Assembly: GCA_031277095.1 (NCBI GenBank)
Contig: JAISLU010000099.1
Coordinates: 1-42,210 of the forward strand
Reading direction: 5' to 3'
DNA: 42,210 nucleotides
DNA from: Synergistaceae bacterium
GTDB taxonomy: Bacteria; Synergistota; Synergistia; Synergistales; Aminobacteriaceae
The notes under the pieces were generated by a model. It had not been told where the DNA came from, did not search any database, and was given only the letters and a program-made list of their open reading frames with translations. This document shows positions 1 through 42,210 of the stretch, piece by piece. Both the position numbers and the translations under genes were made by a program. How positions within the stretch are numbered: position 1 is the first letter of the stretch; every line of letters begins with the position of its first letter.

Positions 1-1
1 T

Positions 2-298
2 TATGCGCTTTTATCGATATTAGATCTTTATCCTGTTAATTTCGCTGGCTTTGGAAAAATAGCAGGATTGTATACGCTAGCGTGGTTGATCGGTTATTTA
101 GTTCCCGGAGCTTCTGGTGGAATCGGCATCCGAGAAACAATGCTTCTGCTTTTATTGCATACGCTTTATCCACAGGAGACAATTTTGGCGGCGGCGTTTT
201 CATTGAGAATTTTGAGCATTTTATCGGAAGTTCTTACATATCTGTTTTCTATGGCGCTATTCCGAAGGAGGGCATTCCATGCAGGAGTTACAAAATAA
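2..298 (+). CDS. C-terminal end of a polytopic membrane protein, LPG-synthase/flippase-like (partial)
   Basis: The frame is open from the first bases of the window, so the gene starts upstream; 98 residues are visible. It is strongly hydrophobic and carries a GYLVPGASGGIGIRE segment near residue 38. This resembles the proline/glycine-rich 'PGGxGxRE' motif in the last membrane segments of the lysylphosphatidylglycerol-synthase transmembrane (UPF0104) family. Members of that family flip or modify lipids or act as accessory proteins for polyprenyl-linked sugars. The stop lies 20 bp inside the next gene, suggesting translational coupling with the GT-C-like protein. The family call rests on this short motif and hydrophobicity only; the function is an inference. 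Confidence 0.55.
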   Translation, partial: YALLSILDLYPVNFAGFGKIAGLYTLAWLIGYLVPGASGGIGIRETMLLLLLHTLYPQETILAAAFSLRILSILSEVLTYLFSMALFRRRAFHAGVTK

Positions 299-2510
299 CA
301 TAAATGCTGTTGCAAGAAAACAAAAAAATTTTTCACCTCTTTATATCGCGTTTTTTTTGCTTCTCTACGTTTTTTTGCCAGCGTTCACTCTCTCCGTTTT
401 TCTTTTGTTGCAGATAGGCGCTCCTGTCCTTGCTTATTGGCTTTCGGTCGCCTTGCAGACGGGTATCGTCTTTTATTGTTATTATCGAAAGAAAATCGGT
501 GTTCGAGAAATTCTTGTTTTTTTATTTTTGCTTCTCTTCTCTCACGCCGTCGCTTATTATATATTCGACACGTTTCATGACGGACTGGCATACCATCAGC
601 CCGCAGTACGGCGCATCGCCGAAGGATTCAATCCCATCTATGACGGTTATATGTATTTGGAGCGCCCGATGGATCATTGGAACGAACAGGCTACATATTT
701 CCCGAAGGCGACGTGGTATTTCGCGGCCACTCTCACCGCTGCCTTGGGCGATTTGCAATTGGGCACGGTGTACCATTCACTATTGTTCTTCGCAGCTCTG
801 TTGTTTGCATGGGGGGTCACGGAAGGGGAATCTTTTTCGAGACGTATGCTGTGGGGCATCGGTTGCCTGAACCCTATTGCCTTGACACAGTTCACGGGAT
901 ACGTTGTGGATGGCGCCTTGGCGTCGCTCACCATGATCGCGATTATTTACGCGTATCACTTCTTTTGCAGCAAAGCCATATCTCGACTTGTGCATTTTTT
1001 TTGCGTTGTGTCTCTATCCGTACTCTTTTGTATTAAATCGACAGGTTTTGTCTACGGCAGTATTGTCCTATTTTGTGTCGCTTTGCATCATTTCGTCAAA
1101 ACATATCGAGAGACGCAAAGTTCTACATTTGCAAAACGATCCGTCGCAGCAAGCAAGGCTGCGTTCAGTTTAGGCGTAAAACTTGGAATCCCTGTTTTCC
1201 TGCTGGTGTTTGTTTTAGGATTTGCCCCTTATGTCACAAATCTTTTAAATCATAAGCATATTTTTTATCCCTTGATACAAAACAGTTCTGAGGATCAAGC
1301 AAGTGAAAAAGGTCGAAAAGTTGGGCCGGTGAGATTTAGTTTGGAAAAGATTGCTGAAATGATTTATCCTCATGCTCATAACCGTTTTACGAGGTTGCTA
1401 TTTTCTACTATATCCCATACTCAAGACGCCAACACAATGCAGCCTGCCAGAGTCAAAAATCCTTTTGACATAACGGGGAAGGATTGGAGCGATTGGAAAG
1501 TTTTTGAACAGGCGGATAATATACGAGTAGCAGGCTTGGGGCCACTGTTTTTTCTGATTTTATTGGTATCCTTTTTGTATCTGCTGGCCTTTCGATTACA
1601 TGGCAACAGATGGCTGCTACTGATGTTGATGATTTTATTATTCATACAGCCCTATGGTTGGCAGATGCGTTACATACCCTTTTTGTGGTTCTTTCCGTTT
1701 GTCTGTCTTTTATCCGTTCCAGAGAAGAGGTGTTATTTTCTTGGTATTCCTTTTTCCTTAGCCATTGTGAATAGCTTAGGGGTTTTGTACTTATTTGCGA
1801 GCTCTCAATGGGGATTATCACAAGAGATTGCCCAAATTATCCGCCCACATTCAGGAGAACCTGTGCTTTTAGACCGGAGTGTGTTTGAATACAACGGCAT
1901 TTTTGACCGATTCGCCATCAGACAGAAATACGCCAACCCAGAAGAAACAGATTTTTATCGCTTGAATGTAGAATTGGGGAGTTTATCGAGAGGACGAACT
2001 TCCACAGGGACGAACATCTCTTTCATGGAGGACCTCTTGCCAGTACCGGAGACGCGCCTTGTTTTCGCCCAAGAAGCCGCTTTGCCTTGGCTCAAAATGT
2101 CGGAGGGGTTGATGCCGGTCGAAGTTTCTTCGGGCCTCCCTTCCCGGCTCGAGTGGAGAACTTACGCCGATAAAGTGAAGTTTTACATGTCATTGGACAG
2201 AAAACCCGAAAGCGACTGGGAGCTTTTGCTCGACGGAGCGGCTTTCGACGATACACATCCCGTTCCGCGAGAGCTTTCGGTCTTGGTTTTCGTCAATAAC
2301 GAGAAGATTGGAACGTGGAAAATCGGCCACGATTTCAAGAGGGAGAGTTTTCCTATTCCTCAACAGCTGATGGAAAAAAGCTTCCATGACGATATGCGCC
2401 TTGTAACGTTGATGCTGCGTCTTCCCGACGTTCTGTCTTTGCTAGAAAATCAACTGGAGGTCTCCACATACGGTCTACGGTTGACCGGGATGCAGATGCG
2501 CCCTAAATAA
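279..2510 (+). CDS. 743-residue multispanning membrane protein, GT-C glycosyltransferase-like
   Basis: The N-terminal ~530 residues contain roughly a dozen hydrophobic segments; the last ~200 residues are soluble and probably extracytoplasmic. A conserved-looking patch follows the third hydrophobic segment (about residues 99-123): HDGLAYHQPAV and then AEGFNPIYDG. This acidic-plus-'AYHxP...GxNP' arrangement in the first outside loop is typical of GT-C enzymes that use polyprenyl-phosphate sugars, in which an Asp is catalytic; D101 is the candidate. The start overlaps the previous gene by 20 bp. With the flippase-like gene before it and a methyltransferase after it, a role in glycosylating an envelope polymer or lipid is plausible. 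No exact family is recognised. The coding sequence is T-rich compared with genes further right. Confidence 0.6.
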   Translation: MQELQNNINAVARKQKNFSPLYIAFFLLLYVFLPAFTLSVFLLLQIGAPVLAYWLSVALQTGIVFYCYYRKKIGVREILVFLFLLLFSHAVAYYIFDTFHDGLAYHQPAVRRIAEGFNPIYDGYMYLERPMDHWNEQATYFPKATWYFAATLTAALGDLQLGTVYHSLLFFAALLFAWGVTEGESFSRRMLWGIGCLNPIALTQFTGYVVDGALASLTMIAIIYAYHFFCSKAISRLVHFFCVVSLSVLFCIKSTGFVYGSIVLFCVALHHFVKTYRETQSSTFAKRSVAASKAAFSLGVKLGIPVFLLVFVLGFAPYVTNLLNHKHIFYPLIQNSSEDQASEKGRKVGPVRFSLEKIAEMIYPHAHNRFTRLLFSTISHTQDANTMQPARVKNPFDITGKDWSDWKVFEQADNIRVAGLGPLFFLILLVSFLYLLAFRLHGNRWLLLMLMILLFIQPYGWQMRYIPFLWFFPFVCLLSVPEKRCYFLGIPFSLAIVNSLGVLYLFASSQWGLSQEIAQIIRPHSGEPVLLDRSVFEYNGIFDRFAIRQKYANPEETDFYRLNVELGSLSRGRTSTGTNISFMEDLLPVPETRLVFAQEAALPWLKMSEGLMPVEVSSGLPSRLEWRTYADKVKFYMSLDRKPESDWELLLDGAAFDDTHPVPRELSVLVFVNNEKIGTWKIGHDFKRESFPIPQQLMEKSFHDDMRLVTLMLRLPDVLSLLENQLEVSTYGLRLTGMQMRPK

Positions 2511-2513
2511 AAG

Positions 2514-2530
2514 CCTGAGTGTCAGGTTTT
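2514..2530 (+). terminator. Weak intrinsic terminator after the GT-C-like gene
   Basis: A short hairpin (CCTGA, loop GTG, TCAGG) begins 3 bp after the stop codon and is followed by TTTT. A second perfect 6-bp hairpin (GATCGG-AGG-CCGATC) lies about 30 bp further on. The flanking genes converge here, so a terminator is expected, but the stem is short. Confidence 0.4.
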
Positions 2531-2614
2531 GGGTATTCTCAAATCGGATCGGAGGCCGATCATTATTCGGGTGTACGACCCAGAATCGGCCACAGTCGAT
2601 TTCCGCGCTTTCCT

Positions 2615-3217
2615 TTAAGCTTTCCTGCATAATGCCATCGTCCAGGGCAAAGGAGAGAGAACCTCGACTAGGGTGTATCGTTGTTTGACAAAAGCCAGGA
2701 AAGCGTTTTTGCTCCAATGATTGACGTGCCCGGGGGTATTGCCTAGACTGCCGAGGTACTTGAACCGACACAGGTTCAAAAAGCGCCACAACGGTTCACA
2801 AGGGACGCTGAATACCGCATATTCGGCTGGGAGCTGCGCGAGGCAGTCCAGCGCGGTCTTCGGGTCCTGGAGATGTTCCAAAACTTCACAACAGACGAGA
2901 AGGTCTTCTTGAAAGCGATCCGCAGAAATTTTATAGATATCCTCCACCTCGAAGCGGAGCTGAGATTCTCGATTCTTTTCCTTGGCGTGCTTCGATGCGA
3001 AGTCTATTGCTTCTTTTCTCACGTCAATCCCACGTACCGAGTGGCCCTGTTCCGCCAGAGCAAGAGCCAGAAAACCTTCTCCGCACCCGATTTCCAAGAT
3101 AGCGCGTGGCGCGGCCTTATGCACCAAAAAAGATAACGAATCAATAAACCGCGAGACCAGATAGCGAGAGATGGGGTTGTGAGACGTGTATTTTTCAGCG
3201 AAGGGTATAGTCTTCAT
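2615..3217 (-). CDS. SAM-dependent class I methyltransferase
   Basis: This 200-residue protein has the Rossmann methyltransferase signature. Motif I is ILEIGCGEG (around residues 40-48), followed by a loop ending in the acidic residue of RGIDV, and a motif IV-like VCCEVLEHLQDP. These are features of the Methyltransf_11/23/25 superfamily, which methylates small molecules, lipids or sugars. It converges on the GT-C-like gene and is not in its operon. The substrate cannot be told from sequence; a lipid, quinone or sugar is possible. The ATG at 3217 has only a weak purine-rich ribosome site. The length is close to the catalytic domain alone. Confidence 0.75.
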   Translation of the reverse strand: MKTIPFAEKYTSHNPISRYLVSRFIDSLSFLVHKAAPRAILEIGCGEGFLALALAEQGHSVRGIDVRKEAIDFASKHAKEKNRESQLRFEVEDIYKISADRFQEDLLVCCEVLEHLQDPKTALDCLAQLPAEYAVFSVPCEPLWRFLNLCRFKYLGSLGNTPGHVNHWSKNAFLAFVKQRYTLVEVLSPLPWTMALCRKA

Positions 3218-4071
3218 CTTTCAACGGAAAAGCCTGCAGCCAACACTGTCACCAGCGGTGAAACGCCACCCAAACCAGCTGCACGCCCATAACTCTCCGC
3301 ACCTGCCTTTCCAGCCAGCTTATCGTCACTCCCTTGGTTTCATGGTACACAGGTCACTGAGGACAGCATCAGCCTTTCTCTTCCCCTCCATCGGAAAGCA
3401 ACAGCGGACGACACCAAAGTACCGACAATGACAATCAACACTACCTCAACCAGCGTGAAGTCTTTTCCTTTTTTTCCCCCTCGAATCATCGCTCGCGTCA
3501 CGTTGAAATCGAAAGCCACAAACTCAAAAAAGACAACATAACATTCTTCAAACGCTTAGACATCAACTTAACGCTCAAAGACCGTAATATTCACTCAATT
3601 CACGAGGTTCTAACCTCCCACATATTGTTAAAACATTGTAACGTGCTAAATTTTAGCGTACATCAATACCCGCATATAAGGTTATATAACCGCATTATCT
3701 GCACATTTGCCACGTCGCGAATCATTATATCACTACCGGGCAATGGGTCTAACGCGTTGATGTGCTTTTTGAAGAAATCCCCTTCTAAAGACTGCTTACG
3801 TCCGACAGGCTCTTAAGTAATTTTTTGTGGGAAAAAACGATTGGGGTTCGATGCTACCCTAACATACCAAGCAAAGACTGCGGTTATATTGCTGTCGGGT
3901 CAAAAGCGGGGAATAATGGTAATAACAGCGACTTCTGGGTCGTCAACTGAAATGAGCCAGAGGAGGGAGGCGGGCAAGGCCGAAAAGTTGTCCGAATCTC
4001 GCCCCGCCACATCCCCTTCGGCACGCCCCTGGGGGCTTGTTCATTACGGCACTCGACGCCGCGCTTTTAAA
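3218..4071. other. Gene-free stretch (~850 bp)
   Basis: No convincing coding region is seen on either strand. The middle (about 3480-3740) is AT-rich and the right end GC-rich. One plus-strand frame, open from about 3790 with no usable start, ends at 3950 with a protein-like tail (VGSKAGNNGNNSDFWVVN). It could be the remnant of a decayed gene. No tRNA, repeat array or strong promoter was found. Confidence 0.5.
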
Positions 4072-4085
4072 TTACGGTCGTCGGC

Positions 4086-5154
4086 TCAATCCAAAAAACG
4101 GCTTTGGTCGTAGGGGACGCCCTCGTCGTATTCTTTCAGAAGACGAAGGACCTTGCCGCTGAGGAAGAGCAGCGCCAGGAGGTTCGGAATAACCATGATG
4201 CCGTTGAAGAAATCCGCCAGTTCCCACACCAGGTCGATCTTGAGTACGCTTCCCGCGAAGATGAATACCATGAGCAAAATCTGGTAAGGCAGCAGTGCTT
4301 TCGAACCGAAGAGGTAGCGGATGTTGGTCTCCGCAAAATAGTACCAGCCGATGATGCTGGAAAAGGCGAAGAAAAGAAGGCAGGCCGCGACGAAGGCGTG
4401 ACCGTAGCTGCCCATCAGGCTGTGGGCGAAAGCTGCCTGCACGAGGGAAATGCCTTTCAGCGTGGTTTGACCGTCCTTGAAAACGATGACGTCGGAAGAA
4501 AGCACCGTGAAAACGGAGATGTTCAAGACAATGAACGTATCGATGAAAACGGAGACGATGGCCATGAAGGGAACGATTTTTTTCGGTGACCGCGGCGATG
4601 CGTTCGATGCCGCCAATGAAAATCAAGCCCGAGATGACGGCCAGGCCGATTCCCACGATCTTGGTGTCGATGCCCCAGGCCGTGTAAAATGCGTCACTGA
4701 TGGAGTTGGCCTGCACCATGTTGCCCATGAACCCCAGGGCCAAAATAATGGCGATGGAGAAAAAAACCGCCAGAGCCTTGGAAAAAAAGTTATTCCCAAG
4801 TCCTTTGGCGATGTAATAGGCCGGCCCGCCGGCGACCAAGGCGGTCATCGCGCCCACCAGGTTGCCCGTGCCGACCTGGGCGGCGATGGCGGTGGCCAAG
4901 GCCTGGAAGGAACTCATGCCTTCCTTGCCCGCGGCCGCTCCGAAGAGGGGGAAATCCCCAAAAAGGCGCTTAAAACCCTTGCCGAACTTGAAAACATGCA
5001 CTCCCTTCAATTTAAACGTGAAGAAGAGCCCCGTGCCGCAAAGCAGAAGGATCAGGCAATACTCTCCCCACAAAAATGAATTGGCTTTCGATATCCAAGC
5101 CAGGAGCTGCTCGAAAAAAGGTGAGTTCAACAATGAACTCAACGATACGTCCAT
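4086..5154 (-). pseudogene. Degraded AGCS-family sodium/alanine(glycine) symporter
   Basis: The N-terminal part (ALATAIAAQVGTGN, then GNMVQAN and IFIGGIERI) and the C-terminal part (WELADFFNG, IPNLLALLFLSG) match the alanine-or-glycine:cation symporter family, which imports these amino acids with sodium. Three lesions are visible. A run of seven T at 4577-4583 (A7 in the sense strand) has one base too many and shifts the frame between AAVTEK and IVPFMA. The family segment between two GGP motifs (about 45 residues) is missing, so GGP runs straight into AYYIAKGLG. About 100 residues are missing between VPFMA and VFIDTF, including the hallmark FSNEAGLGSAP block. Even after repair only ~355 residues remain against a usual ~450-480. 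It lies 69 bp after grdD on the same strand and was presumably the glycine importer of the operon. Confidence 0.85.
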
Positions 5155-5223
5155 AAAACCTTATCTTCCTTATTCTAATGCCAGGTCTTCATGTTCTCAT
5201 AAAATCAAAAGCTCTGTGCGTGG

Positions 5224-6435
5224 TTACAGATACCCGTTTTCTCTCAAAACGGACTTGCCCTTTTCCGCGTTGCGGACGGCGAGTTTTACCACCGGACCGG
5301 TGCATCCCATCGCCGACTCCGCGTAGATGCCCGCTTTCCAAAGAACCTTGACCGCGTTCTCGATCTCCAGCACGTCGACGCCGTGCAGTTCCTCGTCCGT
5401 GGGTTCCGGGGGCGGGGTTTTCACGGCCTCGTTTTCCGGTTCTCCCTTGGGGGTCAGGGCGGCTATTTCCTCGTCCAGCCCCGCCTTCCGGGCGGCGGCC
5501 AGCTCGGAGGCCACCTTGGCCGGCAGCCCGCCCGCGACCACCGCGGCCGTAAAGGTCAAAGCCCCGGCGATGACGGGCGCTCCCGACGCGCGGGAGATGA
5601 TGGAGACGACCTTTCCCCATTTTTCGCCGCAGGAAGGACCGTAGCCCCAGCCCGTGGCCTCGTAAGACCCGCCTGTGTTGAAAGAGGAGAACATTTTCAC
5701 TAAAACGTTGCCCGTCAGCGTATCCGTCACGCAGATGTCCACCGCTCCGGCCAAAACGTCGTTGCCGCGCAGCACTGCCCCGCCGTCTTTCCGGACGGAG
5801 GCGCCGAATTTTACGCCGTAGCCTCTTCTGGCCATGCGCGAGAGAGCGCGAAAGACCGGCTGAGCGGTGTCCACATTCAAGATACCCAGGGTGGGGTCCG
5901 TCATTCCCAGAGCCTTCGCCGCGGCGATGCCATAGACGGCGTTCCTCAGCATGGCCTCGCCCCGGTTCGTGGCGGAGGTGCCGGTGGTCGACGCCAGGAT
6001 CATGGGGCGTCCTTTCGCGGGGGTCACGACGCGCCCGATGGTGGTCACGCCCAAGGGAAAGGGGAAATGCAGCGCCACCGCGCCGTCGATGCGCTGGTCT
6101 TCCAGCGCCTTTTCCAGCGCCGCGGAAATATCCGCCTCGCAGGCGCCCGCTTCTTGAACGTCTGCTGCGCCGGAGGAGTCCGAAGGGCCTGTCTCGATCC
6201 AATCCAGGTCCTCGAACCCTGGGATGCGGGGGCCGATCATGACGGGACGAACGTTGCCGTACATCTCCAGGGCCATTTTCGCGCCCTTGGCCAGTTCTTC
6301 GCTGCCCAGTTCGCTGCCCGCGGCCATCAGGCCAATCCGAACCTTGGGTCCGCCGCTTTTAGCCGCCTCGACGATTTCGGCGAGGGATTCACCGACCAAT
6401 TTCTTAATATCGCTGTCGCTCATGCTTATGACCAT
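5224..6435 (-). CDS. grdD: Glycine reductase complex component C, subunit alpha (GrdD)
   Basis: GrdD works with GrdC in protein C of glycine reductase: the carboxymethyl-selenoether on GrdA becomes an acetyl-thioester, and phosphate then releases acetyl phosphate for ATP synthesis. The 403-residue protein has the PlsX/phosphotransacetylase-like layout, with MIGPRIPGFEDLDW near residue 66 and a conserved C-terminal AMGCTGPVVK. The Cys in that motif (residue 378) corresponds to the active-site thiol Cys359 described for the Eubacterium acidaminophilum enzyme. A Glu/Pro-rich linker lies before the last 60 residues. The first ATG at 6435 is preceded by GGTGGAG at good spacing; a second in-frame ATG at 6423 (MSDSD) is the alternative. 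It starts 14 bp after grdC, so coupling is likely. Confidence 0.93.
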   Translation of the reverse strand: MVISMSDSDIKKLVGESLAEIVEAAKSGGPKVRIGLMAAGSELGSEELAKGAKMALEMYGNVRPVMIGPRIPGFEDLDWIETGPSDSSGAADVQEAGACEADISAALEKALEDQRIDGAVALHFPFPLGVTTIGRVVTPAKGRPMILASTTGTSATNRGEAMLRNAVYGIAAAKALGMTDPTLGILNVDTAQPVFRALSRMARRGYGVKFGASVRKDGGAVLRGNDVLAGAVDICVTDTLTGNVLVKMFSSFNTGGSYEATGWGYGPSCGEKWGKVVSIISRASGAPVIAGALTFTAAVVAGGLPAKVASELAAARKAGLDEEIAALTPKGEPENEAVKTPPPEPTDEELHGVDVLEIENAVKVLWKAGIYAESAMGCTGPVVKLAVRNAEKGKSVLRENGYL

Positions 6436-6449
6436 CCCTTCGCTCCACC

Positions 6450-8012
6450 CTAGCTCAGCTTGCCGACGATTTCAGAGAGGGCCTCCAGAATCATGGATTT
6501 GACGTCTTCCTTGCTTACGGCAGCCGGAGTGCCCGGCCGGGAGGCGCCTGCCTTGGACGCGTCGGATGCGCCGCCGGAGGGCTCGATCAAAAACGAGGCC
6601 CCGTCCGCGAGGTTCGTCAGACGCGCCAGGAAAAGGCTCCCTTTGCCGATGATCATGACGCGCTTCATCGTTCCCGCCTTGATGTGATCGCAGGCGACGC
6701 CGATAAAAGGAACTCCCGAGGGGATGTGCCCCTGGGTGTGAGCGAAGCCGATGACTCCGTGCTTCTTGATGAAGCCGTCCATTTCGCTCTTTTCGAGGGC
6801 TTTTTTCATGACGGCCAGGGCCGCGGTCATCTTGATGTTCGCGTGAGGCACGTCGCCGGCCCCGGCGGGAAGAGTGATCTCCGGGATTTGAAGCTCGGCC
6901 GCGTACTTGTCCACGTCTCCGAAGGAAAGATTTTGAGCGGAAAGGGGCTCGTAGATCAGCGCCGACGCCACGGCCTGAGGAGCGGCCCCCGCCCCCACCG
7001 AATGCTTGCCCAGCGCGTCCAAGCGGATGACGGGGTTCGTCCCGTCGTCGGGAACCAGCAGCACGGCGAAGTTTCCCAAGCAGTCTTCAAGGGCGGGAAG
7101 TCCCTTTTTGACGTGGTCGCGGCTGTTCATGTAGAGCTTGGGAACGGCGCCTCCGGCCAGGACGACGCAGTTTTTGCGCGCGCCGGCCGCCACCTGAGAG
7201 GCTCCGGAGATCAAGGCGTTGACGGGGCCAGCGCAAAAGCCGCGTATATCGCAGCCCGATGCGTTGACGCAGCCCGCGATCTCCGCCACGGCTTTTGCGA
7301 AATTGCCTCCGGCGCGCTGGTTCATGTCTCCAGCGCCCTCTTCGGAACACTCGATCACGAAGTCGATCTCCTCCGGTTTCGTGCCGCTGTTCTTCAACAG
7401 GTGCAGGAGGGCCAGAACTCCGCCCGCCTTGCAGGCGAGGTTTTCCATCAAAACGTAGGCGAAAAGACAATCGTCTATCTCGTGACCGTTTCGGACACAA
7501 CCGACGATTTTCCCCCCGTAATAAAGCGGGCGGCCTTTTTTGTCCTTGACTTCGGTTTCGATTTCGGCCAACTCGTGTACGCCTTTCAAGCGGGCGACGA
7601 TGGATTCGTTCATGACGGGATCCTTCGACAGTTTCGTCTTGACCTCGTCGGCGAAGGATTTTTCCAGCCAGATCAAATCGAAGACATCGCATATGGCCAT
7701 GAGGCCCAAGAACTCGTCCTCCGGCATGATCTCGCCGTACCTGCCGTAGCGCTGCGCGTTGGTCAGATAGTTTTCGATCCAGGGGGTTTTCGCCCCTTCG
7801 AATGCTTCGTAGTCTATGCCGCCGATATAGGCCTGATTAGGCGCATATCCCGCGGCCTGTTCGTAAGTCTGGATGTATCGAGGCAGGCTTTTCAAAAAAT
7901 CGCTCTCGCCCTTGGCTTCGCGCTCTACGAAGGGCGTGGAGCCGTAGTGCAGCCCCAGCTCGGGGGTGTGATTCAAACAATAAGAATAACCTTTGATTCC
8001 AACGCTCGACAT
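6450..8012 (-). CDS. grdC: Glycine reductase complex component C, subunit beta (GrdC)
   Basis: This is a 520-residue cytosolic protein with the thiolase/ketoacyl-synthase-like fold of GrdC, the larger subunit of protein C. It opens with the family's characteristic VGIKGYSYCLNHTPELGLHYG. Later it shows IECSEEGAGDMNQRAGGN, CDIRGFCAGPVNALI (a candidate nucleophile Cys), FAHTQGHIPSGVPF and MIIGKGSLFLARLTN, all typical of the family. Together with GrdD it forms acetyl phosphate. The ATG at 8012 has an excellent AAGGAGG six bases upstream. That site is the last of a series of five repeated Shine-Dalgarno-like units in the leader. The C-terminal ~40 residues (Ser/Ala/Gly-rich, then a helix) look like a flexible tail. 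Confidence 0.95.
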   Translation of the reverse strand: MSSVGIKGYSYCLNHTPELGLHYGSTPFVEREAKGESDFLKSLPRYIQTYEQAAGYAPNQAYIGGIDYEAFEGAKTPWIENYLTNAQRYGRYGEIMPEDEFLGLMAICDVFDLIWLEKSFADEVKTKLSKDPVMNESIVARLKGVHELAEIETEVKDKKGRPLYYGGKIVGCVRNGHEIDDCLFAYVLMENLACKAGGVLALLHLLKNSGTKPEEIDFVIECSEEGAGDMNQRAGGNFAKAVAEIAGCVNASGCDIRGFCAGPVNALISGASQVAAGARKNCVVLAGGAVPKLYMNSRDHVKKGLPALEDCLGNFAVLLVPDDGTNPVIRLDALGKHSVGAGAAPQAVASALIYEPLSAQNLSFGDVDKYAAELQIPEITLPAGAGDVPHANIKMTAALAVMKKALEKSEMDGFIKKHGVIGFAHTQGHIPSGVPFIGVACDHIKAGTMKRVMIIGKGSLFLARLTNLADGASFLIEPSGGASDASKAGASRPGTPAAVSKEDVKSMILEALSEIVGKLS

Positions 8013-8019
8013 GAATGTC

Positions 8020-8089
8020 CTCCTTGAAATGTTCTCTTTAAAATATTCTCTTTGAAATGTTCTCCTTGAAATAACCTCCGTGAAATGTT
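8020..8089 (-). repeat. Five 14-bp tandem repeats, each with a Shine-Dalgarno-like core, before grdC
   Basis: Read on the minus strand the units are AACATTTCACGGAG, GTTATTTCAAGGAG, AACATTTCAAAGAG, AATATTTTAAAGAG and AACATTTCAAGGAG, followed by GACATTC and the grdC ATG. The last unit is the true ribosome-binding site. The earlier ones have no start codon at the right distance. Confidence 0.9.
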
Positions 8090-8092
8090 CTT

Positions 8093-8183
8093 CGCCGGCA
8101 GATGACCGGCGGGCGCGGCGAACTGCGGCAGATTGTGCCGCCGCTCGGTTTTCAGTTTGAAAGGGCCCAGGACCAGCCTGGGC
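8093..8183 (-). other. Two hairpins in the grdB-grdC spacer
   Basis: The 195-bp spacer holds two perfect inverted repeats. One is GCCCAGG/CCTGGGC with a 5-nt loop (8165-8183), just after grdB. The other is CGCCGG/CCGGCG with a 7-nt loop (8093-8111), just before the repeat array. Neither is followed by a U-tract, so they look more like mRNA-processing or stability elements than terminators. The function is not known. Confidence 0.45.
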
Positions 8184-8207
8184 TCCAATGCCGAATCAAC
8201 CGGGCAT

Positions 8208-9512
8208 TCAACTCGCGAATACGGTCTGCTCGGTTATTTCCGTCTGCAAAGCCTTGAGGGCCTTTTCGACGAGACGTCTGCGTATGACTTTTTCTTCTTC
8301 CGGGGTTCGGGTCGGATCGCCGAAGGGATGGGGGATAGCGATGGCCGGAACGATTCTGTTGGCTCCGACGGTTTGGGAGATGGGAACTATGGTACAAACG
8401 TGAACTACTGGGAGCTTGCGTTCGATTTCTTTTACCATCGTTGCACCGCAACGAGTACAAGTTCCTCAGGTGGAGGTCAGAATCACGGCGGTGACCCCGT
8501 CGGCGACGAGTTTGTCGACGATCTCGGCTCCGAATCGCTTTGCGCTGGCAACGGCCGTTCCGTTGCCCACCGTAGCGTAGAACTTGTTGTGGAGCTTCTT
8601 GAAGACACCTTCTTTTTCCATGTCCCGGAGGACGTCGACGGGAAGCACCACGTCGGCGTTGCGGTCCGCGTAAGTGGCGTCGTAGCCGCCATGAGCCGTG
8701 CAATACGTGTCCGCCGTGAGGTCCATGACGCCTGTGATGTCGTACTCGCCGTACTTGCTGGCGCTGGACGCCTCGATGTGGTCGGGGTTTCCTTTGGGGC
8801 AGATACCGCCCGAGGTGACGAGGGCGATGACGGCGTCCTTCATGTCCTTGACGGCCGGCTGGGGCGGAACTCGGTCGAAGACGGGCATTTTGTACTCCGT
8901 CTCGAAGGGCTCCCCTTTCATCTTCGCCACGAACATCTCGACGCATCGCTCGGCCGCCAGTTTATCGTAGAACTTGTTTTTGCGGATTCCACGCTCAATG
9001 TAGCCCTCTTCCGCCGGGGTGCCCAGGCTTTCGCCCTTCAGCAGCTTCAAAAGCAGCTTGGCCATGGCGGGGACGGCCTTTCTCATTCCCGCCGCGCTGT
9101 TGGGGGTCTCGATGATGTAGGCGGACTTCTTGTAGAGTTCGACGCCGGGGTTTTCCGGGTACATGCCGCTGACCACGGGAATACCCAGTTGTTTGGATAT
9201 GGCCTCGCACATTCCGCCGCAGGCCGTACCGTAGCGTCCTGCGTTGAAAGCAGGCCCCGCGATGAAGGCGTCGGGTTTGTAGGGTTTGATCATCTCGACG
9301 ATTTCGGCGCTGGCCTTGTCCATATTAGAGGCAAAATAAGAGTCGCCGCAGACGACGGTCGCCACGATCTCGACTTCCGGCCCAAACGCTCCTTTCAGAG
9401 CGGTGCCGGGCCCTACCACGCCCTCCCGAATTTCGGGCGTGACGTCGGCTTTTTCCTCGCCGCCGATGCCCGCGTAAAATTGGTTGATATAGTGAATCAC
9501 TCGATAAGCCAC
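8208..9512 (-). CDS. grdB: Glycine reductase component B, selenoprotein subunit gamma (GrdB), with in-frame UGA = selenocysteine
   Basis: GrdB is the substrate-binding selenoprotein of protein B. It takes glycine, bound as a Schiff base by GrdE, and passes the carboxymethyl group to GrdA. The 434-residue product begins MAYRVIHYINQFYAGIGGE, the family start. An in-frame TGA at 8466-8468 (codon 349) lies in the GrdB selenocysteine motif ILTST-U-GTCTRCGATMVKEIE, so it is read as selenocysteine and not as stop. The frame continues to the true stop at 8208. A perfect hairpin 12 nt after the UGA could be the bacterial SECIS. The GTG start has GGGAGG upstream. Expression needs selA, selB, selC and selD elsewhere in the genome. 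Confidence 0.95.
8439..8453 (-). promoter_or_regulatory. Putative bacterial SECIS hairpin in grdB
   Basis: CGTTGC, loop GGT, GCAACG form a perfect 6-bp stem. It begins 12 nt downstream of the selenocysteine UGA in the mRNA, where SelB-binding SECIS hairpins of bacteria lie. This rests on position and pairing only; the coding constraint for CTRCGATM also shapes the sequence. Confidence 0.45.
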
Positions 9513-9619
9513 TCTTGACCTCCCACCTTTCTGTCAGGTATCTCAGGTATTGTTCGCTTAGATTTCCACACCTGTAGAGGCGCGGCCCATCCAGCCAGCT
9601 TTACTGTAAAAATACAGCC

Positions 9620-10093
9620 CTAAAGAACGTTCTTGCTGAACTGATCGCGAATACCTTTGACTGCCGCAGCCAGCGCCTCAGGATCCAAAACCATCTCCAT
9701 CATGCTGATCTGCTCCTCCCAAGCCGCAGGGTCACACTCGTCGCGTATCGTCTGATCGAAAACATGATATACGGGAAGTCCCAACGGGACCCCGGCAAGA
9801 GGGCCTGCATATGTCGGATCACCATTGCTCACGGTCTCGGCGTAAATCTCCGCGCCCTCGGCGTCGGAGGAACCAAGAATCACGATGCAATCGGAACCGA
9901 ACTTCTCAGCGGCGTCCTTGATGCGCTGCTGATTCTGCAAGTCCATTGCCCCCGCGGCGGTTCAGACAAAGCACTCGCTGACCGAGAAAATAACCTCGGC
10001 GCCGCTGTCTTTCAAACACGCCTCTATGGCCAGCCCGGGAACGCCGTCGCGCTCACCGAGAATGAGCAGTTTCTTGCCCGCCAATTTCCCCAT
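9620..10093 (-). CDS. grdA: Glycine reductase selenoprotein A (GrdA), with in-frame UGA at codon 44
   Basis: This is the small (157-residue) acidic selenoprotein that carries the carboxymethyl group between proteins B and C and is re-reduced by thioredoxin. Translation from the ATG at 10093 gives [17 protein letters not shown] and reaches TGA at 9962-9964 inside [16 protein letters not shown]. This is the GrdA active-site motif of Cys, two residues and selenocysteine. The UGA is codon 44, the same number as in the characterised clostridial protein. Ordinary gene calling would start at the internal ATG at 9946 and lose the active site. A strong AGGAGGTG precedes the start. The gene sits 80 bp after grdE and 107 bp before grdB. 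Confidence 0.96.
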
Positions 10094-10107
10094 TTACAAC
10101 ACCTCCT

Positions 10108-10144
10108 GAATTTAAAAAGAATTAAAAAACAAGAATTTAAAAAC
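10108..10144 (-). repeat. Short degenerate AT-rich repeat before grdA
   Basis: On the plus strand there are three units beginning GAATT (GAATTTAAAAA, GAATTAAAAAACAA, GAATTTAAAAACC), lying 15-51 bp upstream of the grdA start. They resemble, in size and position, the repeats before grdC and znuA. Confidence 0.55.
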
Positions 10145-10173
10145 CTGATTGCAGTCAAACAAAGCCAGCCGGG

Positions 10174-11466
10174 TCAAAGGGTATAAGCGCCCAGCTTCGT
10201 GTAACCCAGCTCGCTGGTCGATCCGGTGATGGCCTGAAGCTCCACGGTGATGGTTCCATCGGGAACGAGAGAGCCCTGCCAGCCGCCCGCGATGACGTTG
10301 GCCTCCTCCGCGAAGCCCAGAACTTTTTTCATGGGGGGCAGAACGATGACCTCGTTGGCGTTGCCCGCCGTGACGCAGGCGTCGCCCTCCACGCAGGAGT
10401 CCGCCAGAGATTGGCTCGCCCCGTCCTGCCCAGCGTATTCGTCGGTCAGAAGCGCCGTTTTGATGCCGAGCCTCTCGGCCTTCCAGCAGTTCATGATCAA
10501 GTCGGCGTCCGGGTTGCCGAACCCCTCCTCGGTGATGACCATCCCGTCGAGCCCCAGCATGGCGGCCAACTTCGTGGCGAAGCTGGAACTGCGTCGTTTG
10601 TCGGCCAAGGTGACGTTTTCGTTGGTGACGATGCAGGTCACGAAGTTGAAGTCCTTGCCGTGGCGCTTCAGCATATCGGCGATGACGGGGTTGTTCTGGT
10701 GGACGTAGCTGCTGTTTTTGTCGCAGGCGGAAACGCAGTTGCCCGAGACGATGGCCCCGTCCATGACCTCCAGGGGCGACACCACGGTCGGCAGGATTTT
10801 TTTCACGTCCACGCCGTAAAGATACGTGTCGTGCAGAAGTCCCTGAGTCTGGAGCATGTAGAGATACCCCACCTTGGGAAGACCCGGATGCAAGGTCATA
10901 GCCTCCCGGATGTTGGGATGCTCGAAGGCGTCCACCCGGTCCGCGTTCGCCTGGGCACAACAGCGCGCCAGGTAAGCGGCGGCCTTCAGACCGGCCATGC
11001 GGCAGGCGGCCTCGTAGTCGTGTTTGTCCATGCCGGGATCCGAGGGCTCCAGCAGCAGCACCACGTTGCAGGTCTGGGAATAAGGCGTGTAGTCCGCTCC
11101 CGGCCCCGACATGTCGATGATCCCCTCTTGGAACCGCACGATCTTACCCGCCGTGACGACGGCGGCCCCGCTCAAAACCAGGGTCTTGCCCTCTCCCACC
11201 GTCTCCACGTCGGAGACCATTCCGGGGAAAACCTGGCCGCTTCCCTCGATCTTCCAGCGCGGCTCGATCACGTCCTTGACCGGAACGATACGAATACTGT
11301 CCCCCGGCATGGCCAAGTCGACGTCGAGTTTCTTCCCCAGCAGCGCGTCCTCCGAGATCAGATCGAGCAACTCTTTTTTGTCGATGGTCAAAACCCCGTC
11401 CTTGACGCCGGTCTTTTCGCCGAAAGCCAATTTGTTCACAAATATTCTGTGGAGTTCGAGTCTCAA
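10174..11466 (-). CDS. grdE: Glycine reductase component B proprotein, alpha/beta subunits (GrdE)
   Basis: GrdE is a proprotein that cleaves itself to two subunits; the new N-terminal Cys becomes a pyruvoyl-type carbonyl that binds glycine as a Schiff base. The cleavage-site motif VSGN|CVSACDKNSS is present, with Cys at residue 244 (Cys242 in the clostridial protein). Downstream blocks (VTNENVTLADKRRSS, GFGNPDADLIMNCWKAE, GGWQGSLVPDGTI) are typical. I start at TTG 11466, giving MRLELHRIFVNKLAFGEKTG like the family N-terminus, with AAAGGAGGG six bases upstream. A longer reading from 11517 adds 17 non-homologous residues. Length is 430 residues. It acts with GrdB as protein B. Confidence 0.94.
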   Translation of the reverse strand: MRLELHRIFVNKLAFGEKTGVKDGVLTIDKKELLDLISEDALLGKKLDVDLAMPGDSIRIVPVKDVIEPRWKIEGSGQVFPGMVSDVETVGEGKTLVLSGAAVVTAGKIVRFQEGIIDMSGPGADYTPYSQTCNVVLLLEPSDPGMDKHDYEAACRMAGLKAAAYLARCCAQANADRVDAFEHPNIREAMTLHPGLPKVGYLYMLQTQGLLHDTYLYGVDVKKILPTVVSPLEVMDGAIVSGNCVSACDKNSSYVHQNNPVIADMLKRHGKDFNFVTCIVTNENVTLADKRRSSSFATKLAAMLGLDGMVITEEGFGNPDADLIMNCWKAERLGIKTALLTDEYAGQDGASQSLADSCVEGDACVTAGNANEVIVLPPMKKVLGFAEEANVIAGGWQGSLVPDGTITVELQAITGSTSELGYTKLGAYTL

Positions 11467-11545
11467 TACGATCCCTCCTTTCGGGATTCCAATGGAATTT
11501 GAAAATGAAACGGTCACAAAACCCAGATCGAGTTCCGCACGTCCA

Positions 11546-11875
11546 TTAAAGCATCGTCCCGATTTTTGCCTCGATGTTTTCAGGCGTCGCGTCCGCGCCG
11601 CTCAGGCGCGCCAACTCAGCGCCGCCCTTCCAGAAAAGAATCGTGGGCAAGCTCATCACTTTGAAGTTGATGGCCACACGCTTGTTTTGCGAGGTATCGA
11701 CCTTGCAGAATTTGACCTTGCCGTCATACTTCTCCGCGATTTCCATGAACTTCGGCATCAGCGCCATGCAGGGACCGCAAGAGGGGCCCCAGAAATCGAC
11801 CACCACAGGCAAGGCACTCTCTTTCACCTCTACGTCGCAATTTTCTTTCGTCAATTCAACCGGCATTGTTTTCAC
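11546..11875 (-). CDS. trxA: Thioredoxin of the glycine reductase operon
   Basis: This is a 109-residue thioredoxin that re-reduces the GrdA selenenylsulfide after each turnover. The active site reads VVDFWGPSCGPCMALMP: the CGPC pair is intact, but the Trp normally just before it is Ser. The cis-Pro loop (VMSLPTILFWKGG) and the C-terminal helix are normal. The start overlaps the end of grdX by 20 bp; AAAGGAGGTG before the ATG lies inside the last grdX codons, so translation is coupled. Thioredoxin reductase is not in the window. Confidence 0.93.
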   Translation of the reverse strand: MKTMPVELTKENCDVEVKESALPVVVDFWGPSCGPCMALMPKFMEIAEKYDGKVKFCKVDTSQNKRVAINFKVMSLPTILFWKGGAELARLSGADATPENIEAKIGTML

Positions 11876-12434
11876 CTCCTTTGATTTTCACATGGAAGTT
11901 CTCGTCCACGAAGTTCTCTTTCGCATATAAGTTCTCTTTTGCATAGAAGTTCTCCTTCGCATAGAGGCTCTCGTTTTCCGGCAGCATTCCCTGATAAAGA
12001 TTGGGCGAGTAGGCCAGCCGTCCCCCATATCGCTCCACGCTCTCCCTCATCAATTCCAGATCGACCAGGGCATAGTCCTCGCGCACCTGGGGGGGTAAAC
12101 GGGCGGGCAGAGGCAAAGTGTTTTCGAATCGGCGATATAAAAAAACGGCCTCCTCAATCATCGAAAGCGATTCGAGATCGACCAGGCCGTCAGTAGTTTT
12201 TTCCATCATGACTGAGCGGAACGGTTGCTGATGGGGGCGAAGATTTCCGTATAAGGGATGAGTCAGCAGGCGACTTCCCAGATGCACCGCGTCGCGCGCG
12301 GCTATGAGAACATCCAAGGACGACCCTTCCACAAACTGTACCGAAAGAGAAAAAGGTATGATCAGAGAAAAAGCCATGACCGATCGCTGTAAACTCAAGT
12401 TGTTCGTCATTAAAACAACGCTGTCGTTTCGCAT
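11856..12434 (-). CDS. grdX: GrdX family protein with repeat-bearing C-terminal extension
   Basis: GrdX is a protein of unknown function found at the head of glycine/sarcosine/betaine reductase loci. The first ~130 residues carry the family's features: VLMTNNLSL near the N-terminus, VQFVEGSSLDVLIAARDAVH, SRLLTHPLYGNLRPHQQPF and LVDLESLSMIEEAVFLY. The C-terminal ~55 residues are extra, including a YAKENF/YAKENL/YAKENF/VDENF repeat encoded by 18-bp tandem DNA repeats. Start ATG 12434 has GAGGGGG seven bases upstream. It is the first gene after the glycine riboswitch, so it heads the operon. Confidence 0.85.
   Translation of the reverse strand: MRNDSVVLMTNNLSLQRSVMAFSLIIPFSLSVQFVEGSSLDVLIAARDAVHLGSRLLTHPLYGNLRPHQQPFRSVMMEKTTDGLVDLESLSMIEEAVFLYRRFENTLPLPARLPPQVREDYALVDLELMRESVERYGGRLAYSPNLYQGMLPENESLYAKENFYAKENLYAKENFVDENFHVKIKGGENNAG
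11896..11972 (-). repeat. 18-bp tandem repeats at the 3' end of grdX
   Basis: On the plus strand there are three units of AAGTTCTC(T/C)TT(T/C)GCATA(T/G) at 11911-11964, with a degenerate partial unit on each side. They encode YAKENF-type hexapeptides in GrdX and lie just upstream of the trxA ribosome-binding site. Each unit contains an A/G-rich core (AAGGAGAAC or AAAGAGAAC) in the mRNA sense. Confidence 0.9.
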
Positions 12435-12524
12435 TGTCTGACCCCCTCAGGACATAAATACATTCTGTCGCGGCTTCCCCACCGATATTTCCTGCTAGAA
12501 CGAAAGATCAATGGCTTAAATGCC

Positions 12525-12616
12525 GCTTCAGAGTCCTGTCCGAACACGCTCCTTTGGCCTGAGAGTTTCCACACCACGGTTTTACCGTGACGGTTGCCCC
12601 TTCGGCGCTCTCGTTT
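12525..12616 (-). promoter_or_regulatory. Glycine riboswitch aptamer in the grd operon leader
   Basis: Read on the minus strand, the conserved glycine-aptamer blocks appear in order. First is GAGAGCGCCGAAGGGGCAA, then a P3 hairpin (CACGGTAAAACCGTG), then GAAACTCTCAGGCCAAAGGA, then GGACAGGACTCTG. The GAGAG and CTCTC blocks pair. It lies about 90 nt upstream of the grdX start, so glycine should switch the whole grdX-trxA-grdEABCD message. Only one canonical aptamer is clear; the ~200 nt upstream is structured (for example ACCTT-AGGG-AAGGT) but does not match a second copy. No obvious U-tract terminator follows, so control may act on translation or by another route. Confidence 0.87.
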
Positions 12617-12643
12617 GGATTCAAATTTCGAGTAAAATCCGAG

Positions 12644-12669
12644 ACTGAAATTTGAAACTGAAATTCGAA
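12644..12669. repeat. Two 13-bp tandem units in the grd leader
   Basis: ACTGAAATTTGAA and ACTGAAATTCGAA lie side by side about 30 bp before the riboswitch core, with related sequence on both sides. They are another instance of the short tandem repeats seen before several genes in this window. Confidence 0.6.
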
Positions 12670-12862
12670 ACGAAAGTCTCTCGCGTATCCATCTTTCAGG
12701 GTTTTTACATTTCTTCGTTCGTCGTAATTATCTCGGGCGCCCTCACCCTCGTCAAGGTGAAACGGCTGACCTTCCCTAAGGTTTTTACACGCGCCTCTCA
12801 GGGAAGGGAAATGTATATGCCGGATAGGGAGTGATTTGCGGGTAGCAGCGGCTGCGCGCCGC

Positions 12863-12964
12863 ACTATAGTGGATTAAGATAAAAAGCCTAAAGTTGGAAT
12901 GCTAAAAAACAATTGCTCTATTTAGCGCGTGTAAATTCAAGATTTTTTAAGTTAAACGACTATA
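12863..12964 (-). repeat. ~100-bp dispersed element, copy 1 (MITE-like or regulatory module)
   Basis: This AT-rich element is repeated at 40127-40230 with about 90% identity apart from a 5-bp and two 1-bp indels. In copy 1 the ends form imperfect inverted repeats: TATAGTGGATTAAGATAAAAA against TATAGTCGTTTAACTTAAAAA read inward, 17 of 21 matching, with TA at both ends. It provides the last codons and stop of the upstream phosphonatase-like gene. Read toward grd it has TTTAGG, an 18-bp gap and TATAGT at its downstream end, a weak promoter match. No transposase is nearby. It may be a Tc1/IS630-type MITE or a conserved regulatory block. Confidence 0.75.
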
Positions 12965-13740
12965 TCAGACCGCGTGCCGATCAGGCCGGGAAGTTTGGAG
13001 ATGTCGTTCAGCACGGCGTCCGCCCCTGCGCTGCGATATTGGCTCGCGGCAATTTCTTTTTTTGAATTCAGCTCCGCTGTCGAAATTTTTTTGACTTCCT
13101 CCAGAGAAAGGCCGAGCATACTGGATCCTTCCAGAACACCTACGGTGAAGCATCCGGCGTTTTTGCCCTCTTCTATGTCCGAAGCGGTGTCTCCGACCTT
13201 TATAACCTTGCGGACGTCCTTGACTTCGAGTATCTGCAGATTTTTCCAGAGCATGTATGGGTAGGGTCTCCCTATTTTCCCGACGTCGTCGGGGCAGACC
13301 ATGGAATCTGGAGAATAGCCCGCTTCCTTGGCGATGGGCAAGAGGACTTCCATCATTTTCGCGGTGTAGCCGGTGGTGCTGCCTATGACAATGCCCGCCC
13401 TTCGGAGAAATTCCGCGCAATCCTCCACGCCCGGCAAAAGTTCGCCGTGACGGTCGAGGAGATCGAACAGAATCGGCTCGAATTTACCGTAAATTTCCTC
13501 GATGTCGCTCGGATTGGGCTCATGCCCGTTCTGTTTTACGAACTCTCCCCGAAGGCGCTTACCTTTCAGCATCTCGACAATGTGGTCCTTTTTCGGGAGG
13601 CCCATAGGAGCCCGGGTTTCCTCCATCGTGGGAACGACACCCACCTGGCCGAACGCCGCGATGAAAGCCTCGAGGGGGGCAAAACAGCCATAGTCCACCG
13701 TCGTACCGGCCCAATCAAAAATAACAGCCTCGATTTTCAT
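12952..13740 (-). CDS. phnX: HAD-superfamily hydrolase, phosphonoacetaldehyde hydrolase (phosphonatase)-like
   Basis: This 262-residue protein matches PhnX, which cleaves the C-P bond of phosphonoacetaldehyde to acetaldehyde and phosphate. It has the nucleophile motif AVIFDWAGTTVDYG (Asp9, with the Trp-Ala pair typical of phosphonatase). Next is the cap-domain APMGLPKKDHI, in which Lys50 aligns with the Schiff-base lysine. It also has IGSTTGYTAKMM, PDDVGKIGRPYPYM and KVGDTASDIEEGKNAG. I start at ATG 13740 (MKIEAV) with GGAG upstream; an upstream in-frame start at 13761 adds seven residues. It is the last gene of the importer operon. The final residues and stop (IVV, TAA) come from the 100-bp repeat, so the natural C-terminus may have been altered. 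Confidence 0.82.
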   Translation of the reverse strand: MKIEAVIFDWAGTTVDYGCFAPLEAFIAAFGQVGVVPTMEETRAPMGLPKKDHIVEMLKGKRLRGEFVKQNGHEPNPSDIEEIYGKFEPILFDLLDRHGELLPGVEDCAEFLRRAGIVIGSTTGYTAKMMEVLLPIAKEAGYSPDSMVCPDDVGKIGRPYPYMLWKNLQILEVKDVRKVIKVGDTASDIEEGKNAGCFTVGVLEGSSMLGLSLEEVKKISTAELNSKKEIAASQYRSAGADAVLNDISKLPGLIGTRSDIVV

Positions 13741-13783
13741 ATACGTCACTCCAATGCACAAAATTTATGTATACACGCAAGGG

Positions 13784-15139
13784 TCAAAGCCGTTCGATCC
13801 AAATCGGATTGGTGAAGGCAAAACCTGCTTCCTGTTTAGATGCGCTCGGGTCGAAGGCGGCCGCGCCGAATTCCGTAAAGGCCTCGACACGGTAAAATTC
13901 TCCCTGAGAAACCGTCAGTTCCAGGGACGTCTCGAACCTGCGACGCTCTTCCGCCGACGAGGGCCTTGCCTCGGCTATTGCCTTCGCGGAGTTCTCTCCC
14001 CCGCGTCTATCGATTGTCCCTTTTGTCCCTTTGCGCAGGACGACTTTTTCGATTCTGCCCCCGGGGTCAAAAAGCAGTATCTCCGCCTTGACCGTTTTAG
14101 GCTCTTCGTCGATATAAAGCGTATCGCCCATCTGGGATTCGCCCATTTGAAAATATAGCTCTGGACCGTTGGAGCCGAAAAAGCGCCCGCTTTTGAGCAT
14201 TTCGCGTAGGCATTCGATGTTCAGATCTCTCATGTATCCTTTGATAAAAGGATTTCCGTGTTTTTTTGCCGTGTGGGCGTCGGAAACCGCGTTGCCGAGG
14301 CAGTGGAAAACTCCCCTGGCGTTGATTCGGTCCCAGCGTGAAAAAGCCCTGCGATTCGGAGAATCCAGCGCATGGTGATTGAATCCGTTCCAGACCTCGA
14401 TTCCTGCAATGTTTTCTATTTCCATGAGAAGCTCGTCGCCAAACTCGTAACACGGAGCTTCGTAGGGATGTGCCAGGAACACCCAGCCGCCGGCGGCCGT
14501 CATTTCGTCTACAAAACGCTGCCACCGGTCAATATTCGGCGTTGAACCCTGTGCTTCGGGAGGATAGGGTCCGGCGGAGACAAAATACGCCAGCGCGTGG
14601 CCGCAGGTGGTCGTGTATTCCCATCCCGCCGCGTGCAAGAATCGCTCGGCTTCCCGAGTCCTGGAAAAACACTGGATCTCATTCAGATGATCCAGCGTGT
14701 TGTGTTCCGTGCTGTACAGGAAACTGTGTCCTTTATCCAACATAGACGCCCGATTTTCCTCCAAGGAGCTGTGCCCGTCACTGTATGAGGAATGCGCATG
14801 GGTATCGCCGGAATAGTAGCCCGCGCCTTTCACGTCGAAAACCGCCCATCCCAACGTCTCCATCTGAGCCTCTTTTTCCCAGTAATACAGACGGACCCGC
14901 CCGCCGTACAAAAATCTGATTGTAAACGCCTGCTCCCATTCGGCGCCGGGTTCGAGGATTCCGGTTTCAAATTCCATCGTGTCTCCAGGAGTGGCCCATA
15001 GCGGAGGCTGAAGGCTTATTGTCCCGCCCATGGCGCATCGGGAAATGTTTTGGGCGTGTATCTCGAACCTGTAGGAAATGTTGGGCTCGCCGCTGTCGAA
15101 TGGCGCCTCGACCCATATTCGCAAATGATTCATGATCAT
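13784..15139 (-). CDS. PHP-domain metallohydrolase, CehA/McbA-like
   Basis: This ~451-residue protein has an N-terminal beta-rich domain (about 1-105) and a PHP catalytic domain with its metal-binding motifs. These are SGDTHAHSSYSDGH (His114, His116, Asp121), STEHN (Glu145, His146), LAHPYE (His224) and VSDAHTAKKHG (Asp287, His289). A C-terminal beta-rich region follows. PHP enzymes hydrolyse phosphoesters; the CehA/McbA branch also includes carbamate/ester hydrolases. In this operon it could free a phosphonate from an ester. The gene starts about 70 bp after the ATPase gene; ATG 15139 or 15133 both give plausible proteins with weak ribosome sites. Longer upstream readings run into the previous gene and are rejected. 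Confidence 0.78.
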   Translation of the reverse strand: MIMNHLRIWVEAPFDSGEPNISYRFEIHAQNISRCAMGGTISLQPPLWATPGDTMEFETGILEPGAEWEQAFTIRFLYGGRVRLYYWEKEAQMETLGWAVFDVKGAGYYSGDTHAHSSYSDGHSSLEENRASMLDKGHSFLYSTEHNTLDHLNEIQCFSRTREAERFLHAAGWEYTTTCGHALAYFVSAGPYPPEAQGSTPNIDRWQRFVDEMTAAGGWVFLAHPYEAPCYEFGDELLMEIENIAGIEVWNGFNHHALDSPNRRAFSRWDRINARGVFHCLGNAVSDAHTAKKHGNPFIKGYMRDLNIECLREMLKSGRFFGSNGPELYFQMGESQMGDTLYIDEEPKTVKAEILLFDPGGRIEKVVLRKGTKGTIDRRGGENSAKAIAEARPSSAEERRRFETSLELTVSQGEFYRVEAFTEFGAAAFDPSASKQEAGFAFTNPIWIERL

Positions 15140-15209
15140 AAACACACCATGATTATCGTAAACAAAACATAATTTATCGCAATGTGGCCCCTGCACAATC
15201 ACCCGAACC

Positions 15210-16073
15210 CTAAGCCGGGGCCATAGCGGGACAGGGGAAGCGCCTGATTTTGGGGATGGCGCGGAGCAGTTTTTTCGTGTAGTCCTCCCGGGGATAGGCG
15301 AACAGCTTCTCGGCCGACGCGGTTTCCACAATTCTGCCTGCCTGCATGACCGAGACGCGATCGGAGATGTGCCGCACCACCGCCATGTTGTGGGAGATGA
15401 ACAGGATGGACACGCCCTTCTTCTCCTTCAAATCCATCAGAAGGTTCAAAATCTGGGCTTGAACAGATACATCCAACGCCGAGGTGGGCTCGTCCGCTAT
15501 GATAAGCCGAGGGTCAGTGGCCATTGCCCTGGCCACCGCGACACGCTGTTTTTGCCCACCGGACATCTGATGAGGATACCTGCTCAGAAAAGTTCGCGGC
15601 AGATCCACCATGTCCAGCAGTTCCTTGAGGCGTTCGGGCAGAAGTTTTTGCGGCAGCAGCCGGTTTACGAGGATCGGCTCCGCCAGCAGCCGGGCTACGG
15701 TCATGTTCGGGTTCAGCGAGCTGTCCGGGTCCTGAAAAATCATCTGCACCCTGGTTCTGTACAGGGGACTTCTGCGATGCGCTCCGGCGCAGATTTTTGC
15801 GTCAAAGACCGTTATCTCTCCGGAAGAAATCGGTATCAGGCCGATGACGGCACGGCCCAGCGTGGTTTTTCCGGAGCCGGACTCCCCGACGATACCATAT
15901 ATTTCCCTGGCGTTCATACTGAGGGTTACGCCGTCTACAGCTTTTACGACGCCCTTTCCGCCGCGGCTGAAGAGGTTCGATCTTTTGCTGAAATGTACTT
16001 TCACGTTCTCGATGCGCAGTATTTCCTCATATATTTTCTCATGTATTTCCTCATGTATTACTTTATCGTTCAT
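15210..16073 (-). CDS. Peptide-type ABC transporter ATP-binding protein (DppF/OppF-like)
   Basis: This 287-residue cytosolic ATPase has Walker A GESGSGKT at 63-70, the signature MSGGQKQRVAVARA and Walker B LIIADEPTSALD. These are typical of the second ATPase of dipeptide/oligopeptide/nickel importers. It overlaps the first ATPase gene by 4 bp. The start at 16073 has GGGAGG seven bases upstream. Residues 6-17 (IHEEIHEKIYEE) come from a 12-bp tandem repeat directly after the start. The usual C-terminal oligopeptide-transporter extension is short, ending soon after YTKKLLRAIPK. It energises import together with the DppD-like protein. Confidence 0.93.
   Translation of the reverse strand: MNDKVIHEEIHEKIYEEILRIENVKVHFSKRSNLFSRGGKGVVKAVDGVTLSMNAREIYGIVGESGSGKTTLGRAVIGLIPISSGEITVFDAKICAGAHRRSPLYRTRVQMIFQDPDSSLNPNMTVARLLAEPILVNRLLPQKLLPERLKELLDMVDLPRTFLSRYPHQMSGGQKQRVAVARAMATDPRLIIADEPTSALDVSVQAQILNLLMDLKEKKGVSILFISHNMAVVRHISDRVSVMQAGRIVETASAEKLFAYPREDYTKKLLRAIPKIRRFPCPAMAPA
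16020..16055 (-). repeat. Three 12-bp tandem repeats at the 5' end of the DppF-like gene
   Basis: On the plus strand the units are TATTTCCTCATA, TATTTTCTCATG and TATTTCCTCATG. They encode four-residue periods (IHEE, IHEK, IYEE) right after the initiation codon. In the mRNA sense each unit contains ATGAGGA or ATGAGAA, so the array offers repeated start-like and Shine-Dalgarno-like words. Confidence 0.85.
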
Positions 16074-17044
16074 ATTCTCGCCTCCCGGGTAAACTTCATA
16101 GACATGTAGTGCCCCTGTCCTATTTTCTCCAACTTGCCGGGGCGGTCGTCCTCCGGATCGAACAACAAACCGTTGGCGCCGCTGCCCGAGATGAAATCTT
16201 TTTTGGTCCTGAGCCTCATTCCTGAGCTCGTCGCGTCGGTCGGTACGGATTCCAGCAACAGCCTCGTGTAAGGATGGGAGGGCCGCCCGAAAATTTCCTC
16301 CACCGGACCGCTCTCCAGGATCACGCCGGAATAGATCACGGACACCCTGTCCGCGTACTGCGAGACGAGTCCGAGGTCGTGGGTAATGAGAAGCACCGCC
16401 ATGTTGTTTTTATCTTTCAGGCCGCTGATGAGGCTCATAATCTGTTCCTGGACAGCCACGTCGAGGGCAGTAGTCGGTTCGTCCGCGATGAGGCACGTGG
16501 GACTGCAGGAAATAGCCATCGCGATCATTATGCGCTGCAACTGTCCGCCCGAGAATTGGTGGGGATAAGCATCGGCCCGCTCCTCCGGGTTGGAAATCCC
16601 CACCTCTCTCAATAATTTCAGCGCGCGCTCCCGCGCCTCGCGTTTCGTCACCGATTCGTGGGCCGTGATCGTTTCCGCAAGCTGCCTGCCGATGGTCGTC
16701 ACAGGATTCATCGCCGTCATCGGCTCTTGAAAAATGATGGACAGGTCCTTGCCCCGAACCTGGTCGTACCCCTCGTCGTCCAGGTCGCTCAGGATATAGC
16801 TGTGCCCGTCCTTTGCGGTGAAGTCGATGGTCCCGCTCACCAGAGGTTTGACCAGGTTGTTCCATGACCGAAGAAGCCCCATGATCGAGTATGCGGTCAA
16901 GGTTTTCCCGCTGCCCGATTCCCCCACCAAAGCGAGGGTTTCCCCGGAAAACATGTCCAAATCGACGCCTTTTACCGGGCATGTTCCACGCCCTTCCCCC
17001 GCGAAACGCACTTGCAAATTCCTGACGCGCAAAACGCAGGTCAT
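16070..17044 (-). CDS. Peptide-type ABC transporter ATP-binding protein (DppD/OppD-like)
   Basis: This 324-residue ATPase has Walker A GESGSGKT at 41-48, a Q-loop in IIFQEPMTAMNP, the signature FSGGQLQRIMIAMA and Walker B LIADEPTTALD. It ends with the oligopeptide/dipeptide transporter C-terminal region (GRPSHPYTRLLLESVP). It forms the ATPase pair with the downstream gene; both neighbours overlap it by 4 bp, so the genes are translationally coupled. The substrate is set by the binding protein, not by this subunit. Confidence 0.93.
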   Translation of the reverse strand: MTCVLRVRNLQVRFAGEGRGTCPVKGVDLDMFSGETLALVGESGSGKTLTAYSIMGLLRSWNNLVKPLVSGTIDFTAKDGHSYILSDLDDEGYDQVRGKDLSIIFQEPMTAMNPVTTIGRQLAETITAHESVTKREARERALKLLREVGISNPEERADAYPHQFSGGQLQRIMIAMAISCSPTCLIADEPTTALDVAVQEQIMSLISGLKDKNNMAVLLITHDLGLVSQYADRVSVIYSGVILESGPVEEIFGRPSHPYTRLLLESVPTDATSSGMRLRTKKDFISGSGANGLLFDPEDDRPGKLEKIGQGHYMSMKFTREARI

Positions 17045-17889
17045 CTGGCGCCCCCCATATCCATACGGACGTCCAGTTCATCCCGGGCCCACTCCCCAAT
17101 GCGCTGAATACAGTAAGAAAGCGTTACGATAACGATGGTGGGAACCACCGCGACCCAAGGACAGGTCATCAGGGCGGTACGTCCCTCTCCCACCATTCGT
17201 CCGAGGGTAGCGGTGGGCGGCTGCACCCCGATCCCGATGAAAGAGAGCGACGATTCCAGCAAGAGTACGGCCGGAAAATTCAGCATGAGGAGTACGACAA
17301 GCTGCGACCGCACCTCCGGCAGAATATGACGGAGAATGATGCGGAAGGCCGACGCATTGTAAGTGACGGCAGCCGCGACGTGCTGTTTTTCTCTGACGCT
17401 CAGCGCGATGTTCCTCAACAGCTTTGCGTAGGTCTCCCAGCGGGCCATGCCCACCAGCACCATCAGAACGGGGATGCTTCGCCCAAATACCACCACGAAA
17501 AGCAACACTATCAGAATATAGGGTACGGACTGTTGAAAGTTCACGAGGGCAAGCACCGTTTTGTCCCATACCCCTCCGAAATAGCCTGCCGTCAGGCCAA
17601 GGACCACGCCATACGTTCCCCCCACGGTGAGACCCACAGCGGCCATGGACAGGCTGATTTTTGTCCCGTGCAGCAGCCGGCTGAAAATATCGCGGCCAAG
17701 CGCGTCGGTTCCGAAAATATGCGCCCAACTGCCCTTGAACATCGTCGGCGGGGTGTTCCGCTCCCGAAGTTGAGTGTCGTCCGGGCCATAGGGGGCAAGG
17801 GGCGCGGCGAATACGGCGCAGAACAGGATGAGGGCGAGAATGACGAAACATATTTTTACAGCCGAGGGCATCCTCGCTATCAAACTCAT
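17041..17889 (-). CDS. Peptide-type ABC transporter permease (DppC-like)
   Basis: This 282-residue inner-membrane protein begins with an N-terminal membrane helix (CFVILALILFCAVFAAPLAP). It has the conserved GTDALGRDIFSRLLHGTKISL, and the EAA-type loop that contacts the ATPase (EKQHVAAAVTYNASAFRIILRHILPE). About six membrane segments are visible, as usual for DppC/OppC. It starts one base after the DppB-like gene and overlaps the ATPase gene by 4 bp. Confidence 0.92.
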   Translation of the reverse strand: MSLIARMPSAVKICFVILALILFCAVFAAPLAPYGPDDTQLRERNTPPTMFKGSWAHIFGTDALGRDIFSRLLHGTKISLSMAAVGLTVGGTYGVVLGLTAGYFGGVWDKTVLALVNFQQSVPYILIVLLFVVVFGRSIPVLMVLVGMARWETYAKLLRNIALSVREKQHVAAAVTYNASAFRIILRHILPEVRSQLVVLLMLNFPAVLLLESSLSFIGIGVQPPTATLGRMVGEGRTALMTCPWVAVVPTIVIVTLSYCIQRIGEWARDELDVRMDMGGAR

Positions 17890-17890
17890 C

Positions 17891-18817
17891 TCACGCCGCT
17901 GCCTCTCTGTTGATCCTTGGGTCCACCATCATGCACAGTATCTCCAGGAGAAAGTTGAGGGCGATGACGATACCGGCAAGGAATAAAATGATGCCCTGCA
18001 CCACGGGAAAATCCCTGTCGAGAACGGCGTTGACCAGCGTATAGCCCACTCCGGGCCAAGAAAAAACCGTCTCTATCACCAAGGAGCCCGTGACGATATC
18101 CACGATGACCATGCCGACCTGAGTTATGACGGGGATGAGGGCGTTTCTGAACGCATACCCGATTATGGTGCGCGCCTTGCCCAGCCCCTTGGCCACCGCC
18201 GTCCGGATGTAGTTCTGGGAAATGGTTTCGAGAATGCCGTTTTTCACGTACCACGCGATGCTGATCGTTGGCCCCAGAGAGAAGCAGGCCACCGGCATAA
18301 TGTAATGCAGCGCGCTTCCTCCGCCTTGACTGGGCAGAATCTTCAGCTTGAAACTGAACAACAGCATCAGAAAAATCGCTATGATGAAGTTGGGTATCGA
18401 AAACAGCAGCGCCATCACGTTATTTGCGATGGAAACGGCGAAGCTCTCCCTGTTCAGCGCGATGCAGACACCCAAGGAAATGCCGCAGGTCACGCTCAGC
18501 GCGAATGCCCAGACGCCCAGCCTCAACGTTTCCAGAGAGCGCGCGGTCAGTATTGCCCTCACGTCTCTGCGCTCGCGTATGCTCTCGCCAAAATCTCCGT
18601 GGAGCAGGTTCTTCAGGTAAATGACAAACTGATCCGCGTAACTTTTGTCGAAACCGTATTTCGCGTTGAACAGCTCCAATTGTCCCGGTTCCAGCCCGTC
18701 CGGATACATGGCTTCAATGGGGCTGCCCGTCAATCGCGAAGAGAAAAAAACCAGCACCACTATCCCCAAGAGCGTAATAAAACCGACGGCCAGACGCCTG
18801 AGCAAGTATTTAATCAT
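17891..18817 (-). CDS. Peptide-type ABC transporter permease (DppB-like)
   Basis: This inner-membrane permease of about 308 residues starts MIKYLLRRLAVGFITLLGIV, the DppB pattern. It contains LLHGDFGESIRERRDV and the EAA loop ISQNYIRTAVAKGLGKARTIIG. I prefer ATG 18817; a TTG at 18829 would add four residues. Neither has a strong ribosome site. An upstream seven-codon frame (ATG at 18836) ends in a TGA that overlaps this ATG, which could couple translation. It partners with the DppC-like gene. Confidence 0.9.
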   Translation of the reverse strand: MIKYLLRRLAVGFITLLGIVVLVFFSSRLTGSPIEAMYPDGLEPGQLELFNAKYGFDKSYADQFVIYLKNLLHGDFGESIRERRDVRAILTARSLETLRLGVWAFALSVTCGISLGVCIALNRESFAVSIANNVMALLFSIPNFIIAIFLMLLFSFKLKILPSQGGGSALHYIMPVACFSLGPTISIAWYVKNGILETISQNYIRTAVAKGLGKARTIIGYAFRNALIPVITQVGMVIVDIVTGSLVIETVFSWPGVGYTLVNAVLDRDFPVVQGIILFLAGIVIALNFLLEILCMMVDPRINREAAA

Positions 18818-18864
18818 TCTGTTGCCCAAACATTCATGATCTCCGTGACGCCGGAGGCGCGTTT

Positions 18865-20466
18865 CTATCGGCCACTCGCCTTTATCTCGCCACTGCGGAG
18901 CCCAAGGGTATGCGCCCTGAGGTTGAAGGGTATCTGGTAATCGATGCCCCGTCTTACCGCCAGGGACTCATAGGGCTTGTACAGGTAAATGAAGGGCGTC
19001 TCGGAACGGAAATAGTCCAGCATCCATCGAAGGGCCTTCACTCGTTCTTGGCTGTTTGGGCTGTAGCGGGCTATCTCGAACTGCCTGACGTATTCCTCCG
19101 TAGGCAAAAATTCCTTTTGATTGGCGGCCTCTCCCTTGGGCGACCAGTGGCGTTCGATGACTCCCATAGGGTCGTTGTAATAAAGGGGGTTGGACCACGT
19201 TCGTATTCCGGCCTTTTTTCTGTCGATGGCCGTATAGCTGTCCACTTCGACCAGTTCGCCTTTCACTCCGATTTTTTTCCACATGTCGATAACGGCCTGA
19301 GCCGCCAGGTCGGCGTAGGTGTAATAGTTGGACACGTTGTAAATCTGGACGGATTCTCCGTTGTAGTCCGACTCGGCAAGCAATTTTTTCGCCTCTTCCA
19401 GGTTGTATTCGATGTCCTCTTTGTCCGGAAAATAGAGCGTATCGCCGTAATTTTTAAACTGGTACGCAACCGCGGGCTCCGCCTTGCCCTCCCAAAGGGA
19501 GTCGGTAATGGCCTGGCGGTCTATCGCGAGATCGAGGGCTCTGCGAAGTTTCGCGTTGTCCGTGACCGGATTGCTGGTGACGAAACAGTAGATATGGTAC
19601 ATTGGAAATACTGTGCCGATCAGAGTTATTTTGTCATTTCCCTCGAAGACCTTGTCCTGGTCGGGGGGGATATTGGTGATCATATCCATCTCGCCGGTCA
19701 TGATCGCCGTGATGCGGGAGGCGATCTCGGGAATCAGGGTAAAGCTCACCTTCGCGAACGGCGCAGGGGCTCCCCAATAATCGTCGAAACGCTCCAGTTC
19801 CACTTTCTGTCCAGGCTCGAAGACGGCCACTTTGTATGGAGCGGTGGTTATGGGTGCCAGCGCGGCCTTGTCGATGCCCACTTTTTTCACGTAGTTTTTC
19901 GATGTGACGCCGGCGTTGGGATCGGAGAGCAGGTGTTCAAACAAGGGTTCGTTTTTGAAGGTGTGCGCCGCGAGGGTCAAAGGGGCCACCACCTCGAACT
20001 CCCTGAAATTCGCCAGCAGATAGGAGTGGGCCGTGACGTAGGCGGGGTCCTCCTCCGCAATAACGCGGTTGAGAGAGTAAGCGACATCCTCAGCGGTCAT
20101 TGTGCTGCCGTCGTGGAACTTCACGTTGGGGCGCAATTTTATTTCCCAAGTGAACTCGCCCGTCTGCTTCCACTCGAGGGCGAGTCCCGGCTTGAACGCC
20201 AGCGTCTTCGATGAGGAATCTCTCGTTATGAGCGTGTCGTAAATGTTGTAATATACCTGAATACCGGCGTTGGAAACGGATGCGTTGGCGTCGAGGGTAT
20301 CCGGCAGGGTCTGGACCCCTATGCGCAATTCCGCCGATGGATCGCCGCTCCTCTCGGCAGCGGAGACCGTCTGGGGGAAAACGGTCAGCAATGCCGCAAG
20401 AATGGCCATCGACACAATGACTCTGTCAATGACTCTGTTGGAACATATTCTTCCGAACTTTTTCAT
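18865..20466 (-). CDS. Peptide-type ABC transporter substrate-binding protein (SBP family 5)
   Basis: This 533-residue exported protein has an N-terminal signal (MKKFGRICSNRVIDRVIV, then a hydrophobic core ending SAAERSG). The mature part has family-5 features: ELRIGVQTLPDTLDANAS, the cluster WEIKLRPNVKFHDGSTMTAEDV, and VFEPGQKVELERFDDYWG. Such proteins bind peptides, nickel, opines, sugars or other small polar compounds. Its place between an alcohol dehydrogenase and phosphonate-like enzymes suggests a phosphonate or phosphonate ester, but the ligand cannot be read from sequence. No lipobox is obvious, so it is probably periplasmic, which fits a cell with an outer membrane. Confidence 0.9.
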   Translation of the reverse strand: MKKFGRICSNRVIDRVIVSMAILAALLTVFPQTVSAAERSGDPSAELRIGVQTLPDTLDANASVSNAGIQVYYNIYDTLITRDSSSKTLAFKPGLALEWKQTGEFTWEIKLRPNVKFHDGSTMTAEDVAYSLNRVIAEEDPAYVTAHSYLLANFREFEVVAPLTLAAHTFKNEPLFEHLLSDPNAGVTSKNYVKKVGIDKAALAPITTAPYKVAVFEPGQKVELERFDDYWGAPAPFAKVSFTLIPEIASRITAIMTGEMDMITNIPPDQDKVFEGNDKITLIGTVFPMYHIYCFVTSNPVTDNAKLRRALDLAIDRQAITDSLWEGKAEPAVAYQFKNYGDTLYFPDKEDIEYNLEEAKKLLAESDYNGESVQIYNVSNYYTYADLAAQAVIDMWKKIGVKGELVEVDSYTAIDRKKAGIRTWSNPLYYNDPMGVIERHWSPKGEAANQKEFLPTEEYVRQFEIARYSPNSQERVKALRWMLDYFRSETPFIYLYKPYESLAVRRGIDYQIPFNLRAHTLGLRSGEIKASGR

Positions 20467-20499
20467 GACTAAATAATCATCCTCTCTTTTCTGAAATAT

Positions 20500-21645
20500 T
20501 TATAATAAACGCAGAAGGATGTCCTCGACGTCCTCCTGCGATAGATTGACCGGATTGTTGTCGCTTCTCCCCTTTGTAAAGGAATTTTGGGCAATTTGGG
20601 GTATGTCCTCGAAGCGGATGCCGTAGTCGCTCAATCTTCTTTTTATTTGAAACCGGTCGAAAATCCCGTCCATAATTTTGGGGACCTGTCCCGGAGTCTC
20701 CGCCCCGAACGCTTCGAGCAAAAGGTGTCTCTCGGGTGTGGCAGCCCAGTTGATCTCCAGGAGGCTGCCCAGGGTCAGCGCCGCCGCGACTCCGTGTTCA
20801 ACGCCGAAGTTCAGCGTCAGCGGATAGGAAATGGAGTGGCACGCCGTAGTGCGTGTATTGCTGAAAGCGAGCCCGGCCAGTACACTTCCCAGGGCAGGGG
20901 TCCGCCGCGTCTCATAATTGTCGATTTCGGAAATTTCGCTGCGCATCCACCCCATCAGGATACGGATCGCCCTCAAGGAATAGGAGGACGAAACCGGATT
21001 CGCGCTTTTCGCCCAGTAAGCCTCCGCCGCGTGACACAAGGCGTCCAATGCGACGCTGATCGTGGCGCGCTCAGGTAATCCGGCTGCCAGTTCCGGAAGG
21101 ATCAAAGCGTATTTTGCGAAAAAATTCGGGCTCGACAGCGAGTATTTGCGCCCCATTTCCCTATCCCACAAAGTCGCCCAGGGCGTGACTTCCGAACCTG
21201 TGCCGGCCGTCGTCGGAACCGCCAGCATATCCGCCGACGCGGGATGCGCGAGATATTTTTCCCCCACAATGATCTCCCTGAGTTCCCTTGTGTCGGCGAC
21301 ACCGATTCCTTTCAGCGCAGTGAGAGATTTCGCCATGTCCAAGACGCTTCCGCCTCCCACAGCCACGGTCAAATCCCAATCATAATTTTCTGTTTGGCGA
21401 CTCAGGGAAACAAAATCTCTGATGTCGGGGTTTGTTCGGTCGAACTCGATGATCATAGGGTCTTCGATCCCAGGGCTTTCCTTTGCCCTTGACCCCAAAG
21501 CGCAATTCAGAGCCTCGTTCAAGAAAACTTTTCTGTTCCAAACGACGAAAAGAGGTTTGAGATATTTTTTATTTTCCAGTTCTTTTCTGAGTAACGAACA
21601 AGAGTCGGACCAAAAATAAAGTTTGACAGGATTGTAAAAAAACAT
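20500..21645 (-). CDS. Iron-dependent (group III) alcohol dehydrogenase, phosphonoacetaldehyde-reductase-like
   Basis: This 381-residue NAD(P)-dependent dehydrogenase has the nucleotide motif VGGGSVLDMAKS (97-108), TTAGTGSEVTPWA (145-157) and four metal ligands: Asp201 and His205 in LDALCHA, His270 in TACHSISYPL, His284 in GVEHG. The N-terminus MFFYNPVKLYF and C-terminus SDNNPVNLSQEDVEDIL resemble enzymes that interconvert phosphonoacetaldehyde and 2-hydroxyethylphosphonate (PhpC-type). That specificity is my inference; the family also handles ethanol, lactaldehyde and 1,3-propanediol. It is the first gene of the operon, 33 bp before the binding protein. A palindrome lies in its upstream region. 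The Shine-Dalgarno sequence AAGGAG is about 10 bases from the ATG. Confidence 0.82.
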   Translation of the reverse strand: MFFYNPVKLYFWSDSCSLLRKELENKKYLKPLFVVWNRKVFLNEALNCALGSRAKESPGIEDPMIIEFDRTNPDIRDFVSLSRQTENYDWDLTVAVGGGSVLDMAKSLTALKGIGVADTRELREIIVGEKYLAHPASADMLAVPTTAGTGSEVTPWATLWDREMGRKYSLSSPNFFAKYALILPELAAGLPERATISVALDALCHAAEAYWAKSANPVSSSYSLRAIRILMGWMRSEISEIDNYETRRTPALGSVLAGLAFSNTRTTACHSISYPLTLNFGVEHGVAAALTLGSLLEINWAATPERHLLLEAFGAETPGQVPKIMDGIFDRFQIKRRLSDYGIRFEDIPQIAQNSFTKGRSDNNPVNLSQEDVEDILLRLL

Positions 21646-21716
21646 CCAAGCAACTCTCCTTCAGGCATTTTGGTCCTATTCTATGGACAGGAAGTAAACG
21701 CTTCGTTAAAGAAATG

Positions 21717-21730
21717 TAACAATTTTGTTA
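21717..21730. promoter_or_regulatory. Operator-like palindrome upstream of the dehydrogenase-importer operon
   Basis: TAACAA-TT-TTGTTA is a perfect 6-bp inverted repeat 72-85 bp upstream of the first gene. GTTAAAG direct repeats overlap both sides. It could bind a regulator of the operon. No regulator gene is adjacent. Confidence 0.35.
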
Positions 21731-21833
21731 AAGACAAAGTAGAAGCCCAGGTTCTTCCCCTGTCTTCTTCGCTTCTTGCTTCTTGCGCAAACTCGGTCTG
21801 ACTATCCAATGGCTGCGGGTTAGGGGCACTTGC

Positions 21834-21862
21834 TTGTCAAAAGAATGGTCTCTTTGTATAAT
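21834..21862 (+). promoter_or_regulatory. Sigma-70 promoter of the tRNA-Gly gene
   Basis: TTGTCA (21834-21839) and TATAAT (21857-21862) are separated by 17 bp, ending 13 bp before the tRNA. This is a near-consensus housekeeping promoter. Confidence 0.85.
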
Positions 21863-21875
21863 ACAATGAAATGTC

Positions 21876-21951
21876 GCGGATATAGCTCAGCTGGTAGAGC
21901 ATTAGCTTCCCAAGCTAAGGGTCGCGGGTTCGAATCCCGTTGTCCGCTCCA
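21876..21951 (+). tRNA. tRNA-Gly (anticodon CCC)
   Basis: This 76-nt cloverleaf has the acceptor stem GCGGATA/TGTCCGC, a D-arm with AGCTCAGCTGGTAGAGC, and an anticodon stem TTAGC/GCTAA around loop TTCCCAA, giving anticodon CCC (reads GGG). The T-arm is GCGGG-TTCGAAT-CCCGT, and CCA is encoded. A promoter and a terminator flank it, so it is a single-gene unit. The restriction island begins 250 bp downstream. Confidence 0.96.
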
Positions 21952-21959
21952 GAAATTAC

Positions 21960-21992
21960 AAGGCCTCGGAGATTTTCTTCCGCGGCCTTTTT
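21960..21992 (+). terminator. Rho-independent terminator after tRNA-Gly
   Basis: AAGGCC-T-CGG pairs with CCG-C-GGCCTT around an AGATTTTCTT loop, and a T-rich run follows. The stem has nine pairs with one mismatch. Confidence 0.85.
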
Positions 21993-22102
21993 GTTTTTCT
22001 TGTTCCATTATGTTCCAAACGAAGGAAAATCATCTGTGCCGAAACAGGAGAAGAGCGGGAGCGTATACATGGGGCGATAACGGGCGAGGCTCCAGAGCCA
22101 TG

Positions 22103-22130
22103 TTGGGGTTTAGGCCACAACCGGTATAAT
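22103..22130 (+). promoter_or_regulatory. Candidate promoter of the restriction operon
   Basis: TTGGGG (weak -35) and a perfect TATAAT (22125-22130) are 16 bp apart, 72 bp upstream of the hsdR start. Confidence 0.5.
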
Positions 22131-22201
22131 ATTAAAGGAACTTGGGTCAAATCGAGTAACAAGGCGCCAAGAATAAAATATTTATCTGATGGAGCAAGGA
22201 T

Positions 22202-25200
22202 ATGGCGTTCAATGAAAATACGCGCGTAAAGATTCCCGCCATACTTCACCTGACGCGGCTCGGGTACGAGTACGTGCCCTTGAGCCATGCCGTCCGTGAT
22301 GAAGATACCAATATATTCACGGAGATTTTCGCCGAGAGCGTGAAGCGTTTGAGCCCCGGCGAAGAAATTGACAGTGTGCGTATCGTCAATGAACTCAAAG
22401 AACTGCTGGACTATGAGGACTTGGGCAAAGCGTTTTACAAGCGCCTCGTTTCGGATGCCGGAATCAAGCTGATCGACTTTGCTGATTTCTCTAAGAACAG
22501 TTTCCATATTTGCACGGAATTGACCTGCAAGAACGGCGACGACGAATTCCGGCCGGACATTACCCTGCTCGTCAACGGTCTCCCTTTGGTGTTTATCGAA
22601 GTAAAAAAGCCGAACAATAGAGACGGTATCCTTGCTGAGCGGAACCGGATCAACGCGAGGTTCCAGAATAGGAAGTTTCGACGCTTCCTGAACGCGACGC
22701 AATTTATGATTTTCTCCAACAACATGGAATATGACCACGAATCCATCGTCCCGATTCAAGGTGCGTTTTATGCATCCATATCTGCGACAGAAGCCGTATT
22801 CAACTGTTTTCGCGAGGAGGACGAGACGATATTCGACAGAATCGGGGAAATAGACGAGACGGTTGAAAACTTCATCCTGAAAGACAACGGTCTCGCGGCT
22901 ATCAAACACTCCGACGAATACATCACCAACAAATCTCCGATGAAACCCACGAACCGGATTATCACCTCGCTTTTGAGCCCCGGCAGGCTGAAAATCATTC
23001 TAAAATATGGCCTGACCTACGTGGATGCGCCCGAAGGATTACAAAAGCACGTCATGCGCTATCCTCAGTTTTTCGCCACGCAAGCGATCGAGAGAGCGAT
23101 CGGTAACGGCGTCAAAAAAGGTATCATCTGGCATACCCAGGGCAGCGGCAAAACCGCGCTCGCTTACTTCAACGTGGTTTACCTGACCGCCTGCTTCCAA
23201 AGGAAGAACGTCATCCCCAAATTTTACTTCATCGTAGACAGGATCGACCTCATGACCCAGGCCAGAGACGAGTTCGTGAGCCGAGGATTGCACGTCAATA
23301 CCGTCAACAGCAAAGAAGAGTTTGTGAAAAACATCAAGACTGTCGGCGCTCTCATGGGCAAAGGCGGCGAAGCCGAGATAACGGTCGTGAACATCCAGAA
23401 GTTTTCTGAGGAATCCCGCGTTGCCTCGCAAGGCGATTACGACATCAATACACAGCGAATCTATTTTCTCGATGAGGTACACAGGAGCTACAACCCGCGC
23501 GGTAGCTTCCTCGCTAACCTGTTCTCCAGCGATAAAGACGCAATCTTCATAGGTCTGACGGGGACGCCGCTTCTGGGCCGGAAAATCAAATCCACTGATG
23601 GTGGTAAGCCCGTGGAGTATGACAGCAAAGACATTTTCGGAGATTACATCCACAAATACTATTACAATCTCTCGATAGAGGACGGCTACACGCTCAAGCT
23701 CATCCGCGAAGGGATCGAAACGCGTTACAAACTTCAGCTTCGGGAGGTATTGGAACAGATCGAGCTTTTGCGTGGTTCGGCAAACAAGCGTATTGTCTAC
23801 GCTCACCCGAAATATGTTCAGCAACTCGCAGCCTATATCATCAACGATTTTCAACAAAGCAGGATACGCCTTGGAGACGATACTATCGGAGGTATGATCG
23901 TATGCGAAAGCAGCGACCAGGCCAAAACAATCTATGACGTAGTGTGCGAGAAGTTCCCGGAAATTTCCTCCGCGCTGATCCTTCACGATGTGGACGACAA
24001 AGAAACCCGAAAAAATAACCGTGACGAGTTCAAGCTGGGCAACATCGACCTGCTCATCGTTTTCAATATGCTCCTGACAGGCTTCGACGCGAAACGGCTG
24101 AAGAAACTCTATCTCAACCGGGTAGTGAAAGACCATAACCTTTTGCAGACCCTTACGAGGGTGAACAGGCCCTACGGACAATTCAGGTACGGCTTTGTAG
24201 TGGACTTTGCCGACATTCGCGCGGAGTTCGACAAAACGAACGCCGCCTACTTCCACGAACTTCAAGAAGAAATCGGCGACGAGTGGGAGCAGTACAACAA
24301 TCTGTTCAAGTCAGCCGAGGAAATCGAAGCGGAAATCGCCGAGATTGCGGAAAAACTGTTCCGCTATGACATACAGAACGCCGAGCGTTTCAGCGAACAA
24401 ATCAACGCCATAGACGACAGAGCCGAAATTATGGAATTGAAGCGTGTTCTGGAGAACGCCAAGGTCCTCGGCAACCTCATAACGCTCTACGGACACGCCA
24501 GCCTCGCAGACAAGCTCGACTTCGTGAAACTGAAACAGCTTTTGACCGAGGTGACAAACCGCCTTGCCCTTCTCAATCAGAAAGAGGCGATAGAAAACGA
24601 CGCCGATAACATCAACCTGATCAACATAGCACTGGAGGACGTGATCTTCCGATTCGTCAAGGTCAGCGAAAAAGAACTGGAGCTTGGCGTTGTCGATAAA
24701 TTCAAAGATCAGGTGCGCAAAACGCGGGAAGCGATGCAGGGAAACTTCGACCACGACGATGAAGTGTATACAACACTATATGCGGAACTGGAGCGGATTT
24801 TCAAAAAGAAGAAGCTGGAAGAAATGACCGCGGAAGATATCGGCGAGAATATCATCCTTCTTCGCGGCATCTACGACCGCATCACCGAGCAGAACCGCCG
24901 CGACGCGCTGCTGAAGGCAAAGTATGAAAACGACGAAAAGTTCGCCCGCGTTCACAAACGGCTTGTCGAAAAGAAAATCCCGGAATGGGATAAACGCGAA
25001 GTTTCGATCCATCAGGCCCTTTTGGGCGTGAAGGAAGAAACGGATTCAAAATTGCTTCTCAACCGTGCGCTGCTCGAAAACGAGGCGTTTTTCGCCCAGG
25101 ACATTCAAAAGCCGATCATTATACAGTTCGGCAACGTGAAATTGAAGCTGGACGCGACGACCGCCAAACAGATTGATGCCCTCATCGTGTCCGAATACAT

Positions 25201-25228
25201 GAACGAGTACAGGAGAATGGCAAGCTGA
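22202..25228 (+). CDS. hsdR: Type I restriction enzyme, endonuclease/translocase subunit HsdR
   Basis: This 1008-residue motor-nuclease cuts unmodified DNA far from its recognition site after ATP-driven translocation. The PD-(D/E)XK nuclease is near the N-terminus: Asp119 in RPDITLLVNG and Glu133-x-Lys135 in FIEVKKPN. Two RecA-like helicase domains follow, with Walker A HTQGSGKT (residues 311-318), the DEAD-type box LDEVHRS (from Asp424), GLTGTPLLG and a late motif LTRVNRPYG. A helical C-terminal region binds the methylase. The start has GGAGCAAGG nearby. Its stop overlaps the hsdM start in TGATG. Confidence 0.95.
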   Translation: MAFNENTRVKIPAILHLTRLGYEYVPLSHAVRDEDTNIFTEIFAESVKRLSPGEEIDSVRIVNELKELLDYEDLGKAFYKRLVSDAGIKLIDFADFSKNSFHICTELTCKNGDDEFRPDITLLVNGLPLVFIEVKKPNNRDGILAERNRINARFQNRKFRRFLNATQFMIFSNNMEYDHESIVPIQGAFYASISATEAVFNCFREEDETIFDRIGEIDETVENFILKDNGLAAIKHSDEYITNKSPMKPTNRIITSLLSPGRLKIILKYGLTYVDAPEGLQKHVMRYPQFFATQAIERAIGNGVKKGIIWHTQGSGKTALAYFNVVYLTACFQRKNVIPKFYFIVDRIDLMTQARDEFVSRGLHVNTVNSKEEFVKNIKTVGALMGKGGEAEITVVNIQKFSEESRVASQGDYDINTQRIYFLDEVHRSYNPRGSFLANLFSSDKDAIFIGLTGTPLLGRKIKSTDGGKPVEYDSKDIFGDYIHKYYYNLSIEDGYTLKLIREGIETRYKLQLREVLEQIELLRGSANKRIVYAHPKYVQQLAAYIINDFQQSRIRLGDDTIGGMIVCESSDQAKTIYDVVCEKFPEISSALILHDVDDKETRKNNRDEFKLGNIDLLIVFNMLLTGFDAKRLKKLYLNRVVKDHNLLQTLTRVNRPYGQFRYGFVVDFADIRAEFDKTNAAYFHELQEEIGDEWEQYNNLFKSAEEIEAEIAEIAEKLFRYDIQNAERFSEQINAIDDRAEIMELKRVLENAKVLGNLITLYGHASLADKLDFVKLKQLLTEVTNRLALLNQKEAIENDADNINLINIALEDVIFRFVKVSEKELELGVVDKFKDQVRKTREAMQGNFDHDDEVYTTLYAELERIFKKKKLEEMTAEDIGENIILLRGIYDRITEQNRRDALLKAKYENDEKFARVHKRLVEKKIPEWDKREVSIHQALLGVKEETDSKLLLNRALLENEAFFAQDIQKPIIIQFGNVKLKLDATTAKQIDALIVSEYMNEYRRMAS

Positions 25229-26895
25229 TGAACAAGGCAATTACCGAAAAAACAAAACAACTGGTCGATGATTTGAAGTCGATATGCGCAAACCACGGTT
25301 TGGGCAATGATGGCAATGAATACAAGATCATCACCGAGGTCTTTCTTTACAAGTTTATGAACGACAAGTTTTTCTATGAAATTCGCCAGCTCGAACCGCG
25401 ATATGCGAAAGCCGGGAACCTTGAAGAAGTCTTGAAAGGTTTACCGGACGAGGAATATGATCTTCTTTTGCTCCAGCTCCCTGCGGGAGTCGCCCAGCTC
25501 AAAAGGGAGCATTTTTTGTCCAATCTCTATAACAACCAGAACAAGGAGCAGTACGCCAAATATTTCGACGACACCATGCGGGACGTGGCTATGTTCAATG
25601 CCGACATCTTCTCCGTCGGCACGTCAGGTGGCGAAAAGGTCCGGCTGTTCTCCGGAATCAGCAACTACGTCACCGAGGAAGCCAAGCGCGACGGATTCTG
25701 CAAAGCCATCGTCAACAAGCTGTTCGAGTGCAATTTCGGAGAGATTTTCCACGAGAAATACGACTTTTTCGCCACGATCTTCGAGTACCTCATCAAAGAC
25801 TACAACAAAGACGGCGGCGGCAAGTACGCCGAGTATTACACGCCCCACGCCGTCGCGCGGATCATGTCGGAGATTCTGGTCAAGGGCGACGTGTCCAACG
25901 CGCTTTGTTACGACCCTTCCGCAGGAACGGGTTCTTTGCTGATGAGTCTTGCCCATCAGATCGGCGAGGACCGCTGCACGATCTACTCGCAAGATATCAG
26001 CCAGAAGTCCAGCACGCTCCTGCGCATGAACCTGATATTGAACAACCTCGCCCACTCCTTGCAGAACGTGGTGCAGGGGAACACGCTCACCGAACCTTAC
26101 CATTTGCGGAAGAAGATGTATTTCGACTACATCGTCAGCAATCCCCCGTTCAAACTGGATTTTTCGGACTGGCGCGACAGTATCGATGCCAGCAAGCAGT
26201 CCGTGGTTGAGGACGAGAACGAAGTATCGCAAACATTAAAAAAGCGTTTTTTCGCAGGTGTTCCCAAGATCCCCAACAAGGAAAAAGACAAGATGGCAAT
26301 TTACCTCCTGTTCTTGCAGCACATCATATCATCGCTCAAACCCAACGGGAAAGCCGCCGTCGTCGTGCCGACCGGATTCTTGACCGAAGGCAAAGGAAAG
26401 CAAACGAACATAGCCAACAAAATCCGAATGCGGCTCGTGGATGAAAAAATGCTCCGCGCCGTGGTCTCCATGCCAAGCAATATTTTCGCCAACACGGGAA
26501 CGAACGTGTCTATTATCTTCATCGACAAAGGGAACAAAAAAGGCAAGGTCGCGCTGGTGGACGCGTCCAATCTGGGGACGAAAATAAAAGACGGAAAGAA
26601 CCAAAAGACGTTATTGTCGGAGGATGAAGAAAAAAGGATTATCGACGCTGTGAAAGAACAAGTCGATGAAGACGGTTTCTGCGTGGTCAAAAACTTTGAT
26701 GAGATAAAGGCAGGGAAATACTCATTCAATCCCGGCGGATACTTCGACATGAAGATTGACTATGTGGACATGACCGCCGAAGAGTTTTCAGAAAAAATGA
26801 ACGCGAGCAAGAGGCGTCTTGAGACTATGTTTGCGGAGAGTAAAGAAATTGAAGCCTTGATTTTTCGATGCTTTGAGGTTATCACGTATGAGTAA
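25228..26895 (+). CDS. hsdM: Type I restriction-modification DNA methyltransferase subunit HsdM
   Basis: This 555-residue adenine-N6 methyltransferase has an N-terminal helical HsdM domain (about 1-170). The catalytic domain has AEYYTPHAVARIM, the SAM-binding motif I DPSAGTGSL (from Asp229) and the catalytic motif IV SNPPF (NPPF at 305-308). Two HsdM plus one HsdS form the methylase; with HsdR they form the restriction enzyme. It is coupled at both ends: TGATG with hsdR, and an 8-bp ATGAGTAA overlap with hsdS. Confidence 0.96.
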   Translation: MNKAITEKTKQLVDDLKSICANHGLGNDGNEYKIITEVFLYKFMNDKFFYEIRQLEPRYAKAGNLEEVLKGLPDEEYDLLLLQLPAGVAQLKREHFLSNLYNNQNKEQYAKYFDDTMRDVAMFNADIFSVGTSGGEKVRLFSGISNYVTEEAKRDGFCKAIVNKLFECNFGEIFHEKYDFFATIFEYLIKDYNKDGGGKYAEYYTPHAVARIMSEILVKGDVSNALCYDPSAGTGSLLMSLAHQIGEDRCTIYSQDISQKSSTLLRMNLILNNLAHSLQNVVQGNTLTEPYHLRKKMYFDYIVSNPPFKLDFSDWRDSIDASKQSVVEDENEVSQTLKKRFFAGVPKIPNKEKDKMAIYLLFLQHIISSLKPNGKAAVVVPTGFLTEGKGKQTNIANKIRMRLVDEKMLRAVVSMPSNIFANTGTNVSIIFIDKGNKKGKVALVDASNLGTKIKDGKNQKTLLSEDEEKRIIDAVKEQVDEDGFCVVKNFDEIKAGKYSFNPGGYFDMKIDYVDMTAEEFSEKMNASKRRLETMFAESKEIEALIFRCFEVITYE

Positions 26896-28165
26896 ATGGA
26901 ATACAGTGCTTCTTTCAGATATTGCAGATACAACATTGGGAAAAATGCTCAATAAAGAGAAAAACTGCGGAGAATATGAACCTTATTTAGCAAATATTAA
27001 TGTGCGATGGGGCTCTTTTGACATTGAAAACTTATCGAAAATGCGTTTTGAAAATCATGAACAAGAAAAATATGGGTTAAAAAAGGGAGATTTAGTTGTT
27101 TGTGAAGGAGGAGAACCTGGACGATGCGCTATATGGCATGGGGAAATTGAAGGCATGAAAATCCAGAAAGCTCTTCATCGTGTCCGGGCAAAAAATGGTC
27201 TTGATATTCGGTTTCTTTATTATTGGTTTCTTATGGCAAGCCGCGCTGGATTACTTATAAAAAATTTCACTGGTTCCACAATAAAACATTTACCGGAAGA
27301 AAGCTTAAGAGAACTTGAAGTCAGGGTGCCGGATCAACAAACGCAAGCAAATATTTCAAATGTACTCTCTATTATTGACGACAAAATCCAACTCAACAAC
27401 ACCATCAACGCCGAACTTGAAAAAGTGGCGAAAACGCTCTACGATTACTGGTTCGTGCAGTTCGACTTCCCCAATGCTGAGGGCAAACCCTACCGCGCCA
27501 GCGGCGGGGAGATGGTTTACAACAAGATTTTGAAGAGGGAGATACCGAAGGGGTGGAAATCAGAGACGGTTAAGAACTGCGTTTCTCAAATCCGAACCGG
27601 CCTGAACCCAAGGCAAAATTTTGCGTTAGGACAAGGTGAAAATCAGTACATCACAATCAAGAATATCGAAAACGGTAAATTGGATTTCAGCAAATGCGAC
27701 TTTGTTGATGACGACGCACTGAGAAAAATTCACAATCGCTCGGACATTTCAGTGGGTGACATTCTATTTACGAGTATAGAACCAGTAGGTAGGCTTTATC
27801 GGATATGGGAACAGCCCCAAAACTGGGACATCAACGAATCAGTATTTTCAATCCGAACGGATACTGATGTTGTCTCAATCGATTATTTATATGCGGCCAT
27901 GGACAGTGACTTATTTCGTGCTATGGCAATTCCGTTAAGAACGGGCAGCGTCCAAAAGGGCATCCGTATTGGTGATTTAGAAGCTATGAAAATAGTAATT
28001 CCAGACGATAATGTTATGGAGCGATTTTCCAAGCGAATTCGTCCTATCTATGAAAAAAGGGGATTGATAGAAAAAGAGAACAGCGAACTAACATGTCTCC
28101 GCGACTTCTTGCTTCCGCTACTGATGAATGGGCAGGTGACGGTGGCGGTAAGCAATGTACGCTAA
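26888..28165 (+). CDS. hsdS: Type I restriction-modification specificity subunit HsdS
   Basis: This 425-residue protein chooses the DNA target for both methylation and cleavage. It has two target-recognition domains (about 5-155 and 220-390) separated by a conserved helical spacer (SIIDDKIQLNNTINAELEKVA, then YDYWFVQFDFPN); the second spacer ends LRDFLLPLLMNGQV. ATG 26888 overlaps the hsdM stop; an upstream start at 26873 would add five residues. The first recognition domain is AT-rich compared with hsdM, as expected from domain exchange. The target sequence cannot be predicted from this. Confidence 0.94.
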   Translation: MSKWNTVLLSDIADTTLGKMLNKEKNCGEYEPYLANINVRWGSFDIENLSKMRFENHEQEKYGLKKGDLVVCEGGEPGRCAIWHGEIEGMKIQKALHRVRAKNGLDIRFLYYWFLMASRAGLLIKNFTGSTIKHLPEESLRELEVRVPDQQTQANISNVLSIIDDKIQLNNTINAELEKVAKTLYDYWFVQFDFPNAEGKPYRASGGEMVYNKILKREIPKGWKSETVKNCVSQIRTGLNPRQNFALGQGENQYITIKNIENGKLDFSKCDFVDDDALRKIHNRSDISVGDILFTSIEPVGRLYRIWEQPQNWDINESVFSIRTDTDVVSIDYLYAAMDSDLFRAMAIPLRTGSVQKGIRIGDLEAMKIVIPDDNVMERFSKRIRPIYEKRGLIEKENSELTCLRDFLLPLLMNGQVTVAVSNVR

Positions 28166-30911
28166 TAATAGGGAGGGAATGATTCTGGTAGGCCCGACTA
28201 TAACGCTTTTACGAATTGATGAGCAGATTCTAGTCATCAATAAGACCATTTGCCGTCACATCGACAGCCTTGATACTTTCGGGAGAGGTATGGCTTCTCA
28301 AGATATTTTGTCTCATCTCAGGAACTTCGCTGAACATATCATGCTCAAAATATACACCAATGGGCAAGAGATCAGTGACGAATACGAGAACATACAAAAG
28401 GCTATCAATCATGTGAAAACAAGGGGTGAAGTGAGATTCTTACGGCGATTTCACGATTTTCTGCAAATCGTCGCGTCGCACTACACACTCGACGAGGAAA
28501 ACTCAGAGCGGCTGATGTTGAAATACTACGAGTACTTGCTAAAAATCCGGGAATTCTTAAAAACAAAGTATGCCCTTGATGTTTTGGGCAATCTGGATAG
28601 GTTCCCGATAAACACAGATTCAAACCTGAAAGAATACTATGAAAAAATTGCCGCTAAAGTAGACCGTCATGTCACATTGAATTCGGGTAACTCGTCTAAT
28701 GACAGGTTCTACATTCAAAAGATAAAACCGTTCTTTGTAAACCAGAAAACTTACTATGAGATCACCTTTTCACTCGCCCACGAAAGAACGAGCAAATTCG
28801 ATAGATTTATCGCGTTCACTGCTTTAGAAATCTCACAGTTCTATGCTGCAAAGCTGTTCATAGTTGACGACAAGATAGAAATTCTTGGCAGAACAATGCC
28901 TGTTTTTATTATTGTAAACTGGGAAGTATCGATTCGTCCCTGTGAGATAAATAACTTCGCACTAATTTTAGGTACGAATATAAATCTTGGAAGTGGTCAT
29001 GCGGAATATCGCATATTAATGCAATATTTGACCCAAACAGGATTCAACTTGGTTGAGTTTCTCGAATTCCCTGATGCTCATTTTCAGAATGTCAAACAGT
29101 CGATTGCTTCAAATGCAAGAAGTTCATCTTTTCTCAGCGTTTTAGAGAAATGTCGAGTGCTAATAAAAAGCGACTCGAAAGGTTGCAACATTCTTCGGTA
29201 TCTGCTTTATCACTTAAATAATAAAATTATCAAGCTACAGTACGAGAGAAACAGTGGTAATGGTTTCCTTTCGGGTCTTTGTCTAAAAAATAAGTGCATT
29301 CCGTTTGACACAATGCCCTTCAATACATCGTTAATTAATCATAATCCCAAACTTTCGGCGTTATTTGACTGTATTGATTCAACGAATAGAAAACACGAGC
29401 TGTTTGCGAGGTTTATCAAAAACAACACAGAAATAGAAGGACAACTTTATACCCCTGTTAAAGATATCATGAGCTTTGAAAATGTTGAGGCGCTAATTGA
29501 AACATACAACTACGCCCTATGGTCAGGACATGAAAGTCGCAAATTAAAAATATATAAACAGAATATCTACATCCGAGAATATCAAGAGGATACGCTGTTT
29601 ATTATCAGCAGACTTAAAGAACTGGCACAAGAAGGTGTTGCTAACTACTCAAAGTCAGTTATTTCTTGGTTGGAATCGTCTGATTATGCAATTGACAGCG
29701 ATGAAAAGAAAACGGTTTTGACACATATGTTCGAGAACTCGACAGTCGCACTGATTTATGGCTCTGCTGGAACAGGCAAATCTACGTTAATAAATCATAT
29801 CTCTCATTTCTTTTCCGACAAAAAGAAGCTGTATTTGGCAAACACAAATCCGGCGGTAGACAATCTCAAAAGGCGAGTGACAGCCTCTAACTGTACCTTT
29901 TTAACCATCACAAAGTTTTTGAACCGAAAAAATAATGTTACGGAATATGATTTACTGATTATTGATGAATGTAGCACGATAAATAACAAGGATATGCGGG
30001 ATATCTTGAAAAAAACGACGTTTAGACTCCTTATTTTGGTCGGAGATATTTATCAAATAGAATCAATCCGGTTTGGAAACTGGTTCAGCGTAGCTCGAAG
30101 TTTCATTCCCGATACTTCGATATTTGAATTGAAGACGCCTTTCAGAAGTAAAAACAAAGATTTACTCCTGCTGTGGGATAGAGTTCGGAATATGGACGAG
30201 ACTATACTCGAACACATTGCTAAGAAGGGCTATTCCACCACTCTGGATGCGTCAATTTTTGAATTCGCCGAATCGGATGAAATAATTCTGTGCTTGAACT
30301 ATGATGGTCTATATGGGATAAACAATATCAACCTTTTTTTACAGGCAAGCAATCCGAGCCTTGCCGTGCATTGTGGTATCCAATCTTATAAGGTCAATGA
30401 TCCTATATTGTTTAATGAGTCAGAGCGATTTGTGCCTTTAATTTACAACAATATGAAAGGGCGGATTGTTGGAATAGAAGTCCTGGAAAATCACATCCTG
30501 TTTGACACTGAATTGGACAAAGTTATAAATGGAATGGATGCCGCTGGATACGATTTTGAGTTATTGGAAAATTCTTCAAATGGAAATTCCGTGATTCGCT
30601 TTCGTGTCGACAAATATCAAACCACTGATGAAGATGACGATATTTCTTTAGCGTCTGTGATTCCGTTTCAAGTGGCCTATGCCATCTCGATTCATAAAGC
30701 GCAAGGGTTAGAATACAACTCGGTAAAAATTGTTATCACGGATGAAATCGACGAACGTATTACGCATAACATTTTCTATACAGCGATTACCCGCGCAAGA
30801 AAAAAACTCAAAATTTATTGGACACCTGAAGTGGAGAAAAACGTGTTGAACAATATTAAACCCAAAAACAACACTAAAGACGTTGCGTTATTGCGATGCC
30901 AACTGAAATGA
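28155..30911 (+). CDS. Superfamily 1 helicase/ATPase of unknown role inside the type I RM operon
   Basis: The C-terminal ~390 of 918 residues form an SF1 (RecD/UvrD-like) motor. Walker A is YGSAGTGKST (GSAGTGKST at 536-544), Walker B LLIIDECST (about 600-608), motif III LVGDIYQIES, then TPFRSKNKD, AYAISIHKAQGLEYNSVKIV and motif VI YTAITRARKK (from about 875). The N-terminal ~480 residues match nothing I recognise; they are helical, then beta-rich, and could be a substrate-recognition domain. It overlaps hsdS by 11 bp and is followed 9 bp later by the RhuM gene, so it belongs to this operon. ATG 28155 is used; ATG 28179 is the alternative. It is AT-richer than hsdR/hsdM. An anti-phage or DNA-processing accessory role is an inference. 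Confidence 0.8.
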   Translation: MYANNREGMILVGPTITLLRIDEQILVINKTICRHIDSLDTFGRGMASQDILSHLRNFAEHIMLKIYTNGQEISDEYENIQKAINHVKTRGEVRFLRRFHDFLQIVASHYTLDEENSERLMLKYYEYLLKIREFLKTKYALDVLGNLDRFPINTDSNLKEYYEKIAAKVDRHVTLNSGNSSNDRFYIQKIKPFFVNQKTYYEITFSLAHERTSKFDRFIAFTALEISQFYAAKLFIVDDKIEILGRTMPVFIIVNWEVSIRPCEINNFALILGTNINLGSGHAEYRILMQYLTQTGFNLVEFLEFPDAHFQNVKQSIASNARSSSFLSVLEKCRVLIKSDSKGCNILRYLLYHLNNKIIKLQYERNSGNGFLSGLCLKNKCIPFDTMPFNTSLINHNPKLSALFDCIDSTNRKHELFARFIKNNTEIEGQLYTPVKDIMSFENVEALIETYNYALWSGHESRKLKIYKQNIYIREYQEDTLFIISRLKELAQEGVANYSKSVISWLESSDYAIDSDEKKTVLTHMFENSTVALIYGSAGTGKSTLINHISHFFSDKKKLYLANTNPAVDNLKRRVTASNCTFLTITKFLNRKNNVTEYDLLIIDECSTINNKDMRDILKKTTFRLLILVGDIYQIESIRFGNWFSVARSFIPDTSIFELKTPFRSKNKDLLLLWDRVRNMDETILEHIAKKGYSTTLDASIFEFAESDEIILCLNYDGLYGINNINLFLQASNPSLAVHCGIQSYKVNDPILFNESERFVPLIYNNMKGRIVGIEVLENHILFDTELDKVINGMDAAGYDFELLENSSNGNSVIRFRVDKYQTTDEDDDISLASVIPFQVAYAISIHKAQGLEYNSVKIVITDEIDERITHNIFYTAITRARKKLKIYWTPEVEKNVLNNIKPKNNTKDVALLRCQLK

Positions 30912-30920
30912 GGTATCAGC

Positions 30921-31985
30921 ATGGCTGATAAGCGCAAATCGAAAGAGAGTACGGAAATCACCATCCGCAGTTCGGCGGCAGAATATTTGACCTTCGTAGC
31001 GGCGACGGGAAGCAGCGAAAGCAGTTTTGAAATGCGGTATGAGGATGAAAATATCTGGCTCACGCAGAAAATGATGGCGGAGCTGTATGATGTGGACGTT
31101 CGCACCATCAACGAGCATATTCAAAATATTTACATGGACGGCGAGTTACAGGAGGCTCCAACTATCCGGAATTTCCGGATAGTTCAAACCGAAGGCACGC
31201 GGCAGGTAATCCGTGAAGTGAAGCATTATGGCCTTCAAATGATTATCGCCGTGGGCTTCAAGGTCAATTCGGAGCGGGCGGTGCAGTTCCGCAAGTGGGT
31301 CAACAGGATCGCGAAAGACTACACCATCAAGGGCTGGGTCATAGATAAAGAGCGCCTGATGAACGGCGGCAGCGTCCTCACGCAGCAATATTTCGATGAA
31401 CTGCTTGAAGAAATTCGGGAAATCAGGCTGAGCGAACGCAGGTTTTATCAGAAGGTCACGGACATTTACGCGACTTCGTTAGACTATGACCTCGCTTCCA
31501 ACACGACCAAACGGTTTTTCGCGATGGTTCAAAATAAGCTGCACTGGGCAATCCACGGCCAGACCGCCGCCGAGGTGATATATGAGCGCGCGGATGCGGA
31601 AAAACGACACATGGGCCTGACCTCCTGGAAGAACGCGCCCCAAGGGAAAATCATAAAATCGGACGTGTCTATTGCAAAAAATTATCTGACAAAAGAAGAA
31701 TTGGAAGGGCTGAGCCTCATTGTCTCCGCATACTTGGACTTTGCGGAGTTGATGGCCCGACGCAATATACCGATGACGATGCAGGATTGGGCGAGGCAAC
31801 TGGACTTGATTTTGCAAGCAAACCGATTTGAGATTCTGGACAACCCCGGAAAGATTTCCGCCGAAATCGCAAAATATCACGCGGAATGCGAGTTCGAGAA
31901 ATATCGCATTGTACAGGACCAGCTTTTTCAAAGCGACTTCGACAAATTTCTCGCGCTGGAGCAGGAAATTGACGGTAAAGAATGA
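30921..31985 (+). CDS. rhuM: RhuM family protein
   Basis: This 354-residue member of the RhuM (virulence protein RhuM) family is often found next to type I restriction genes or on islands. It shows the family blocks IWLTQKMMAELYDVDVRTIN, IRNFRIVQTEGTRQVIREVKHY and RAVQFRKWVNRIAKDYTIKGW. The N-terminal part looks like a KilA-N/Bro-type DNA-binding helix region. The biochemical function is unknown. It is the last gene of the island operon, 9 bp after the helicase, with GAGGT before the ATG. A 25-bp palindrome lies within the coding sequence at the IRNFRIVQ codons. Confidence 0.88.
   Translation: MADKRKSKESTEITIRSSAAEYLTFVAATGSSESSFEMRYEDENIWLTQKMMAELYDVDVRTINEHIQNIYMDGELQEAPTIRNFRIVQTEGTRQVIREVKHYGLQMIIAVGFKVNSERAVQFRKWVNRIAKDYTIKGWVIDKERLMNGGSVLTQQYFDELLEEIREIRLSERRFYQKVTDIYATSLDYDLASNTTKRFFAMVQNKLHWAIHGQTAAEVIYERADAEKRHMGLTSWKNAPQGKIIKSDVSIAKNYLTKEELEGLSLIVSAYLDFAELMARRNIPMTMQDWARQLDLILQANRFEILDNPGKISAEIAKYHAECEFEKYRIVQDQLFQSDFDKFLALEQEIDGKE
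31160..31184. repeat. 25-bp perfect palindrome inside rhuM
   Basis: AACTATCCGGAA and TTCCGGATAGTT are exact reverse complements with one T between them. A 12-bp-arm palindrome in coding DNA is unusual; it could form a hairpin in mRNA or be a protein-binding site. Confidence 0.85.
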
Positions 31986-32043
31986 ACCACAGAATTTTTT
32001 AGGTTCGTTCGTCGCTGGATAAAATTGTGCTTGGGGGTGATTG

Positions 32044-32307
32044 TCACTGCAGAACTTCTTTCCCCTTCTTCGATAATCGATACTTTTGTAGCCTGCTATT
32101 GGGCTTATCGGGAATCGTCATTTCAATCAGACCGGCGTCGAGAGCGGGCTTGAGGTAACGTTCACGCAGGTTTCGCCTGGCTTTCAGTTGTAAGGCGATA
32201 GACTTTCCATCCATTTCACCATCCAAAAAGCGATCAACACAACTCACGCGTTTGTTGGTTGTCTGCTTAAGCCGAACGGCAACCGGGTGGTGTGGGAGGG
32301 CGGCCAC
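32044..32307 (-). pseudogene. C-terminal fragment of a Fic/AlbA-type winged-helix protein
   Basis: The last ~50 of 87 residues (NLRERYLKPALDAGLIEMTI, then PDKPNSRLQKYRLSKKG) match the C-terminal winged helix common at the end of Fic-domain and AlbA_2/RecG-like regulators of several hundred residues. The remaining N-terminal part has no visible relation to those families. I read it as a leftover of a longer gene cut at the right edge of the restriction island, not a complete gene. Confidence 0.65.
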
Positions 32308-32348
32308 CCAACTGGTGAGCGGCCTCCTGCCCGGTCACTCGTTCATTA

Positions 32349-33218
32349 TTACTCGATCGTTTTGGGCACCTGGAACACCAGGACGGAACGGTAGCGGATT
32401 CCCTTCCATTCGGGATATCGCTCCGCCTTGTACTCATCCTTGTTTTTAGGCGCGGCTTCGTCGATATATTCTATGGCCACTATCCACGTTCCCGGACGAT
32501 CCGGCCTGAAAGCCACTTTGCCCGAAGCGTCCGTCTTGCTGAAGAGATATTCGTTGTTCTTCTCCTCCCCTTCTTCGGAAGAAGCGGGAAGGGGCGCTCC
32601 GTCGTAGGTGGCGGAAACTTTCGCGCCGCCCAAGGGCTGCCCGCGCAGGGTCACCAGCACGGCTATCTCGTCTCCCCAGGATATCGGGCCGAGGTTCTCC
32701 GCCTGGGTTATCTCCAGAACGTCGTCTCCCCCGTACCTCTGGGTGGACACGGAGTCCGCGGCCCAGTTGATCAGGCTTTTGCCGTAGGCGACGGTGGGGC
32801 GGGTTCCGCTGTTGAAGTCGTACCTCATCATGACCACCGATGTCCCGGGTTTTTCGACGACCACGTTCCCTTTGTTGTAGGAGGAATCCCCAGGCTGGGC
32901 CTCGTTGGCGGGGGCGAGGGGAATCGAGGCTCCGGAGCCGTCCGCATATTTTATCGCGGCGGTGAGGCTGGCGACGCCGCCATCATGACCCACCTCAGCC
33001 ATTTTTTCTTTGGAATAATCGAATTTTATCAGCGGCTCCGCGAGACCGGCCTTGACCTCGATGGACTCCCCAGGCTTGACCAAAAATTTGCCGGGCTGCG
33101 GAACGGGAAGATGCGCTCCGGCGGGAATGACGAAAAACATCACGATAAACGCGCAGAAAACCGAAATACCTGTCATCCTCAGAGATGACGTCCTCGTATT
33201 GAATACTTGCTTGATCAC
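32349..33218 (-). CDS. Exported DUF4198 family protein, metal-uptake associated
   Basis: This 289-residue protein has a signal peptide (hydrophobic MTGISVFCAFIVMFFVIPAG, cleavage near AGAHLP). A beta-rich body follows that begins HLPVPQPGKFLVKPGES and contains Ig-like segments such as GGAKVSATYDG and GKVAFRPDRPGTWIV. DUF4198 proteins are periplasmic and are often encoded beside nickel, cobalt or zinc transport genes; they probably help metal handling. It is the last gene of the metal block. The GTG start has AAGGAGGAG. About 210 bp separate it from the TIGR03943 gene, so it may have its own promoter. Confidence 0.8.
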   Translation of the reverse strand: MIKQVFNTRTSSLRMTGISVFCAFIVMFFVIPAGAHLPVPQPGKFLVKPGESIEVKAGLAEPLIKFDYSKEKMAEVGHDGGVASLTAAIKYADGSGASIPLAPANEAQPGDSSYNKGNVVVEKPGTSVVMMRYDFNSGTRPTVAYGKSLINWAADSVSTQRYGGDDVLEITQAENLGPISWGDEIAVLVTLRGQPLGGAKVSATYDGAPLPASSEEGEEKNNEYLFSKTDASGKVAFRPDRPGTWIVAIEYIDEAAPKNKDEYKAERYPEWKGIRYRSVLVFQVPKTIE

Positions 33219-33431
33219 CTGCTACTCCTCCTTATTGTTTGGACCTCCAAAATCGAAAGACGTTAAAATTATTTGTGCCCACAAACTTACTCTTTTGAAC
33301 CCGACCACCTCTCCAAAACAAAAGTGTCCAAAGGCCATTTGGAAAATGAATTTAAAATTTGACTCTACTAACTTTTCTCAGTGTAAGTTAAAAGGATGAA
33401 GAAGTCAAGGCTGTCCGCCTATCGCGAAAGG

Positions 33432-34313
33432 TCAAAAGGGGTAAATGTATCCTTCTATCGCCGCCGCAGGGGTGATGGCGGTTATGCGGGCCTGGGGCTC
33501 GCGGTATCCGTTTTCTTCGGTGATGTGGATGACGCCTTCGACCGTGACCCACGTGTCGTTCTGCAGCTCTTCCGTTTTTTCATATTTGCAGATCATCCCA
33601 TAGGGAAGCAAGTCGGCCACGCAGCAAGACATGACGAGACGGGCAGGGACGAATTCGTCCGGTTGCAGCAACTCCGGGTCTTTAAGAACGAACCCCGTCA
33701 TTTTTACGGCATAACCGGCGTAGGTGTCGGGATTCATGAACATCTCTTCGAGCCAGGGATAAAACTCGCCGTCGCTTATGGTTATCCTCTTGGCCGACGC
33801 ATCCAGGCCGGACAACGCCGCAGAAGCCACCGAGTCCTGAGGGACGGGCGGACTTTCGCCGGACAGAAGCTCCGAGAGATCAGGAATATCTGAAGGATCA
33901 AGAATATCTGAAGGATCAGGAATAGCTGAGAGATCTGGAAGGTCGCCGATTTCCGAAATATCGGGACCGCCGGGAGTGCTGTCGCCGGACCGGGCGCCTC
34001 CTCCCCGGGCGAAGGCGTAGGACAGGTCGGAGGTACTCAGAGGGCCGTGAGGAAGCAGGAGCAGCAAGATGGGGAGGGCCAGCACCAGGCAGTGGGCGGA
34101 GCGCGTTTTGTGCTGTGGGGGTCTGCCCAGCCCCGTCCAGGACCAGAGCAGCATGACGGCCGCGGTGAAATAAAGGTAAGGCTTCATCCTTGGGGTGACG
34201 TAGGCGAGATACTGTCCGCTGGTCACCAGATACAGGGTCGAGACCGAGAAGGAAAAACAGCATAGGGACTCAAGAAATGCCTGGGCATTTAAAAGTTTGG
34301 GGCGAACCACCAC
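33432..34313 (-). CDS. TIGR03943/DUF1980 family membrane protein (YcgQ-like permease partner)
   Basis: This 293-residue protein has two N-terminal membrane hairpins, then a long acidic Pro/Ser/Asp linker with 6-residue repeats (PDPSDI, LDPSDI, PDLSEL). Its conserved C-terminal domain contains FYPWLEEMFMNPDTYAG, TGFVLKD and ARLVMSCCVADL. TIGR03943 proteins accompany the DUF318/YcgR-type permease and are thought to form a two-part system, often with COG0523 GTPases and zinc regulators. It begins 24 bp after the permease fusion. The GTG start has AAGGAGG. Confidence 0.85.
   Translation of the reverse strand: MVVRPKLLNAQAFLESLCCFSFSVSTLYLVTSGQYLAYVTPRMKPYLYFTAAVMLLWSWTGLGRPPQHKTRSAHCLVLALPILLLLLPHGPLSTSDLSYAFARGGGARSGDSTPGGPDISEIGDLPDLSAIPDPSDILDPSDIPDLSELLSGESPPVPQDSVASAALSGLDASAKRITISDGEFYPWLEEMFMNPDTYAGYAVKMTGFVLKDPELLQPDEFVPARLVMSCCVADLLPYGMICKYEKTEELQNDTWVTVEGVIHITEENGYREPQARITAITPAAAIEGYIYPF
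33881..33934 (-). repeat. Three 18-bp tandem repeats in the TIGR03943 linker
   Basis: On the plus strand the units are CAGGAATATCTGAAGGAT, CAAGAATATCTGAAGGAT and CAGGAATAGCTGAGAGAT. They encode the acidic PSD-rich linker. The two first units differ by a single base, which suggests recent duplication. Confidence 0.9.
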
Positions 34314-34337
34314 GAGAACAGGACCTCCTTCAAAAAA

Positions 34338-35930
34338 TTACATAATCAAGAAAAAATCAAAAAAAACGAAAACGGCCGCGAAGCAGACCGCAAAGGCGAC
34401 GATGGACAGTTTGACGACAAAACCCTTGGGAAAACTGTGGGAAAGCATCATGAAATTTTTCACGTCCATCATGGGCCCGAACAGCAAAAATCCCATGACC
34501 GCCCCGGGTGGAAATTGATTCGCAAAACTGCGGGCCACCACCGCGTCGGAGGACGAGCAAAGGGAGAGCATGAATCCGGCCAGCATCAAGACCGCCGTGG
34601 AAATCGCCAGCCCAGAGCCGCTCCGCCAGGAGGCAAACACCGTTACGCCCGATGCCTGAAAGATCGAGGAGACCAAAATCCCAACCATCAAATACTTGCC
34701 GACGTCGAAAAACTCGGCCTGGGCATGGCGGAAGAAGAGACCGATCTTCTCCCTGACCCCCAACACAGAGCCCAGGGATTCGTAACAGCCGCACCGGCAC
34801 AGCAGCGCGTCGATCCCCTCTCGGGGCAGCAGCGTTTTTTTCGTTTTTGAGGAACGGACGGCGAGCCCTATTGAAACCGAGCAGAGGACGCCTAATAAAA
34901 TACGCTCGGCGACCACGCGCAGATTTCCGCTGAAAGCGTAGTAAGTGGATAAAATGACGACGGGATTGATGACGGGGGCGGACATCATGAACGTCACGGC
35001 CGCCGGCAACGGAACCCCCTTCCGCACAAGGCTCCTGAAAATCGGGATCGACGCGCAGTCGCACACGGGCAGGCAAAAACCGGAGGCGATCGCCGTCAGC
35101 ATCCCCATACCGATCGTTTTGGGAAATCTTCGTTCTATGGCGGACCTGCTGACAAAAATTTCGATGGCCGAGGAAAGGTGTACCCCGATCAGCAAAAACG
35201 GGACGGCCTGAAGAGCTATCCCCAAAAAGACGTTCACACATTTGTTGACGGGTATCTCCGCCAGCTCCAAAAAGGGCTTGCCGACGATATAAAGCCAGAC
35301 CGTCAGGAGTATCGAGAGGAAAAAAAACGTCAAGGGCGCCCTTCTCTTTTCAAAAAGTTCCTTGTAGACGTTTTTGCAGGAGGAAGCGTCATAGACGGGA
35401 AGACCTTCGTTGACGGCTCTGAGGGCGGCCTTCGCCGTTTCCTTCTCTTTATTTTTATCTTTATCTTTATTTTTATCGTCTTCTCGGCCGTTTCTGAGTA
35501 CCGCGAAGTCGCAATTGGCTATCTGCTCCAGTAAAACGCTGCCGCTTCTGCCGATCAGGGAATTGAGCTGGGCGGCTTCGGCTACGTGCAAGACTTTACT
35601 GATTTTGCAAAACTTTTTAAGGGCAGGATCGAGGAGGATGGCGAGAAGCTGGGAAAAGGGCGCGAAGCCGTTCCACTCGATCCAAATTTCGTCGAAATTG
35701 CCGTTTTCCAGGGACTCCTCCAGCCGACGGACCACCGTTTCCGGCTTGAGCTCCAAGGTTTTTTTGGAGAACACCAGGTTTTCCGCATAGGCCTTCCCGA
35801 GGCTCGCTTCTCCGGCCTCGAACTGCACCACCAGCTTCGATATGTCGTCACCCTCGTCCAGCAACGCGTTCAGGAAGGTGGTTTTACCGGAACCCAAAAA
35901 CCCGGTGACGACGTAGACCGGTATTCTCAT
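34338..35930 (-). CDS. Divergent COG0523 (CobW-like) GTPase fused to a DUF318/ArsP_1-type permease
   Basis: The first ~190 of 530 residues are CobW-like, with a clear P-loop VTGFLGSGKTTFLNALLDEG. The usual CxCC metal motif is absent; the EPSG-type block is replaced by WIEWNGFAPF and the NKxD motif is degraded (LRNGREDD). A charged linker (DKNKDKDKNKEKE) leads into a permease of about eight membrane segments. That part has the DUF318 signature LPVCDCASIPIF, then GVPLPAAVTFMMSAPVINPVV and CSSSDAVVARSF. YcgR-type permeases of this family act in metal or metalloid handling. ATG 35930 overlaps the previous stop as ATGA. The fusion would place a GTPase, or a relic of one, directly on the channel. 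Confidence 0.85.
   Translation of the reverse strand: MRIPVYVVTGFLGSGKTTFLNALLDEGDDISKLVVQFEAGEASLGKAYAENLVFSKKTLELKPETVVRRLEESLENGNFDEIWIEWNGFAPFSQLLAILLDPALKKFCKISKVLHVAEAAQLNSLIGRSGSVLLEQIANCDFAVLRNGREDDKNKDKDKNKEKETAKAALRAVNEGLPVYDASSCKNVYKELFEKRRAPLTFFFLSILLTVWLYIVGKPFLELAEIPVNKCVNVFLGIALQAVPFLLIGVHLSSAIEIFVSRSAIERRFPKTIGMGMLTAIASGFCLPVCDCASIPIFRSLVRKGVPLPAAVTFMMSAPVINPVVILSTYYAFSGNLRVVAERILLGVLCSVSIGLAVRSSKTKKTLLPREGIDALLCRCGCYESLGSVLGVREKIGLFFRHAQAEFFDVGKYLMVGILVSSIFQASGVTVFASWRSGSGLAISTAVLMLAGFMLSLCSSSDAVVARSFANQFPPGAVMGFLLFGPMMDVKNFMMLSHSFPKGFVVKLSIVAFAVCFAAVFVFFDFFLIM
35446..35482 (-). repeat. Hexamer repeat in the GTPase-permease linker
   Basis: On the plus strand there is a run of TTTATC/TTTATT hexamers, encoding alternating DK and NK dipeptides between the two domains of the fusion protein. 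Confidence 0.8.
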
Positions 35931-36943
35931 TTGCAAAATATGTCGGCAAGTTCCGCCCGGTGGATGCCGTGTCCTATGAAGCATATCACGTCTCCGGCGC
36001 TGGGTTTTACGGAGCTGGGCTCTATTGTCAGCTCCCCGGGGAGGTATTGCAGGTTCAAACAGCCGTCTTTCCCTCTGAGGATACCTTTTGCCCGGAGTAC
36101 CTTCCCCCCCCAGAGCTTCTCCATGTCGGATACGCAGGCCCTCAGCTCCCCTTCTCCGAATGTCCGCCCCGGACGCAGGGTGACGCTGTCGAAAAAATCC
36201 TCGGCCGAATGATCGCCGTGCCCATGATCGTGATCGTGATCATGCACATGATCGTGTCCGCAGCATTGAGGGGAGATTTCGGCCATTGTCTTCTGTATTA
36301 TCTCCTGCATTATTTCCTTCGCTGTTTCCTTCGCTGTTTCCTTCGCGGCGTCCCGGCAGGGGGACAATATCTCTCGGGCGGTGATCTGCTCCCAGGGTTG
36401 TGACAGGATTCTCGCGTTTTTGTTGAGCTCCCTCACCCGCCTGCGCGCGGCGTCCGCCGGTGAGACCCTGTTCAAGAGGACGGTGTCGGCGTATCGTATC
36501 TGGTCTTCAAAAAATTCCCCGAAATTGTCGAGATACATTTCGCAGCGGCCGGCGTCCACCACCGTAATGTTATCCCGCAGCTCCGCCAAAGGGGCTATTT
36601 TGGGGTCGAGGCACCCTTGAAGGACGTCGGAGAGTTTGGCGACCCCCGAGGGTTCTATAAGAACCGTGTCCGGCTTGAAACTCTCGATGGTTTCCCCCAG
36701 GGCCTCGACAAAATCCCCGGAGAGAGAGCAGCAGATACACCCTGAGTTTATCTCTGTCACCTGGAGGTCCGTGACCTGAACGCCGCCCGCGCCCAGCAAA
36801 GCGGCATCGATGTTCGCCTCGCCAAAATCGTTTTCCACTATCGCCACTTTGTGGTCTCGGAAGGCCTCGTCCAGCAGCTTTCGGATCAGCGTCGTTTTCC
36901 CGGCGCCCAGAAACCCCGATACGATATATATTCCTGTCGGCAT
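35927..36943 (-). CDS. COG0523 (CobW/YjiA-like) metal-chaperone GTPase
   Basis: This 338-residue G3E GTPase probably delivers or allocates zinc. It shows P-loop GFLGAGKTT (10-18), the metal-binding CxCC motif NSGCICC (Cys69, 71, 72), EPSGVAKLSDV (98-108) and a degenerate NKxD (LNRVS). A linker of AKET repeats (about 200-210) and a His/Asp-rich metal segment (HDHVHDHDHDHGHGDH, about 230-245) precede the CobW C-terminal domain. I start at ATG 36943 with AAGGGTG before it; the longer open frame upstream is only the shadow of the fur gene. It starts 5 bp after fur, which supports zinc-regulated COG0523 function. Confidence 0.92.
   Translation of the reverse strand: MPTGIYIVSGFLGAGKTTLIRKLLDEAFRDHKVAIVENDFGEANIDAALLGAGGVQVTDLQVTEINSGCICCSLSGDFVEALGETIESFKPDTVLIEPSGVAKLSDVLQGCLDPKIAPLAELRDNITVVDAGRCEMYLDNFGEFFEDQIRYADTVLLNRVSPADAARRRVRELNKNARILSQPWEQITAREILSPCRDAAKETAKETAKEIMQEIIQKTMAEISPQCCGHDHVHDHDHDHGHGDHSAEDFFDSVTLRPGRTFGEGELRACVSDMEKLWGGKVLRAKGILRGKDGCLNLQYLPGELTIEPSSVKPSAGDVICFIGHGIHRAELADIFCK
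36307..36344 (-). repeat. 12-bp tandem repeat in the CobW-like gene
   Basis: Two exact copies of GCTGTTTCCTTC (36321-36344) with a degenerate copy before them encode AKET-AKET-AKEI just ahead of the His-rich segment. Confidence 0.88.
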
Positions 36944-36948
36944 ATTTT

Positions 36949-37365
36949 TCACCCTTGCGTATTGCATTTCTTGCAATAACCGTAAATTTCCACCTTGTGC
37001 CCTGTCACGTAAAAATCGTTGTCCTCCAGTTGGGGTATGAACTTTTCCATGGGACAGTTGTCCATTTGAACGACCTTCCGGCAGCTCAAGCAGATGGCGT
37101 AATGCTTGTGTTCGAAGCGGTTCATCTCGTACACTGCGAAGTCGTTGTTCAGCATGGATATTTTCGTCACGATCCCCTTTTTGACAAACAGCTCCAATAT
37201 TCTGTACACGGTCGACAGCCAGACCTTTTCCCCGTCTTTCCGGACCTGGGCGCATATATCCCCCGCGCTCAGGGGAACGGAAGAACCCTCGAGGACCGAG
37301 AGGACGCTTTGTCTTTGCCTGGTTTTCTTGATACCGGCGAGCCATTCCACGTTTGAATATCCCAC
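36949..37365 (-). CDS. Fur family regulator, probably zinc-responsive (Zur)
   Basis: This ~138-residue protein has an N-terminal winged helix (KTRQRQSVLSVLEGSS, then VWLSTVYRILELFVKKGIV). The C-terminal metal/dimer domain has HKHYAICLSCRKVVQ and GHKVEIYGYCKKC; the two CxxC pairs form the structural zinc site. Its place between znuB and the COG0523 GTPase points to zinc as the co-repressor. Start choice is uncertain: GTG 37365 has GAGGAG ten bases upstream, while a TTG at 37383 would add six residues. A binding box was not identified. Confidence 0.88.
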   Translation of the reverse strand: MGYSNVEWLAGIKKTRQRQSVLSVLEGSSVPLSAGDICAQVRKDGEKVWLSTVYRILELFVKKGIVTKISMLNNDFAVYEMNRFEHKHYAICLSCRKVVQMDNCPMEKFIPQLEDNDFYVTGHKVEIYGYCKKCNTQG

Positions 37366-37480
37366 GTTTGCATCGCTCCTCAATAAAGCATATCACCTGC
37401 GGACCCTTGTTTGGTTCATGTATCGGAGTTAAATGATACTCCATTTTGGGCCGCCGCTATCTCGAATCTAAAACCCAAAT

Positions 37481-38281
37481 CTAAAATTTAAGGAGCTTTT
37501 TTGCGGACAAGATGAGGATGAGGCACGCGACTCCCAGGAGTACGATGGTTCCCCCCGGCTTCAACCGGGCGTAGTAGGAAACGTAAAGCCCTGCCGCCGT
37601 GAAAGCGACAGCGAAACACACCGAATAGATGACGGTCCGTTTGTAGCTTGCCCTGAGCTGCATGGCGCACGCCACCGGAATGACCATCATGGACGAGACG
37701 ATCAGCACACCCACCGTTCGCGACGCTATGGACACGGTGATGGCCGTCAGAACCGTGAAGATGTTGTTGACCATGCCGACCGGCACGCCGGCCAAACGGG
37801 CCGCCCTTTCGTCGAAGGCAATAAAAAACAGCTCTTTATACAACAGCACAAACGCCAGCATCACCGCGAAGCTGACGCACACCACCAGCGTCATCTCGAA
37901 ATCGCTGAAGGCCACGATACTGCCGAACAGAAAGCTGTTGAAGTTCGCCGCGTTTTTGACGAACCCGGACAGCACGCCGGCCATTCCGATGCTGGACGAC
38001 AGGACGACGGCGATGGCGATATCGGAGTACTGGGGCATTTTTTTGCGTATGGTCTCGATGCCCAGGGCGGCCACAACACAGGTGACGCCCGCGCCCAAGA
38101 TGGGATTGACCCCCATCACCAGGCCCGCGGCGACTCCCGCCAGGGAGGAGTGGGACAGGGCGTCACCGATCATGGTGAGCCGCTTCAGCACCACCACAAC
38201 CCCGATGCAGGGGATGATCACCGCCAGCAGGAGACCTACGATAAAGGCCCTGCGCATGAACTCGTATTCAAAAAGAGCCAT
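37481..38281 (-). CDS. znuB: Zinc ABC transporter permease ZnuB
   Basis: This 266-residue membrane protein has about eight segments of the ABC-3 family. It shows VLKRLTMIGDALSHSSLAGV, the family's conserved loop near the N-terminus, and later RTVGVLIVSSMMVIPVACAM. I start at ATG 38281 (MALFEYEFMRRAF), which overlaps the znuC end by 14 bp; the longer open frame to 38425 is a shadow of znuC. It forms the membrane channel of the high-affinity zinc (or manganese) importer. Confidence 0.93.
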   Translation of the reverse strand: MALFEYEFMRRAFIVGLLLAVIIPCIGVVVVLKRLTMIGDALSHSSLAGVAAGLVMGVNPILGAGVTCVVAALGIETIRKKMPQYSDIAIAVVLSSSIGMAGVLSGFVKNAANFNSFLFGSIVAFSDFEMTLVVCVSFAVMLAFVLLYKELFFIAFDERAARLAGVPVGMVNNIFTVLTAITVSIASRTVGVLIVSSMMVIPVACAMQLRASYKRTVIYSVCFAVAFTAAGLYVSYYARLKPGGTIVLLGVACLILILSAKKLLKF

Positions 38282-39017
38282 GACGCTTCGCCCCTTCTCG
38301 AGAACGAGCCGGGTGTTTGTGTTTGTGGGACAGCTCCTCGATAAACTGAGTTTTTTCGAGTTCCACGAGGGAACCTTTTTCGAGGCATAGCACCCTCGAA
38401 GCGTATTCCAGGATGTTGTCCACATCGTGGGTGATCATCATCACGGTGATGCCCTGGGTTCCGTTCATCCGGGACAGCAGCTCGAACATGGATACTATGG
38501 AGGGCAGATCCACGCCGCTGGTGGGCTCGTCGAGCATCAGCAACTCAGGATCGCTCACCAGAGCCCGCGCCAACATCACCCGCTGCCTCTGCCCTCCGGA
38601 AAGGTCGCCGATCAGCCGCTTCGCGAACGCCGCCATGCCCACCCGCTCGAGAGACTCGCGCACCTTTTCTCTGTGTTCCTTTTTGGGAAACCGTAAAAAG
38701 CCTATCTGTAAAAACAAATTGCTCATCACGATTTCCTCCACCGTTGCGGGGAAATCCCCGTTCGCCAGAGAACCGTTCTGGGGCAGGTAACCGATGGCGC
38801 GCCGTTCTCTCGGGCGGCTATCGTCTCCGAACAGCCGGATTTTCCCCTTGGGCGAAGCGAGTTCCCCCAGTATCAGGCGAAACAGCGTGCTTTTTCCCGC
38901 GCCGTTAGCGCCTATGACGACGACAAAATCTCCCTTGCGGACGGCAAAACTGACTTGAGAAAAAACCGGCTCTCCTCCGTAGCTGAAGCCTAAATTTTCT
39001 ACCCTGACGACGCACAC
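38268..39017 (-). CDS. znuC: Zinc ABC transporter ATP-binding protein ZnuC
   Basis: This 249-residue ATPase has Walker A GANGAGKST (36-44), Q-loop IGYLPQNG, the signature LSGGQRQRVMLARAL and Walker B LLMLDEPTSGVD, then the H-loop MMITHDVD. The start is GTG at 39017, 8 bp after znuA. It powers import with ZnuB and ZnuA. Confidence 0.94.
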   Translation of the reverse strand: MCVVRVENLGFSYGGEPVFSQVSFAVRKGDFVVVIGANGAGKSTLFRLILGELASPKGKIRLFGDDSRPRERRAIGYLPQNGSLANGDFPATVEEIVMSNLFLQIGFLRFPKKEHREKVRESLERVGMAAFAKRLIGDLSGGQRQRVMLARALVSDPELLMLDEPTSGVDLPSIVSMFELLSRMNGTQGITVMMITHDVDNILEYASRVLCLEKGSLVELEKTQFIEELSHKHKHPARSREGAKRHGSF

Positions 39018-39025
39018 GGCGGCCT

Positions 39026-40009
39026 TTATTGCAGCGCCGCCGCCAAAGACTTCAGGTTTCGCCGCATCACCGCGAAATAATCGATCCCCGACGCGATTTC
39101 TTCCTCACCGAGGCCCTCCATCGGGCTGAGCATGTCCGTCGCCGCGCCCGTGGCTTTCGCAATGGTTTCCGCCACCTTGGGGCTCGCCAGTTCCTCAAAA
39201 AAGATGACTTTTACGCCGTGTTCCTTTACAAAATCGATGATTTCCGCCATTCTCCCCGGGTCCGGCTCCGAATCGGGAGAAAGCCCCTCGATGGGAACCT
39301 GCCGCAGGCCGTATCTCTCGCATATATACCCGAAGGCCTGATGAGTGACGACAATATCCTTCTTGGGCAGAGGGGCGAGGATGTTGGTGAACTCTTTATC
39401 CAGCGCGTCGCACTCCGCGGCGTATTTTTCATAATTGGCCTCGTAATAACTTTTGCCCTCGGGATCGGCCTGGACCAGGGCGTTTTTGATGTTCTCCAAT
39501 TCCGCCTTTGCGTACACCGGAGAAAGCCACACGTGGGGGTCGTGAACCTCGTCCTCGTGTTCATGATCATGCTCTTCGTCTTCATGCTCATCTTCATGTT
39601 CGTCCTCATGAGACTCGTGATGGTGTCCTTCCAAAAGTTTTATGCCTTTGGAGGCCTCCACTGTTATCAATGCGCGATTCTGCAAAACACCGAGGACATC
39701 GCTGACCCAGTGTTCCATCCCGGCCCCGTTGTAAACGAAGACCGCGGCTTTCTCCAGCTCCGCGATATCCGCGGCGGCGGGTTCCCAGTCGTGGGGTTCC
39801 ATCCCCGCCGGGACCATATTGGTCACGCTGACCCTCTCTCCGCCGATTTTCACGGCAAAATCGTACATGGGATAAAAGCTGGCGAGCACGGAGAGTTTTT
39901 GCGACTTGTTCTCATTTACGGCTCCCATGACCGGACTGTACCCTCCCCACCCCTCCAGCAAAACGAGAGCGGCAACACAAACCCAAAGCGTCATACAAAA
40001 ACGTTTCAT
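39026..40009 (-). CDS. znuA: Zinc-binding protein ZnuA of the ABC importer
   Basis: This 327-residue exported cluster A-I (ZnuA/AdcA/TroA) binding protein has a signal peptide (MKRFCMTLWVCVAALVLL, cleaved near VMGAVNE). The metal ligands are in VPAGMEPHDWEP, DPHVWLSP and VTHQAFGYI. A long His/Asp/Glu loop (GHHHESHEDEHEDEHEDEE and on) is characteristic of zinc rather than manganese binders. I use ATG 40009 with GGAGG about ten bases upstream; a start at 40036 would add nine residues. It is the first gene of the metal operon. Confidence 0.94.
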   Translation of the reverse strand: MKRFCMTLWVCVAALVLLEGWGGYSPVMGAVNENKSQKLSVLASFYPMYDFAVKIGGERVSVTNMVPAGMEPHDWEPAAADIAELEKAAVFVYNGAGMEHWVSDVLGVLQNRALITVEASKGIKLLEGHHHESHEDEHEDEHEDEEHDHEHEDEVHDPHVWLSPVYAKAELENIKNALVQADPEGKSYYEANYEKYAAECDALDKEFTNILAPLPKKDIVVTHQAFGYICERYGLRQVPIEGLSPDSEPDPGRMAEIIDFVKEHGVKVIFFEELASPKVAETIAKATGAATDMLSPMEGLGEEEIASGIDYFAVMRRNLKSLAAALQ

Positions 40010-40030
40010 CTCAGAATTTCCTCCATTCAA

Positions 40031-40094
40031 ATTCAATCTCGAAACTAGACTTAAAACTTCATTTCAAAACTTAATTTCAAAATTTAACTCTACA
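40031..40094 (-). repeat. 13-bp degenerate tandem repeats upstream of znuA
   Basis: ACTTCATTTCAAA and ACTTAATTTCAAA (40056-40081, plus strand) are flanked by looser copies on both sides, giving about five units. The array begins some 20 bp upstream of the znuA start, just behind its ribosome-binding site. Confidence 0.75.
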
Positions 40095-40126
40095 ACCTCT
40101 TCACAAACTGGATAAAATTCATAAAG

Positions 40127-40230
40127 AGTGTCGTTTAACTTAAAAAATGTTAAATTTACACGCGCTAAATAGGGCAATTGACTTGTTTTTTAGCTATTCT
40201 AACTTTAGGTTTTTTATTTTAATCACTATA
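40127..40230 (+). repeat. ~100-bp dispersed element, copy 2
   Basis: This copy reads in the plus direction, toward the Leu/Ile/Val-type binding-protein gene, and is inverted relative to copy 1 at 12863-12964. The core TCGTTTAACTTAAAAAAT, the block TTTACACGCGCTAAATAG and the end ACTTTAGG...AATCACTATA are shared. Copy 2 has an extra ACTTG, creating TTGACT. Its left end (AGTG before TCG) deviates from copy 1, so its terminal inverted repeat is worn. It lies between the divergent znuA and binding-protein genes. Confidence 0.75.
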
Positions 40231-40250
40231 AATGCAAATTACTTGCATTT
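40230..40250. promoter_or_regulatory. Operator-like dyad next to repeat copy 2
   Basis: AAATGCAA, spacer ATTAC, TTGCATTT form a perfect 8-bp inverted repeat directly after the TATAAA at the end of the element. Its size and position suit a repressor site. No regulator is identified. Confidence 0.45.
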
Positions 40251-40347
40251 GATGGGATTTTACCCTCGCCGATTTGCGATGTCAAGGGACGCCCCATATT
40301 CCGGCACAGAGGAGCCCGCACACAGAAATATAAATTTTATTTTAGTA

Positions 40348-40376
40348 TTGACTTCAAAAAGAAACTAAAATATAAT
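40348..40376 (+). promoter_or_regulatory. Sigma-70 promoter of the Leu/Ile/Val-type binding-protein gene
   Basis: TTGACT (40348-40353), a 17-bp spacer and TATAAT (40371-40376) lie 140 bp upstream of the start codon. An inverted repeat ATTTTAGT/ACTAAAAT (40339-40346 and 40364-40371) brackets the -35 box and could be an operator. Confidence 0.8.
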
Positions 40377-40515
40377 TCCCTCCATATTTTCTACGGGATG
40401 GGTGTTTGGGGTTTTTATTTGATGCGTATATTTGGATTTTCTGTTGGGTTTCGGGAATGAGATTTTGCAGGGGTATGTATTTGAGAGTATATTTCTTGAA
40501 AGAAGGAATGAAGGA

Positions 40516-41691
40516 ATGAAGTTGTCGGGAAAAAGTTTATGGGTGTCGGTGCTTGGGCTTGTTTTTGGATTTATTCTTGGGCTTGGGGGAGGGGCTGCGG
40601 CGGCCGAGCCGATCAAGATTGGATATCTGGCGACTCTGACGGGTGAAGGCGCGACGTGGGGACAGCACGAGCGCGACGCGGCCATGATGGCGGTGAAGGA
40701 AGTCAACGATAAGGGAGGGCTTCTGGGGCGTCCCGTGGAGCTGATCTGCTATGACATCAAGGGCAAGCCGGAGGATGCGGTGAACGCCATCCGCAAGCTG
40801 ATCTTCGACGACAAGGTCGTCGCCATCGGAGGCAGCAACTACAGCGGCATACAACTCGCCGTGGCGCCCATCGCCGACAAAGAGCAGGTGCCCGTGGTCT
40901 CCAGTTCCGCGACCAACCCCGCCGTCACGGTGGACCCCAACACCGGCAAGGTTCGTCCCTACATGTTCCGTATCACCTACACCGACCCGTACCAAGGGAT
41001 GATCATCGCCGACTATCTGATCAAAAAATGCGGGGCCAAAAAATTGGCGATTATCGGCGACATCGGCGACGCTTATTCCGAGGGATTGACGGAGTTCGTG
41101 AAAGCCCGAGCGGAGGAGCTGGGCACGGAGAACAAATTTTGGGCCTACCGGGGCGGCGACGTGGACTTCCGCGCGCAGTTGACGGAGGCCAAGGCCTGGG
41201 GCGCGGACGCGGTGGCCCTCACGATGCTCTATAAAGAGATGGGGCTGGTGATCAAACAGGCAGCCGAGCTGGATTGGAAGCCTTTGTTTATGGGCGGCGA
41301 CGGCTACAGCCCCAATATTTTCGAGATTGCCGGCGACGCGATGGAGGGAACGTTCTGGGTTTATGCCATGAGCGAGAACGACCCTCAGCTTGCGGGACTG
41401 ATCGGAAAATATGAGAAAGAGTACGGCACGAAGCCCACGGAAATACTGAACATGACCTTCGGTTACGACATTCTTCAACTGATATGTCATGCCATCGTGA
41501 CGGCGGGGAAGGCCGAGGGCCCGGCCATCCGGGACGCCATCGAAAACACCGAGGACCTCCAGGTGACCCACTTCAAGTGGACGGTGGACAAAGCAACCCA
41601 CAATCCTTTGAACAAGCCCGCTGCCATCCTTCAGGCCAAAGGCGGCAAGGTGATTTACCTGGAAACCTGGACCCCTCAGGCGTCGTTCTGA
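40516..41691 (+). CDS. Branched-chain amino acid-type ABC transporter substrate-binding protein
   Basis: This 391-residue exported type I periplasmic binding protein (Peripla_BP_6, LivJ/LivK-like) has a signal peptide (MKLSGKSLWVSVLGLVFGF, cleaved near AAAAEP). The mature part starts IKIGYLATLTGEGATWGQHE and continues with VELICYDIKGKPEDAVNAIR, VVSSSATNPAVT and KKLAIIGDIGDAYSEG, all family blocks. The ligand may be a branched-chain or other amino acid, or a small amide. The start at 40516 has AAGGA eight bases upstream. No permease or ATPase follows inside the window, only a strong inverted repeat, so it seems to be transcribed alone. Confidence 0.9.
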   Translation: MKLSGKSLWVSVLGLVFGFILGLGGGAAAAEPIKIGYLATLTGEGATWGQHERDAAMMAVKEVNDKGGLLGRPVELICYDIKGKPEDAVNAIRKLIFDDKVVAIGGSNYSGIQLAVAPIADKEQVPVVSSSATNPAVTVDPNTGKVRPYMFRITYTDPYQGMIIADYLIKKCGAKKLAIIGDIGDAYSEGLTEFVKARAEELGTENKFWAYRGGDVDFRAQLTEAKAWGADAVALTMLYKEMGLVIKQAAELDWKPLFMGGDGYSPNIFEIAGDAMEGTFWVYAMSENDPQLAGLIGKYEKEYGTKPTEILNMTFGYDILQLICHAIVTAGKAEGPAIRDAIENTEDLQVTHFKWTVDKATHNPLNKPAAILQAKGGKVIYLETWTPQASF

Positions 41692-41734
41692 AAATCACAT
41701 ATACTCGAGCAAACTTTTTTTACAAAACCCTCAA

Positions 41735-41777
41735 TCAACGCAAAACAAGGCCGTGTTCCGCCTTTGTTTTGCGTTGA
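41735..41777. terminator. Long stem-loop after the binding-protein gene
   Basis: TCAACGCAAAACAAGGC pairs with GCCTTTGTTTTGCGTTGA (17 pairs, one bulge) around an 8-nt loop, 43 bp after the stop. No T-run follows on the plus strand. It probably ends or stabilises the transcript; classic rho-independent termination is not certain. Confidence 0.6.
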
Positions 41778-41870
41778 TAGCGGATTACGGGCCTTTCTGT
41801 CCTTGGCGATATCCCAAAGATCTCTGCTGATGAAATCGATGCCGCCAGGAAAAGAACCCATCGTGATCCC

Positions 41871-41900
41871 TGACGACACGAATGCTGACGACACGAATGT
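41871..41900. repeat. 15-bp direct duplication
   Basis: TGACGACACGAATGC is followed at once by TGACGACACGAATGT in the spacer before the Rpn-type gene, differing only at the last base. The function is unknown. Apart from this and the stem-loop, 41692-41950 holds nothing recognisable. Confidence 0.8.
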
Positions 41901-41950
41901 GTGTTACGCCTCGTTGACGATATAATAACGGGCAGGAGAGGTGAAATGGC

Positions 41951-42210
41951 ATGCGTAAAGAACTCGATGAAATCGAAGTCCCTGAAATCCTTCCTCCGTC
42001 GGAGGACGGGGTGTTCAAAACCCTGTTGACCCACCCGGACGCCGAGTCCTGTTTACGGGACATCATTGCCTCCAATATTGGTCTGCCCGTGAAGTATGTG
42101 GCCGTTCGGAACACTGAACTTCCTATCCGCGACATACTGGCAAAACGGGAACGATTCGACGTGAGTTGTAAGATCGACAGCGGCGATCAGATCGAGGTCG
42201 AAATGCAGGC
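41951..42210 (+). CDS. Rpn/PD-(D/E)XK nuclease family transposase-like protein (partial, N-terminal 86 residues)
   Basis: The gene runs off the right edge. The visible part starts MRKELDEIEVPEILPPSEDG and contains FKTLLTHPDAESCLRDII, NTELPIRDILAKRERFDVSC and the nuclease-type ending IDSGDQIEVEMQA. The Asp of RFDV and the Glu/Gln of VEMQ fit the PD-(D/E)XK core of Rpn family proteins, which are recombination-promoting nucleases often annotated as transposases. GAGGTG precedes the ATG by nine bases; an ATG at 41945 is in another frame. The amount of missing sequence is unknown. Confidence 0.82.
   Translation, partial: MRKELDEIEVPEILPPSEDGVFKTLLTHPDAESCLRDIIASNIGLPVKYVAVRNTELPIRDILAKRERFDVSCKIDSGDQIEVEMQ

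Follow-up and report, generated by a model that had tools for sequence, protein, structure and literature searches.

A gene in a contig from a Synergistaceae bacterium (GCA_031277095.1, contig JAISLU010000099.1; all 42,210 nt of the stretch analyzed are referred to here as the window) joins a CobW-like GTPase domain that lacks the metal-binding motifs of its COG0523 relatives to a DUF318-type permease, next to a COG0523 gene that has them. We asked whether this join is real, whether the domain is a broken enzyme or a working one, and what such a domain might do in an operon of znu-like genes.

The fusion gene and its operon

In the window, a G3E domain and a permease are joined in frame in one 530-aa product (Table 1). 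Pfam cobW (PF02492) matched aa 4–146 (E 4.3e-12, 46.4 bits, cut-off 20.7) and ArsP_1 (PF03773) matched aa 229–523 (E 1.4e-51, 175.9 bits, cut-off 32.3), so that the fusion of a CobW-like GTPase to a DUF318 permease proposed in the original prediction is real, with one frame and both domains over their cut-offs. CobW_C (PF07683), a domain that is not obligatory for every COG0523 protein, was absent from the fusion protein and present in the neighboring COG0523 protein. The window's genome has a single copy of the fusion and, at E ≤ 1e-10, two further PF02492 proteins, namely the COG0523 partner and one on contig C3 that looks HypB-like. The operon runs znuA, znuC, znuB, Fur-family regulator, COG0523, fusion, TIGR03943.

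Table 1. Features of the fusion gene and its operon in the window, by position.
Feature	Position	Strand	Basis or remark
TIGR03943/DUF1980 partner subunit	33432..34313	-	TIGR03943 143.7 bits, cut-off 88.8; DUF1980_C E 1.6e-31
Fusion gene, 530 aa	34338..35930	-	Single open frame; ATG overlaps TGA of upstream COG0523 gene (ATGA)
ArsP_1/DUF318 permease part, aa 199–530	34341..35336	-	PF03773; hydropathy segments from aa 197 on
CRCGC motif, aa 378–382, central low-confidence loop	34785..34799	-	C378 and C380 invariant in 15
VCDC motif, aa 289–292, permease	35055..35066	-	V289, C290, D291, C292 invariant in 15; C290 and C292 invariant in 25
N-terminal metal-site-less G3E (CobW-like) domain, aa 1–197	35340..35930	-	PF02492; HypB/YjiA/UreG fold, Z 13–15; CxCC deleted and ExNG in 23/23
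Charged KNKDKDKNKEKE insertion in G domain, about aa 150–166	35433..35483	-	Alignment
Canonical COG0523 GTPase, CICC, EPSG, His-rich stretch	35927..36943	-	
Fur-family regulator (Zur-like)	36949..37383	-	PF01475 E 8.1e-22
znuB-like ABC permease (frame; true start probably further in)	37481..38425	-	PF00950 E 1.8e-55
znuC-like ABC ATPase	38268..39017	-	PF00005 E 2.5e-32
znuA-like zinc-binding protein	39026..40009	-	PF01297 E 2.1e-91; likely start ATG 40009 after GGAGG
Palindrome AAATGCAAGTAATTTGCATTT, putative Zur operator	40230..40250	.	Palindrome comparison of related operons
Sigma-70-like promoter, TTGACA-17-TAAAAT	40257..40285	-	11/12 matches; directly before palindrome

Occurrence of the fusion and its gene company

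Full-length fusions of the close family, at 44–58% identity, were found in Clostridia (three named strains) and in other Synergistota. A contig scan gave 13 loci, all of them nearly full-length fusions with 50–58% identity, which include Tissierella praeacuta DSM 18095, Sedimentibacter hydroxybenzoicus DSM 7310 and Faecalicatena contorta NLAE-zl-C134, the rest being metagenome-assembled and mostly from Clostridia. The search for this domain pair in other genomes, which had been suggested as a check, therefore returned full-length fusions from named strains as well as from many assemblies, and for this reason we rejected an assembly error as the origin of the join. Both such an error and a lack of conservation in relatives had been named in advance as outcomes that would speak against the fusion; we checked for each, and neither occurred.

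At E ≤ 1e-20 the N domain was present in 6 of 185 genomes of the window's phylum, a count that includes the genome of the window itself and a fragment at a contig edge (G041) lying outside the 25 loci compared below. It was also found in at least 4 of 398 genomes from the phylum to which the Tissierella genome belongs and in 10 of 145 relatives of the F. contorta genome. Four of these 10 relatives carry permease fusions by frame length (528–533 aa, 6 matches), and the other six have frames of 318–338 aa, of which L130, L131, L133 and L134 are of the soluble type described below by motif, an assignment that covers those four genomes, with the frames of L129 and L132 outside it. Occurring in a few genomes of several groups, the fusion is widespread, though patchy in its distribution. 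A second, divergent fusion copy is present in both T. praeacuta and F. contorta; in T. praeacuta this copy (L051, G191:C43) belongs to a second complete operon of znuA-C-B, zur, COG0523, fusion and TIGR03943, divergent from that at L039 of the same genome, and this second operon may serve another metal.

TIGR03943 lies downstream of the fusion in all 25 loci (L035 and L063, which come from a single contig, were counted once), and COG0523 lies upstream in 22 of the 24 that have upstream sequence in view, L032 being cut. The conserved order is thus COG0523, fusion, TIGR03943, often accompanied by ZnuABC and Zur. The exceptions to COG0523 adjacency, L052 and L053, are near-identical paralogous fusions that follow znuB. 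An unfused counterpart was seen at L121, in which a COG0523 gene (CVCC, NKSD) directly precedes a plain DUF318 permease and TIGR03943, with znuCBA and a second COG0523 gene alongside.

The metal and nucleotide sites of the fused domain

We aligned 23 fused domains (two pairs of which are 94% identical) with 20 COG0523 partners. The P-loop, GF[LI]x[AS]GKT, was found in 23/23 fused domains, and the CICC columns were empty in all of them, as opposed to CICC in 20/20 partners. At the position of EPSG, which all 20 partners keep, the fused domains read EWNG (21), EQNG (1) or EYNG (1), that is, ExNG without exception. YjiA is the nearest solved sequence to the fused G domain (E 6e-11), and the column of its zinc ligand E37 held Q in 18 and R in 5 of the 23 fused domains versus E in every one of the 20 partners. 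The title of structure 4ixn names a Zn-bound E37A/C66A/C67A YjiA mutant, which gives the residues changed by its authors; judged by the alignment, every zinc ligand mutated in YjiA is gone from the fused domain.

The base-recognition motif NKxD is also lost in the fused domain, with RNGR in the window copy, and is altered in the partners too (SRTE and similar), so its loss is not diagnostic for the fused domain; with this site gone, nucleotide binding or the preference for GTP may be weak or changed. The original prediction's reading of the window copy, an intact P-loop with CxCC, EPSG and NKxD lost or altered, stood: the copy has GFLGSGKT, no CxCC, EWNG in place of EPSG and RNGR at the NKxD site. 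Its label of a degraded domain proved misleading, since the losses are identical in every copy. Its description of the neighboring COG0523 protein as normal holds for CICC and EPSG, and fails at NKxD, which reads NRV- there and is SRTE-like in most partners.

The invariant residues of the domain cluster on the nucleotide face: by hand count, 17 of 26 fall in the P-loop with the first helix or in the two switch regions, QFExGE and DEIWIEWNG, so that the conserved switch positions are kept along with the P-loop. The N-domain dN/dS (NG86) was 0.25 for L042/L044 and 0.10 for L052/L053, with few changes per pair, which points to purifying selection on the N domain in these two close pairs. Uniform losses, a kept P-loop and ExNG, and these two ratios disfavor neutral decay, and the fused domain is, as far as its sequence tells, metal-blind rather than degraded.

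The charged repeat KNKDKDKNKEKE had been taken for a linker leading into the permease, which is wrong. It follows the strand on which NKxD would lie, and the segment downstream of it still aligns with COG0523; we therefore rejected the linker reading and describe KNKDKDKNKEKE as an insertion within the G domain, the longest of the 23 copies at that position.

An AlphaFold2 model of the fusion built from 25 sequences had a pLDDT of 84.6 and a pTM of 0.69. Residues 1–197 of the model matched HypB (Z 14.8), UreG (14.6) and YjiA (13.9), and Ffh/FtsY folds were among the structural matches. Likeness to COG0523 proteins of the CobW/YjiA/YciC/ZNG1 type thus lies in PF02492, in the P-loop (GFLxxGKT) and Walker B (E..G) and in the YjiA/HypB/UreG fold, whereas the fused domain differs from them in its deleted CxCC, its replaced E37-type ligand, ExNG in place of EPSG, the lack of CobW_C, and its fusion to a permease or, as follows, to DUF1980_C.

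A soluble form of the same domain

F. contorta also encodes a 315-aa protein with PF02492 (E 2.4e-7) and DUF1980_C (PF21537, E 1.4e-20) and no hydrophobic segment, beside a canonical COG0523 gene. DUF1980_C is the C-terminal domain of TIGR03943. Among 299 genomes of the phylum to which F. contorta belongs, 6 encode this soluble form, with 7 proteins in all. Each of these scores over cut-off for both Pfam domains, has a P-loop but lacks CxCC, reads E[YF]NG and carries an MTCC motif conserved among them; six of the seven adjoin COG0523. Its model had a pLDDT of 90.1, and the DUF1980_C part gave a few OB-type structural matches. At L105/L122 (7662–8594, plus strand), a soluble metal-blind G3E-DUF1980_C protein has no COG0523 gene nearby; the product of the gene that follows presumably resembles NifX/NifB-like proteins.

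A PF03773 permease at E ≤ 1e-10 was absent from 7 of 10 genomes chosen for carrying the soluble form. Since this form occurs without the permease, it is COG0523 and DUF1980_C that consistently accompany the metal-blind domain, with the permease optional, and the common role would be pairing with COG0523 and not gating. A tree of 61 rows placed the 21 domains fused to a permease and the 7 fused to DUF1980_C in one branch (100/98) apart from the partners and from other COG0523 proteins, and the permease-fused set formed its own branch in 6% of bootstraps. A single branch outside the COG0523 partners, in which every copy has lost the metal site but kept the nucleotide site, supports the suggestion that a paralogue was reused for a role other than that of a chaperone.

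The permease part

The modeled permease resembled Pho90 (Z 15.2 over 300 residues), NaS1 (14.4), NaDC1 (13.7) and ArsB (13.2), which we take to be members of the ion transporter (IT) superfamily. Foldseek on this part of the model gave E-values that were not significant, these folds coming from a second comparison alone, and values of Z up to about 14 are doubtful for helical models; the model thus suggests an elevator fold of the ion-transporter superfamily at scores close to that doubtful range. The CxC of the central loop was present in all fused copies read (21 rows and L064). The plain DUF318 relatives that we read have PxCEC and Cys/His-rich or His-rich loops, and the fused ones PVCDC and CxC(GC).

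Two plain Synergistota DUF318 permeases, L097 and L098, have strikingly Cys/His-rich central loops and a TIGR03943 partner, with no GTPase seen nearby. At L120 (3022–4902, minus strand), a DUF318 permease with a TIGR03943 neighbor carries a different N-terminal extension, which looks to us like a PKD-type extracellular domain.

A palindrome at the operon start

We searched the window with the B. subtilis Zur-box consensus as query. It gave no significant box in the window, the best match being 14/22, with shuffles equal or better in 35%. The weak matches resembled one another, and a different palindrome, AAATGCAAGTAATTTGCATTT, was therefore taken as the query. On the minus strand the promoter ends at 40257 and AAATGCAAGTAATTTGCATTT occupies 40250–40230; it is the sole near-perfect match in the 2.72-Mb genome, the next having 3 mismatches and being AT-rich.

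With up to 5 mismatches allowed, 25 sources contained 18 matches, where single-base shuffles would lead one to expect 2.0; this comparison is not independent, as the palindrome was derived partly from these loci. Similar palindromes occurred in 12 of the 25 sources, and 11 were judged to lie at operon starts (the window, L034, L036, L037, L038, L041, L043, L051, L060, L061 and L062); the match in L098 was judged to be chance, and several of the five in L034 may be. The same scan found none in L033, L035, L039, L042, L044, L052, L053, L059, L064, L065, L096, L097 or L121, some of which are cut inside the operon. A Fur-family regulator in the operon and a shared palindrome at the promoter are features of a Zur regulon, and the placement directly after the promoter fits what a repressor needs. 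From this, we read AAATGCAAGTAATTTGCATTT as a putative variant Zur operator.

A proposed docking role and its alternatives

A metal-blind domain that is paired with a zinc-chaperone gene across many bacteria is probably a docking partner, not a broken enzyme. Specifically, we propose, with about even confidence for and against, that the N-terminal domain docks, in a manner that depends on nucleotide, with the COG0523 zinc chaperone whose gene immediately precedes the fusion; gene adjacency and fusion suggest contact between the two. When zinc is scarce, Zur would release the operon, and COG0523 would meet the fused domain at the membrane and pair with it, as the signal recognition particle (SRP) does with its receptor. 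Metal would then move among the CxCC of COG0523, the CC motif of the DUF1980 subunit, and the CxCGC loop and VCDC motif of the permease, and COG0523 would most likely be loaded with incoming zinc, although direction and metal are guesses. We infer nucleotide binding by the fused domain, the docking of COG0523, zinc as the metal and inward flow alike. The comparison with Ffh/FtsY is one of working principle, two related P-loop GTPases of which one is at the membrane and one soluble; it concerns another GTPase family, and for the G3E case we deduce the pairing. Against docking are the loss of the NKxD site, the L052/L053 fusions and the L105/L122 soluble form, which have no neighboring COG0523, and L121, where COG0523 beside a plain permease implies that such operons can do without the docking domain.

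More tentatively still, metal-site-less G3E domains might constitute a receptor class for COG0523 metallochaperones, in which a nucleotide-controlled, SRP-like heterodimer would hand zinc between an acceptor (the permease or the OB-like DUF1980_C) and the chaperone, coupling transport and delivery by a GTPase pair; we find this conceivable but doubtful.

The docking proposal would connect two families. A metal-site-less G3E paralogue is fused to a domain of each half of the DUF318-TIGR03943 (YcgRQ/ScfAB) pair, which provides a testable link of COG0523 to that pair and predicts that COG0523 forms a heterodimer and that the pair has a role related to zinc. It bears on how COG0523 proteins receive or pass metal and on what the DUF318-TIGR03943 pair does, both left open in the portions of the cited papers available to us. 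The window's ArsP_1-family permease and TIGR03943-type partner gene resemble YcgR/YcgQ (ScfA/ScfB; SMU.746/747), and in group A Streptococcus the pair goes by the name ScfA/ScfB, to which the accessible text assigns no function (PMC5584981). In Bacillus anthracis, Zur boxes in a region shared with yciC precede the operon of an ArsP_1 permease (BAS1632), and Zur binds there in vitro by EMSA, the authors having inferred positive regulation from the box position (PMC6336718, available part). A link to zinc and Zur is common to that operon and, putatively, the window's. Those YcgR/YcgQ-type and BAS1632 permeases have no reported G domain in the same partial texts (PMC6336718, PMC5584981), unlike the permease of the window. 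Within the literature searched, mostly outside subscription papers, no title or abstract opening describes a GTPase-DUF318 fusion, and the main text of Haas 2009 as available (PMC2770081) contains none of the words "permease," "fusion" and "fused."

One of the two readings offered in the original prediction was a nucleotide-gated permease, in which the G domain would bind GTP or GDP and open or close its own permease, COG0523 not being needed. Covalent fusion to the permease, an invariant P-loop and the N-terminal position directly before the first membrane segment would all suit such a gate, but the same domain is found on DUF1980_C without a membrane segment, most of the soluble-form genomes chosen lack the permease, and COG0523 adjoins nearly all fusions, so that gating gains no specific support and we consider it unlikely. 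We also think it improbable that the module is an exporter that, under zinc scarcity, removes a competing thiophilic metal (such as copper, cadmium or cobalt) brought by the COG0523/docking pair. The Cys motifs VCDC and CxCGC, the ArsB-like fold listed for the permease part and distant PF03773 relatives named as efflux transporters (the SO_0444 Cu/Zn efflux model at 55.9 bits and SaoE at 44.4, far below their cut-offs of 300 and 325) point toward export; the module nevertheless shares its operon, with one promoter and palindrome, with ZnuABC import, which makes uptake or hand-over the simpler reading. Finally, we find it very improbable that the N-terminal domain is a relic in decay whose sole remaining role is structural or in membrane insertion: CxCC and NKxD are lost and identity in the close family is lower in the N domain (about 40–53%) than in the permease part (about 50–66%), but P-loop, ExNG and the QFExGE-type pattern are invariant across phyla and paralogues, and dN/dS is low in both pairs.

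Other genes of the window

Downstream of TIGR03943 and on the same strand lies a gene for a DUF4198 protein (32349–33218; PF10670, E 5.1e-17) with an N-terminal hydrophobic segment, which is possibly the last gene of the operon. On the plus strand, 22202–31985 holds a run of long frames (1008, 555, 430, 918 and 354 aa) that we suppose could be a restriction-type island, its last gene being RhuM-like.
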